DNA from: a virus
Strand: one strand, 5' to 3'
Length of the DNA: 47,658 bases
Virus record (IMG/VR): IMGVR_UViG_3300030328_001074
Coordinates: 1 to 47,658 of that record
Below, one piece after another: positions 1-47,658 of this stretch (the first letter of the stretch is position 1; each line of letters starts with the position of its first letter). The position numbers were made by a program, and so were the translations under genes. The notes beneath the pieces are model-generated. The model was not told where the DNA came from and searched no databases. It saw nothing but the letters and a program-made list of their open reading frames with translations.

Positions 1-24
1 ATTAAATAAAATAAACCCCATAAT

Positions 25-1596
25 ATGGCAGGAGTTGAAGTAATTGCAAATCAATCGATTTCCGGTACGTTATCCGTAGCAGACACCACAACATTATCAA
101 CAATAGCAAATGCTAGCGGTGATACAGATAAATTTTTAGTAAGTGATAGTGGTGCTGTTAAATACCGAACTGGGGCACAAGTACGTAGTGATATTGGGGC
201 AGGTACTGGAGATGGTACAGTAACTGGTAGTGGTACTGCAACTAGAGTAGCTTTTTGGTCATCAAGTAGTGCTTTAAGTAGTAGTGGAGATTTATATTGG
301 GACAACACAAATAGCCGCTTAGGAATCGGGACAGATACACCTGATGAAAAACTTCATATTGTAGATACTAGTGGTGCGAATATTATATTAAATTCTAATG
401 CCGTTGCTGCAAATAGTGGTATTTATATGTCTGAAGGAGCAGATGCTACTCCTACTCAAAATGGGGCTTATATTTATTATGATGCAACTAATAATTTATT
501 CTCAGTTGCAACAAAAACAGGTAGCGCTGCAACAATAGACAGGTTCACAATAGATAGAGATACTGGTGCTGCACAGTTTATTAACTCAGTTGGAATTACT
601 GGAGGTCTAACAATATCTACTATAGCCGCAGTTGGTAGCGATACAGATAAATTCCTTATGTCTGATTCAGGCGAAGTTGCCTATGTAACGGGAGCCAACT
701 TAAGATCATATATAGGTGCTGGAACAGGTGATGGTACAGTAACTGGTAGTGGTGCTGCAAACAAAGTAGCGTATTGGTCAAGTAGTTCTGCATTAACATA
801 TGACAGTAATTTTACATTTAATGGTACAGTGTTGGGACTTGCTGGTGATAATGATGTTTTACAAATAGGAACTGGTGGTGCTGGAACAACAAGTTTGTTT
901 GCATTTACAGGAGATACTTTTTATATTCAAAACGATAGTGCTGGTGGAGCTGTTCAAATAGAAACTGATAGTTTTCTAGTTAAAAACAATGGAGCTGGGG
1001 AAACATATATAGAAGCTACAGACAATGGTTCAGTAGATTTATATTACGATAATTCAAAGAAAATTGAAACTACTAATACAGGGATTGATATAAGTGGAGG
1101 GTTTACTACTAGTGCTTCTTCAGACTGTGCTGGTTTAAATATGACCGCAGATATCGCAATGGCGGGTAACGACATTACATTAGATACTGGTGCTCATATT
1201 ATCCTTGATCATACTTTAGGATCTGGCCAAGCTTCAGGAACTATAGTAAAATATGGTAGTGGTATATTAACAGCTGGTAAGATTTATGCTTTATATGCAA
1301 CAATGGGAACTACAACTTGGCAAGCAGTTAACCAAACTGATTCTCATGCAGTGGATATGCTTGCGGTATCTATAGGAACAAGCGCTACATCAAATGGTAT
1401 GTTATTAAGCGGTATACTTTATAAATCATCACATGGTTTTACAGTAGGCGCACCTCTTTATTTAGCTAGTAGTGATGGTGATTTTACAACTACTGTTCCT
1501 ACTACAAGTAACTATTACGCTAGAGTATTAGGATACGCAATTGATTCTAGTCATATATATTTCTGTCCAGATAACACATGGGTAAAAATCGATTAA
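25..1596 (+). CDS. Tail-fibre-like structural protein with duplicated module
   Basis: This 523-residue protein is rich in Gly, Ser, Thr and Asn and has no membrane segment, which suits an extended beta-rich fibre. A module of about 54 residues beginning near residue 31 (DTDKFLVSDSG, then IGAGTGDGTVTGSG and WSSSSAL) recurs near residue 204 with small changes. Between and after the copies are stretches typical of phage fibres, such as RLGIGTDTPDEKLHI and a YYDNSKK segment near residue 345. The last 120 residues form a distinct domain, perhaps the receptor-binding or trimerising tip. It is the first complete gene in the window and is followed after three bases by another beta-rich protein. The start follows an A/T-rich leader with no Shine-Dalgarno sequence. 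A fibre role is inferred from composition and repeats; the receptor is unknown. Confidence 0.7.
   Translation: MAGVEVIANQSISGTLSVADTTTLSTIANASGDTDKFLVSDSGAVKYRTGAQVRSDIGAGTGDGTVTGSGTATRVAFWSSSSALSSSGDLYWDNTNSRLGIGTDTPDEKLHIVDTSGANIILNSNAVAANSGIYMSEGADATPTQNGAYIYYDATNNLFSVATKTGSAATIDRFTIDRDTGAAQFINSVGITGGLTISTIAAVGSDTDKFLMSDSGEVAYVTGANLRSYIGAGTGDGTVTGSGAANKVAYWSSSSALTYDSNFTFNGTVLGLAGDNDVLQIGTGGAGTTSLFAFTGDTFYIQNDSAGGAVQIETDSFLVKNNGAGETYIEATDNGSVDLYYDNSKKIETTNTGIDISGGFTTSASSDCAGLNMTADIAMAGNDITLDTGAHIILDHTLGSGQASGTIVKYGSGILTAGKIYALYATMGTTTWQAVNQTDSHAVDMLAVSIGTSATSNGMLLSGILYKSSHGFTVGAPLYLASSDGDFTTTVPTTSNYYARVLGYAIDSSHIYFCPDNTWVKID
115..276 (+). repeat. Fibre module, copy 1
   Basis: This is the first copy of an in-frame repeat encoding DTDKFLVSDSG, IGAGTGDGTVTGSG and WSSSSAL. 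The second copy is at 634-795. A 24-base stretch (211-234) is identical to 730-753. Confidence 0.8.
634..795 (+). repeat. Fibre module, copy 2
   Basis: This is the second copy of the fibre module. It keeps DTDKFL, SDSG, IGAGTGDGTVTGSG and WSSSSAL but differs at several residues (for example AYVTGANLRSY for KYRTGAQVRSD), so the duplication is not recent except in the shared 24-base core. Confidence 0.8.
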
Positions 1597-1599
1597 GTT

Positions 1600-2313
1600 A
1601 TGCCAAAAATAGATGCGGGAAAATACGGGTATATTGGTTCAGCTAATTATACTAACTTTACTACCTCAAGAGAAACTGGGGCATCTGCTACAAGTCAACC
1701 AGTAAGTGCTAATACAAAAGTGGCAGAGTTTCATACAAATGCAGGAAAAGGTTCTAGAACATGGAGGTTTTATAGATTTTTCTGTGCATTTGATACATCG
1801 AGTTATTCTAGTGGATATACAATATCAAACCTAACATTTAATTATAGAAATACAGGAAGTACTACATGTAGTCCAACTATATGTTTTCCTACTTTTATAT
1901 TTGTAAAGTCTACAGCTCAAGGAAGCGCTGATACTAATCTAGCAGTTAGTGATTATTATTCAAGCGTGGTTTATAGTACAGCTTATAGTTCTAATTTTAA
2001 CCTATCTACATTAGCTGGTGATACTTCAGTTAGTTTAAATGCTACAGCAATAACTGATTTTGGTACAGGTTTATTAAAAGTAGTTATGGTACAATACGGT
2101 AATGATTATAGTGATACGACTAGTACATCAAATATGCAACAAGCAGCATACGCTAACTTTTCTGCAGGAAGTTCTGGTTATGTACCTTTTATAGAATTTG
2201 ATGCTGTAGCTACTGGGTGGGAAAATGATATTAATGGAGTGGTTAATTCTAATATTCAAAGAGTTTTTCCAGTACCAGTTGCAAATATAGATGAAGTAAT
2301 AGGAGTAGATTAA
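1600..2313 (+). CDS. Tail-associated beta-rich protein of unknown function
   Basis: This protein has 237 residues, rich in Ser, Thr, Tyr, Phe and Asn with many short hydrophobic alternations and no signal peptide or membrane helix. It looks like a receptor-binding or fibre-accessory protein. The region SSGYTISNLTFNYRNTGS resembles a beta-sandwich carbohydrate-binding fold, but I do not recognise a named family. It starts three bases after the fibre gene and is followed eleven bases later by another structural-looking gene, so the three are probably co-transcribed. The function is inferred from position and composition only. Alternatives are a fibre chaperone or a second adhesin. Confidence 0.5.
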   Translation: MPKIDAGKYGYIGSANYTNFTTSRETGASATSQPVSANTKVAEFHTNAGKGSRTWRFYRFFCAFDTSSYSSGYTISNLTFNYRNTGSTTCSPTICFPTFIFVKSTAQGSADTNLAVSDYYSSVVYSTAYSSNFNLSTLAGDTSVSLNATAITDFGTGLLKVVMVQYGNDYSDTTSTSNMQQAAYANFSAGSSGYVPFIEFDAVATGWENDINGVVNSNIQRVFPVPVANIDEVIGVD

Positions 2314-2323
2314 AAACAAAAAT

Positions 2324-2770
2324 ATGGCAATAATATATTCATATCCTTTATTAGGAAATAATTTACACGCAAATGATTTATTTGTAGTTTCAGATGTAAG
2401 TTCAGCTACTACACCAACAAAATCTATTAAGGCGAGACATGTAGCGGCGTTTATAAATTCTTATAATTTAGGATATTCAGTATACACAGCTTTAGTAACA
2501 CAAGTAGGTGGATCTAATCCTACAGCAAATGTATTACAAAACAGTACAGGCGCAACATTAACTTGGGCTAGAACCAGTGCTGGACTTTACACAGTTACAG
2601 CAGATTCTGCAATTTTTACAGAGAATAAAACTATTGTATTTTTTGAGTCTAATCATATTTATACACAATTGAACTGGACTAGAACAAGTGCAACTATTAT
2701 AACAGTAAATACTAATGGGGAAGATGATAGAATATCAAACGGTCCTTTAGAAATAAGAATATACGCTTAA
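2324..2770 (+). CDS. Small tail or fibre protein of unknown function
   Basis: This protein has 148 residues. The N-terminal part (residues 14-50) reads LHANDLFVVSDVSSATTPTKSIKARHVAAFI, which resembles the segments of fibre proteins that introduce a state or value and then a helix. The C-terminal half alternates polar and hydrophobic residues like a small beta domain (FFESNHIYTQLNWTRTSATIITV). It closes the fibre block: the next 90 bases are non-coding and contain small hairpins. A fibre-tip or fibre-assembly role is likely from context; there is no catalytic motif. Confidence 0.45.
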   Translation: MAIIYSYPLLGNNLHANDLFVVSDVSSATTPTKSIKARHVAAFINSYNLGYSVYTALVTQVGGSNPTANVLQNSTGATLTWARTSAGLYTVTADSAIFTENKTIVFFESNHIYTQLNWTRTSATIITVNTNGEDDRISNGPLEIRIYA

Positions 2771-2860
2771 CCTGTAAAAATCACTATAAATAAGTGATAA
2801 TAATAATATACCCGGCTCGGGCAGAGCATTAACCAAAATGTTTAATTAAAACCAAAACCA
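2771..2860 (+). other. Intergenic spacer with two small hairpins
   Basis: This 90-base non-coding gap holds a 6-bp A/T-rich hairpin at 2780-2798 (atcact/agtgat, seven-base loop) and a short GC hairpin at 2811-2821 (cccg-gct-cggg). There is no T-run, so neither is a convincing intrinsic terminator. The spacer may separate the fibre operon from the chaperonin operon or hold a weak promoter; I see no clear Bacteroidota -7 box. Confidence 0.3.
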
Positions 2861-3154
2861 ATGACATTTTATTACACAGCGACTAGATCGTGGAATAGTC
2901 AACCACAAGTTTCCGAGGAAACCAAAAAGCTATGGAAACACATAGCAAACAAAGAAAACTGGAGGATAGTTCAACTACCTAATGGTTTTTATCAAACCGA
3001 GTACCAAGACCTAAATAAGGAAGATACTTGGCACGATGTTACAAGACGCGAAACAATTGAAGGGGCTGAACAGGCTATTGATGCTTCAATTGAACATTAT
3101 TCTAAGAAACTAGAATATATTAGCGGTCCTAAAATCGTGAAAACCTTTAAATAA
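2861..3154 (+). CDS. Conserved-looking small protein upstream of groEL
   Basis: This 97-residue soluble protein has a mixed alpha/beta appearance. A beta-like stretch (WRIVQLPNGFYQTEYQDL) is followed by a long helix rich in Glu and Ala (ETIEGAEQAIDASIEHYSKKLEY) and a basic tail (GPKIVKTFK). It is separated from groEL by a 24-base leader and may share its transcript. I do not recognise a named family and see no catalytic residues. It could be a small regulatory or assembly factor. Confidence 0.5.
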   Translation: MTFYYTATRSWNSQPQVSEETKKLWKHIANKENWRIVQLPNGFYQTEYQDLNKEDTWHDVTRRETIEGAEQAIDASIEHYSKKLEYISGPKIVKTFK

Positions 3155-3158
3155 TCTA

Positions 3159-3173
3159 ATTAAATTAAATTAA
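3159..3173 (+). repeat. ATTAA pentanucleotide leader of groEL
   Basis: Three tandem ATTAA units lie directly before the groEL start at 3179. The same unit is repeated five times before the gene at 11852 and about twice before the gene at 12222. It is probably an unstructured A/T-rich initiation leader in place of a Shine-Dalgarno site. Confidence 0.5.
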
Positions 3174-3178
3174 ATACT

Positions 3179-4726
3179 ATGATTGTAAAAAATCTTAATT
3201 TTGGCAGTGATGCTAAAAACAAGGTATTTAAAGGTATAGAAAAACTCACTAAAGCTGTTAGCTCCACATTAGGGGCTAGCGGCAAGTGTGTTATACTAGA
3301 AGATGGACAGGGAAATCCAATTATAACAAAAGATGGAGTAACTGTTGCAGATTCAATTATACTTTTAGATCCTGTAGAAAACATGGGTGCAACTCTTTTA
3401 AAAGAAGCAGCACGTAAAACAGTAAGAGAAGCTGGTGATGGTACCACCACTGCCACAGTATTAGCACATGCTATATTGGAAGAAGCTTATAAAGTTCTAG
3501 ATAAAACAAATACAAGAGAAATAAAAGAAGGGATTTTATCTGGAGTTAAAAAAATAATAAAATACTTAGAACAAGTAGCTGTACCTGTATCTGGAAATAT
3601 GATTGATCAAATAGCTACTATATCTACTAATAATGATGCAGAACTAGGTAGTTTAATAGGAGATGCATTTAGAGAGGTAGGAGAAACAGGTGTGGTTATA
3701 ATGGAACCTTCAAGTCTTGGAGAAACAGAAGTAGAGATAGTAGAAGGTGTAGAGTATAATAAAGGAATATTAAATCCAAATCTAATAACAGACAAAGAGA
3801 AAAACATTTGTGAACTAGAAAATCCTTTAGTATTAATAATTGATTCTAAAATAGATTCTGTAAGACAGATACAATCTACTTTAGAACATGTTATTAAAAA
3901 CAAACAACCTTTGTTAATTATAGGAGAATTAGAACCTCAAGTTCTATCTGCTTTAGTAATGAATAAAATTAAAGGAAATATTAAAGTAAACGTTTTAGAA
4001 CCACCAGTATTTGGTTTAAGACGTAAAGAAATATTAGAAGATTTAGCATTATTAACAAATGCCCAAATAGTCAATGAGGATTTAGGTGATGATTTAAACA
4101 CTATACAACTAGATTATTTAGGTACATGTTTAAAAGCAACTACAAATAACGATCAAACAATATTACAAATAGAAGGAGCAAATCCTGAAGTGGAAAAAAT
4201 TATAAGTAAAATCAAAAAAGATTTAACTAAAAAATTAAAACCACATGAAGTAATAGGGTTAGAACAAAGATTAGCTAGATTAAGTGCTAAAGTAGCGGTT
4301 GTTAAAGTAGGAGCTAATTCAGATGTTGAATTAAAAGAAAAACAAGATAGAATTGAAGATGCTATATGTGCTACAAAAGCTGCGATTAAAGAAGGTATAG
4401 TTTCTGGAGGTGGTGTTGCATTACTTAATGCCGCGATGAATGTAGATGAAGATAATAGAGGAGAGGAAATTTTAAGTAGAGCAATAATTACTCCTTATAG
4501 ATCAATATTAGATAATGCTGGATTAGACAAAATAACAATAGCCGCAGAACAAGGCGTGGGTATTGATGTGGTTACGGGAAATATGGTAAATATGATAGAG
4601 CATGGTATTATTGATCCATTATTAGTAACTAAAAGTGCTTTAACTAACGCAGCTTCTGTAGCAGCTACTATTTTATCAACTGATTGTGTAATCAATAATG
4701 TGAGGATCGATGAAAGCAGTAGGTAG
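3179..4726 (+). CDS. groEL: Phage-encoded chaperonin GroEL (Hsp60)
   Basis: This 515-residue group I chaperonin should form the ATP-driven folding barrel in the host cytoplasm. The nucleotide-site residues are all visible: TKDG with Asp52, AGDGTTTATV with Asp87, and EDAICATKAAIKEG with Asp394 (equivalent to E. coli Asp398), followed by SGGGVALL. Near the C-terminus GIIDPLLVTKSALTNAAS matches the conserved equatorial helix. It lacks the usual Gly-Gly-Met tail and stops shortly after the last conserved helix, which accounts for the length below about 545. The order is groEL then groES, the reverse of the bacterial operon, with a 17-base overlap. Phage chaperonins are known, for example in Pseudomonas phage EL; substrates here are probably capsid or tail proteins. 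Confidence 0.95.
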   Translation: MIVKNLNFGSDAKNKVFKGIEKLTKAVSSTLGASGKCVILEDGQGNPIITKDGVTVADSIILLDPVENMGATLLKEAARKTVREAGDGTTTATVLAHAILEEAYKVLDKTNTREIKEGILSGVKKIIKYLEQVAVPVSGNMIDQIATISTNNDAELGSLIGDAFREVGETGVVIMEPSSLGETEVEIVEGVEYNKGILNPNLITDKEKNICELENPLVLIIDSKIDSVRQIQSTLEHVIKNKQPLLIIGELEPQVLSALVMNKIKGNIKVNVLEPPVFGLRRKEILEDLALLTNAQIVNEDLGDDLNTIQLDYLGTCLKATTNNDQTILQIEGANPEVEKIISKIKKDLTKKLKPHEVIGLEQRLARLSAKVAVVKVGANSDVELKEKQDRIEDAICATKAAIKEGIVSGGGVALLNAAMNVDEDNRGEEILSRAIITPYRSILDNAGLDKITIAAEQGVGIDVVTGNMVNMIEHGIIDPLLVTKSALTNAASVAATILSTDCVINNVRIDESSR

Positions 4727-4970
4727 AAATTTAATTATACAAAAAGCAGAAGAAATAACTACTCAAACAGAAGGTGGTTTATATTTATCTAAACATGATA
4801 GAAATGATATTAGATATATAGAAGCCGATATAGTATCTGTTGGAGAAGAAGTACCAGGTTTAACAAAAAATGATAAGATATTTTACGATAGACATGCTGG
4901 TCATCAGATTGAAATAGATGAAAAAATATATCATGTTATAAAGGCGCAAGACGTCGTCGTTGTTTTATGA
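4710..4970 (+). CDS. groES: Phage-encoded co-chaperonin GroES
   Basis: This 86-residue protein caps the GroEL barrel. It has the GroES outline: a short first strand (VGRNLIIQKAEE), a mobile loop carrying GGLYL at residues 22-26 where E. coli has GGIVL, a strand like GEVLAVG (ADIVSVGEE), then a KNDKIFYDRHAG stretch and the closing IYHVIKAQDVVVVL. It is about ten residues shorter than E. coli GroES, with the difference in the dome-forming turn. The start lies inside the end of groEL, which suggests translational coupling and matched synthesis. The stop overlaps the next start by four bases. Confidence 0.88.
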   Translation: MKAVGRNLIIQKAEEITTQTEGGLYLSKHDRNDIRYIEADIVSVGEEVPGLTKNDKIFYDRHAGHQIEIDEKIYHVIKAQDVVVVL

Positions 4971-5413
4971 AAAAGCTAGAAGCAAGGGATATTAAAAATA
5001 TGAACTTGTTAAAACATTACCGTATAATACGCAGATGGGCTTCCAGAAATAACGACTTAAGAGATGCGGATCTAGAATTATTAATATATCTAGACTGCAT
5101 AGGTCTCTTTACTAAGCATGATTTTGAAAAAGGAGTATATTCTTATAGTTGGGATAATAGAAGATGGAATAGATTAATTAAAAATGATTGGATTGTAGTG
5201 TGGAGACACAGAAATAGAACAACCCAAAAGTTTAATATTTATAAAGTTTCATTTAAAGGTCAACAATTAATTAGTAGAATATATAGAATTATGCTTGGAG
5301 AGGAAGATATTCCTAGTAGCGTAAGAAGAAATAAAATAATGAAGGGTGAAACCTATATGGATAGAGTTTTACAAACTTCAATAAAATATGTTAATAACGA
5401 TAAAGAAAGATAA
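4967..5413 (+). CDS. Putative winged-helix DNA-binding protein
   Basis: This protein has 148 residues and is strongly basic. Residues 10-100 fit a helix-helix-helix-wing layout: a first helix (LLKHYRIIRRWASRN), a helix with LELLIYLDCIGLF, a recognition-type segment (SWDNRRWNRLIKNDWIVVW) and a possible wing (RHRNRTTQKFNIYKVSFKG) before another helix. This is the usual arrangement in MarR-type regulators. It overlaps groES by four bases. It may be a late transcription regulator; a terminase small subunit or packaging DNA-binding role is also possible. The fold is inferred by eye only. Confidence 0.5.
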   Translation: MKKLEARDIKNMNLLKHYRIIRRWASRNNDLRDADLELLIYLDCIGLFTKHDFEKGVYSYSWDNRRWNRLIKNDWIVVWRHRNRTTQKFNIYKVSFKGQQLISRIYRIMLGEEDIPSSVRRNKIMKGETYMDRVLQTSIKYVNNDKER

Positions 5414-5415
5414 TT

Positions 5416-5955
5416 ATGAGTGCAGCATCAGCATCAGCGGCGGGAGCAGCGGCAACGGGTAATCAACCGCAAAATCAACTTTTAGGATCAGGCCCGATGG
5501 GCGCAGGTTTAAATCTATATGGCCCAAATTTAACCCAGACGCCAGGATTTTTCCACAATCTTCTCACTAATCCAGGGGACACTATGCAACAAATTAATAA
5601 TAATCCTGGTGGTATGTATGGTACTGGAAGCTCAAATGTAGGTGCAAATGCAGCTATAGCACAGGGCGACCCTAATAACGTAACAGCAGAAGGATTTGGC
5701 ACTAATACTGGAGCTACAGGTGTAGGTGGTGTTGCTAATACTTATGGAGCTCCTCCTCCTATGGGTGGTATAGGTGGTTTTTCAACCATGCCTGAAGTTA
5801 ACTTTAATGTAGGTACTCAAAATGCAATGGGTGGTATATATGGAAATGAACAACAAAGACAAGCTTCTGTCGGTACAGATGTATTAAATACTGAAACATT
5901 AGATCCAGCTAGAAGAATGCAAAATAAAAACTTAAGATTAAAAGGATTAATTTAA
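5416..5955 (+). CDS. Gly/Ala/Asn-rich protein of unknown function
   Basis: This 179-residue protein is of low complexity: it opens with an Ala/Ser run (SAASASAAGAAATG) and continues with Gly-, Asn- and Pro-rich sequence (GPMGAGLNLYGPN, GGVANTYGAPPPMGGIGG). Only the last 30 residues (ETLDPARRMQNKNLRLKGLI) look helical and charged. It has no signal peptide or membrane helix. Such flexible proteins in structural blocks are often minor virion components or internal linkers; that is inference. It begins two bases after the winged-helix gene. Confidence 0.5.
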   Translation: MSAASASAAGAAATGNQPQNQLLGSGPMGAGLNLYGPNLTQTPGFFHNLLTNPGDTMQQINNNPGGMYGTGSSNVGANAAIAQGDPNNVTAEGFGTNTGATGVGGVANTYGAPPPMGGIGGFSTMPEVNFNVGTQNAMGGIYGNEQQRQASVGTDVLNTETLDPARRMQNKNLRLKGLI

Positions 5956-5967
5956 AATAAAAAAATC

Positions 5968-6189
5968 ATGCACAATAAAAAATATGATCCAGCAATGGAA
6001 AAATTAAAACCAGGAACAAAGGTTGGTATAGTAGGTGAATCTCATATATGGGATGGGCCTCTAGATCAAGCTGGAAGACCTCATGGAAGTGGGTCAAGTT
6101 CTGGGATAACAGGAATGTCAGTACTGAAAGCACCAGTATCTTACAAAGGAATGCCTATAACTGAATGTGCTAAAGTATATAATAAATAA
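5968..6189 (+). CDS. Small hypothetical protein
   Basis: This 73-residue soluble protein has a Lys-rich start (NKKYDPAMEKLKPGTKVGIVG), a central Gly/Ser loop (PHGSGSSSGITG) and a C-terminal segment with one Cys (GMPITECAKVYNK). No catalytic or membrane feature is visible. It sits in a run of small genes with 11-12 base spacings and A-rich leaders typical of this genome, and is probably part of the same structural operon. Confidence 0.45.
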   Translation: MHNKKYDPAMEKLKPGTKVGIVGESHIWDGPLDQAGRPHGSGSSSGITGMSVLKAPVSYKGMPITECAKVYNK

Positions 6190-6200
6190 AAAAAATAAAC

Positions 6201-6716
6201 ATGAGCACATATATAGCATCAATTAGTGTAGTCCCAAGTGACACTATTAATATCCCTCAACCTGGTGTTCTAGACAGTGGAACAAGCACGGCTGGTGCTG
6301 GCGCTGGTGAGTTAGAAGATACAGGAGCAGATTGGACAAACGCAACAACTAATGCTGCGTCCCCAGATGGATATAATATTAGTGGTGGTGATGTAGTATA
6401 TAATACTACAGATTCTACAATAGCACAAATAACATCAGTACAAAATGCTACAACTTTAGATATAAGTACAAATACATTTCAAGGAGCAACAGATGCTTAC
6501 GAAATATATAAAGGTAATTTAGGAGGAACTAATGGTTACTCTTTTTATGTAGGAACTTCAACAGGAGATAAGAAAATTAAAGTATTAGATATTAATGGAA
6601 ATACTACTATTTTAGAAGGTATAGAAGCGAATACTGTATACGATTTACAAATAGTTAGAGTTTATTCTACTGATACAAGTGGAGTATCTAATATAGTAGC
6701 TTTACAACAAGCTTAA
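6201..6716 (+). CDS. Beta-rich virion-type protein
   Basis: This 171-residue protein is rich in Thr, Asp, Asn and Gly with alternating hydrophobic residues. Its opening (YIASISVVPSDTINIPQPGVLDSG) resembles phage decoration or spike proteins that start with an Asn-Ile-Pro-x-Pro-Gly turn. The second half (SFYVGTSTGDKKIKVLDINGN, then TVYDLQIVRVYST) reads as a small beta barrel or Ig-like domain. No signal peptide is present. It lies just before the block of tag-bearing proteins. A head-decoration or tail-spike accessory role is likely but unproven. Confidence 0.45.
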   Translation: MSTYIASISVVPSDTINIPQPGVLDSGTSTAGAGAGELEDTGADWTNATTNAASPDGYNISGGDVVYNTTDSTIAQITSVQNATTLDISTNTFQGATDAYEIYKGNLGGTNGYSFYVGTSTGDKKIKVLDINGNTTILEGIEANTVYDLQIVRVYSTDTSGVSNIVALQQA

Positions 6717-6733
6717 TAATTTAAAACAATATC

Positions 6734-7243
6734 ATGGGATATAATCAATCAAACAACCCGTTTTCAAGAAAAGCTTCACCATTGAATCAAAGTGAGACAC
6801 CTAAGAAAAAAAAGAAAGCAGAATGTCCACCAGGGTGGATAAGAAATAAAAATGGTGATTGTGCCCCACCTAAAAAAGGCAAACCTGAACCACAGGCAGA
6901 ACCAGATCCTAGACCATCAAGAAGATCTTCTTCACCATTAAATCAAGTTGAAGAACAAGTTTATGAACACGAATTAGGTCATGATGAAATATATGAAGAT
7001 ACAAGGTCTGGTGAAAATTATCTTGAACAAGAGTCTTATGAGAAACCTGGATACGATGAATATGGTGGTAAAATAAGAGGAAAAAAAGGAAGGAAAACCA
7101 GAAAATTAGAAAGAATTAAGCAAGATATGAAGGATATTGGCCATAGAATAATGTTTGAAAAAACTCCTGATACTATAAGCCAGAAAGCGGATAGGAAATT
7201 TGATAAATATTTAAAAACTAAAAAACAATTAAAAAACTTATAA
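6734..7243 (+). CDS. SPLN-tag protein with two tags and an HELGH motif
   Basis: This 169-residue charged protein carries two copies of the SPLN tag: SRKASPLNQ at residues 11-19 and SRRSSSPLNQ at 62-71. The N-terminus MGYNQSNNPFSR is shared with the gene at 9410. Between the tags is a short Cys-bounded segment (CPPGWIRNKNGDC, residues 31-43), which could form a disulfide or bind metal, and a Lys/Pro-rich linker. After the second tag residues 79-83 read HELGH, the zincin core motif, but it lies in a Glu/Asp-rich stretch with no clear third ligand. The C-terminal 60 residues are a basic predicted helix. It looks like a flexible multi-segment protein, perhaps virion-packaged. Function unknown. 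Confidence 0.6.
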   Translation: MGYNQSNNPFSRKASPLNQSETPKKKKKAECPPGWIRNKNGDCAPPKKGKPEPQAEPDPRPSRRSSSPLNQVEEQVYEHELGHDEIYEDTRSGENYLEQESYEKPGYDEYGGKIRGKKGRKTRKLERIKQDMKDIGHRIMFEKTPDTISQKADRKFDKYLKTKKQLKNL

Positions 7244-7244
7244 C

Positions 7245-7850
7245 ATGGAAAAAGGACATATAGGAGAATATACTGGTAATAATACCAAGTTAATGAAATC
7301 TCCTGAAATAAAATACGCAGGAGATATAGCAGATGAAACTGCTCAAGCTCACGAGGGATCACCAGCTTATAGAAAAGCATCACCTTTAAATCAAAGTATG
7401 CATAAAAAACTGGAAAAAATTGAAAAGAAAAAGGTGGTAAAAGATCCAGTATATGACGAATCTAATAGAGAGAGTAGACCAATAATGCAAGATTTACCAC
7501 ATCATTCACAAGAAAGATGGGACGAATATCAAGCAAGAGGTTGGGCGTCGGATGACACCGTTACTCCTTATAGAATGCACATGGAGAAGAATTTGGTTCC
7601 GCTATCTCGTAAATCATCTCCTTTAAACGATATGGCTGGCGGACTTACTCATGCACAAATGAGTGAAAAATCTCCGGAAAATTTAGCAGGTCATTTAAAA
7701 AATCGCGACGCTCATAAAAGAGGTGTTTCTAGAAAATCATCTCCTTTAAATGCAGATTATGATAAAGACATGGCTGAACTAAGGATTAAAATTAAACATG
7801 CTAAAGAAGACATCTGGGAAGATGATAAAAAAAAGTGGGAGAATAAATAA
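7245..7850 (+). CDS. SPLN-tag protein with three tags
   Basis: This 201-residue hydrophilic protein carries three copies of the tag: RKASPLNQ at residues 43-50, SRKSSPLND at 121-129 and SRKSSPLNA at 162-170. The segments between them are unrelated and highly charged (HKKLEKIEKKKVVKDP; PHHSQERWDEYQARGW; DYDKDMAELRIKIKHAKEDIW), giving a bead-and-linker layout. There is no signal peptide, membrane helix or catalytic motif. It begins one base after the preceding gene's stop and is followed three bases later by another tag gene. The tags may mark docking sites or boundaries between processed peptides. Confidence 0.6.
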   Translation: MEKGHIGEYTGNNTKLMKSPEIKYAGDIADETAQAHEGSPAYRKASPLNQSMHKKLEKIEKKKVVKDPVYDESNRESRPIMQDLPHHSQERWDEYQARGWASDDTVTPYRMHMEKNLVPLSRKSSPLNDMAGGLTHAQMSEKSPENLAGHLKNRDAHKRGVSRKSSPLNADYDKDMAELRIKIKHAKEDIWEDDKKKWENK

Positions 7851-7853
7851 ATA

Positions 7854-8354
7854 ATGGGAAATGTTTTAGGTAAAATTAGAACAACATTACAAAATCCTAC
7901 TACTACATTTAAAATAGGATTTAATAATAGAACTCCAAATCCATTAGGTAGAAAATCTAGTCCCTTAAATGCTTATTCTATTAAGGGTAGTAAATATTCT
8001 AAAGACTGGACAGCATCAATTCCTACTGTAAATTGGGAACCTAGTGATTTTGATCCAGATCCTACTGGTAAGGTTATTAATGCTGAGGTTAATAAAATAT
8101 CTAATATAGCTGATATAATAGGTAGTACTGCTAAAATGGCAGGACATTTTATTGAAAAAAAGAAAGCTAAAAAAGCTAGCGATGAAAAGTTTAAAAAAGA
8201 TTTAAAAGATGTTAAAACATATGGTATTACACATGAATTAGAATTTGAACCTCAAGAAGTTAGTTTAAATCCAAAAGATCCAGCAGAAGATACACAAGAA
8301 AAATGTAATGCTAGAGGAGGTTTATGGGTGATGGGTGCGTGTAACATAAAATAA
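7854..8354 (+). CDS. SPLN-tag protein with Lys-rich helix
   Basis: This 166-residue protein has one tag, GRKSSPLNA at residues 32-40, after a basic N-terminal segment (GKIRTTLQNPTTTFKIGFNNRTPNP). The middle contains a possible amphipathic or membrane-touching helix (VNKISNIADIIGSTAKMAGHFI, residues 79-100) followed by a Lys-rich helix (EKKKAKKASDEKFKKDLKD). The last 20 residues hold two cysteines (KCNARGGLWVMGACNIK). It is the third consecutive tag gene and precedes a well-expressed-looking structural gene. Function unknown; an internal or ejected virion protein would fit. Confidence 0.55.
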   Translation: MGNVLGKIRTTLQNPTTTFKIGFNNRTPNPLGRKSSPLNAYSIKGSKYSKDWTASIPTVNWEPSDFDPDPTGKVINAEVNKISNIADIIGSTAKMAGHFIEKKKAKKASDEKFKKDLKDVKTYGITHELEFEPQEVSLNPKDPAEDTQEKCNARGGLWVMGACNIK

Positions 8355-8381
8355 CAGTATGAGAACTGTATAAAACTCGGT

Positions 8382-8418
8382 CAAACAATAACAATAACAA
8401 TAACAAAACACAAACAAA
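8382..8418 (+). promoter_or_regulatory. CAA-rich unstructured leader
   Basis: The leader directly before the 8419 start is made of repeated caataa units followed by caaa units, with almost no G or T and no Shine-Dalgarno site. It should be unstructured in RNA and may promote initiation of a highly expressed gene. No promoter box is evident upstream of it. Confidence 0.45.
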
Positions 8419-8919
8419 ATGGCAAAGTTTATTAAATTTGACATTCGTAATTCTGGTAATGGAGTAGATGCTACTTCTGGAGCTAGATACGTTAATGTTG
8501 ATGACATTGAAAGCGTAACTGACGTAATTGGTGGTGGTCCTGGATATGCAGTCCAAATAGTCCTTAAAGGATTAACTGGAGCTGGTATACAGTCTGCTAA
8601 CAACGTAAACTACGGTGCAGATGCTGCTCAAGGAATTCTTGCAGTTACTTCTGAAATGAGTGCTAGAGTAATTACTTTATTAGTACAAACTGATGTAACA
8701 ATTGCTGCAGGTGCTAACAGTGCTGATCCAGGTGCAATTACCGTAGAAGGTAACATGCCTTCAGTAGCAGTTAGAAAAGCTATGTCTGCTAACCCAGGTG
8801 GTGTAGTAGCTACAGCTCAATTAGGACTTGACGGTGGTGGTGTAAGAGGAACAGACAGTCAAATGTACTGGAACTCATTCGCGATTGCTAACACATCTCC
8901 AGCACCAGCTGCTTCGTAA
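8419..8919 (+). CDS. Probable abundant head-decoration or structural protein
   Basis: This 166-residue protein is rich in Ala, Gly, Val, Asn and Thr, with N-terminal strands (FIKFDIRN; ARYVNVDDIESV; YAVQIVLKGL) and an Ala/Gly-rich C-terminal half. It resembles small capsid-decoration or head proteins but I cannot name a family. Codon use is shifted toward C-ending codons (aac, gac, ttc), as in the major capsid gene and unlike its neighbours, which suggests strong expression. The CAA-rich leader supports that. It is followed immediately by the 50-residue gene. An abundant virion component is the best inference. Confidence 0.55.
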   Translation: MAKFIKFDIRNSGNGVDATSGARYVNVDDIESVTDVIGGGPGYAVQIVLKGLTGAGIQSANNVNYGADAAQGILAVTSEMSARVITLLVQTDVTIAAGANSADPGAITVEGNMPSVAVRKAMSANPGGVVATAQLGLDGGGVRGTDSQMYWNSFAIANTSPAPAAS

Positions 8920-9072
8920 ATGAAAGCAACTGGCTTAGGTGATGCAGTAGAGTCTTTCACAAAAGCAACAGGTATCAAGAAAGCGGTAGATACTATTTCT
9001 ACCGCTGTTGGTACTGATTGTGGTTGTGGAAAGAGAAAAACATTATTAAACAAATATTTTCCTTTTAAGTAA
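8920..9072 (+). CDS. Small 50-residue protein with CGC motif
   Basis: This short gene starts at the base after the stop of the 8419 gene and ends in a one-base overlap (taatg) with the next start. It encodes 50 residues: a helix (LGDAVESFTKATGIKKAVDTI), a Cys-Gly-Cys pair at 34-36 in TDCGCGKRK, and the tail LLNKYFPFK. The A/T-rich spacing, coupled start and stop, and non-random sequence support a real gene despite its length. The two cysteines with following basic residues could bind metal or nucleic acid. Function unknown. Confidence 0.7.
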   Translation: MKATGLGDAVESFTKATGIKKAVDTISTAVGTDCGCGKRKTLLNKYFPFK

Positions 9073-9398
9073 TGGCTTTTAAAATGAGACCAGCTCCATT
9101 TGATTTAGATTGGACACCTGTTTATAGGGCTCCAATTGAAGATGGTGCGCTTGGTAAGGGTAATAAAAACGGTACTATTCTAGTATCAGATGAATTACAT
9201 CCAGATGATGAACAAAGCATTGTAGATCACGAGAAAGTTCATATAGAACAAATAAAACGCGGTGATTTAGATTATGATGACGAATGTGTTTATTGGAAAG
9301 GTAAGTGTTATAAAAGAGGTGAAATGGATGAAGGACATCCAGATTTGCCTTGGGAAAAAGAAGCGTATGATCGTACTGATCCATTTGAAGCGTTATAA
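9072..9398 (+). CDS. Small zinc metallopeptidase-like protein (HExxH)
   Basis: This 108-residue protein contains HEKVH at residues 53-57, the zinc-binding and catalytic core of zincin peptidases, preceded by the helix DDEQSIVD and followed by IEQIKRGDLDYDDE. Glu95 or Glu97 in LPWEKEAYDR could be the third ligand, as in gluzincins. Between them are two cysteines (ECVYWKGKC). The length is close to a minimal zincin domain. It overlaps the 50-residue gene by one base. A role in virion protein processing or host-wall entry would fit the location, but neither activity nor substrate is shown. No classical prohead protease was found in the window. Confidence 0.6.
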   Translation: MAFKMRPAPFDLDWTPVYRAPIEDGALGKGNKNGTILVSDELHPDDEQSIVDHEKVHIEQIKRGDLDYDDECVYWKGKCYKRGEMDEGHPDLPWEKEAYDRTDPFEAL

Positions 9399-9409
9399 AA
9401 AATAAAATT

Positions 9410-9685
9410 ATGGGATATAATCAAGGTGGTAATCCATTTTCAAGATTACCAAAAGGAAAAAAATTAGAAGAAATTAGAGAAAAACCTGGTAGTTCTAATG
9501 CTGGTAAATATCCAGATGTTAAATCATTTTGTGGTCCAGCCGGTGGAGCTGCAGAGGGAACTTATCCAGTCAATACAGTAGAAAGAGCTAAATCTGCTAT
9601 TAAATTAGCTCATAATGCACCAGACCCAGAAGGTATTAAATCTTGTGTGTATAGAAAATACCCGGAACTTAAAAAAGACAAATAA
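9410..9685 (+). CDS. Small protein with the tag-family N-terminus but no tag
   Basis: This 91-residue protein starts MGYNQGGNPFSR, nearly the same as the start of the 6734 protein, but then diverges (LPKGKKLEE) and has no SPLN. The rest forms a compact domain: VKSFCGPAGGAAEGTYPVNTVERAKSAIKLAHN, then GIKSCVYRKYPELKK, with two cysteines. The order of a glycine-rich turn, YPVN, a helix and a Cys-x-x-(basic) helix resembles small domains seen in other phages' structural regions. It is followed by another tag gene. Function unknown. Confidence 0.55.
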   Translation: MGYNQGGNPFSRLPKGKKLEEIREKPGSSNAGKYPDVKSFCGPAGGAAEGTYPVNTVERAKSAIKLAHNAPDPEGIKSCVYRKYPELKKDK

Positions 9686-9686
9686 A

Positions 9687-11330
9687 ATGGCTTATAAACA
9701 AAACAATCCATTAAGTAGAAAATCCTCTCCATTAAAACATAATGTGCTAGATCCAAGAGGAGGAGTATGGCCACATGATCATGGACAAGTAGAACCAGGA
9801 CAATATTGGAGTAAAAAAAATCCAGATGTTGACCTAAGTCAATATGTTAGTGGGTACGCGCATTCACCAAAAATAATAAAAGGAAGTTCTAATTTTGGTG
9901 TTAGACCTAACAGAGCGGTTGTAGATGATACTACTGGAACTAAAAGATTAACAACTGGCGAAAGAGCAACAGAAGCTAATTATGCAAGAGATTATGCTAA
10001 TACACTAGCAGATATGTATAATACTGGTCAATTAACTGGTGGTAACTTTTTAGCAGAAGATTTTTATAAAAGACCTTCTAAATTATCTATAAAAGGTGGT
10101 AAAGTTAAAGTAACTCCACGTTATAAAAGTGTAAGAGGTGGTTCTGAAGGTTTATCAGGACAACATTTTAACTTAAACATGGTTGATGATCCAAGTCAAT
10201 GGGTTGCACCAGAAACTCAATTTACAGGAGATCAACTTTATGATATGATGTTGCAAGGTGGTGGATTAATAAGTCTAGGTGAAGGCGGTTGGGCTGCTGG
10301 TAATCCTAATCAAGCTTTGCATGATGAATATTCTAGTTTAGCATTTTCACCTCCAACTGATATTGACGGTAATATTATTCAAGGATCAGCTTGGGATTCA
10401 AGAGTAGCAGGTGCAGATGCTTGGGAAGCTGCTGGTAAACCAAAAGGTGATTTTTCTAATCGTGGTATTAGAGATACTTACGATACGACACCAATTGGTC
10501 AAGGAAGTCATTATCAATGGGATTATGGTGACCAAGATCCTAATATGTATTTACCTACAGGTTATACATTAGCTGATGAGGGTGATGAAAGATTTATAGT
10601 AAATGAGGAAGTAGTTGAAGAAGAACCTAAGAATATTGCAGACATACTAGCGGCAAGACAACGTGGACCTTCTAGAAAATCTAGTAAAGAAGAACCTTTT
10701 TATAGAAGATCATCTAAATCATCACCATTAAATCAAGTAGATCCAAGAGTGGGTGAAGCATTACCAGGATACGATTATACTAGTGAAATAGGAGAAAAAG
10801 TTTTAGTAACAGATCCAGTTACTGGAGAAAAATATTGGAATACTCCAACCACTTATAGTGGAACAATGAATGTTCCAGGAGTAGAAGAAGTTCCAGGAAT
10901 ATATGAACCAGGAACACCAGGAGGAACTCCAGTTAATCCTAATCCTGATAATTTACCACAAGAAGTATTAGATCAAAATTGGACAAATTTCTGTTTAGAA
11001 AATCCTACCGATCCAAGGTGTCAAGGTTTTAATGAAAGAATGGGAATAACACTTCCTCCAACAGAAGTTCCAACAAATGAAGTTTTATCAGATCAATATA
11101 TAACAAATTTAAGAGAACCTTATATAGAGGAAGAAATAATTGAAGAAGAAGAATATAATCCTAATCCATTTGGTTTAAGTGGAGGATCACTAAAAGGTAA
11201 AGGATTTGAATTTACTCTTCCTCAATTAGAAATGATGAGTCTTCCTCAATTAAGAGCTGCTAAAAGTAAATGTGGAAGTTGTAAATCTGCTGGGTTAATA
11301 AATGTATTATTAGGTAGAAGAAGCGGATAA
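9687..11330 (+). CDS. Large SPLN-tag protein
   Basis: I place the start at 9687 (MAYKQNNPLSRKSSPLKHN) because the 24 residues upstream in frame read through the end of the previous gene and because this start restores the N-terminal pattern of the tag family. The protein has 547 residues and carries SRKSSPLK at residues 10-17 and SSKSSPLNQ at 342-350. It is hydrophilic, rich in Gly, Pro and acidic residues, with a long Pro/Glu segment (residues 380-520). The end holds CGSCKSAG and a basic tail. No catalytic motif is visible. It may be a minor virion protein; it ends one base into the holin gene. Confidence 0.6.
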   Translation: MAYKQNNPLSRKSSPLKHNVLDPRGGVWPHDHGQVEPGQYWSKKNPDVDLSQYVSGYAHSPKIIKGSSNFGVRPNRAVVDDTTGTKRLTTGERATEANYARDYANTLADMYNTGQLTGGNFLAEDFYKRPSKLSIKGGKVKVTPRYKSVRGGSEGLSGQHFNLNMVDDPSQWVAPETQFTGDQLYDMMLQGGGLISLGEGGWAAGNPNQALHDEYSSLAFSPPTDIDGNIIQGSAWDSRVAGADAWEAAGKPKGDFSNRGIRDTYDTTPIGQGSHYQWDYGDQDPNMYLPTGYTLADEGDERFIVNEEVVEEEPKNIADILAARQRGPSRKSSKEEPFYRRSSKSSPLNQVDPRVGEALPGYDYTSEIGEKVLVTDPVTGEKYWNTPTTYSGTMNVPGVEEVPGIYEPGTPGGTPVNPNPDNLPQEVLDQNWTNFCLENPTDPRCQGFNERMGITLPPTEVPTNEVLSDQYITNLREPYIEEEIIEEEEYNPNPFGLSGGSLKGKGFEFTLPQLEMMSLPQLRAAKSKCGSCKSAGLINVLLGRRSG

Positions 11331-11785
11331 TGGCAAAAAAGAAATTTAAAGATACAACCGTTGGACAACTTCTTTTTGGAGCTGCATCAGTAATAAACCC
11401 TACATTAGGAAATGTATTACAAGGTGTTACTTCACCTAAAGAGGCTATTGAGGCTATAACAAAATCAAATGCTCCAGCAGAAGATAAAATAAAACTCCAA
11501 CAAATAATATACGAACAACAGAATAAAGAAATACAAGCTATCACTTCAAGATGGGAGGCAGATTCTATGTCTGATTCTTGGATGAGTAAGAATGTACGCC
11601 CACTAGTATTAGTATGGTGTATTGTTGTTTTTTCTTTTGCCGGTATATTAGACAGTGTTGAAACTATACCATTTCACATAAATGCTACATGGAACGATAC
11701 CTTTGAAAAAGTTATGATGGCTGTTGTTTTAGCTTATTTTGGTGGACGTAGTGGAGAAAAGGTAACAAGTATATTTAAAAAGTAA
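11330..11785 (+). CDS. Putative holin (3TM-type)
   Basis: This 151-residue protein has a basic N-terminus, an amphipathic helix (residues 11-30), a central charged coiled region (EDKIKLQQIIYEQQNKEIQAI) and two clear C-terminal membrane helices at about 91-108 (PLVLVWCIVVFSFAGI) and 126-140 (VMMAVVLAYFGG). The sequence SWMSKNVRPLVLVW before the first helix and FGGRSGEKV after the second match the pattern of 3TM-type phage holins. It would make inner-membrane lesions to release the endolysin. The M15 endolysin gene lies far away at 46207, so lysis genes are split. It starts one base before the previous stop. Confidence 0.7.
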   Translation: MAKKKFKDTTVGQLLFGAASVINPTLGNVLQGVTSPKEAIEAITKSNAPAEDKIKLQQIIYEQQNKEIQAITSRWEADSMSDSWMSKNVRPLVLVWCIVVFSFAGILDSVETIPFHINATWNDTFEKVMMAVVLAYFGGRSGEKVTSIFKK

Positions 11786-11820
11786 AAAACCTTAAAAATA
11801 GGTGATTATTATTAAAGAAT

Positions 11821-11845
11821 ATTAAATTAAATTAAATTAAATTAA
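11821..11845 (+). repeat. Five tandem ATTAA units in a leader
   Basis: Five perfect ATTAA units lie just before the start at 11852. Related shorter runs precede groEL (3159-3173) and the gene at 12222. With no Shine-Dalgarno site present, an unstructured A/T leader for initiation is the likely role; slippage-prone length variation is possible. Confidence 0.6.
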
Positions 11846-11851
11846 ATTATT

Positions 11852-12211
11852 ATGAAAAACTTAGTATTAAGTATTATAATGCTATTTAGTATGACTACTT
11901 ATAGTCAGATATCTAAAGACCTAAGAGGTGTTTGGAAATCTCCTGAAAGTAGTTTTTACGTAATGGTAACAGGAAATGAAACCTCAGGATTAAATTTTAC
12001 TAATGTATCTTGGGTATCAAATCTAACTTTAAAAGAAACTGTACTAAAAGTAACAGATACATCTGTAACAACAAGTATAGAAAATCCAACAACAGATTGG
12101 AAAGTAACAGTTGTTTATACCCAAGTAAATAAAAACACTATTAAATGTGAATTTACCGGTAGCACTAATCAAACAAATATTTATAAAAGATATTATTTAT
12201 TAACAAATTAA
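11852..12211 (+). CDS. Secreted protein with Bacteroidota-type signal peptide
   Basis: This 119-residue protein begins with a clear signal peptide: basic start (MKN), hydrophobic core (LVLSIIMLFSM) and a TTYSQ cleavage region with Gln after the likely site, the style seen in Flavobacteriia. The mature part of about 100 residues is beta-rich (YVMVTGNE, LNFTNVSWV, WKVTVVYTQV, IKCEFTGS) and resembles a small lipocalin-like or beta-barrel fold. It lies between the holin and a coiled-coil gene, preceded by the ATTAA leader. It may act in the periplasm during infection, for example in lysis control or superinfection exclusion; that is speculation. Confidence 0.6.
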   Translation: MKNLVLSIIMLFSMTTYSQISKDLRGVWKSPESSFYVMVTGNETSGLNFTNVSWVSNLTLKETVLKVTDTSVTTSIENPTTDWKVTVVYTQVNKNTIKCEFTGSTNQTNIYKRYYLLTN

Positions 12212-12221
12212 ATTAAATAAA

Positions 12222-12494
12222 ATGGCAAAAAAGAAAGTAGAAAAAGTAGTTAACAAGTTAGAAGAACAAGAATTAGATAACATATTAAAATCTCAAGATT
12301 CTATTGGTAGAACTATTCAACAAATAGGAATGCTTGAAAGTGATAAACATGAGTTATTACATACCTTAGCTGGCTTAAGAACAGATCAAGAAAAGCTTAA
12401 AGGTGATTTAGAAGAAAAATATGGATCTATTAACATTAACTTACATGATGGATCTTTTGAAGAAATAAAAGAAGACAAGAAAGAGGAAAAATAA
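12222..12494 (+). CDS. Small coiled-coil protein
   Basis: This 90-residue protein is dominated by heptad-like helices: VEKVVNKLEEQELDNILKS, then IGMLESDKHELLHTLAGLR and DQEKLKGDLEEKYG, ending in an acidic and Lys-rich tail. It has a Lys-rich start and no membrane segment. The pattern suggests an oligomeric coiled coil, perhaps an assembly or scaffolding helper near the terminase. It is followed by one base and then another small gene. No family is recognised. Confidence 0.5.
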   Translation: MAKKKVEKVVNKLEEQELDNILKSQDSIGRTIQQIGMLESDKHELLHTLAGLRTDQEKLKGDLEEKYGSININLHDGSFEEIKEDKKEEK

Positions 12495-12495
12495 A

Positions 12496-12723
12496 ATGGA
12501 TAATGTAATACGTAAGATCAGCATTGGTTCTGATTATAAAAACGACGCTATGCATTATTCTGTGGGTCAACAAGTGTATGGAGGACATATTATATCTCAT
12601 ATACTATTAGACTCTGAAGATAATTCTTATAATATTCATATAAAAAAAGACAATGAGGTATTACCATGGAAAAAGTTTAATTCGAACATGGCTATATCTA
12701 TTGAATATGATTTAGAATATTAA
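12496..12723 (+). CDS. Small beta-rich protein upstream of the terminase
   Basis: This 75-residue protein reads as a compact beta domain: RKISIGSDYK, MHYSVGQQVYGGHIISHILL, YNIHIKKDNEVLPWKKF, then AISIEYDLEY. The alternating pattern and Gly turns suggest an OB- or SH3-like barrel. It overlaps the next start by one base, so the two are probably translationally coupled. No motif assigns a function; it may assist head or packaging proteins. Confidence 0.5.
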   Translation: MDNVIRKISIGSDYKNDAMHYSVGQQVYGGHIISHILLDSEDNSYNIHIKKDNEVLPWKKFNSNMAISIEYDLEY

Positions 12724-13349
12724 TGAAAAGCTTATACGATTTTATAGTAGAACCTTTGGGTGATAGATATGCGAATAAGATTAAGATTGGAAATGAAGAT
12801 TTAGTTTTAAACACTAAAATAGAAACTTTTCAATTTGTAAATAGGTTAGCAAAAGTAATAGAAACACCTATTGCTTTTACTACTCCTATTAAAAAAGGTG
12901 ATATAATAATAATACATCAAAATATATTTAGAAGATTTTACGATACGAAAGGTAAACAGAAAAATAGCCGTTCATATTTTAAAGATAACATGTATTTTGC
13001 GTCAGTAGATCAAATTTATTTTTATAAAAATAACAATGAATGGGTGTCTATTAATGAAAGATGTTTTATAAAACCTTTAAAAAACACAAATGCTCTAAGC
13101 ATCATAAAAGAACAACCTAATATTGGGATACTAAAAGTAGGTAATACTACATTAGATGCACTTAATATTAATCCAGGGGATAAGATAGGATTTAAACCCG
13201 GAGGAGAATGGGAGTTTATTATAGATGAAGAGCGTTTATATTGTATGAAATCAAATGATATTGTTATAAAGTATGAGTACAAAGGAAACGAAGAAGAATA
13301 TAATCCAAGCTGGGCAGATAGCAGTAAAAGAGTTAATCAAAGTTGCTAA
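12723..13349 (+). CDS. Tandem GroES-like double-barrel protein
   Basis: This 208-residue protein looks like two co-chaperonin-like barrels in one chain. The first (residues 1-118) has FIVEPLGDRYANK, LAKVIETPI, IKKGDIIIIHQNIFRRFYD, then DQIYFYKNNNEW. The second (118-208) has FIKPL, GILKVGN, INPGDKIGFKPG, EWEFIIDEERLYCMKSNDIVIKY. The order of first strand, GD-I/V-I-x-F strand and the final EERLY-M--DI strand matches GroES. A canonical GGIVL mobile loop is not evident, so binding to GroEL is uncertain. It may be a specialised cap for the phage GroEL, in the way T4 gp31 replaces GroES, or a structural protein that reused the fold. The next gene starts inside its last 77 bases. Confidence 0.6.
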   Translation: MKSLYDFIVEPLGDRYANKIKIGNEDLVLNTKIETFQFVNRLAKVIETPIAFTTPIKKGDIIIIHQNIFRRFYDTKGKQKNSRSYFKDNMYFASVDQIYFYKNNNEWVSINERCFIKPLKNTNALSIIKEQPNIGILKVGNTTLDALNINPGDKIGFKPGGEWEFIIDEERLYCMKSNDIVIKYEYKGNEEEYNPSWADSSKRVNQSC

Positions 13350-13551
13350 AGAACCCATCATAGATTATGGACCAGACATTTCAGCAGACAGACTAAAGAA
13401 CGCTGCAGCGACAAAAAAGCTAGCTATATTTGATGCTTTTGAAATACTAAATAGATTAGAAGAAGAAAAAAATCTATTAGAAGATAAACCAAAAGTAGAA
13501 GAAAAAAAAGAATCTAAGTTTAAAGGATTTGCAGAAAGAAGATCTAAGTAA
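13273..13551 (+). CDS. Candidate terminase small subunit or terminase partner
   Basis: This 92-residue protein is helical and charged: IIQAGQIAVKELIKVAKEPI, then SADRLKNAAATKKLAIFDAFEILNRLEEEKNLLE, then a Lys-rich tail. It starts inside the preceding gene (77 bases overlap), the only ATG in its frame giving a full N-terminus, and overlaps the TerL start by one base. Size, helical character and position just before TerL fit a small terminase subunit, but no helix-turn-helix is clear and other candidates (such as 4967) remain. Confidence 0.5.
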   Translation: MSTKETKKNIIQAGQIAVKELIKVAKEPIIDYGPDISADRLKNAAATKKLAIFDAFEILNRLEEEKNLLEDKPKVEEKKESKFKGFAERRSK

Positions 13552-15767
13552 TGTACGAGCAAAATTTATATAAGATTTTACCCAACTATGTTAAATCTAA
13601 AATTCTAAAAAAGAATAATAGGTATAAAAAATGGGAGTATGGTTACAATGAAGAACACGATTTTATAGTTATCAGTAAATCTGGAATGATTGGTGATGTT
13701 TATGAAATACAAGGTTTAAAGATAGCGTTACCTAAAGAATCAAAAGAAGTTTATAAATTTGATTCTAATAGATGGGAAAGAACTCAACTACCTAAGGTTT
13801 TAAATAAAATTAAAAGTGTTTTCGAGTGGGATAAATATCCTGAAGATTTTAAAGAAAAGTGGTATGATTTTATTGATGAGGAATTTAGAAGACGTGAAGA
13901 AGGCTTTTGGTTTTATAATAAAGGTAAACCTACTTATCTTACAGGCACTCATTACATGTATTTACAATGGAGCAAGATTGATGTTGGACCACCAGATTTT
14001 AGAGAAGCCAATAGACTATTCTTTATATTCTGGGAAGCATGTAAAGCAGATACAAGATGTTACGGGATGTGTTATCTTAAAAACCGTAGATCTGGATTCT
14101 CTTTCATGGCGTCAGGTGAAGTTGTTAATTTAGCTACAATATCAAGTGATTCACGATATGGAATATTATCTAAAACTGGTCCAGATGCTAAGACTATGTT
14201 TACTGACAAGGTTGTACCAATCTCAGTTAATTATCCGTTCTTTTTTAAACCGATTCAAGATGGTATGGATCGACCTAAAACAGAGCTAGCATATAGAGTA
14301 CCAGCTTCTAAATTTACTAGAAGAAAGATTATAACAGGTGAAGTAGCAGAAGAGTTACAAGGTCTTGATACCACTATTGATTGGAAAAATACAGGAGATA
14401 ATAGTTATGATGGTGAAAAATTAAAACTATTAGTACACGATGAATCAGGTAAATGGGAAAGACCCAATAATATATTAAATAACTGGAGAGTTACTAAAAC
14501 ATGTTTACGATTAGGTAGTAGAATTATTGGTAAATGTATGATGGGTAGCACTTCAAACGCCTTAGATAAAGGTGGTGATAATTTTAAGAAATTATATGAA
14601 AGCTCAGACGTTACAAAAAGAAACGCCAATGGACAGACTCGCTCAGGATTATATAGTTTGTTCATACCTATGGAATGGAATTACGAAGGATACATTGATT
14701 CTTATGGCGTACCTGTATTCGAAACCCCAGCTGAACCAAAAGAAGATCCCCATGGTCAAAAAATAAAACTTGGGGTTTTAGATTATTGGAAAAATGAAGT
14801 AGATGGTTTAGCGGATGATCAAGATGCTTTAAATGAATTTTATAGACAATTCCCTAGAACAACTAAACACGCGTTCAGAGATGAATCTAAAAATTCTTTA
14901 TTTAATTTAACTAAGATATACCAACAAATAGATTGGAATTCTGATATATCTAACTCTAATGTTATTACTCAAGGATCATTTCAATGGGTCGGAGGAATAC
15001 AAGATACAGAAGTAAGATTTGTACCTAATAAGAGTGGTAGATTCTATGTTACATGGGTACCACCATCAAGATTACAAAACAATGTTATATTGAAATTAGG
15101 TAAAAAATATCCAGGTAATGAAAGTTTAGGGGCATTTGGTTGTGACCCTTATGATATTTCAGGTACCGTAGATGGTAGAGGATCTAATGGTTCTTTACAT
15201 GGTTTAACTAAATTTAGTATGGAGGATGTTCCTCCTAATCATTTCTTTTTAGAATATATAGCTAGACCACAAACAGCAGAGACATTTTTTGAAGATGTTT
15301 TAATGGCATGCATATTTTACGGGATGCCAATACTTGCAGAAAATAACAAACCTAGACTTTTATATTATTTTAAAAGAAGAGGTTATAGAGGTTTTGCAAT
15401 GAATAGACCAGATAAAATATATAATAAATTATCTGTAACAGAGAGAGAAATAGGTGGAATACCTAATTCAAGTGAAGATATTAAACAAGCTCACGCGGCT
15501 GCTATTGAATCATATATAGACGGTTGTGTTGGTTTATTAGAAAATGGTTCTTATGGAGATACATACTTTCAAAGAACCTTAGATGACTGGGCAAAATTTA
15601 ATATAAATAATAGAACATCACATGATGCTTCTATTAGTTCTGGTTTAGCTCTAATGGCATGCAATAAAAATAAATATAGACCCGTTCCAAAACTTATTAG
15701 ACAACAATATGATTTAGGAATAAAAAAATATGATAACAGAGGTTCTTTATCAAAAATTATAAACTAA
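13551..15767 (+). CDS. terL: Terminase large subunit (TerL)
   Basis: This 738-residue ATPase-nuclease cuts and pumps phage DNA into the prohead. The ATPase half has a Walker A-like segment LKNRRSGFS (residues 176-184, degenerate as in many TerL) and Walker B LLVHDE with Asp297-Glu298. Residues 308-330 (LNNWRVTKTCLRLGSRIIGKCMMG) look like the coupling region. The nuclease half has FGCDP with Asp532, a second acidic region near PILAENNKPRLLYYF and a C-terminal SHDASISSGLALMA, giving the acidic cluster of an RNase H-like fold. The length is at the large end for TerL. It is followed directly by the portal gene, the usual packaging order. Confidence 0.9.
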   Translation: MYEQNLYKILPNYVKSKILKKNNRYKKWEYGYNEEHDFIVISKSGMIGDVYEIQGLKIALPKESKEVYKFDSNRWERTQLPKVLNKIKSVFEWDKYPEDFKEKWYDFIDEEFRRREEGFWFYNKGKPTYLTGTHYMYLQWSKIDVGPPDFREANRLFFIFWEACKADTRCYGMCYLKNRRSGFSFMASGEVVNLATISSDSRYGILSKTGPDAKTMFTDKVVPISVNYPFFFKPIQDGMDRPKTELAYRVPASKFTRRKIITGEVAEELQGLDTTIDWKNTGDNSYDGEKLKLLVHDESGKWERPNNILNNWRVTKTCLRLGSRIIGKCMMGSTSNALDKGGDNFKKLYESSDVTKRNANGQTRSGLYSLFIPMEWNYEGYIDSYGVPVFETPAEPKEDPHGQKIKLGVLDYWKNEVDGLADDQDALNEFYRQFPRTTKHAFRDESKNSLFNLTKIYQQIDWNSDISNSNVITQGSFQWVGGIQDTEVRFVPNKSGRFYVTWVPPSRLQNNVILKLGKKYPGNESLGAFGCDPYDISGTVDGRGSNGSLHGLTKFSMEDVPPNHFFLEYIARPQTAETFFEDVLMACIFYGMPILAENNKPRLLYYFKRRGYRGFAMNRPDKIYNKLSVTEREIGGIPNSSEDIKQAHAAAIESYIDGCVGLLENGSYGDTYFQRTLDDWAKFNINNRTSHDASISSGLALMACNKNKYRPVPKLIRQQYDLGIKKYDNRGSLSKIIN

Positions 15768-18194
15768 ATGAATATAAATTATAATAATAGTATATTTCCT
15801 AGCCAAGTAGTTAGTGATGCAGAGAAATCTAGCATAGAGTATGGAGAGAAAGTTGCTCGTGCTATTGAAAGTGAATGGTTTGCTCAAGGTAGAACAAATG
15901 GTAATAGATACTTAACTACATGGAATAATTATAATCGATTAAGATTATACGCGAGAGGTGAACAACCTACTCAAAAATATAAAGATGAATTATCTATTAA
16001 TGGAGATTTATCTTATCTTAACTTAGACTGGAAACCAGTACCTATTATTTCTAAATTTGTAGACATATTAGTTAACGGTATATCAAATAAAGAATATGAT
16101 ATAAACGCTTTTGCAATTGATCCTCAATCTTTAAACAAAAGAACTAATTATGCTAAAGCTATTGCAACAGATATGTTTGCAAGAGAAAGTATGAATAAAA
16201 TTAATTCTCAATTAGGAATTGATTTAGCTCAAACTCAAATACCTGAAAATGAATTACCTCAAACTATGGAGGAATTAGAACTTCATATGCAGTTGAGTTA
16301 TAAACAAAATATAGAAATAGCTGAAGAAGAAGCTATTGATCAAGTATTAAAACAAAACAAATACGACTTAGTTAAACGTAGAGTTAATTATGATTTAGTA
16401 ACTTGTGGTATTGGTGCAGTTAAAACCAATTTTAATTTAGCAGAAGGAATAACTGTTGACTATGTAGATCCAGCGCACATTGTATATTCTTATACAGAAG
16501 ATCCAAATTTTGAAGATGTATATTATGTTGGAGAAATAAAAGCAATTACTATTCCAGAATTAGCAAAACAATTCCCTGGTATCCCACCTGAAGAATTAAA
16601 GAAAATACAAGCTAATAAAGGTAATAGAAATTATCTTTATGGATATGGAGATTTCGATGAAAATACTGTACAAGTACTTTATTTCGAATATAAAACATAT
16701 AGTGATCAAGTTTTTAAAATAAAAGAAACTCCTAATGGATTATTAAAAGCTCTAGAAAAACCTGATACTTTTAACCCACCTTCAAATGATAATTTTGAGA
16801 GAGTAGGAAGAACTATAGAAGTTTTATATAAAGGAGCTAAAGTGTTAGGAACAAACACAATGTTAGAGTGGAAGTTAGCTGAGAATATGACTAGACCAGC
16901 TGCAGATACTACTAAAGTAGAAATGAATTATGCTATATGTGCTCCTCGTATGTATAAAGGTCGTATTGATTCTACAGTGGGTAGAATAACTGGGTTTGCA
17001 GATATGATCCAATTAACTCATTTAAAGTTACAACAAGTATTAGCTAGAATGGTTCCAGATGGAGTGTTCTTAGATATGGATGGGCTTGCAGAAGTTGATC
17101 TAGGTAATGGTACTAACTATAACCCAGCTGAAGCATTAAACATGTATTTTCAAACTGGTTCTGTAGTAGGTAGATCATTAACACAAGATGGTGAACTAAA
17201 TAGAGGTAAGATACCAGTTCAAGAATTACAAACCTCAGCATCGCAGGCTAAAATAGCTGCTCTTATTCAAACATATAATTATTATATGCAAATGATAAGA
17301 GATGTAACCGGATTAAATGAAGCTAGAGATGGTAGTTTACCAGATAAAGATACTTTAGTCGGAGTACAAAAATTAGCTGCACAACAATCTAATATTGCTA
17401 CTAAACATATAAACAATGCTAGTCTTTATATAACTTTAAGAATCTGTGAAAACATATCTAAAAAAATAGGTGATTTAATTGATTTCCCTCTTACTGCTAA
17501 CGCGTTAAGAAATAGTATATCTATATTTGATACAGAGACATTAAGAGAAATAGATCAATTAAACCTTCATGATTTTGGCATTTTCTTAGATTTAGAGCCA
17601 GATGAAGAAGATAAGCAGATGTTAGAACAAAACATTCAAGTAGCTTTAGCTAGTGGAGGAATTGATTTAGAAGACGCGATAGATATTAGACAAGTACGTA
17701 ATATAAAGTTAGCTAATCAAATGCTAAAATTAAAGCGTAAACAAAAGCAGCAAAGAGAACAAGCTATGCAAGAGCGTCAAATTCAATTGCAAGCTGAAGC
17801 TAATGCTAAAGCAGCTCAACAAGCAGCGGAAGCTGAAGTACAAAAACAACAAGCTCTAGCTGAAAAAGAATTACAAATTGAACAAGGTAAATCTCAATTT
17901 GAAATACAAAGAATGCAAACTGAAGCAGAAATTAAAAGACAGCTTATGGCTGAAGAGTTTAATTATCAAATGCAATTAGAGCAAATGAAAATGCAAGCAG
18001 AGCAAGAAAAAGAAAAAGAAATAGAAGATAGAAAAGATAAAAGAATTCAAATGCAGGGCACTCAACAAAGTGAAATGATAGATCAAAGACAAAATAATCT
18101 ATTACCTGTAGATTTTGAACAACCACAACAACCGTTGTTACCTGGTTTAATAAGTGAACAAGCAGAGCAACAACAACAACAACCAAGTATTTAA
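15768..18194 (+). CDS. Portal protein
   Basis: This 808-residue protein would form the dodecameric DNA channel at the head vertex. It follows terL with no gap, in the standard order. The N-terminal 400 residues are mixed alpha/beta with a wing-like region (KYKDELSINGDLSYLNLDWKPVPIISKFVDILVNGIS). The middle has IQLTHLKLQQVLARMVPDGVFLDMDG and ITGLNEARDGSLPDK, resembling the stem and clip of podovirus portals. From about residue 645 there is a very long Gln-, Lys- and Glu-rich coiled coil of over 100 residues, then a Gln/Pro-rich tail. The length is above typical portals, the excess lying in this coiled extension, which may form a long barrel inside the head. Confidence 0.85.
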   Translation: MNINYNNSIFPSQVVSDAEKSSIEYGEKVARAIESEWFAQGRTNGNRYLTTWNNYNRLRLYARGEQPTQKYKDELSINGDLSYLNLDWKPVPIISKFVDILVNGISNKEYDINAFAIDPQSLNKRTNYAKAIATDMFARESMNKINSQLGIDLAQTQIPENELPQTMEELELHMQLSYKQNIEIAEEEAIDQVLKQNKYDLVKRRVNYDLVTCGIGAVKTNFNLAEGITVDYVDPAHIVYSYTEDPNFEDVYYVGEIKAITIPELAKQFPGIPPEELKKIQANKGNRNYLYGYGDFDENTVQVLYFEYKTYSDQVFKIKETPNGLLKALEKPDTFNPPSNDNFERVGRTIEVLYKGAKVLGTNTMLEWKLAENMTRPAADTTKVEMNYAICAPRMYKGRIDSTVGRITGFADMIQLTHLKLQQVLARMVPDGVFLDMDGLAEVDLGNGTNYNPAEALNMYFQTGSVVGRSLTQDGELNRGKIPVQELQTSASQAKIAALIQTYNYYMQMIRDVTGLNEARDGSLPDKDTLVGVQKLAAQQSNIATKHINNASLYITLRICENISKKIGDLIDFPLTANALRNSISIFDTETLREIDQLNLHDFGIFLDLEPDEEDKQMLEQNIQVALASGGIDLEDAIDIRQVRNIKLANQMLKLKRKQKQQREQAMQERQIQLQAEANAKAAQQAAEAEVQKQQALAEKELQIEQGKSQFEIQRMQTEAEIKRQLMAEEFNYQMQLEQMKMQAEQEKEKEIEDRKDKRIQMQGTQQSEMIDQRQNNLLPVDFEQPQQPLLPGLISEQAEQQQQQPSI

Positions 18195-18223
18195 TAACTA
18201 TTTAATTATATTATATTATGGCA
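18195..18223 (+). promoter_or_regulatory. 29-base leader, copy 1 (scaffold gene)
   Basis: These 29 bases, including the ATG-GCA start of the scaffold-like gene, are identical to 20944-20972 at the start of another head gene. No Shine-Dalgarno site is present. It may be a shared initiation leader or an RNA-binding site. Confidence 0.6.
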
Positions 18224-19441
18224 GAACAAAAAGCGGCCGTAGAGGTCAAACAAGAAGGTGATTTTAAAATAAAAACACCTAAGCGTAAAGCTAAAAATTT
18301 AGGAAAATCAAGTGATGAACTTGTAAAAGTAGATTTCACAAAACCAGAAGCACAAGGAGAAGTAGTTCCTGATGTGGTAAAACTGGATTTAACAAAAGAA
18401 ACAGAAACAGATGCCGTTCAAACACCAAAGACAGATGTGGGCGATGCTCCTATCGAAGAACAAAAAGACAGTGAAGACAGCAAAGGATTGGTTGAAGAAG
18501 TACGGGAAACCGAACAAAAAGTAGACACTCCTATTGAAGAAATTGTAGAATCTACACCAGAAAAAATTGAAGAAATTCAAAAAGAAGTACATGAATCTAT
18601 TGTAGAACAACCTAAGTTACCAGAAAATGTAGATAAACTAGTAAAGTTTATGGACGAAACTGGAGGTACAGTAGAAGATTATGTAAAACTTAATAGAGAT
18701 TATAGTAATCTAGATGATGATTCATTACTAAGAGAGTATTATAATCAAACTAAACCACATTTATCATCAGAAGAAATATCTTTTTTGATTGAAGATAATT
18801 TTCAGGTAGATGAGGATTTAGACGAAACAAAAGATATACGTAGAAAAAAACTAGCTTATAAAGAAGCTGTTGCTACCGCTAAAAAAGACTTAGAAACTTT
18901 AAAAACTAAGTATTACGCTGATATAAAACAGCGTCCAGGTGTTAATCAAGAGCAACAAAAAGCAGTAGATTTTTTCAACCGTTACAATAAACAGCAGGAA
19001 GAGGCCAAGAAAGCTCAACAAGATTTTGTAAATAAAACTAACACTCATTTTAGTGATGAATTCAAAGGTTTTGATTATTCAGTAGGAGAGAAGAAGTTTA
19101 GATATAAAGTAAATGAGCCTTCAAAGGTAGCTAATTCGCAAACTGATATAAACAACTTTATAGGTAAGTTTACTGATAAAGATGGTAATTTAATAGATCA
19201 TGCGGGTTATCACAAAGCTCTTTATGCTGCGATGAACACAGATAAACTAGTTCAACATTTTTATGAACAAGGAAAAGCTGATGGTGTTAAAGACATCGTA
19301 CAAAAATCCAAGAACCCATCTAAAGAAACACCGAGGCAAGTTGCCAGTGGGGATGTTTTTGTAGGAGGAATAAAAGTTAAGTCAATTAGTGGAGCCGATT
19401 CATCAAAATTAAAAATCAAAAAACGAACATTTAATAATTAA
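18218..19441 (+). CDS. Putative scaffolding protein
   Basis: This 407-residue protein is very highly charged, with Glu/Lys/Asp repeats over residues 1-130 and low complexity (ETETDAVQTPKTDVGDAPIEEQKDSEDS). The middle (residues 130-230) has helices such as NVDKLVKFMDETGGTVEDYVKLNRDY and IRRKKLAYKEAVATAKKDLETLKTKYY. The C-terminal 60 residues end in a basic segment (KSISGADSSKLKIKKRTFNN), the usual place for coat-binding in scaffolds. It sits between portal and major capsid gene, the expected position. The start is preceded by the shared 29-base leader. An internal scaffold removed during maturation is the best call. Confidence 0.7.
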   Translation: MAEQKAAVEVKQEGDFKIKTPKRKAKNLGKSSDELVKVDFTKPEAQGEVVPDVVKLDLTKETETDAVQTPKTDVGDAPIEEQKDSEDSKGLVEEVRETEQKVDTPIEEIVESTPEKIEEIQKEVHESIVEQPKLPENVDKLVKFMDETGGTVEDYVKLNRDYSNLDDDSLLREYYNQTKPHLSSEEISFLIEDNFQVDEDLDETKDIRRKKLAYKEAVATAKKDLETLKTKYYADIKQRPGVNQEQQKAVDFFNRYNKQQEEAKKAQQDFVNKTNTHFSDEFKGFDYSVGEKKFRYKVNEPSKVANSQTDINNFIGKFTDKDGNLIDHAGYHKALYAAMNTDKLVQHFYEQGKADGVKDIVQKSKNPSKETPRQVASGDVFVGGIKVKSISGADSSKLKIKKRTFNN

Positions 19442-19452
19442 AATTAGAAATA

Positions 19453-20895
19453 ATGGCTTTAACCCCACAATTCGGTACGATAGTACCTAGTCAATCTCAA
19501 GAGATCTTGGCTTCAAACTATCTACAATGGACTAACAACGGGGCCGCTAACTTCGCAGATTTCGCGCAACAATATTTGCCTGAGATTTATGAACAAGAAG
19601 TTGAAAGATATGGTAATAGAACTTTATCTGGATTCTTAAGAATGGTAGGCGCTGAGTTACCCATGACATCTGACCAAGTAATCTGGTCTGAACAAAATAG
19701 ATTACATATTGCGTATGATAACTGTACATTTGCTGCTAACGTTGTAAACGTTAACCCAGGTGCACTTGCTACTATCCAAAACGTTATCTCTGTAGGAGCT
19801 ACTGTAGTTCTTATGGATGACTTTGGTGCTGAAGTAAAATGCTACGTAAGCGCTTCTGATCCACAAAACGCAGGTGGTGCTCCGGCAATCAACCAAGTTA
19901 CATGTTTACCTTATACAGCAGCTACTATCGCAGGAGCTGGTTTAGCAGGTGCATTAAAACTATTCGTTTATGGTTCTGAATATGCTAAAGGATCTACAAC
20001 TCCTAACTACGCAGTCGGTAACGGCGGTTATGTAAGTGTTGAGCCTTCTTTCACGCAATTTAACAACAACCCTATCATCATTAGAAACAAATACGTTGTA
20101 AATGGTTCTGATATGGCACAAATCGGTTGGGTAGAAGTTGCTACTGAAGATGGAACTGGTGGATACTTATGGTATTTAAAAGCTGAGTCTGAAACAAGAC
20201 TTAGATTCGAAGATTATTTAGAAATGTCTGTAGTAGAAGGTGAGCTTGCTACTGGTGCAGCACCTGCTGGAGTACCTGGAGGTACAGAAGGTATGTTTGC
20301 TGCGATCCAAAACGGCGGTAACGTCTCAGTTGGATTTAGCGCTGCTTCTGGTATAGGAGATTTCGATGATATTCTTAGAAACCTGGATACTCAGGGAGCT
20401 ATCGAAGAAAACATGTTATTCTTAAATAGAGAAACTGCTCTAGCTTTTGATGATATGTTAGCTGGTATCTCTGCTGGTAGTGCAGGTGGTACTGCGTTTG
20501 GTTTATTTGAAAACTCAGAAGAAATGGCTTTAAACTTAGGTTTTAGTGGTTTCAGAAGAGGTTCTTACGACTTCTATAAAACAGATTGGAAATATCTTAA
20601 CGACGCTTCTACGCGTGGTGGTATGACTGGTCCTGCTTCTATCGAAGGTGTATTAATACCAGCTGGTACAACTACAGTTTATGATCAAATTCTTGGTACT
20701 AACATTAGACGTCCTTTCTTACACGTAAGATATAGAGCGTCTCAAGGTGATGACAGAAGAATGAAGTCTTGGTTAACAGGTTCTGCTGGTGGAGCATTCA
20801 CTAGTGATCTTGATGCTATGGAAGTAAACTTCCTTTCAGAAAGATGTCTTGTTACTCAAGCAAGAAACAATTTCGTTTTATTCCAAGGAATATAA
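19453..20895 (+). CDS. Major capsid protein
   Basis: This 480-residue protein is the probable major coat protein, HK97-fold inferred. The N-terminus (PQFGTIVPSQSQEILASNYLQWTNNG) is followed by an extended arm and helix (IYEQEVERYGNRTLSGFLRMVGAELPM), then large beta-rich domains and a Gly/Ala-rich loop; the C-terminus carries RRPFLHVRYRASQGDDRRMKSWLTGSAGGAF. Codon use leans to C-ending codons (aac, ttc, gac), unlike neighbouring genes, as in the 8419 gene, consistent with the most abundant product. It follows the scaffold gene and is closed by a strong hairpin terminator at 20907. Confidence 0.85.
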   Translation: MALTPQFGTIVPSQSQEILASNYLQWTNNGAANFADFAQQYLPEIYEQEVERYGNRTLSGFLRMVGAELPMTSDQVIWSEQNRLHIAYDNCTFAANVVNVNPGALATIQNVISVGATVVLMDDFGAEVKCYVSASDPQNAGGAPAINQVTCLPYTAATIAGAGLAGALKLFVYGSEYAKGSTTPNYAVGNGGYVSVEPSFTQFNNNPIIIRNKYVVNGSDMAQIGWVEVATEDGTGGYLWYLKAESETRLRFEDYLEMSVVEGELATGAAPAGVPGGTEGMFAAIQNGGNVSVGFSAASGIGDFDDILRNLDTQGAIEENMLFLNRETALAFDDMLAGISAGSAGGTAFGLFENSEEMALNLGFSGFRRGSYDFYKTDWKYLNDASTRGGMTGPASIEGVLIPAGTTTVYDQILGTNIRRPFLHVRYRASQGDDRRMKSWLTGSAGGAFTSDLDAMEVNFLSERCLVTQARNNFVLFQGI

Positions 20896-20906
20896 CATTG
20901 TTTAAT

Positions 20907-20944
20907 AAGGTAAGGGTGCTTCGGCACCCAATACCTTTATTTTT
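20907..20944 (+). terminator. Strong intrinsic terminator after the capsid gene
   Basis: A perfect GC stem gggtgc/gcaccc (20914-20919 with 20924-20929) encloses a ttcg tetraloop and is extended by aaggta/tacctt (20907-20912 with 20932-20937), followed by a T-rich tail. It should end or attenuate transcription after the capsid gene and limit expression of the downstream genes. Confidence 0.88.
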
Positions 20945-20972
20945 AACTATTTAATTATATTATATTATGGCA
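20944..20972 (+). promoter_or_regulatory. 29-base leader, copy 2
   Basis: This stretch is identical over 29 bases to 18195-18223, ending in ATG-GCA. It lies right after the terminator and may include a restart promoter or an initiation element shared by the two genes. Confidence 0.6.
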
Positions 20973-21782
20973 AAAGAAGAAAAAGAAATGGTTGTAGAAG
21001 CTCCTGTTAAGGTAGCACAACCTAAAAAAATACCAGTTAAAAAAGATAGCTGGGAAATAAAAGATAGACAATATTATCTTGCAGGAGGTAAAGAACCTCT
21101 AACATTAACTATTCCAGGTAGACATACAGCCAAGCATCCTTTATTATGGTTTGATACATCTACTAATACTCAAAGAGAAATTAGATATGCAACTAATCAA
21201 AACTCTATATTTGTTGATGAACAAAAAGGAGAAGTTACATTAGGTCATATTACTTTTAGAGATGGAACTTTAAATGTTCCTAAAGAACAAGTAGCATTAC
21301 AAAAGTTACTTTCTCTATATCACCCAATGCGTGATAAGAGGTATCATGAAAGAAAACCAGTAATGGAAGCAGCTAGTGAATTAGATCAAATGGAATGGGA
21401 AATTGATGCGTTGAACGCTGCAAGAAATATGGATATAGATAAACAAGAGGCAATTCTAAGAGTAGAAATTGGTTCAAAAGTAACCTCTTTAAGTTCTAAA
21501 GAAGTTAGAAGAGATGTTATTCGTTTAGCTAAAATAAATCCACAATTATTTTTACAGTTAGCACAAGATGAAAACGTAGAATTAAGGAATTTTGTAATCA
21601 AAGCATGTGAAGAAGATATTATATATTTATCACAAGATCAAAGAAGTTTCCATTGGGCAACAAATGATAGAAAGTTGATGACAATACCTTTTGACGAAAA
21701 TCCTTATTCAGCTATGGCTTCATTTATGAAAACAGATGAAGGTGTAGAAATATATAAGTCTATCGAAAAAAGATGGAAATAA
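20967..21782 (+). CDS. Head-completion or structural protein of unknown function
   Basis: This 271-residue protein has an acidic and Lys/Pro-rich start (KEEKEMVVEAPVKVAQPKKIP), then a beta-rich segment (ITFRDGTLNVPKEQ) and two long helical parts (MEAASELDQMEWEIDALNAARN; RRDVIRLAKINPQLFLQLAQDENVELR). It sits between the capsid gene and connector genes, flanked by hairpins on both sides, so it is probably transcribed at a distinct level. No family is recognised. A head-completion, vertex or connector protein is likely from position; the shared leader with the scaffold gene hints at coordinated expression. Confidence 0.5.
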   Translation: MAKEEKEMVVEAPVKVAQPKKIPVKKDSWEIKDRQYYLAGGKEPLTLTIPGRHTAKHPLLWFDTSTNTQREIRYATNQNSIFVDEQKGEVTLGHITFRDGTLNVPKEQVALQKLLSLYHPMRDKRYHERKPVMEAASELDQMEWEIDALNAARNMDIDKQEAILRVEIGSKVTSLSSKEVRRDVIRLAKINPQLFLQLAQDENVELRNFVIKACEEDIIYLSQDQRSFHWATNDRKLMTIPFDENPYSAMASFMKTDEGVEIYKSIEKRWK

Positions 21783-21790
21783 ACACTAAA

Positions 21791-21823
21791 TAATATAGGG
21801 CGGATCCGTCCGCCCATATATTA
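21791..21823 (+). terminator. Strong hairpin, possible attenuator
   Basis: A 7-bp GC stem gggcgga/tccgccc (21798-21804 with 21809-21815, loop tccg) is extended by taatata/tatatta (21791-21797 with 21817-21823). There is no T-run after it, so it may be a weak terminator, an attenuator or an mRNA-end stabiliser before the connector genes. Confidence 0.55.
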
Positions 21824-21839
21824 AATTAATAAGAATATA

Positions 21840-22775
21840 ATGGCAGTAAACGTAGATATAGTTTATAAAACGGTTTTATTAATCCTTAACCAACAACAAA
21901 GAGGGTATATGACACCTGATGAGTTCAATAAAGTTGCAACACAAGTTCAACTTACTATGTTTGAGAGTTACGCCAGTGATTTAAATCAACAATATAGGTT
22001 AGCACAGAACGATACTGAATACGCTAATCGTGTTAAAAATATTGAAGAAAAGTTAGAAGCATTTCAAACTATAGGAGCAGCAACGTTTAATACAGATCAC
22101 TTTGTATTACCTACAACTAGCACGACTTCTACAGCTTCTCAAACTTTTCAAGGAAACCCTCCAGTAGATGGCGCAGCTAGTTCATTTACTGTAACAAACT
22201 GGGATACTTCACAAAACTCTGGAGCACTTGTTAAAGTTATTAAAGATGGTGATGCGTTAGCGTCTCCAGCAGGTTATAACTTTGATGCTTCATCAAATAT
22301 ATTAACAATGGCGGCTGTTCCTATTGTAGGATCAGTTATAACCATTGAATTATATCCAGTAGATTTTTATAGATTAGGTACAGTAATTTATAAAGGATCT
22401 AAAATAGCAGATTATGTACAAAGAAATGAGTTGACACAACTATTACTTTCCCCGTTAACTCAACCTTCAACTAATTTTCCCTTATATTTATATGAAGATA
22501 GTAAACTTTATGTATATCCTACTACTATACAGAGTGATATAACTGTGTCTTATTTAAAGAGACCTAACAATGTAGTATGGGGTTATACCACTGGAGCATT
22601 GGGCCAATATGTATATTCTCCAGATTCCTCAACACAATTTGGATTAGATATAAGTGAACAAACTGAAATTATAACTAGAGTTTTAGCTTATGCTGGAGTT
22701 ATAATAAATGATCCTACTATAGTTCAAGTAGCATCACAAGAAGTAGCAAGTGAAGATAATAATGAAAAAACTTAA
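21840..22775 (+). CDS. Head-tail connector / ring protein
   Basis: This 311-residue protein begins with a helix-rich domain (VDIVYKTVLLILNQQQRGYMTPDEFNKVATQVQLTMFESYASDLNQQYR) typical of ring or adaptor proteins. It continues with a Ser/Thr-rich insert (residues 95-180) of about 80 residues that looks like an added beta domain (DGAASSFTVTNWDTS; LASPAGYNFDAS). The C-terminal third is mixed (LPLYLYEDSKLYVYPTTIQSDITVSYLKRP) and ends helical. It follows the head block and leads into the tail genes, so a connector or ring function is inferred from order and size. The exact family was not recognised. Confidence 0.6.
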   Translation: MAVNVDIVYKTVLLILNQQQRGYMTPDEFNKVATQVQLTMFESYASDLNQQYRLAQNDTEYANRVKNIEEKLEAFQTIGAATFNTDHFVLPTTSTTSTASQTFQGNPPVDGAASSFTVTNWDTSQNSGALVKVIKDGDALASPAGYNFDASSNILTMAAVPIVGSVITIELYPVDFYRLGTVIYKGSKIADYVQRNELTQLLLSPLTQPSTNFPLYLYEDSKLYVYPTTIQSDITVSYLKRPNNVVWGYTTGALGQYVYSPDSSTQFGLDISEQTEIITRVLAYAGVIINDPTIVQVASQEVASEDNNEKT

Positions 22776-22778
22776 TAA

Positions 22779-24056
22779 ATGAGTACAATGCCAAACGGTG
22801 GTTTAATCACCGAAACTAATAGACAATATTACGCGGGAGCGCAGGGTTTTACAGTACCAGCTGCAACTACGCAGTCGGTCTTTACTTTTACTTTTGATAC
22901 TGAATTAGTATTAGGTAATTGGGATCCTGCTCAAGTAGATTATGCTTTAAATAATTTTAAACTATATGGTAGTACAGATGGTTTAACTTACGTAGAGATA
23001 GTTCCTGGTTCAGCATTTGCTGGTTATGGTCCATATACTTTAGCTATAAACGGTGAAGGACAAAGCATTATAACATTTGGAGGTGGTGCTATACCAGCTA
23101 CTAACGTTATAGTGTGTCAATTAAAAACTTTAGGAGGAGGTAACTATGGAAATCAAGATGCTTTTGGAGATACAGTAGAAGAAAATTATGGAAGTTACTC
23201 TTACTTAAGTCTAGAAGATGTTGTAAATAATTTTATGGTTGCTTTCGTAGGTTATCAAAAACTTATACCAAACATAAAAAGAAGTGATGTTATATTTCAT
23301 GCTAAAAGAGCATTACAAGAATTTAGTTATGATACATTAAAGAGTATTCATTCTCAAGAATTAAGTATACCACCAAGTTTAAGTGTAGTATTACCCCAAG
23401 ACTATGTAAACTATGTTAGATTATCTAGAATAGATAATTTAGGAGTTCAAAGAATAATATATCCAGTAAATAACTTAACTGATAGTCCTTATAATATGCC
23501 TACTCAAGATTCTGAAGGAATTCCTATACAAGGTAATTTTAATGAAAACATTGAAGGTAGTTCTGTTACAGAAGAAAGATGGAGAAAAGCTAATATGAAT
23601 CTTATTAGTCAAAACTATGACCAAGCTTTATATAACCAAGGTATGGATTGGTGGGGATATAACTGGGGTTATGGTGGATATTGGAGTTGGGGTGAACAAT
23701 ACGGTAACGATCCTCAATACTCACAGTATAATGGTTGGTTTGATATGAATGAAAGAGAAGGTAAAGTTTCTTTCTCAAGTAATTTAGTTAATCAATTAAT
23801 AATATTAGAATATATATCTGATGGTCTTGCTTATGATTTAAATAGTCAAGTACCAAAGTTAGCTGAGGACGCAATCTATGCTTATATTAGTCACGCTATA
23901 TTAGCTAGTAGAATAAATCAACCAGAATATATAATCAATAGATTAAAAAAAGAAAAAAGCACTAAGCTTAGAAATGCTAAGATAAGATTATCTAATATTA
24001 AGTTAGATGAAATAGTGCAGGTTATGCGTGGAAAATCTAAATGGATAAAACGTTAA
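22779..24056 (+). CDS. Tail tube or ring protein with aromatic-rich loop
   Basis: This 425-residue protein has a beta-rich N-terminal part (residues 1-135, PAATTQSVFTFTFDTELVLGNW), then a domain beginning YLSLEDVVNNFMVAFVGYQKLIPNIKRSDVIFHAKRALQEFSYDTLKSI, common to phage tail-ring or stabilisation proteins. Residues 286-325 form a striking Trp/Tyr/Gly-rich insert. The remaining C-terminal part is helical (AEDAIYAYISHAILASRIN; RLKKEKSTKLRNAKIRLSN). It begins four bases after the connector gene and five before the giant tail gene. I place it as a neck or tail-tube component by order; the insert could contact the outer membrane or lipid. Confidence 0.6.
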   Translation: MSTMPNGGLITETNRQYYAGAQGFTVPAATTQSVFTFTFDTELVLGNWDPAQVDYALNNFKLYGSTDGLTYVEIVPGSAFAGYGPYTLAINGEGQSIITFGGGAIPATNVIVCQLKTLGGGNYGNQDAFGDTVEENYGSYSYLSLEDVVNNFMVAFVGYQKLIPNIKRSDVIFHAKRALQEFSYDTLKSIHSQELSIPPSLSVVLPQDYVNYVRLSRIDNLGVQRIIYPVNNLTDSPYNMPTQDSEGIPIQGNFNENIEGSSVTEERWRKANMNLISQNYDQALYNQGMDWWGYNWGYGGYWSWGEQYGNDPQYSQYNGWFDMNEREGKVSFSSNLVNQLIILEYISDGLAYDLNSQVPKLAEDAIYAYISHAILASRINQPEYIINRLKKEKSTKLRNAKIRLSNIKLDEIVQVMRGKSKWIKR

Positions 24057-24060
24057 AGAC

Positions 24061-27000
24061 ATGCCAGAAATAAAGAATACCTTTCTAAAAGCCAAGATGA
24101 ATAAAGACTTGGATGATAGATTAGTACCAAATGGCGAATACAGAGATGCTCAAAATCTACAAATAAGTAGATCAGAAGGATCTAGTGTTGGTGAATTTGA
24201 GAATATTCCTGGAAACACCGCGTTAGCGGATTTAGAGCTTGGTAGTGGTGGAGTTTCTATTGGTCAGTACACTGATGAAACAAATGGTAATATATATATA
24301 TTTAGCGCAGGATATAGTGGAACCGCTGTATGCCCTAGAGATATAACTCTTTATGCTAATGGGTTACAAGCTGCTACTACTCTAAGTTTTAAAGATAAAA
24401 CCGGGATGTCTGGTACAGTAATTAATCCACAAACACTAGGTATAGAAGTTGGTATGTTATTATGGACTAACGGAACATGGGGTGGTAGTACTCCATCAAT
24501 TACACCGGTAATTACTAGTATGACCACGACTACAATAACTGTAGATACACAAACCGTGCTATCTGATAATGATGCTGTGACTATAGGTTGGGTAAATACT
24601 ATACATAGATACAATATTACAGACGATAGTTTATCCTTATTAGTAAGAGGTAGTTTTTTAAATTTCCATAAAGATTATAAAATATATGGAGTTAATTTAT
24701 TAGAAGATTTATTGTTCTGGACTGATAATAGAAACCAACCTAGAAGAATAAATGTGGAATCCGCTATTAATAACGGTGTCACATATTACACACATGAGGA
24801 TCAAATATCTGTAGCTAAATATTATCCTTATGAAACACCTATGGTGTTAGAACAAAAAATAACTACAGCTAGCGCGGGAAATTATCCTGCAAGTGGAGCA
24901 GCTGTTAATATAAGAGGATATGAGGTAGAACTAGGTACTGATCCAAATACTTTAGGTATTAAAGTTGGAGATATAGTTACTGGTTTTCCTGGTCAAGGAC
25001 CACAAGAGTTATGGGAGGTTATTTGGATAGAAGATACCGGTGGTACTGACGCTGTGGTTGTTTATAATAATTTCTATAATACTCCTGGAACTGCAGGAGC
25101 ATCATGGGGAGGAGGAGTTAGTTTGACTTTTTCTCGCCCTACTATGGAAAACTCTAAAGATATTTATCAGGTAAATGGATTTCAAACAAGTGTAGATTCT
25201 ACAACATATGCTGGCGCGCCAACAACTATTGCGGCGGGAACTGCTTTGGTAATTGATTATGTATATAGTAATAGTGCTGGAACCGCAGGTGCTCAATATA
25301 CTCCAAACGTAGGAGATTTAATAACTAGTGACAATCTTAGTGGAAATAAACTTTTATTAACTACTAATCCTATAACTGTAGCAGACGATGTACGTATACA
25401 ATCAATAGATGTTATAACTCCAGGGACTAAAATAGAAATGAAATTAACTAAATCTGTTAAGGTTGGTACATCAAGTGATGTATTAAGAGTTTCTGCAAAT
25501 CCCGATTATGATTCTACATTTACTGGTGATTCTGATTTCTTAGAAGAAAAATTTGTTAGATTTAGCTATAGATTTAAATATGTAGATAATGAATATTCTT
25601 TATCTGCTCCTTTTACTCAAATATGTTTTATACCTAAACAACATGGGATTTTTGGAGGTGGTTTAACTACTAGTAATCAAGACATGGTTAGCGCTTATGA
25701 TAGCACTGTGGTTACATTTATGGAAAACAATATTGATACTATAGGGTTAAAAATACCACTACCTTTAGGAGGTGCAACAGCGGCTGAAGCTATAACAAGT
25801 TTAATAGATGATTATCAAATAAGTGACATTGAAATACTATATAAAGAATCAGACGCATTAGCTATTAAAGTAGTAGATTCTATACCAGTTAATGATACTT
25901 TATCTTCATCTGTTACTTCATTACCTTCAACAAGCACTACAGAATGGTACTATGATTTTACTTATAAATCTAGTAAACCTTATCAAACTTTACCAACTAG
26001 TCAAAATACTAGAGTATATGATAAAGTTCCAATTAAAGCTCTATCTCAAGAGGTTGTATCTAATAGAATAACCTATGGAAATTATTTAGAGGGACATACT
26101 CCACCGGCTGGTCTAGATTATGAAATAATTTTAGCTGATAAATCTGTGGCTTATGATAATTATTCTCAATATCCTAATCATTCTATAAAACAAAATAGAA
26201 ATTATCAAGTAGGATTTATACTTGCAGATAGATACGGAAGACAATCAAGCGTAGTATTATCTTCTAATGACGCCGATCCTAATACAGCTGGATCAACAAT
26301 ATACGTTCCTTATAAAACTTATGCTGATGTAAATATAGAAGATGGTTTATCTACATATGAATGGTTAGGTAGCGTGTTGAGATTAAAATTAAACAATGGT
26401 ATAACTCAACTTACTAATAACCCTCAAACTGGGGAACCTGGTTTATATAAAGCTTATGATGATACTGGTGTTGATAAAGTTACATTAACAACACCTGGGG
26501 TTGGTATGACAGCCGGCACTGCTGGTGTTACTTATCCAGCGGGTTCAGTAGGGCAAGGAACTGGTTTAACAGTAACAACTACTGTATCTGGTGGTGAAGT
26601 GACAAGTGTTATAATAACAACTCCTGGTACTGGATATACTAACGGAGAGGTTTTAAACATAAAAGATGGTGGTGCTGGTACAGAAGCAACTATTACTATA
26701 ACCGTAAATGAACCAAATGTATTAGGTTGGAGCTCTTATAAGCTAGCAGTTAAACAACAAGAACAAGATTATTACAATGTATATTTACCAGGTTATATAT
26801 CTGGTTATCCTGTAACCGCTACTACTGATAAAGGTAGGGTAGCTTTTGCTACATTAATAGGTGATAATATAAACAAAGTACCCAGAGATTTAAATGAAGT
26901 AGGGCCTTTACAAACACAGTTTACAGCTTCTGTAAAGTTATATGGTAGGGTAAATAACCCTACTATTAACAATAGAAATGTTCCTGTTGGGGCTTACTAT

Positions 27001-28950
27001 TCTAATCGTGCTATACCATGGAATACTCAGTATTTTCCAGAAAGATTTAACGATGAAGTAATGGTTATAGGACCGGCTGGAGGAGATGGTTTAGAAATGG
27101 CTAATTCACCATTTACAGCATCAGCAGCTCAAGGTTTCTTTACTAACACATCTGATACAAATTTAGGTGCTGTTACTCCTCAAATTCCTTGGGGTACAGT
27201 AGGGGCTGATCAAAGTTTTTATTTGCAAGAACAAAACCCGTTAATTCTAGGATTAAAAGTAGGTAGATTAACTCCTCAACCTCAATTAACTACTGGTATT
27301 GGTGGAGCAGCTAACACATTAGGAGCACTAGTAAGTAGCGCTTCTGTAAGTGGAGCTTCTACTGCAGTGTTATGTATGAACCCTTATTTAAGTGTTTCAG
27401 AAACTGAACCTACTGATAGTTTGTTAGAAATATTTTGGGAAACCTCTACTAGTGGGAATTTTGTTACATTAAATGGTCAAGTAGTTGCAGATTACGCGGG
27501 TGTTTCTTTAGTTAGTGATTCTTCAGGGAGTTTCAATGAAGACGATGCATCTGCTACAGTTGTAATGAATAATTTAAAATTTCAAGATTCTGCTGGTAAC
27601 GCTTTAACATTAGATTCAGATCCTATTATAACTAGTATATTAGATAGTAATGGAAATGAATTAACTTCTGGTACTCCTCCTTTTATTATAGAAAGAGTGG
27701 GCGCTCCATATGATAATTTTAGAATAAAAACAAATCAATTATTCTGGTATGGTGCTACAACTGGAACAAAATCTAACGTATGGACTTTATCTTTTCAAAC
27801 TAGTTATGATTCAGGGGCTTATGTAGATACTTTAAATAATGTAATAACTATTACTTTACAAAACGTAGCACCAGATAATTTAGTGTTTACCAGTACAGAT
27901 GCTAGTACTTATACTACTGGGCAAACAGTAGCTACTTCTTTTGATACTAATAGTACTAGCTTTGGTACGTTTACAGGTAGAAATGGTACAGCAGATACAC
28001 CTAACAATCAGGAAGAGTTATGTTGGACATTATCCCTTACTAGTGCGCCAGCAGGATCTACAGCTGCATGGAGCATCGATCAATCAGGTGTAATTTCTAA
28101 AACTGGTACTTTAATTAACGGTACTTATATTATAAAAGCTACATTAACAGATGCTGCGGCTAGTTGTGTTACATCAACTAACAGTTTATCAACTGATTGT
28201 AGTATAAGTATAGTAATAGGAACTCCAGACACTGATCAAGCTATATGTTTTGGAGATGTATCTTCTTTCTTTAGTTCAAACGATACTAGTTGTTGGAGTG
28301 GTAGTGGTTATCCTTTAGAAATGTTTTTTGGAGTTAGTGAAAATGTTAACCAAGCTACTAACGCGGCAGCGTATGGTAGTAAATCTGATTCATTCTTAGC
28401 AACACTTACGGGAACAAATTATGCTTCTTATTCAGGATCAGGTATAAATTTAAGATACTACAACGTTAGAGCTCAAGCTAAAGCAACTTATAGTTGTGGT
28501 GGACCACCACCAGTTGCAAAAGCTTTTACTACTGGAGGTTTAACACAGGGAGTTATGGCTATTAAAGCTATATTCTCTAAAGGAGTTACTGCTGGAGTCG
28601 CTGATTTTAGTACACAATACACTATATTATGGAGAGCTTCTGCAGCAGATGCTTGGGAGTTAGCTTCTCCTTGCTCATCTTGTGGTGGAGATGCTACAGT
28701 TAATTCTCCAACAAATCCAGGAGGGACAGTGGGTAGTTTCAATACTATGACAGTAACCGGTGCAGGATCTGCCACAGCAAGTACTACTTATTACTTCGAT
28801 AATCCAGGAGAATATATATTAAGAAATAACTATGTAGGAGGTCCAGGTTGTACTTCATATGGCACAGCAGCTAGTTTTAAAGGTGAGTTCTGGGATGTAA
28901 CTACAGGTGAAACATTAAATCCGTGTGCAGATTGTACTGGACCACTGTAA
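24061..28950 (+). CDS. Very large tail stabilisation / tube-type protein
   Basis: This 1629-residue protein starts KNTFLKAKMNKDLDDRLVPNGEYRDAQNLQISRSEGSS, a pattern typical of large tail-tube or stabilisation proteins in marine phages. The N-terminal 700 residues look like a repetitive beta-propeller or barrel. A Gly/Thr-rich insert (about 804-882: TPGVGM, then TPGTGYTNGEVLNIKDGG) suggests a beta-helix segment. Residues about 1190-1400 are Ser/Thr-rich and Ig-like, and the C-terminus carries paired cysteines (CSSCGG; CADC), suggesting disulfides or metal binding. It is probably the main short-tail or muzzle protein, with the C-terminal Ig-like part exposed to bind the cell surface. The next protein may be its partner. 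Confidence 0.65.
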   Translation: MPEIKNTFLKAKMNKDLDDRLVPNGEYRDAQNLQISRSEGSSVGEFENIPGNTALADLELGSGGVSIGQYTDETNGNIYIFSAGYSGTAVCPRDITLYANGLQAATTLSFKDKTGMSGTVINPQTLGIEVGMLLWTNGTWGGSTPSITPVITSMTTTTITVDTQTVLSDNDAVTIGWVNTIHRYNITDDSLSLLVRGSFLNFHKDYKIYGVNLLEDLLFWTDNRNQPRRINVESAINNGVTYYTHEDQISVAKYYPYETPMVLEQKITTASAGNYPASGAAVNIRGYEVELGTDPNTLGIKVGDIVTGFPGQGPQELWEVIWIEDTGGTDAVVVYNNFYNTPGTAGASWGGGVSLTFSRPTMENSKDIYQVNGFQTSVDSTTYAGAPTTIAAGTALVIDYVYSNSAGTAGAQYTPNVGDLITSDNLSGNKLLLTTNPITVADDVRIQSIDVITPGTKIEMKLTKSVKVGTSSDVLRVSANPDYDSTFTGDSDFLEEKFVRFSYRFKYVDNEYSLSAPFTQICFIPKQHGIFGGGLTTSNQDMVSAYDSTVVTFMENNIDTIGLKIPLPLGGATAAEAITSLIDDYQISDIEILYKESDALAIKVVDSIPVNDTLSSSVTSLPSTSTTEWYYDFTYKSSKPYQTLPTSQNTRVYDKVPIKALSQEVVSNRITYGNYLEGHTPPAGLDYEIILADKSVAYDNYSQYPNHSIKQNRNYQVGFILADRYGRQSSVVLSSNDADPNTAGSTIYVPYKTYADVNIEDGLSTYEWLGSVLRLKLNNGITQLTNNPQTGEPGLYKAYDDTGVDKVTLTTPGVGMTAGTAGVTYPAGSVGQGTGLTVTTTVSGGEVTSVIITTPGTGYTNGEVLNIKDGGAGTEATITITVNEPNVLGWSSYKLAVKQQEQDYYNVYLPGYISGYPVTATTDKGRVAFATLIGDNINKVPRDLNEVGPLQTQFTASVKLYGRVNNPTINNRNVPVGAYYSNRAIPWNTQYFPERFNDEVMVIGPAGGDGLEMANSPFTASAAQGFFTNTSDTNLGAVTPQIPWGTVGADQSFYLQEQNPLILGLKVGRLTPQPQLTTGIGGAANTLGALVSSASVSGASTAVLCMNPYLSVSETEPTDSLLEIFWETSTSGNFVTLNGQVVADYAGVSLVSDSSGSFNEDDASATVVMNNLKFQDSAGNALTLDSDPIITSILDSNGNELTSGTPPFIIERVGAPYDNFRIKTNQLFWYGATTGTKSNVWTLSFQTSYDSGAYVDTLNNVITITLQNVAPDNLVFTSTDASTYTTGQTVATSFDTNSTSFGTFTGRNGTADTPNNQEELCWTLSLTSAPAGSTAAWSIDQSGVISKTGTLINGTYIIKATLTDAAASCVTSTNSLSTDCSISIVIGTPDTDQAICFGDVSSFFSSNDTSCWSGSGYPLEMFFGVSENVNQATNAAAYGSKSDSFLATLTGTNYASYSGSGINLRYYNVRAQAKATYSCGGPPPVAKAFTTGGLTQGVMAIKAIFSKGVTAGVADFSTQYTILWRASAADAWELASPCSSCGGDATVNSPTNPGGTVGSFNTMTVTGAGSATASTTYYFDNPGEYILRNNYVGGPGCTSYGTAASFKGEFWDVTTGETLNPCADCTGPL

Positions 28951-28979
28951 GAATAGATAAAAACGAGTAATTATAATAT

Positions 28980-30353
28980 ATGGCTACTACTATAGAAATA
29001 TCATATTTTAACACTTTTTGGTTAAAGAGATTAAAGAACTACGTGCAGAATGGAGAAGGTAGTGGTGGACTAACTACTGGTTCTACAGTTACAGCGCCAG
29101 CTAGTAGAGCAGCGGGAACTGGATATATAGTTCCCCTTCAAGAAGAAGATTGGTATATCGAAGAATCTAGAATTAGAGGAGGATATAATAATACCACGGT
29201 AGATTTTGGAACTAAAGCATATTTAGTAGAAGAAGATGCTAGACAACAAAGATTTACAAATAGATTAATATATTCTGGTGTTTTAAATTCTAGAACTGGA
29301 ACTAATAATACTAATCAATTTCCAATTGGAGAAGATATAACAAGAAGTGTAGATCCTATTAGTGGTACTATTCAAAAACTATATTCTGAAGATACTAATT
29401 TATTAGTTTTCCAAGAAAGAAAAGTTAACAAAGTATTAATAGATAAAGATGCTATTTATACAGCTGAAGGACAAGACGTTAAAACAGTTAGTAATGTAGT
29501 AATGGGTGCGGTAACTCCTTATCAAGGTAATTGGGGTATAAGTACAAATCCAGGTTCATTCTCTGTTTATGGTTATCAAAAATACTTTGTAGACAAATAT
29601 AGATCTGCTGTATTAAGACTGTCTAGAGATGGTATAACAGAGATTTCTAACTATGGTATGATTGATTACTTTAGAGATGAGCTAGCAGTAGCTAGTGATA
29701 TTATAGGAGGATATGATATACATAACAAAGCTTATGTAGTTAGTTTAAACAATAAAACTATTTCTTTTGACGAGCAAATAAATGGTTGGACTAGTTTTTA
29801 TAGTTATATACCAGAATTAATGACGAGTTGTTTAGGTAAATACTATACTATAAAGTCTTCAAAAATATGGGAACATTATTCAAACACTAATTATAACAAT
29901 TTCTATGGAGTTAATTATGATTCCAGTGTAACATTTGTGTTTAATCCACAACCTACAAGAATGAAAACCTTTAAAACAATTAGTTATGAAGGTAGTAACG
30001 GATGGGAAGTTACAAGCATGGTTTCAGATACAACTGGGAAAGATCCTTTAGGAGCAACATGGATAAATAATTCTGATACAATTAGTAGAATTTATAGTTA
30101 TGATGAAGGTTTTTATACTGATCCAGCTACACAAATAGAGTATAGAGCTGGTTTTGATAGAAAACAAAACACTTATTTTGCTTCTATTAAAAATAATTCA
30201 GAAGCTAGAGCTGGTGAAGTAATATTTGGAGGAGCAAAAGAAACAGGAATTAAAGCATTTTATACAACAATCAAGCTTCAAACAGATGCAACCACAGATC
30301 CACAAGGACCTAAGGAATTGTTTTCTGTTGGAAGTCAATTTAATCTAAGATAA
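28980..30353 (+). CDS. Tail protein, likely partner of the large tail protein
   Basis: This 457-residue protein starts with ATTIEISYFNTFWLKRL and continues with segments such as LVFQERKVNKVLIDKDAIYT and YGYQKYFVDKYRSAVLRLSRDGITEIS, which repeat strand-turn-strand units like a propeller blade. The ending KELFSVGSQFNLR is characteristic of tail-tube or stabilisation proteins whose longer relatives carry this region at the C-terminus. It may be a split-off half of the previous protein's family. It precedes the acetyltransferase gene by four bases. No catalytic motif is seen. Confidence 0.55.
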   Translation: MATTIEISYFNTFWLKRLKNYVQNGEGSGGLTTGSTVTAPASRAAGTGYIVPLQEEDWYIEESRIRGGYNNTTVDFGTKAYLVEEDARQQRFTNRLIYSGVLNSRTGTNNTNQFPIGEDITRSVDPISGTIQKLYSEDTNLLVFQERKVNKVLIDKDAIYTAEGQDVKTVSNVVMGAVTPYQGNWGISTNPGSFSVYGYQKYFVDKYRSAVLRLSRDGITEISNYGMIDYFRDELAVASDIIGGYDIHNKAYVVSLNNKTISFDEQINGWTSFYSYIPELMTSCLGKYYTIKSSKIWEHYSNTNYNNFYGVNYDSSVTFVFNPQPTRMKTFKTISYEGSNGWEVTSMVSDTTGKDPLGATWINNSDTISRIYSYDEGFYTDPATQIEYRAGFDRKQNTYFASIKNNSEARAGEVIFGGAKETGIKAFYTTIKLQTDATTDPQGPKELFSVGSQFNLR

Positions 30354-30357
30354 TTAT

Positions 30358-30765
30358 ATGAAATTAACAGTAAGAACACTAACTGAAGATGATTATTCAT
30401 TGTTAGAAAGTTGGTGGAAAGGATGGGGTTGGCCCGTCGTAGGTAAAAATATATTACCTGATGAAGGAACAGGTGGGATAATGGTGGAAAACGAAAATAA
30501 ACCTTTAGCAGCTGGTTTTATATACTGGAGTAACTCTGGTTTATGCTGGTTTGATTGGGTTATTTCAGATCCAGAAGGTAACAAAAGAATAAGACCTTTA
30601 GCTGTAAAGTATTTAATACAAACAGCAGAACAAATGGTTAAAGATGCAGGTAAAAGCTGCATTATGTCAATTAGTAGAAGCACCAGTCTACTTAAAATAC
30701 ATAAAAAATTAGGGTGGCATGTTGACGAAAAGCCATCTTACGAAATGATTAAAAAAGTAAATTAA
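30358..30765 (+). CDS. GNAT-family N-acetyltransferase
   Basis: This 135-residue protein has the GNAT outline: an N-terminal strand-helix (LTVRTLTEDDYSLLESWWKGW), a strand pair (KPLAAGFIYW and LCWFDWVISDP), an acetyl-CoA-binding loop-like region before a helix (NKRIRPLAVKYLIQTAEQMVKDAGK), and the final strand and helix (IMSISRSTSLLKIHKKLGW). It would transfer an acetyl group from acetyl-CoA to an unknown amine. The QxxGxG-type motif is not textbook (GNKRIR), so activity is uncertain. Such GNAT genes often lie amid structural genes of marine phages; it might modify a virion protein or a host target. Confidence 0.72.
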   Translation: MKLTVRTLTEDDYSLLESWWKGWGWPVVGKNILPDEGTGGIMVENENKPLAAGFIYWSNSGLCWFDWVISDPEGNKRIRPLAVKYLIQTAEQMVKDAGKSCIMSISRSTSLLKIHKKLGWHVDEKPSYEMIKKVN

Positions 30766-30771
30766 AATAAT

Positions 30772-31491
30772 ATGGCAGCAGTAAGTGCAATAGTCGGTAC
30801 CGCGGTAGCAGTGGGTGGAGCAGCAATAGCAGATGGTAAAGCCCATAGAGCTATGCGTTCAGCTCGTGGTAGAAAACGTATGGCCTATAACTCTATGCAA
30901 CAGGCTATAGAGGATAGACAAGATATAACTAATCCTTATGCAGGGATAAGTGATCTATCTGATTTAGCTAGTGATTTATCAGGACAAATACAAAACCCTT
31001 TTGAGAATCTTCAAGTTTCAACAGCAGCAGCTGAAATGAAAGCTGAAGAAGCAGATATTAGCTTAGCTAATACTTTAGATTTTTTAGAACAAACCGGCGC
31101 TAGTGCTGGTGGTGCTACAGCTTTAGCTATGGCGGCTTTAAAAGGTAAAAAAGATGTTGCCGCTAGTATTCAAGAACAAGAAGCAAAGAATGCTGAATTA
31201 AAAGCAAGAGGCGAGCAACATGCTATTGATGCTAGAGTACGTGCTACTGAAAGACATCAGGATATATTAATAGAACAAGGAGAAAGAGAACAAGACGCTA
31301 CGGCTCAAGGAGAATTATTTCAATTCCAAGCTCAAGAAGCTAGAACTAATGCTGATATAAATATGTACTCTGCTCAATATCAAGGATTTGCTAATCAACA
31401 AAACAATGCTAGAGTAGCAGGTGCAAACGCTTGGAGTTCAGCCGCGAGCTCAGTTGGTAATATAGCTAGTAGTGTAATAAGCGCAGGCTAG
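30772..31491 (+). CDS. Internal virion protein-like
   Basis: This 239-residue protein has an Ala/Val/Gly-rich N-terminal hydrophobic segment (VSAIVGTAVAVGGAAIADG), then long Ala-, Gln- and Glu-rich helices (ASIQEQEAKNAELKARGEQHAIDARVRATERHQ; FQFQAQEARTNADIN) and an Ala/Ser-rich end (ANAWSSAASSVGNIASSVISAG). This composition and its place before a very large protein match T7 gp14-like internal proteins, which are ejected and help form a channel through the envelope. It is preceded by an A-rich leader. The match is by pattern, not by alignment. Confidence 0.6.
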   Translation: MAAVSAIVGTAVAVGGAAIADGKAHRAMRSARGRKRMAYNSMQQAIEDRQDITNPYAGISDLSDLASDLSGQIQNPFENLQVSTAAAEMKAEEADISLANTLDFLEQTGASAGGATALAMAALKGKKDVAASIQEQEAKNAELKARGEQHAIDARVRATERHQDILIEQGEREQDATAQGELFQFQAQEARTNADINMYSAQYQGFANQQNNARVAGANAWSSAASSVGNIASSVISAG

Positions 31492-31514
31492 ACTTTAATT
31501 TAAGTACATAAAAA

Positions 31515-33080
31515 ATGGCAGAAGATACTAAACAATTCGACATACAACCCTTAATGATACAGGGTTATGATTCTGAAGTAAACAGAAAATTAAACACAGC
31601 TGTTAGCAGAAAAACTACAGAAACAGATTTTGTTAATGGAATATCTATGGATTTTCAAAAATCTTTGTATTCTAACAGGGCAGATTATACAAATAAAGAT
31701 CCTAAACTATCTAGTTTAATTGTTAATAAGTTTAAAGAAGAAGCAGACGCAGATGATGGTATTATCTGGAAAGAAACCATGCTTAATAGTAATGCTCAAA
31801 ATTTAGGACAAGATACTATTAAAGCTTATAAACAAGATATTGCTAATTATTATAAAAGATTAGAAGGAATAGAAAAATTAGGAGGATATTTAACTGTGGG
31901 AATAGAACCATTGTTATCAGAAAATTTAACTGATTTTTTATCTAATATAAATCAATGGAACTTTAATGGAAATGATGAAGGTGAAGCTACAAAAACTATG
32001 TTTAGCGGTTTTGGATGGGCTAATGGTTTTGATTATACTAATGATGTAAAAGTATTTAAAGATTTTAGATATGAAAAAGACATTAACGATCAAGATGTAC
32101 CAATTTTTAATCAATCAGTTAACGTTGCTATAGATAGTGATATGTTTAAAAAATATTTACATTATAAACCATTTGTAATGGATGATTTTAAAATGGGTAA
32201 AAACATATCTCAAGATCCACAATCAGGAAGATGGTTTTATAGTATACAAAGCGAAGTAGATGGTAATCAAGCTGAAACTGGAGAAATTTTAGATTTGTTT
32301 GTAACTAAATCACAACCAGGTATGGATGTTGGTAGTGCAATGAGCGACGCGGGTATAGTTAAAGATGGTAGTATACAACCTCAATATTTCTTAGGAGGAA
32401 CTACAGCGAGTCCTGCAGATGAAGTAGACACGGCGTTAAGATTAGGAGTTGAAGAAGAAAGAGAAGATGGAAAGATATATAATAATGAATTAAAATTCAT
32501 AAACACTGATAAGGTTAATGGAAATCTTACTTATCAAAGTGAAGTTAGTAGTGAAGTTGAAGGTCTATTTGCTAATGGATCTGGTAATCCTGCTGTGCTT
32601 TATAACTATGCAATTAATAATTTAGGTATGTCTTTACCAGTTGGATTTTTTGAAGAAGCTACTGATTATGAAACTCAATATTATCATAACCTTAATCCAA
32701 TTCAAAAAGCTTCATTCCCAGGTAATAGATATAAATTTAACATGGCTGGTGGAAAACCTATTAGTCTTTTAAATGCTCAAAAAGCTTGGTTCAATCAATA
32801 TATACAAGAAAAAAATTTAGATACTAAGCTTAGACAAAATACCGCTGAAGGTGAACCTTCATTAGTTAAAGCTAAGTTAAGTAACTCACCAAAGGATTTA
32901 AAAATAATAGATTTTTTAAATAGAAACAATATGCCTTTACCATCTTTTTATTCTAATCATTTAGGTGTAACTAAATGGCAACCAGGTTTACCAGTATTTT
33001 ATCAAGAAATACCTAAAGGAGTTACTAATAATGTATTAAAAGACGATTTAGATAGATTACTTGCTGAATATGCTTCTTAA
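31515..33080 (+). CDS. Probable internal virion protein
   Basis: This 521-residue soluble protein is rich in Asn, Asp and Lys with no membrane segment and no signal peptide. It begins KQFDIQPLMIQGYDSEVNRKLNTAVSRK and has segments such as FKDFRYEKDINDQDVPIFNQSVN and a helical end (LLNAQKAWFNQYIQEKNLD; VTNNVLKDDLDRLLAEYAS). No motif is recognised. It sits between the gp14-like protein and the 2941-residue giant, so it may be one of a set of internal or ejected proteins. It could also be a tail-hub component. Confidence 0.5.
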   Translation: MAEDTKQFDIQPLMIQGYDSEVNRKLNTAVSRKTTETDFVNGISMDFQKSLYSNRADYTNKDPKLSSLIVNKFKEEADADDGIIWKETMLNSNAQNLGQDTIKAYKQDIANYYKRLEGIEKLGGYLTVGIEPLLSENLTDFLSNINQWNFNGNDEGEATKTMFSGFGWANGFDYTNDVKVFKDFRYEKDINDQDVPIFNQSVNVAIDSDMFKKYLHYKPFVMDDFKMGKNISQDPQSGRWFYSIQSEVDGNQAETGEILDLFVTKSQPGMDVGSAMSDAGIVKDGSIQPQYFLGGTTASPADEVDTALRLGVEEEREDGKIYNNELKFINTDKVNGNLTYQSEVSSEVEGLFANGSGNPAVLYNYAINNLGMSLPVGFFEEATDYETQYYHNLNPIQKASFPGNRYKFNMAGGKPISLLNAQKAWFNQYIQEKNLDTKLRQNTAEGEPSLVKAKLSNSPKDLKIIDFLNRNNMPLPSFYSNHLGVTKWQPGLPVFYQEIPKGVTNNVLKDDLDRLLAEYAS

Positions 33081-33090
33081 ATAAAATTTT

Positions 33091-36000
33091 ATGGAGAAAG
33101 AATTATTTCAATTAATAAATAACCTTAACACTACTGATGAAGATCGTAATTATTTTTTAAATGCGTTCAAAGAAGGAGAGAATTATGAAGAAGAGAAAAG
33201 AGAAAAATTTTATCTAGATTTAAAAGATATGGTTATTTCTCATCAAAATAAGATTGATTCTACATTTGAAGGAGCAGAAAGATTAAGACGAGGAGAGATA
33301 ACATCTAGATTTCAACCACAAGTTATTATGCCAGATGCAGATGACTATAAAGATTATGTGGTAGGTCAAGATGGAATAGAATGGGTTGATCCTACAGATC
33401 CTAGTAAAGGTAAAAAAAATACACGGTTAGGACAAAATCTAATATCAAGTGCTGATTTAGATGCGTTTCAGATAACAGAGCAAGGTATTTTACCAACTGA
33501 ATTGTTACCAGAAGTTACAGTAACAGGTGATCCTAATACTAAATACTCTATGATGTTAGAAGGATTTGGTAATATTAGAGGCGCTATTGATACACAGTAT
33601 AATAATAACCTAAGTAATAATCAATCGCCTGAAGATGCTTGGGATAATGCTTTAACAGATGTACTAGGTGATCAGTATGATAATACTTTAGGTTTTGATA
33701 ATCTTAATGAAGCATTGGAAAATCGTATATCAGATTTTGATCTTGAAGCTATTAAAAGAGGAGAAAAAAGTTATCTTGATTATTTTAATAAAGGAGTTGG
33801 TAAAAGTTATGATCAATTTAAAACCATGTATGATAGATTACGTGATAAAGACAATTGGTCATTAGATGAAAATGGTAAACCACAACACTCAGATCTTTCA
33901 AAAGATAAAATTGAAAAAATAGTAGAAAACAAAGAAGCTAGCCAAGCTGATTGGGATATTGACACCTATATAAATAACACGGCTCAAGGTTATAGTCTTA
34001 CTGATGTTAGAGAAGGAGAAGGTGAATCAGCATTAACACGTGAAGATTTTAATAACGAAGAGTTTCAAGCTTTTATTAAAGATTTAAAGAAACAATATCC
34101 AAATGCAGATATTAATGAAGATAAAATATTAGATGATTTATTTTCTTTAAATAAACAAAGACAAAAAACAGTTGCTTTTAATCAAAACTGGAAGAGTAGA
34201 GTACAAGTTGGAACTGTAAATAGTTTAAAAACTACTATTGGTCAAATAGTAGAGTTTCCTCAAATGGCTTATGCAATAGGTTTAACACCTATTAATCTAG
34301 TTTTAGATTTAGCAGGCATGGAAGAGATTGATTATAAAGATTTTGGAGGTGAGGATTATAATAATGTTCTTGATAGGTTGTATACTAATAAAGAAAATAG
34401 AGATCTTAAAATACAACAATGGAATGAAGCAAATCCAATTGGAGAAAGTGTGTGGGAAGAGTTTAAGAATGGTAATTTTTCTAATTTTTCAAAAGGAACT
34501 ATTATTGGATTAGCAGATAGTGCTGGTCCGACTTGGGCTATACTTGCTATGGGATTTTCAGGAGCAAGTATGAAAACTATAACCACCTATGGAACTCCAG
34601 TGTTCATGGCTGGTGAAATGCAGGAGCAAAGAGAAGCTAATCCTGATATGGCTATATGGGAACTTACGGCAAGAGCTTATTCTTCAGCATTGGCTGAAAC
34701 AGCTTTTTCTTCTATAGGTACTGCAAGGATTGGTAAAAGTTGGAGAGTATGGCTGGGAGATGATGCTGCAGAAGCTACAGTAAAAGTAGCAAGTAAAACT
34801 GCTAAAGATGGATTCATAATGCTTACTCCTAAACAAGCAGCATGGAGAGATGAATGGATTAAAATATATAAAGCAGCTTGGAAAAAATATCCTATTTTCG
34901 CAGGTGCTGGGGGTGAAGGTATTGAAGAAGTTATGACTCAAGTTACTCAAAATTTAATTTGGGGTAGACCTGCTTTTGAAGGTGTTGGTGATGCTTTTGT
35001 ATTAGGTATTGCTGGTGGTGGTTTTTATTCTACACCTACATCTTTAGGTAATGCTGTGAAGCTTCTTGATAAAGCCAATACAATAAACAAGGTTAATAAT
35101 GAATTAAAACTACATAGACCTGGAGTAAAAGAAGATGATCCTGAAGGGAATGAAGACAATGTAGGTACAATTAAGAATAGTTTAGTTACCGCATATGACC
35201 CAGATAATTCAGCAGATGTGAGTTCTAGTCTTTTAAATATATTAAATATAGATGGAGCATTAGAACTTATAGATGAAGCTGTAAATAACGCTTTATCCGA
35301 TGGTAGTATAACTGAAGAAAAAGCTACAGAAATAAAACTTAATGCTAGAACTATGGCGTCCGCTAATAACGCTATTAAAAACAGTGGACTAATCAGTGAT
35401 AAGCAGAAAATTAAAGCTGCTGAGTTAATAAGAAGAAAGAATGAACTAGCAACTCAAATAGATAAAATAGAAGACGATGGATTAGCCGCTCCTTTAAAAG
35501 AAGAATTAAAAGCTATAAATGAAGAACTATCTCAGATGGCTCAAGATGCACTTACTGCTAAGACTGAAAAATCTAAAAAAGTTACAGAGCAAATTGAAGG
35601 TGCTGAAGTAAGAGCAGATTTAAATACTGTAGAAAAAGTTAAGAAATATCTAACAGATGAGATAGCTGCTGGTAATATAACTCCAGATTTTGGAGAGGTT
35701 ACATTAGAAGATGGAAGTAAAAGACCACGAACTGAACAAGAATGGATAGAAGATCAATCTAATGAACGAGGATTTATAATACAAAATCCAACAACAGGAG
35801 AGCAAACAGTTGTAATAAACTCTGAAGTTGCTGCATCAGAAGGAGTAATGACTACTGATCTACATGAGACTGGTCATGCTATTTTATATAGAACTTTACT
35901 TAATGATCCTAAAGCAGCTAAGCAATTAGGAGCAGCAGCACTAAGATATTTAGCTGAAATAGACATTGATCAATTAGCAGATAGTGATTATGTAAGAAGA

Positions 36001-39000
36001 CTAAGACAATATAGAGATCAACCTGGTGATGTACAAGCTGAAGAGGCTATAACTTTATTATCTGAAGCTTTAGCTAATGGAGATATTGTATTAAATAAAG
36101 ATTTTATAAGTCAAATAAAAGCTTATTTACGTAGCGTATGGCAAAAGAGTGGTTTTGGAACTATTAAATTTGAAACCGATGAAGATGTTATTAATTTTAT
36201 TCAAGATTATAATAAAAGTTTTGCTGAAGGAAAATTAAACAAAGCTCAAATTAAATTAGCGAATGAAGGTGCTACTGTAGATATAACACTTAGTGGAGCA
36301 GTAGATGTGGTGACTGATACAGAGGTGAAAATTAAATCTTCTAAAGCTGATAGTGTAGTAGAAGAAGAAGTTGTTATTGAAGAAGATCCAGATCAACGAT
36401 TAATAAATGATGCTACTGTTGAAACTATACAAAATTTACCAGAAGGAGATGTTGTTCAAAAAGAAAAGCTAACTAAAAAGTTGTTAGATGATAACGCTGG
36501 TTTATTCTTAGGACCTAGAGATAAAGGTGGTATAGATTTTGATAGTACATTCCTTGGAAAGAAAAATAAAAATACAGGTAAACCTATTACAAGACAAGAA
36601 GTATTAAATGAAATAAGTAGTTTAATGCCTGGAATTATAAATGCATGGAATTCTGAAGGTAGTGCTAGTTTTGGTACATATGCTACCACTTCGTTAAATA
36701 AAAAATTACCAGGAATACGAGAATCTTTAATAGGGGCTAAAGAGGCGAAGCAAAGAGCTGAATCTGAATTAACAGACGATGTAGCAGTAACTGAGCAAAA
36801 AGACTTTGATGTTAAAGATACAGGTAAAAAAGCTAGAAAGAAAAGATATGTAAGTAGTTTACCATCTATGAAGAGAATAAAACCTTCAACAACTACTACT
36901 TTAAAAGGAGGCGTTGATGCTAAAGGTAAAACAACTGGGCTAGCAAAAGAAATAATACAAGCCACTAGTTCTAATAAAGGCGATGTGGAATCTGTAGTTC
37001 AAGATATAGTAGAACAAACTAAGAGTAAAGAAAAAAGAAAGTTAATTAAAGAAGATATAGGTACTACTAAAAGTCCTAAGTATAAAAACTTTGTTGATAA
37101 AATAATTAATGATAAACTATTAGAAGCTATACCATCTGCTACTATTAAAAGAAGACTACGTAATGTTCCTGGTTTAAAGATAACTCAAACAGGTACTGTT
37201 AAAACTAAAAGAGTAAATCCTAGAACAGGTAAAGTAACTTACTTTGATAAAGGTGTTTATAAAATAGAAAGTGATCTTGATTCTCCAGGAGTAAGAGATT
37301 CTTTAAGAGAATATTTTACTGGAAATGATCCTAAAGTTGATTATGAAAAACGACAACAATCTTTAGTTAGTTTATTAGTAGAAGGAATGGCGGTGGAAGC
37401 TATCCAAGAATTAAAGAATGATAAAGCTTTTATGGATAAACTTCAAGATACATTAGATCTTAGAGGTATAGATAAAAGTGCTACAGATTACATGGACGAG
37501 TTAACTGCTGGTCTAGACAAAAGAACTAAAGAGGATACATCTTTTGATGAAGTAACTATAAAATCTGCTAGGAAAAAAGCTAAAGCAAAAGACAAAGCAC
37601 AAAAAGGTAAAGAAAAATTTGATAATGAAGCTGATAATATATTAAAAACAGTTTTTCAAGATAGTTTTATAGAAGAATTAGATAAGCAAGAAGAACTACA
37701 AAGAGTTGCTGCTGAAGAAAGAAGATGGAGTACCATAACTAAAGATTATGTAGCTTTGCTTAAGGCGAAAGGCATAAAAATACCTTGGCTTAAAGAAGGC
37801 GAAATTCTAGATATGAGAAAACCTGAGCATAGAAAAGCAATGCACGATTGGGTTTTTGATAAACTAGCTGGGTTAGTTCCTGCTTCAATGATAGAACAAG
37901 GAGGTAATCTTATTGGTAAAGCTAGTTCTACAATAGATCCTATTACTGGAGAGAAAATTAGAGGTAGAGACAATGTGTTAGCATTTAAAGACACTACAGA
38001 GGCGAAAACAATAGCAGAATCTAAAGGTGTAGAATATGGTGATAAATTAAAACCTAGGTATTTTACAGATCCTAAAACAGGTAAAAGAAAATTATATAGT
38101 GTTGAAGAACAGATTAGATTAATGGAGGTTGCTAATAAACGCGCATCAATAACTTCTAGTGCAACTGTGGATGGGCAAGTTGTAGTTGGTAGGGTAGTGT
38201 CTAAAAGCTTTATGGAGAAATTTGACACGCCAGAAATGGAAAAACAAAATCAAGAAAAGCTATTAGGTTTAGAAATATTTGCTCTTAATATGGCTAGATT
38301 AGTTAAAGAAGATCCTATATCTGGTTTATTTATTATACAGTTTATGAGATCTACTTCTAAAGGACAAAGTCATTTTATAAGAAAAGTAGCTCCTATAGGT
38401 TTTATGGAAACGGATATAGACATGCTTCCTGATACACGGATTGTGAAGTATTTTGATAAAAAAAATAAAGAATGGGTTGAATATGTCCAAGTAAAATATG
38501 GGATAACAGAAGAACATACTTTACCAGCAACACAAGTAGCAAAAGCATTAACACTTAATATATTAAAAGGTGTAGAGGCAACTAAAAATGTTTTAGTACC
38601 TATAAAACAAAAATATATGCAAGGACCGGTAAGTAAACCGGGTAAAACAAAAGAATTAGTTAAAAATGGAAGTAAATTAGGTACAGATAATATATTGGAA
38701 TTAGCAGGTTATGCAGAGGCTACTCCGTCTGGTTGGGATTTATATAATCCTAATGATCATCCATTTGCTAGAATGTTTAATCCTAAAACTGCTATTATAG
38801 GTGGAGGAATTAATCCTGCAAAATTTATAGTACCAAACTTTAAAGAAGGTGTTAAATCTCCCACTATAGCGGAAAAATATAATGTAAATAGTAGTGGAAT
38901 GCCTCTTAATAAAAAGAGAAAAACTTCTATTAAACAAGCTAAAAGTAAAAACTCTAAAATAAACAACGCTGTTAATGATGGTATGACTATTAATGAACAG

Positions 39001-41916
39001 CTAGATAGATTGGATATAAATGATAGGGCTGCAAGAAAGGCGAATAGAGTAAATAAAAAACCAAAAGGTATTAGTGTATTTGATTTTGACGATACATTAG
39101 CTTATAGTAATTCTAAAGTTATAGTTACCATGCCTAATGGTGATGTAAGAAAAATTTCACCAGCTAAGTTTGCTCAATCAGCTTCAAATCTAGAAGCTAG
39201 AGGAGCTAAATTTGATTTTAAAGAATTTGATAAAGTTGTAGGTGGAAAACCAGGTCCATTAGTGGAGAAACTTAAAAAAGCTATTGGTAAATTTGGTAAT
39301 AAAGATGTATTTGTTTTAACTGCTAGACCTCAAGCATCAGCTAAATCTATTCAGTTATTCTTAAAAGGAATTGGTATTGATATTCCTTTAGAAAATATAA
39401 CAGGACTAGAGAATGGTACTCCAGAAGCAAAGGCGAATTGGATACTAGATAAAGCAGCTGTAGGATATAATGATTTCTATTTTGTTGATGATGCGTATAA
39501 AAACGTTAAAGCAGTACAACAAGTATTAGATCAAATCGATGTAAAAGGTAAGGTACAACAAGCTATAGCAGATAAAACTAAAAGATTAGATTCTCAGTTT
39601 AATATTATGTTAGAAGAAACTACTGGAGTAGAAGCTTTTAAAGAATTCTCTGCAGCTAGAGCTCAAACAATAGGTGCAAATAAAGGAAACTTTGAATTCT
39701 TTATTCCTCCTAGCGCAGAAGATTTTGTTGGATTATTATATAAAATGTTAGGTAAAGGAAAAATCGGTGATAGACACATGGCTTTCTTTAAGAAATATTT
39801 ATTAGATCCATTTAATACAGCTGAAAATGATTTAATCTCAGCTAAAATAGCTGCCGCAAATGATTTTAAAGAATTAAAGAAATTATTTCTTTCAGATATG
39901 TGGTCAAAAAAAGGTGGTAAATTAAATCATAAAACTGGTATAGGTGGATTTACTGTTGATCACGCAGTAAGAGTTTATATATGGACTGCTCAAGGAATGG
40001 AAATACCTGGATTATCAAAAAAAGATATAAAAGAATTAAATGATTTTGTATTTAAAAATTCTGAATTAAAATCTTTTGCTGATCAAATTATGGGTATTCA
40101 AAAAACTAAATTATATCCAAAACCAATGTTGAATTGGGTTGGTGGAACTATAGGTCATGATATAGAACAAAGTCTTAATAAAACTACACGATCAGAATTA
40201 TTAGAAGAATGGAATGATAATGTAGATATTATATTTTCAGAAAAAAATCTTAATAAAATTGAGGCTATTTATGGATCAAATTATAGAAAATCTTTAGAAG
40301 ATATAATACGAAGAATGAAAAGCGGTAGTAACCGTCCTGTTGGTGGTAACAAACATGTAAATAGATTATTAGATTGGTTAAATAACTCTGTTGGTGCAGT
40401 AATGTTTTTAAATACCAGATCAGGTTTACTACAGTTGATTTCTAATATTAACTTTATAAATTGGCATGATAATAATCCACTTAAAGCTGGTTTAGCTTTT
40501 GCTAATCAACCTCAATATTGGAAAGATGTAATGATGATATTAAATTCAGATTACTTAGTCAATAGAAGAAATGGATTAAGACTTAATGTTTCTGAATCTG
40601 AAATAGCTGAAGCATCTAAAAAAGGTGGTTTTAGAGGAGTAGTTGCTTTGTTACTTAATAAAGGATTTTTATTTACTAGAATAGCAGATAGTTTAGCTAT
40701 AGCAACAGGTGGTGCTACACTTTATAGAAATAGAGTTGATACTTATAGAAAAGACGGTATGACTAAGGCTGAAGCAGAAAAAAGAGCCTTTGAAGATTTT
40801 TATAAAATATCTGAAGAATCTCAACAATCAAGTAGAACAGATAGAATTAGTATGCAGCAAGCTAGTGGTATTGGTAGAGTAATATTAGCGTTTGCTAATA
40901 CACCAATGCAGTATGCTAGATTACAAAAGAAGGCGTTTTTAGATTTAAAAAATGGAAGAGGAGATTATAAAACCAATCTATCTAAGATAGCTTATTATGG
41001 AATTGTACAAAACTTTATATTTAATGCTCTTCAACAAGCTATATTTGCATTAGCATTTGGAGATGACGACGAAGATCAAGATAAAGAAAAAGAAGAAGCT
41101 GCTTTAAATGTAGCTAATGGTATGATGGATTCTATATTAAGAGGTTTAGGTTGGCAAGGTGCTGCTGTTTCAACAATTAAAAATGTTTTAAGAGAAACCA
41201 TTGCTCAACATGGTGCCAAATCTCCTAAATATGAAGAAGCTGTATGGGAGGTGTTTGATTTTTCTCCACCATTAGATTCTAAAGTAAGAAAAATGAGGCA
41301 AGCTTCTAGAAGTTTTAGTTGGAATAAAGATGAAATTAATCGTAGAGGTTTTCATATAGATAATCCAATGATGTTAGCTGTTGGGCAATTAGTATCTGCT
41401 TTTTCTAATATTCCTTTAGATAGGGCTATGAGAAAAATTATGAACATAAGACAAGCGGTAGATTCAGAAACTGAGCTATGGCAAACTATAGCTTTATTAA
41501 TGGGTTATTCAGGTTGGCAACTTGGTTTACCTTATTGGGGACTAAATACTACTATTGAAACAGAAGAAGCTGAGGATCAACTAATTAAAGATGAGTTTAA
41601 ATCTCGTCAACAAGAATTAAGAGATAAAGGATATAAAAAGATAATGAACCCGGAAGATTATGATCCTAAAGAAGTGGAAAAAATAACAAGTTATACAGGA
41701 GTGGAAATGTATTATCTTAAAACTCCTAAAACAACGAATAATAAAAAAATATCTAATGACCCTAAAGATCAAAAAAGATTTGATTCTATTAGAGGAGAAA
41801 ACAAAGCTGATCAAGTAAAAACTTTAACTGGTTTTGGTTTAAGTAAAAAAGAAATTAGAGATTTAAAATATGAAAAAGATAGAATAGAAAAAATTCTAGA
41901 CTTAATGGAAAATTAA
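33091..41916 (+). CDS. Giant polyvalent internal virion protein (2941 aa)
   Basis: This is the largest gene in the window and is probably ejected with the DNA. Residues 466-510 contain a hydrophobic Gly-rich segment that could insert in membrane. Residues 925-929 read HETGH, a zincin core, followed by acidic helices (EEAITLLSEAL at 984-994) that might supply the third ligand. Residues 1998-2002 read DFDDT, then VLTARP (2075-2080), Lys2114 and FVDDAYKN (2131-2138): the four motifs of a HAD phosphatase. Long Lys/Glu-rich linkers separate these. Near 2636-2655 there is a second hydrophobic stretch before an acidic run. Such many-domain phage giants are known as large polyvalent proteins. Substrates are unknown. 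Confidence 0.75.
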   Translation: MEKELFQLINNLNTTDEDRNYFLNAFKEGENYEEEKREKFYLDLKDMVISHQNKIDSTFEGAERLRRGEITSRFQPQVIMPDADDYKDYVVGQDGIEWVDPTDPSKGKKNTRLGQNLISSADLDAFQITEQGILPTELLPEVTVTGDPNTKYSMMLEGFGNIRGAIDTQYNNNLSNNQSPEDAWDNALTDVLGDQYDNTLGFDNLNEALENRISDFDLEAIKRGEKSYLDYFNKGVGKSYDQFKTMYDRLRDKDNWSLDENGKPQHSDLSKDKIEKIVENKEASQADWDIDTYINNTAQGYSLTDVREGEGESALTREDFNNEEFQAFIKDLKKQYPNADINEDKILDDLFSLNKQRQKTVAFNQNWKSRVQVGTVNSLKTTIGQIVEFPQMAYAIGLTPINLVLDLAGMEEIDYKDFGGEDYNNVLDRLYTNKENRDLKIQQWNEANPIGESVWEEFKNGNFSNFSKGTIIGLADSAGPTWAILAMGFSGASMKTITTYGTPVFMAGEMQEQREANPDMAIWELTARAYSSALAETAFSSIGTARIGKSWRVWLGDDAAEATVKVASKTAKDGFIMLTPKQAAWRDEWIKIYKAAWKKYPIFAGAGGEGIEEVMTQVTQNLIWGRPAFEGVGDAFVLGIAGGGFYSTPTSLGNAVKLLDKANTINKVNNELKLHRPGVKEDDPEGNEDNVGTIKNSLVTAYDPDNSADVSSSLLNILNIDGALELIDEAVNNALSDGSITEEKATEIKLNARTMASANNAIKNSGLISDKQKIKAAELIRRKNELATQIDKIEDDGLAAPLKEELKAINEELSQMAQDALTAKTEKSKKVTEQIEGAEVRADLNTVEKVKKYLTDEIAAGNITPDFGEVTLEDGSKRPRTEQEWIEDQSNERGFIIQNPTTGEQTVVINSEVAASEGVMTTDLHETGHAILYRTLLNDPKAAKQLGAAALRYLAEIDIDQLADSDYVRRLRQYRDQPGDVQAEEAITLLSEALANGDIVLNKDFISQIKAYLRSVWQKSGFGTIKFETDEDVINFIQDYNKSFAEGKLNKAQIKLANEGATVDITLSGAVDVVTDTEVKIKSSKADSVVEEEVVIEEDPDQRLINDATVETIQNLPEGDVVQKEKLTKKLLDDNAGLFLGPRDKGGIDFDSTFLGKKNKNTGKPITRQEVLNEISSLMPGIINAWNSEGSASFGTYATTSLNKKLPGIRESLIGAKEAKQRAESELTDDVAVTEQKDFDVKDTGKKARKKRYVSSLPSMKRIKPSTTTTLKGGVDAKGKTTGLAKEIIQATSSNKGDVESVVQDIVEQTKSKEKRKLIKEDIGTTKSPKYKNFVDKIINDKLLEAIPSATIKRRLRNVPGLKITQTGTVKTKRVNPRTGKVTYFDKGVYKIESDLDSPGVRDSLREYFTGNDPKVDYEKRQQSLVSLLVEGMAVEAIQELKNDKAFMDKLQDTLDLRGIDKSATDYMDELTAGLDKRTKEDTSFDEVTIKSARKKAKAKDKAQKGKEKFDNEADNILKTVFQDSFIEELDKQEELQRVAAEERRWSTITKDYVALLKAKGIKIPWLKEGEILDMRKPEHRKAMHDWVFDKLAGLVPASMIEQGGNLIGKASSTIDPITGEKIRGRDNVLAFKDTTEAKTIAESKGVEYGDKLKPRYFTDPKTGKRKLYSVEEQIRLMEVANKRASITSSATVDGQVVVGRVVSKSFMEKFDTPEMEKQNQEKLLGLEIFALNMARLVKEDPISGLFIIQFMRSTSKGQSHFIRKVAPIGFMETDIDMLPDTRIVKYFDKKNKEWVEYVQVKYGITEEHTLPATQVAKALTLNILKGVEATKNVLVPIKQKYMQGPVSKPGKTKELVKNGSKLGTDNILELAGYAEATPSGWDLYNPNDHPFARMFNPKTAIIGGGINPAKFIVPNFKEGVKSPTIAEKYNVNSSGMPLNKKRKTSIKQAKSKNSKINNAVNDGMTINEQLDRLDINDRAARKANRVNKKPKGISVFDFDDTLAYSNSKVIVTMPNGDVRKISPAKFAQSASNLEARGAKFDFKEFDKVVGGKPGPLVEKLKKAIGKFGNKDVFVLTARPQASAKSIQLFLKGIGIDIPLENITGLENGTPEAKANWILDKAAVGYNDFYFVDDAYKNVKAVQQVLDQIDVKGKVQQAIADKTKRLDSQFNIMLEETTGVEAFKEFSAARAQTIGANKGNFEFFIPPSAEDFVGLLYKMLGKGKIGDRHMAFFKKYLLDPFNTAENDLISAKIAAANDFKELKKLFLSDMWSKKGGKLNHKTGIGGFTVDHAVRVYIWTAQGMEIPGLSKKDIKELNDFVFKNSELKSFADQIMGIQKTKLYPKPMLNWVGGTIGHDIEQSLNKTTRSELLEEWNDNVDIIFSEKNLNKIEAIYGSNYRKSLEDIIRRMKSGSNRPVGGNKHVNRLLDWLNNSVGAVMFLNTRSGLLQLISNINFINWHDNNPLKAGLAFANQPQYWKDVMMILNSDYLVNRRNGLRLNVSESEIAEASKKGGFRGVVALLLNKGFLFTRIADSLAIATGGATLYRNRVDTYRKDGMTKAEAEKRAFEDFYKISEESQQSSRTDRISMQQASGIGRVILAFANTPMQYARLQKKAFLDLKNGRGDYKTNLSKIAYYGIVQNFIFNALQQAIFALAFGDDDEDQDKEKEEAALNVANGMMDSILRGLGWQGAAVSTIKNVLRETIAQHGAKSPKYEEAVWEVFDFSPPLDSKVRKMRQASRSFSWNKDEINRRGFHIDNPMMLAVGQLVSAFSNIPLDRAMRKIMNIRQAVDSETELWQTIALLMGYSGWQLGLPYWGLNTTIETEEAEDQLIKDEFKSRQQELRDKGYKKIMNPEDYDPKEVEKITSYTGVEMYYLKTPKTTNNKKISNDPKDQKRFDSIRGENKADQVKTLTGFGLSKKEIRDLKYEKDRIEKILDLMEN

Positions 41917-41926
41917 AATTAATATT

Positions 41927-42193
41927 ATGTGGAAATTAACTAAACAATACTGGAAAGACATGTGGAATCATTTATGGAGTAAAACTTCTGTAGATGAGAA
42001 AGCTGTTGAAACATTAAAAGAAATTAAAAGAAGATATAAACTTACAACTAAAGAATTAGCTGATGTTGGTAATGCTTTAAAACAAGTAGGAAATCAACTT
42101 GGAGATATTGACGATGCTTTAAAAGGTAAGAAAAGAAAGGGTAGGAAACTTAACATGGGACCTAAACCCGTTAATATGAACAGTAAAAAATAA
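41927..42193 (+). CDS. Small basic helical protein
   Basis: This 88-residue protein begins with Trp-rich amphipathic sequence (MWKLTKQYWKDMWNHLWSK), continues with two helices (VETLKEIKRRYKLTTKELADVGNALKQVG) and ends in a Lys-rich tail (GKKRKGRKLNMGPKPVNMNSKK). It might be a DNA-binding or membrane-associated peptide packaged with the DNA. It begins ten bases after the giant gene and precedes the outer-membrane barrel-like gene. No named family is recognised. Confidence 0.45.
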   Translation: MWKLTKQYWKDMWNHLWSKTSVDEKAVETLKEIKRRYKLTTKELADVGNALKQVGNQLGDIDDALKGKKRKGRKLNMGPKPVNMNSKK

Positions 42194-42196
42194 CAA

Positions 42197-43423
42197 ATGA
42201 AACAAATTTTACTTGCTTTATGTGTGCTTATTACGTTTAATATAAGTGGACAAGAAAAAGAGAAAGGTAGATTTTTTAAATCTATCTATGATGAACTCTT
42301 TAAATATAGTACGATCTATGTAGCGGGTGATATGCAGAATCCTAAAGAAAACGCACCAGATTATTTTGTAAGACCTGGTGAAGATGGGGGATTATATAGT
42401 ATACCACAGGTTGTAGACGGAACTGTTTACCATGAATTTGATTATAGATATGGCATAGGTGTTAGAAAACTAGCTAGATATGATTATGAGGTTAAAGGTG
42501 CACAATACTATGATGGTACTGAAAATAATGTAGGTTTATCTGCTACTAATTCCCCAGTTAAAGGATTAGAGTATGTATTTCATTGGGAAAAAGAAAGAGA
42601 AAGAGATGAGCTCTATGATAATCATAGATACTTTTTAAAACATAGTGGTAAATATCACATGGTTAAATTAGAAAGTAGAAAACAAGGGAAAGTAAATTTT
42701 GATTATAAATCAGCAGAGATAAGAGCTAAATTACCTATTGGTAAAAAGTTTAGTATAAGTGCAGGCGCTATTTATAGAACACATGAAAGACCTTACGGAT
42801 ATAACCCAGTGGAAATCTGGTTAAATGAAACTACAGAGTATATAGTTGATGGTCAAGTATATGAATACCCAGCTAATCCATGGTATACTTTAGGTTTTTA
42901 TTATGGATATGATGATATTTATTATACATCTACAAGTTATGATCCTAACACAGGTCAAGAAGTAGAAACGTCTGATTGGTATTGGGTTAATCCTGAAGGC
43001 GAAATCGTTGCTTATAGCGATTTACAATTCCGTGATACAGTATTTGCGGATCTGATGAATCGTTATAATAATGAAATGTGGGAAGGTATAGATAACTTTG
43101 GTGTTGTATCTCCTGTGGTCGGTTTTGACTTTTACCATTACAAAAATAAATTCTGGCTTCATGCATATGGATCTTACTTATTACCATATCATAAATATGT
43201 GCATGGTGACGAAGACTTTAGTTATTTAAATAGAAATAACTGGGGTATGGGAGGATTAAGAGAAGATGCAGAGCATGAGCAGTGGGAAGATTACCAAACC
43301 GGATTAGTTTTTGGTTGGAAAATAAACAGAAGTATAGGGATTTTCTTTGAAGGCGAATATACTAAATTCTGGGATTCAAAAATATATAACAGTTCAGTTG
43401 GCCTGAACATAACATTAAGATAA
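42197..43423 (+). CDS. Outer-membrane beta-barrel-like exported protein
   Basis: This 408-residue protein has a signal peptide (MKQILLALCVLITFNISGQ, Bacteroidota style with Gln after the cleavage site). The mature part alternates aromatic and polar residues: KLPIGKKFSISAGAIYRTHE, WYTLGFYYGY, KFWLHAYGSYLLPYHKY. The end reads GLVFGWKINRSIGIFFEGEY then a turn and SSVGLNITLR, the look of the last hairpins of an outer-membrane barrel. The very last residue is Arg rather than an aromatic. Phage-encoded outer-membrane proteins are unusual. It may change receptors, block superinfection or aid release. It begins three bases after the previous stop and overlaps the next start by one base. Confidence 0.65.
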   Translation: MKQILLALCVLITFNISGQEKEKGRFFKSIYDELFKYSTIYVAGDMQNPKENAPDYFVRPGEDGGLYSIPQVVDGTVYHEFDYRYGIGVRKLARYDYEVKGAQYYDGTENNVGLSATNSPVKGLEYVFHWEKERERDELYDNHRYFLKHSGKYHMVKLESRKQGKVNFDYKSAEIRAKLPIGKKFSISAGAIYRTHERPYGYNPVEIWLNETTEYIVDGQVYEYPANPWYTLGFYYGYDDIYYTSTSYDPNTGQEVETSDWYWVNPEGEIVAYSDLQFRDTVFADLMNRYNNEMWEGIDNFGVVSPVVGFDFYHYKNKFWLHAYGSYLLPYHKYVHGDEDFSYLNRNNWGMGGLREDAEHEQWEDYQTGLVFGWKINRSIGIFFEGEYTKFWDSKIYNSSVGLNITLR

Positions 43424-44223
43424 TGAAAAACTGGAGTCCATTAAATCAAATAGTAGGAGTAAGCGGTCCTAGTACTAATAACACGTTGTTTACGGACAAA
43501 GAACCTAGATTTAAAGCTCCTGTTTTTAATCCTGCTTCTGAAGAAAGAAAAGCACAAATTAGAGAAGATTGGAAAAATTTTGGAACAAATTACATAGATC
43601 TTGATGATGATGGAAAAGCAGAACCATGGGAGTATGGATTTGAAGCAGCTAGTTGGTTACCTAGTATAGTTGCTGGTATTGGAGGTACAATGAGTACTGG
43701 AGTAGGAGGAGTGCCTGCAGCGGTAGCAACTAAAACAGGACTTAAACAAGGGGCTAAACAAATAATAAAAAACGTTCCTAAATGGTGGAATCAAGGAAAG
43801 TCTTTATTTAATAAACATTTTAGACCGTGGAGAACAGCTGATCGTTATGAAATAAATACTCGCTATATTCCAAGATCTCGGGAATTTAAAGTAGGACCTT
43901 TTAAATTTGGTGGCAGCGCTATTTTTCCACATCATTCACAAAGACTCCAGCGTTTTGATGATGTCTTTCCTGGTCTACAATCTTATAATCCAAATCTTAA
44001 ATATGGATTATGGACATTAGGTACTCAAGGTGCAGGGTGGACATTAGGTTCTACAGAAGATAGATCACAAGGTATAAATCCTTATGTTCAAGAAGAACAG
44101 CAAAGAGTTAGAGATTCACTGGGTAGTGAAAATTATTTGGAAAGAAACTGGAATGATTCTTATACTGATAAAGATTTAATTAGAAGCAATCAAATTTACT
44201 TTAACAACTTAATAAATAATTAA
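43423..44223 (+). CDS. SPLN-tag protein with EF-hand-like loop
   Basis: This 266-residue protein starts MKNWSPLNQ, so it carries a short form of the tag at residues 4-9. Residues 59-70 read DLDDDGKAEPWE, with Asp at positions 1, 3 and 5, Gly at 6 and Glu at 12 of the loop: a canonical EF-hand calcium-binding pattern. It is followed by a hydrophobic Gly-rich helix (ASWLPSIVAGIGGTM) and a basic region (KTGLKQGAKQIIKNVPKWW). The C-terminal half has no clear motif. It overlaps the outer-membrane protein gene by one base. Function unknown; calcium dependence would be testable. Confidence 0.6.
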   Translation: MKNWSPLNQIVGVSGPSTNNTLFTDKEPRFKAPVFNPASEERKAQIREDWKNFGTNYIDLDDDGKAEPWEYGFEAASWLPSIVAGIGGTMSTGVGGVPAAVATKTGLKQGAKQIIKNVPKWWNQGKSLFNKHFRPWRTADRYEINTRYIPRSREFKVGPFKFGGSAIFPHHSQRLQRFDDVFPGLQSYNPNLKYGLWTLGTQGAGWTLGSTEDRSQGINPYVQEEQQRVRDSLGSENYLERNWNDSYTDKDLIRSNQIYFNNLINN

Positions 44224-44228
44224 TAAAA

Positions 44229-44675
44229 ATGAAAATATGGAAACTTGTCCTTTATGTGGCGGTCATTGCGGCCTTTGTTAGCAGTTGCGCGTCATTAACG
44301 CCAGCACCGTCAAATACAATTAAAGTCTTAGCTGTAACAGCTGAAGGTGATACAATACAACTTGATGTTAATTCATTAAGACCTAGAGTGTATCAAAATA
44401 TATACCATACATATCCTTATTATCATAATTATTGGAGACCATCTCCTTATTATGGATGGGGTTGGAATAACTATTATTATACTAGACCTCAAGGAACTAG
44501 ACCTAATAATGTAACTATTCCTAATGTAACTATACCAACTAAACCGACTGGTACATATAATAAACCTGCTAATACAGGAACTGGTCCATCGTTATCACCA
44601 AGTTTAAGTACACCAACAAATTCTAATACAAATAAAGGAGGAAATGGCAGCACCACAAATAGGGGAATCAACTAA
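44229..44675 (+). CDS. Putative lipoprotein, candidate outer spanin
   Basis: This 148-residue protein has a lipoprotein signal peptide: basic start, hydrophobic core (LVLYVAVIAAFV) and lipobox VSSC with Cys20, so it is probably lipid-anchored. The mature part has a beta-like segment (IKVLAVTAEGDTIQLDVN), then a Tyr/Trp/Pro-rich stretch (residues 55-85) and a Thr/Asn/Pro-rich tail. It overlaps the next gene, a membrane-plus-coiled-coil protein, by 32 bases; overlap of a lipoprotein with such a partner is typical of spanin pairs that fuse the two membranes during lysis. An exclusion lipoprotein is also possible. Confidence 0.55.
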   Translation: MKIWKLVLYVAVIAAFVSSCASLTPAPSNTIKVLAVTAEGDTIQLDVNSLRPRVYQNIYHTYPYYHNYWRPSPYYGWGWNNYYYTRPQGTRPNNVTIPNVTIPTKPTGTYNKPANTGTGPSLSPSLSTPTNSNTNKGGNGSTTNRGIN

Positions 44676-44934
44676 AATAACATTAGATCTTAAAACTATC
44701 GGAATGATAGTGGGTTTTACAGTTACTATAGCTAGTATGTACTTTGTAATGCAAGCAGATATTGCGGAAGCTAAAGAACTGCCTAGACCAGAAATATCTA
44801 AAACAGAATATGAATTAAAAGATGAATTAATTCGTAATACAATTATGGATACTCAAGATGATGTAGAAGAAATTAAAGAAACTATTGAAAAAATAGATGA
44901 AAGGTTATACGAAATAACAAAAAAAATAAATTAA
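44644..44934 (+). CDS. Membrane/coiled-coil protein, candidate inner spanin
   Basis: This 96-residue protein has a short cytoplasmic-looking start, one membrane helix (about residues 19-38, IGMIVGFTVTIASMYFVM) and a charged coiled coil (TMDTQDDVEEIKETIEKIDERLYEIT). The layout is that of an inner-membrane spanin subunit, and the preceding overlapping gene encodes a lipoprotein. A strong purine-rich Shine-Dalgarno-like sequence (aaaggaggaa) lies directly before its ATG, unlike other genes here. A small holin or antiholin is the alternative. Confidence 0.5.
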   Translation: MAAPQIGESTKITLDLKTIGMIVGFTVTIASMYFVMQADIAEAKELPRPEISKTEYELKDELIRNTIMDTQDDVEEIKETIEKIDERLYEITKKIN

Positions 44935-44935
44935 T

Positions 44936-45145
44936 ATGGAATTTTCTACACAAGGATACTTAAATAATAGTCCTGATATTAATCAACCTAATAATATTAT
45001 CCCTGGTAATAAAATTACAATGAAAGGGGTTAATTTTAAAGTATTAGGAACAGATAACAGAGGTTATACTAAAGTAATGTATCCAGGACATGATTATACG
45101 TTCCCTGGAGCTTCCTATGTGATTGAAACTCCTTTAAACCAATAG
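44936..45145 (+). CDS. Small conserved-looking protein
   Basis: This 69-residue protein contains a repeated-turn beta layout: NNIIPGNKITMKGVNFKVLGTDN, then GYTKVMYPGHDYTFPGASYVIETPL. The Pro-Gly turns at regular intervals suggest a compact beta domain. It has no signal peptide or membrane helix. It lies one base after the spanin-like gene and one base before the thioredoxin-like gene. No family is recognised; a small virion spike or assembly protein is possible. Confidence 0.5.
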   Translation: MEFSTQGYLNNSPDINQPNNIIPGNKITMKGVNFKVLGTDNRGYTKVMYPGHDYTFPGASYVIETPLNQ

Positions 45146-45146
45146 C

Positions 45147-45545
45147 ATGAGATACTTAAATATACTTTTACTATTAATATGTTTTAATACTTATGGGCAA
45201 TCATGGATAACTGATAGTGATTTTGATAATAAAATCAATGAGAAACAAGCATTCGGAGATGATCAAACATTACCGGTTGTTGTTGAGTTTTGGGCAGAAT
45301 TTAATGATGCGAATAAGTTTGGAGATTGGGATAAACTAGAAGATGTAGTTTATTATAGAGCAGATATAACTAAATGTCCTGCAGCAAAAAAGAAATATAA
45401 AGTAAGAATGGTACCTACTATAATTATATTTAAAGAAGGTATCAAAGAAGAAATGTTTAAAGCTGGTTTAGACTTAGTTTTACCGGCAGATTTAAGCGAA
45501 ATACAAGAAGCAGTAAATGAAGTAAATACTGCAAGTAAATTTTAA
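45147..45545 (+). CDS. Secreted thioredoxin-fold protein without catalytic cysteines
   Basis: This 132-residue protein has a Bacteroidota-style signal peptide (MRYLNILLLLICFNTYGQ) and then a thioredoxin fold. VVVEFWAEFNDANKF (residues 44-58) aligns with the thioredoxin active-site region, but the Cys-x-x-Cys is Asn53-Asp54-Ala55-Asn56. The rest is kept: the strand VVYYRADI, the cis-proline loop RMVPTIIIF with Pro90, and the final helix. It cannot do thiol redox chemistry at that site, so it probably binds a partner in the periplasm or outside the cell. Cys residues remain only in the signal and at TKCPAAKK. Confidence 0.82.
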   Translation: MRYLNILLLLICFNTYGQSWITDSDFDNKINEKQAFGDDQTLPVVVEFWAEFNDANKFGDWDKLEDVVYYRADITKCPAAKKKYKVRMVPTIIIFKEGIKEEMFKAGLDLVLPADLSEIQEAVNEVNTASKF

Positions 45546-45549
45546 AATT

Positions 45550-46041
45550 ATGAAAAACTCAAGAAAATCAAGTCCTTTAAATCAAGAAAGATCAGCATGG
45601 TATTCACCACGAGAACAATTACAAATGTCAGAAGCAGATAGACAACAAGCCTATAGCGATAATGCAAGATTATTAGGTGAGTCTATGTTTTTTACTCCAA
45701 TGTTTGGTGGGATGGCGAGTATGGGAGCAAATGCTGTGAAAAATATGTTTCGAGTAGCGCGTGGTAAAAATATTGCAAAACCAGCAACAGGAATGGGATA
45801 TGGAAAGTATACACAACATGTAGATGATTTATATAACAATCCTTCACATCCATTAAATCCTTTAGCTACGCCTTTAAATCCAAACTTTACTCCAGTAAAT
45901 CCCCGTCCTTTAGAAACAATAATGTGGGAAGGTGGAAGGCAAATGGTTAAACCTGGTAGTCCAAAACCATATTCCTCGACAAATCCACTTTGGCCGCAAG
46001 CGGTAGACGAAGCTGTTTATCCAAGAAATTGGAGGATGTAA
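45550..46041 (+). CDS. SPLN-tag protein
   Basis: This 163-residue protein begins MKNSRKSSPLNQ, with the full tag at residues 4-12. It continues with a helical segment (SPREQLQMSEADRQQAYSDNARLLGESM), a hydrophobic Gly/Met-rich part (FFTPMFGGMASMGANAVKNMF) and a Pro/Asn-rich tail with repeated PLNP-like turns (HPLNPLATPLNPNFTPVNP). It overlaps the next start by one base. The hydrophobic part could contact membrane. Function unknown; the tag links it to the 6734-11330 block. Confidence 0.6.
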   Translation: MKNSRKSSPLNQERSAWYSPREQLQMSEADRQQAYSDNARLLGESMFFTPMFGGMASMGANAVKNMFRVARGKNIAKPATGMGYGKYTQHVDDLYNNPSHPLNPLATPLNPNFTPVNPRPLETIMWEGGRQMVKPGSPKPYSSTNPLWPQAVDEAVYPRNWRM

Positions 46042-46205
46042 TGAAAAAGAGAAAACTAAATAGTACTAACCCTAAATATTATCCTGTATCAGAAGAAAAC
46101 TTAACTAAAGAAAGAAAAGAGTTAATAGCAAGTATTGATAAAGGAATGCATAGAAAGAGAAAAAAGATTATAAATGTATATGCAGTATTTAGTGAAATAG
46201 ATTAA
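46041..46205 (+). CDS. Small basic protein
   Basis: I place the start at 46041, directly overlapping the previous stop by one base (taatg), rather than upstream, because an upstream start would lie inside the preceding gene without a usable leader. The 54-residue product is strongly basic: KKRKLNSTNPKYYPVSEENLTKERKELIASID, then HRKRKKIINVYAV. It might bind DNA or anionic lipid. No family is recognised. Confidence 0.5.
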   Translation: MKKRKLNSTNPKYYPVSEENLTKERKELIASIDKGMHRKRKKIINVYAVFSEID

Positions 46206-46206
46206 T

Positions 46207-46671
46207 ATGAAAATAAGTGATCACATTACGTATGCAGAGGCTATACACTCTAATACAGCTAAAAGAAAAAATATAGATAATACTCCAAATGAAACTCAAG
46301 TAGAAGCTATGAAATTATTAGCGGAAAAAGTATTTGAACCATTAAGAGAATGGGTTGGAGGACCAATTAAAGTTAATTCATTCTTTCGCTCAGAAGCTTT
46401 GAATGAATCAATTGGTGGGTCAGCTACCAGTCAACATTGTAAAGGACAAGCGATTGACATTGACGATGTATACGGTAGAAAAAGTAATGCTGAAATGTAT
46501 AACTGGATTAAAGATAATTTAGATTTCGATCAAATGATTTGGGAATTCGGTACAGATATGCAACCTAATTGGGTACATGTATCATATGTTTCAGAAGAAA
46601 AGAATAGAAATAAGTGTTTAAAAGCATATAAAGAACACGGTAAAACAAAATATAAAGTAATATCATCATGA
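46207..46671 (+). CDS. M15-family peptidase endolysin
   Basis: This 154-residue protein matches peptidase M15A-type endolysins, which cut peptide cross-links in peptidoglycan. The zinc ligands are visible: His77 in SQHCKGQAIDID, Asp84 in the same motif and His124 in WVHVSY. The segment VNSFFRSEALNESIGG before the first ligand is also typical. It has no signal peptide, so it needs a holin, which is encoded at 11330. It starts one base after the preceding gene's stop. The fold and metal-site assignment are secure; the exact cut bond is not. Confidence 0.9.
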   Translation: MKISDHITYAEAIHSNTAKRKNIDNTPNETQVEAMKLLAEKVFEPLREWVGGPIKVNSFFRSEALNESIGGSATSQHCKGQAIDIDDVYGRKSNAEMYNWIKDNLDFDQMIWEFGTDMQPNWVHVSYVSEEKNRNKCLKAYKEHGKTKYKVISS

Positions 46672-47048
46672 AAAATATAAACAAACTAGGATTTAAAATG
46701 CGTCATATGGAAAAATCTGACGGATTAAGTCCATTAAGTCAAGGATGGGACGATCCTGTAGATACTAATGAGCCTCTTAGTAAACGTGAAATGAAACGAC
46801 TTAAGAATAGAGCGGAACGAGACTTAAAAAAAGAGATGAAAAAAGCTGGAAAAAAAGGACGTGAAAGTGAATTTATGTGGGATCCTCATAATTTAAAAAT
46901 GACATTAATTCCTACTGATGATGGAGATAGTCATACTTTTCCTCATTTAGATAAAATGTATGATATTTTACATCCTGGAGGTAATTGGCCTGGAACACCT
47001 AAAGATAAACACGATCATGATGATCACGCTGCAGTAACTAATGATTAG
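46668..47048 (+). CDS. Charged protein with a degenerate SPLN tag and His-rich end
   Basis: This 126-residue protein overlaps the endolysin stop by four bases. Residues 19-25 read GLSPLSQ, a degraded form of the tag. The centre is a strongly basic helix (KREMKRLKNRAERDLKKEMKKAGKKGRE), and the C-terminus is His/Asp-rich (DKHDHDDHAAVTND), which might bind metal. No catalytic motif is evident. It is the last + strand gene before the terminator. Confidence 0.55.
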   Translation: MKNINKLGFKMRHMEKSDGLSPLSQGWDDPVDTNEPLSKREMKRLKNRAERDLKKEMKKAGKKGRESEFMWDPHNLKMTLIPTDDGDSHTFPHLDKMYDILHPGGNWPGTPKDKHDHDDHAAVTND

Positions 47049-47085
47049 GAACAAAAAATAATGGGCGTACCATACCCAAAGTTCC
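47048..47085 (+). other. Structured RNA segment before the terminator
   Basis: The 5-base arms ggaac (47048-47052) and gttcc (47081-47085) enclose a shorter tggg/ccca pairing, making a possible bulged hairpin just before the main terminator. It may be part of the transcript end or of RNA processing. Confidence 0.35.
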
Positions 47086-47092
47086 TGTAACC

Positions 47093-47122
47093 AAGGGGAT
47101 CTCTTTCGAGGTCCCCTTTTTT
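47093..47122 (+). terminator. Intrinsic terminator at the convergent boundary
   Basis: The arms aaggggatctc (47093-47103) and gaggtcccctt (47108-47118) pair over 11 bases with one t-g wobble, a tttc loop and a T-run (47117-47122). It ends the long + strand operon three bases before the - strand gene stop at 47125. On the - strand the T-tract is weaker. Confidence 0.88.
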
Positions 47123-47124
47123 AG

Positions 47125-47658
47125 TTACCCATCACAACTTAAACATGATTCGTCCATAGCTTGTGCAGCTATATCTCCTCGTAATACAGATTCTGTTCTC
47201 ATATAATACAAAGTTTTAATTCCTTTTTTCCATGCATCTAAATGTACTTTATTAATCCATTTAGGTGTTGCTTCAGCTGGAAAAGCTAAATTTAAACTTA
47301 CACTTTGATCTATATATTGTTGACGTATTCCTGCTTGTCTAACTAATTCTAATTGATTAAGCTCTTTAAATGTTTTAAATACTTCTTTAACAGTCACATC
47401 GTGATCTCCCATTAAAACATCTTCTAACTCTTTTATTCCTTGTACCGATCCACCATCTTCTAAAATTTTATCCCATATTTCTTTAGTATTAAGCTCGTTG
47501 TCTTCTAATACTTGTTCTAATGTAGGATTCTTTCTAATGAAAGTTCCTTTAGCTGATTGATCTGTAAATACATTTGCTGCCCAAGGTTCTATTCCTGGAG
47601 AGACGTTTCCGCTAAGCTTTGAATTACTAACAGTGGGAGCAATAGCACGAAGATGAGT
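47125..47658 (-). CDS. nrdA: Class I ribonucleotide reductase large subunit, partial
   Basis: This is the C-terminal 177 codons plus stop of a reductase that makes deoxynucleotides for phage DNA; the gene continues beyond the right edge. Read from the edge it begins THLRAIAPTVSNSKLSGN, then SPGIEPWAANVFTDQSAKG and TFIRKNP, all standard NrdA sequence, and later QSVSLNLAFPAEATPKWINK and TLYYMRTES. The last residues are ESCLSCDG, a Cys pair of the type that passes electrons from thioredoxin or glutaredoxin to the active site. It converges on the late operon. Confidence 0.93.
   Translation of the reverse strand, partial: THLRAIAPTVSNSKLSGNVSPGIEPWAANVFTDQSAKGTFIRKNPTLEQVLEDNELNTKEIWDKILEDGGSVQGIKELEDVLMGDHDVTVKEVFKTFKELNQLELVRQAGIRQQYIDQSVSLNLAFPAEATPKWINKVHLDAWKKGIKTLYYMRTESVLRGDIAAQAMDESCLSCDG

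What the first reader, a model, noticed from the sequence alone, without database searches (positions are those of the whole stretch)
33091..41916. 2941-residue giant with zincin and HAD motifs
One protein carries HETGH at residues 925-929, a HAD phosphatase set (DFDDT 1998-2002, VLTARP 2075-2080, Lys2114, FVDDAYKN 2131-2138) and two hydrophobic segments. Large polyvalent phage proteins with many effector domains are known, but this combination deserves detail. The peptidase could cut itself or host proteins, and the HAD domain could act on nucleotides or RNA ends.
Basis: partly seen in the sequence, partly recalled or inferred. Interest (0 to 1): 0.78.

Follow-up and report, generated by a model that had tools for sequence, protein, structure and literature searches.

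The report
Phage-ejected giant protein carrying swappable enzymes
This 2,941-residue protein of an uncultured marine virus, probably one that infects Bacteroidota bacteria, looks like a giant cargo protein that the virus shoots into its host, carrying a protein-cutting domain and a phosphatase that in several related viruses has a polynucleotide-kinase-like enzyme inserted into it, which suggests it delivers a nucleic-acid end-healing tool at the moment of infection.

Summary
In detail: one 2,941-residue ORF at 33091-41916 carries HETGH and a complete HAD motif set at the stated residues. The motifs are real. In 100 aligned relatives of 11-27% identity, the only invariant columns around the zincin are H925, E926, H929 and a fourth residue, E985 (gluzincin pattern). 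The HAD region folds as a Rossmann core. At least 581 IMG/VR loci encode the C-terminal block. Synteny (crAss-type muzzle, small protein, mid protein, giant) and N-terminal homology to cultured flavophage 'structural proteins' make it the third, giant protein of a podoviral ejection module, like T7 gp16 or N4/DEV vRNAP. The C-terminal block matches 'polyvalent' phage proteins by fold. The new part is the enzyme slot. Of 142 distinct giants, 129 have HAD alone, 7 have a polynucleotide-kinase/zeta-like P-loop kinase inserted in the HAD cap hairpin, 4 have kinase alone and 2 neither. The tree forces at least six changes of the nested state. HAD and kinase each match PHROG 'polynucleotide kinase' families. 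Best reading: an ejected polyvalent protein with a zincin (self-processing or host-cutting) and a Pnkp-like 3'-phosphatase. Delivery, cleavage and substrate are inferred, not shown; few relatives encode an RNA ligase. New variant of a known kind.

The parts
33091..41916 (+). Giant ejection/polyvalent protein, 2941 aa
   Evidence: at least 581 IMG/VR loci encode its C-terminal block
33091..35700 (+). N-terminal module, residues 1-870: fast-evolving, homologous to the N-termini of giant 'structural proteins' of cultured flavophages
   Evidence: family HMM hits elemo giant 4.9e-38, phi38:1 gp101 3.4e-36, Gundel1_74 9.3e-34, phi13:2 giant 1.2e-22; shuffled sequences give no hit
35698..36270 (+). 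Zincin-like metallopeptidase domain, residues 870-1060
   Evidence: invariant H925, E926, H929, E985; 7 of 50 members match Pfam Peptidase_M78, best 6e-5; confident predicted fold
35863..35877 (+). HETGH, residues 925-929, zinc-binding helix
   Evidence: helix 922-937 in the model
36043..36045 (+). E985, probable third zinc ligand (gluzincin type)
   Evidence: invariant in 100 rows; in helix 979-996 of the model
38203..39042 (+). 'EH' domain, residues 1705-1984: alpha/beta domain with invariant E1808-H1809 (R..AP ... EEHxxPA); function unknown
   Evidence: no Pfam or PDB match; confidently folded in part
39043..39585 (+). HAD phosphatase domain, residues 1985-2165
   Evidence: Rossmann core predicted; DUF2608 over cut-off; phrog_415 polynucleotide kinase in 41 of 52 members
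39082..39096 (+). HAD motif I, DFDDT 1998-2002
39136..39147 (+). Turn of the HAD flap hairpin, residues 2016-2019: the point where relatives carry an inserted P-loop kinase (L048, L071, L074, L110, L137, L139, L163) or other inserts (L033, L078)
   Evidence: hairpin strands 2010-2013 and 2019-2022 in the model
39313..39330 (+). HAD motif II, VLTARP 2075-2080
39430..39432 (+). HAD motif III lysine, K2114
39481..39504 (+). HAD motif IV, FVDDAYKN 2131-2138
39673..41598 (+). C-terminal helical block, residues 2195-2836, most conserved part; matches polyvalent phage proteins by fold
31515..33080 (+). 521-aa middle gene of the ejection-type module (position of T7 gp15 / DEV gp72)
   Evidence: constant gene order; no sequence match to the cultured counterparts
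30772..31491 (+). 239-aa small gene of the module (position of T7 gp14 / DEV gp73)
   Evidence: family HMM hits phi38:1 gp99 2.3e-10 and elemo_88 1e-5
30358..30765 (+). 135-aa gene before the module (phrog_17252; acetyltransferase-like by eye only)
   Evidence: Pfam gives no acetyltransferase match
28980..30353 (+). Muzzle-type tail protein related to crassvirus muzzle
   Evidence: crAss_MUZ_C 6.2e-14, crAss_MUZ 6.3e-8, both over cut-off

Best explanation
The ORF encodes the third and largest protein of a podovirus-type ejection module in an uncultured marine phage, probably of Bacteroidota, with a crassvirus-like tail. It is packaged in the virion and enters the cell at or before DNA entry. 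Its fast-evolving N-terminus is the virion/ejection part shared with cultured flavophage giants. The middle zincin (HExxH...E985) most likely cuts the giant itself, freeing the C-terminal enzyme part, or cuts host proteins. The HAD domain before the C-terminal block is most likely a polynucleotide end phosphatase of the T4 Pnkp type, delivered early. It occupies a cassette slot that in relatives holds a PNK-like kinase nested in the HAD cap, kinase alone, or another enzyme. Shown: the domains, their conserved active-site residues, gene order, homology of the N-terminus to annotated virion proteins, cassette swapping. Inferred: packaging, ejection, cleavage and substrate.
For: Motifs exact and conserved. 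Zincin: Peptidase_M78 best 6e-5; model confident with HExxH and Glu helices. HAD: Rossmann strands with motifs I, II and IV in place; the highest-probability PDB fold hits include HADs (PSPH 0.89, Nir2 0.66, class C acid phosphatase 0.47); phrog_415 polynucleotide kinase in 41 of 52, best 3e-8, spanning the domain; DNA-3'-Pase model in 8 of 52, weak. Nested kinase: phrog_505 polynucleotide kinase 1e-12; best PDB matches 4gp7 and related chains (6e-4, deposited as metallophosphoesterase; known to me as the C. thermocellum Pnkp kinase domain) and T4 PNK (0.012); hhalign to T4 PseT kinase 92%, 5e-7, with its Asp aligned to T4 D35. All HAD motifs kept around the insert; nested state needs at least 6 changes on the tree. 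Module: muzzle, small, mid, giant; same order in Gundel, phi38:1, elemo and N4 gp52-51-50. DEV work assigns this trio to ejection, with the giant equivalent to T7 gp16 (PMC10925440). N-terminal HMM hits cultured structural giants; C-block fold matches polyvalent proteins.
Against: No proteomics exists for this virus; the 'structural protein' labels of the cultured counterparts are annotations, some 'based on similarity'. PDB fold searches gave no match below E = 0.5 for either fragment. The window's own HAD has no nested kinase, and its hhalign match to T4 PseT phosphatase covers motif I only (45%). The nested kinase also matches Zeta_toxin. The cap site accepts a non-kinase insert too (L033). 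Only 4 of 38 long relative records have an RNA ligase match, so full RNA repair is not generally supported. The cultured relatives lack the HAD.
Confidence: 0.6

Rival explanations
1. Same ejected polyvalent protein, but the HAD acts on small phosphorylated metabolites or nucleotide signals (blocking nucleotide-based defence or feeding nucleotide metabolism), and the nested kinase is a zeta-type nucleotide-sugar kinase.
For: The HAD also matches generic HAD models and DUF2608. The kinase matches Zeta_toxin, and a viral relative is named UDP-N-acetylglucosamine kinase in UniProt. RNA ligase is rare in relatives.
Against: PNK families match the kinase better than zeta, and a PNK-named family spans the HAD domain. 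In the model the HAD has no large cap, which usually goes with macromolecular substrates (own knowledge).
Confidence: 0.25
2. The giant is a structural or assembly protein that stays in the virion or procapsid; the zincin is a maturation protease and the HAD is vestigial or structural.
For: It lies in the virion gene block next to portal, capsid and tail genes, and zincins can process proteins in the head (PMC5512222).
Against: Catalytic residues of both enzymes are invariant in fast-evolving sequence. The HAD slot can hold a kinase or something else instead, unlike a structural part. The module matches ejection proteins.
Confidence: 0.12
3. The motifs are chance matches in a long protein without enzymatic domains.
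For: Single-sequence Pfam and PHROG scans of the whole protein found neither domain.
Against: Invariance in 100 relatives, profile matches and a predicted Rossmann fold.
Confidence: 0.01

Closest known systems
Polyvalent proteins of phages (Iyer et al. 2017, PMC5512222)
   Same: Very large multidomain virion-linked phage protein; zincin metallopeptidase as recurring processing domain; C-terminal block resembles theirs by fold.
   Different: A term search of the paper found no HAD or polynucleotide kinase domain; here a HAD with a nested PNK-like kinase is the swappable cassette.
N4/DEV virion RNA polymerase and its module (DEV gp73-gp72-gp71; PMC10925440)
   Same: Third and giant gene after a small and a middle gene; HExxH domain in the giant (N4).
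   Different: No RNA polymerase domain was found by Pfam; HAD in its place. Zincin homology to N4 not demonstrated.
phi-crAss001 cargo proteins (PMC10172136)
   Same: Crassvirus-type muzzle in the same gene block; cargo stored in capsid and tail and ejected.
   Different: The crAss001 cargo proteins are annotated as channel-forming or RNA-polymerase-associated; no zincin or phosphatase is mentioned in the text.
Tenacibaculum phage Gundel_1 gp74, Cellulophaga phi38:1 gp101, Flavobacterium elemo giant
   Same: Homologous N-terminus and gene order; Gundel also shares the zincin and part of the C-block.
   Different: No HAD; Gundel carries a weakly matching acetyltransferase domain instead.
T4 Pnkp (PseT), 5'-kinase / 3'-phosphatase
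   Same: PNK-like P-loop kinase and HAD in one polypeptide in seven relatives.
   Different: Kinase sits inside the HAD flap hairpin rather than in tandem; part of a virion giant, not a free enzyme; the window's copy has the HAD only.

Membership tests
Polyvalent phage proteins | Several disparate enzymatic domains in one polypeptide | tested here: met
   zincin and HAD, plus a nested kinase in relatives
Polyvalent phage proteins | Encoded among virion genes | tested here: met
Polyvalent phage proteins | Shared polyvalent-associated domains | tested here: inconclusive
   fold matches to LPD- and PolyVal-named proteins, but no Pfam LPD sequence match
Polyvalent phage proteins | Delivered into the host | not testable with these tools
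   needs infection experiments
Zincin metallopeptidases (gluzincin type) | HExxH plus downstream Glu ligand, conserved | tested here: met
   H925, E926, H929, E985 invariant
Zincin metallopeptidases (gluzincin type) | Zincin fold | tested here: inconclusive
   confident model with matching helices; M78 profile in 7 of 50; no PDB fold match
HAD superfamily phosphatases | DxDxT, T/S, K and DD motifs on a Rossmann core | tested here: met
Pnkp-type 3'-phosphatase | Sequence similarity to known PNK phosphatases | tested here: inconclusive
   phrog_415 in 41 of 52; T4 PseT match limited to motif I; DNA-3'-Pase weak
Pnkp-type 3'-phosphatase | Partner 5'-kinase in the same chain | tested here: not met
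   absent in the window protein; present in 7 of 142 relatives
Podoviral ejection module (T7 gp14-15-16, DEV gp73-72-71) | Small, middle, giant gene order in the virion block | tested here: met
Podoviral ejection module (T7 gp14-15-16, DEV gp73-72-71) | Sequence homology to T7, N4 or DEV ejection proteins | tested here: not met
   module HMMs matched flavophage loci but not N4; T7 and DEV not tested
Crassvirales | Crassvirus muzzle protein | tested here: met
Crassvirales | crAss capsid, portal and RNA polymerase gene set | not tested
   portal, capsid and terminase hit PHROG families named by function only

The most novel reading that the evidence does not exclude
A widespread marine phage clade injects, as part of its ejection apparatus, a polynucleotide end-healing cassette in which a 5'-kinase is nested in the cap of a 3'-phosphatase and can be gained, lost or replaced. 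The zincin frees it on entry, so that broken tRNA or DNA ends made by host defence are mended before any phage gene is expressed.
Probability: 0.25. Interest if true: 0.8.

Novelty: new variant of a known kind. Interest (0 to 1): 0.6.

Why it matters
It would show that ejection proteins of abundant uncultured marine phages are delivery vehicles for interchangeable enzymes that act before phage transcription, and that nucleic-acid end healing is one such payload. The kinase nested in the HAD cap is, as far as the searches here show, an undescribed arrangement and gives a direct biochemical test of the HAD's substrate.

Tried and rejected
Whole-protein Pfam and PHROG scans found neither domain; domain-by-domain family scans were needed. 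tblastn of the window protein against cultured phages found nothing; a relative and then Gundel bridged to the cultured giants. Profile searches of the PDB with HAD, zincin, C-block and EH domain gave no credible match. PDB fold search of the N-terminal/zincin fragment found nothing. Comparison with the N4 zincin aligned only HExxH. Genome contigs gave only 11 HAD hits, all in metagenome-assembled genomes; those inspected encode phage-type giants, so no cellular HAD relative was found. RNA ligase search: PF09414 in 4 of 38 records; PF09511 found nothing, but its control was silent too. A first relative search used HAD peptides and so was biased; it was repeated with the C-terminal block only. 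Membrane segments were rejected as evidence.

Full report
Observation. The window is itself a whole virus record of 47,658 bases. Whole-protein family scans recognise none of it, so relatives had to be gathered.

Relatives. A scan of IMG/VR with the protein found one 47%-identical relative. An alignment of the HAD and C-terminal stretch found 221 or more. Because that scan used HAD peptides, it was repeated with the C-terminal block only: at least 581 loci. The giants are mostly about 2,200-4,100 aa long. The N-terminus and the linkers are poorly conserved, the C-terminal 2000-2800 stretch strongly.

Zincin. In 100 aligned stretches (11-27% identical to the window) the only invariant columns are H925, E926, H929 and E985. 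Seven of 50 members match Peptidase_M78, best 6e-5. The model places HExxH in a confident helix and E985 in a second one. A PDB fold search of this fragment found nothing, so the fold assignment rests on motif, profile and model.

HAD. Strands and helices alternate as in a HAD core, with the motifs at strand ends. PDB fold E-values are all above 0.5, but the HAD hits (PSPH, Nir2, class C acid phosphatase) carry the highest probabilities among those listed. 41 of 52 HAD domains match phrog_415, named polynucleotide kinase (best 3e-8), along the whole domain; 8 of 52 weakly match the NCBIfam DNA 3'-phosphatase model.

Cassette slot. Among 142 distinct giants, 129 have the HAD alone, 7 have a P-loop kinase inserted in the HAD, 4 have the kinase in place of the HAD, and 2 have neither. 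The inserted kinase lies between the two strands of the flap hairpin after motif I, where HAD C1 caps are inserted (own knowledge; strands, sequences), and motifs I-IV are all kept around it. The kinase matches PHROG polynucleotide kinase at 1e-12, AAA_33 and Zeta_toxin in Pfam, and in the PDB 4gp7 and related chains (6e-4; Pnkp kinase domain of C. thermocellum, from own knowledge) ahead of T4 PNK and zeta toxin. hhalign against T4 PseT gives 92% and 5e-7, aligning its Asp with T4 D35. On a tree of the C-terminal block the nested state needs six changes, all forced by well-supported branches, so the pairing was gained or lost repeatedly. The same site also accepts a non-kinase insert in L033, and L124 has a second HExxH in the slot.

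Module and virion link. Muzzle, a short gene, a ~200-310-aa gene, a mid-sized gene and the giant recur in this order in relatives. The muzzle is related to that of crassviruses. The same order precedes the giants of Gundel_1, phi38:1 and elemo phages and of N4. An HMM of the family's N-termini hits the N-termini of the cultured giants at 1e-22 to 5e-38, with none among shuffled sequences. Gundel1_74 also shares the zincin and part of the C-block. In DEV the corresponding trio is proposed as ejection proteins equivalent to T7 gp14-15-16, and the giant as the injected RNA polymerase (PMC10925440). The C-terminal block resembles polyvalent phage proteins by fold; polyvalent proteins commonly carry zincins thought to process them in the head or after entry (PMC5512222).

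Mechanism. Shown: domains, invariant active sites, gene order, homology to annotated virion proteins, slot swapping. Inferred: packaging, ejection, zincin processing, and a 3'-end phosphatase activity of the HAD. Against a complete RNA-repair pathway, only 4 of 38 long relative records match an RNA ligase, so sealing would usually depend on the host or the target is something else.

Verdict. A real, conserved member of the ejected polyvalent class with a new payload; new variant of a known kind.

Noticed in passing
window 6734-11330, 43423-44223, 45550-46041; L108, L110, L121, L145, L154, L062, L056: Short motif SPL[NK] (often RKSSPLN or MSKKSPLK) recurs in small window ORFs: 11 against 0.56 in shuffles. 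In relatives it sits near the N-terminus of 27 of 3,005 ORFs against 3.35 expected, including giants, middle and small module proteins. Possible assembly or cargo-loading tag.
   Followed up: partly
window 38203-39042: EH domain with invariant E1808-H1809 (R..AP ... EEHxxPA) before the HAD; no Pfam or PDB match. Possibly another enzyme.
   Followed up: partly
window 3179-4970: Adjacent ORFs resembling GroEL and GroES by reading; phage-encoded chaperonin next to virion genes.
   Followed up: no
L072 5277-8708 and 8756-12136: The giant is split into two ORFs, the zincin half and the HAD/C-terminal half; natural gene split or assembly error.
   Followed up: no
L033 HAD insert; L102 after HAD: An unrelated domain of similar sequence sits in the HAD cap of L033 and directly after the HAD in L102.
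   Followed up: no
L083 13551-20999: Gundel1_74 contains a weak acetyltransferase match (residues 896-966), another candidate payload.
   Followed up: no
window 47125-47412 (-): Minus-strand ORF similar by eye to the C-terminal end of the L001 ORF 16981-18699, which reads like a ribonucleotide reductase; start of a convergent gene block cut by the window end.
   Followed up: no
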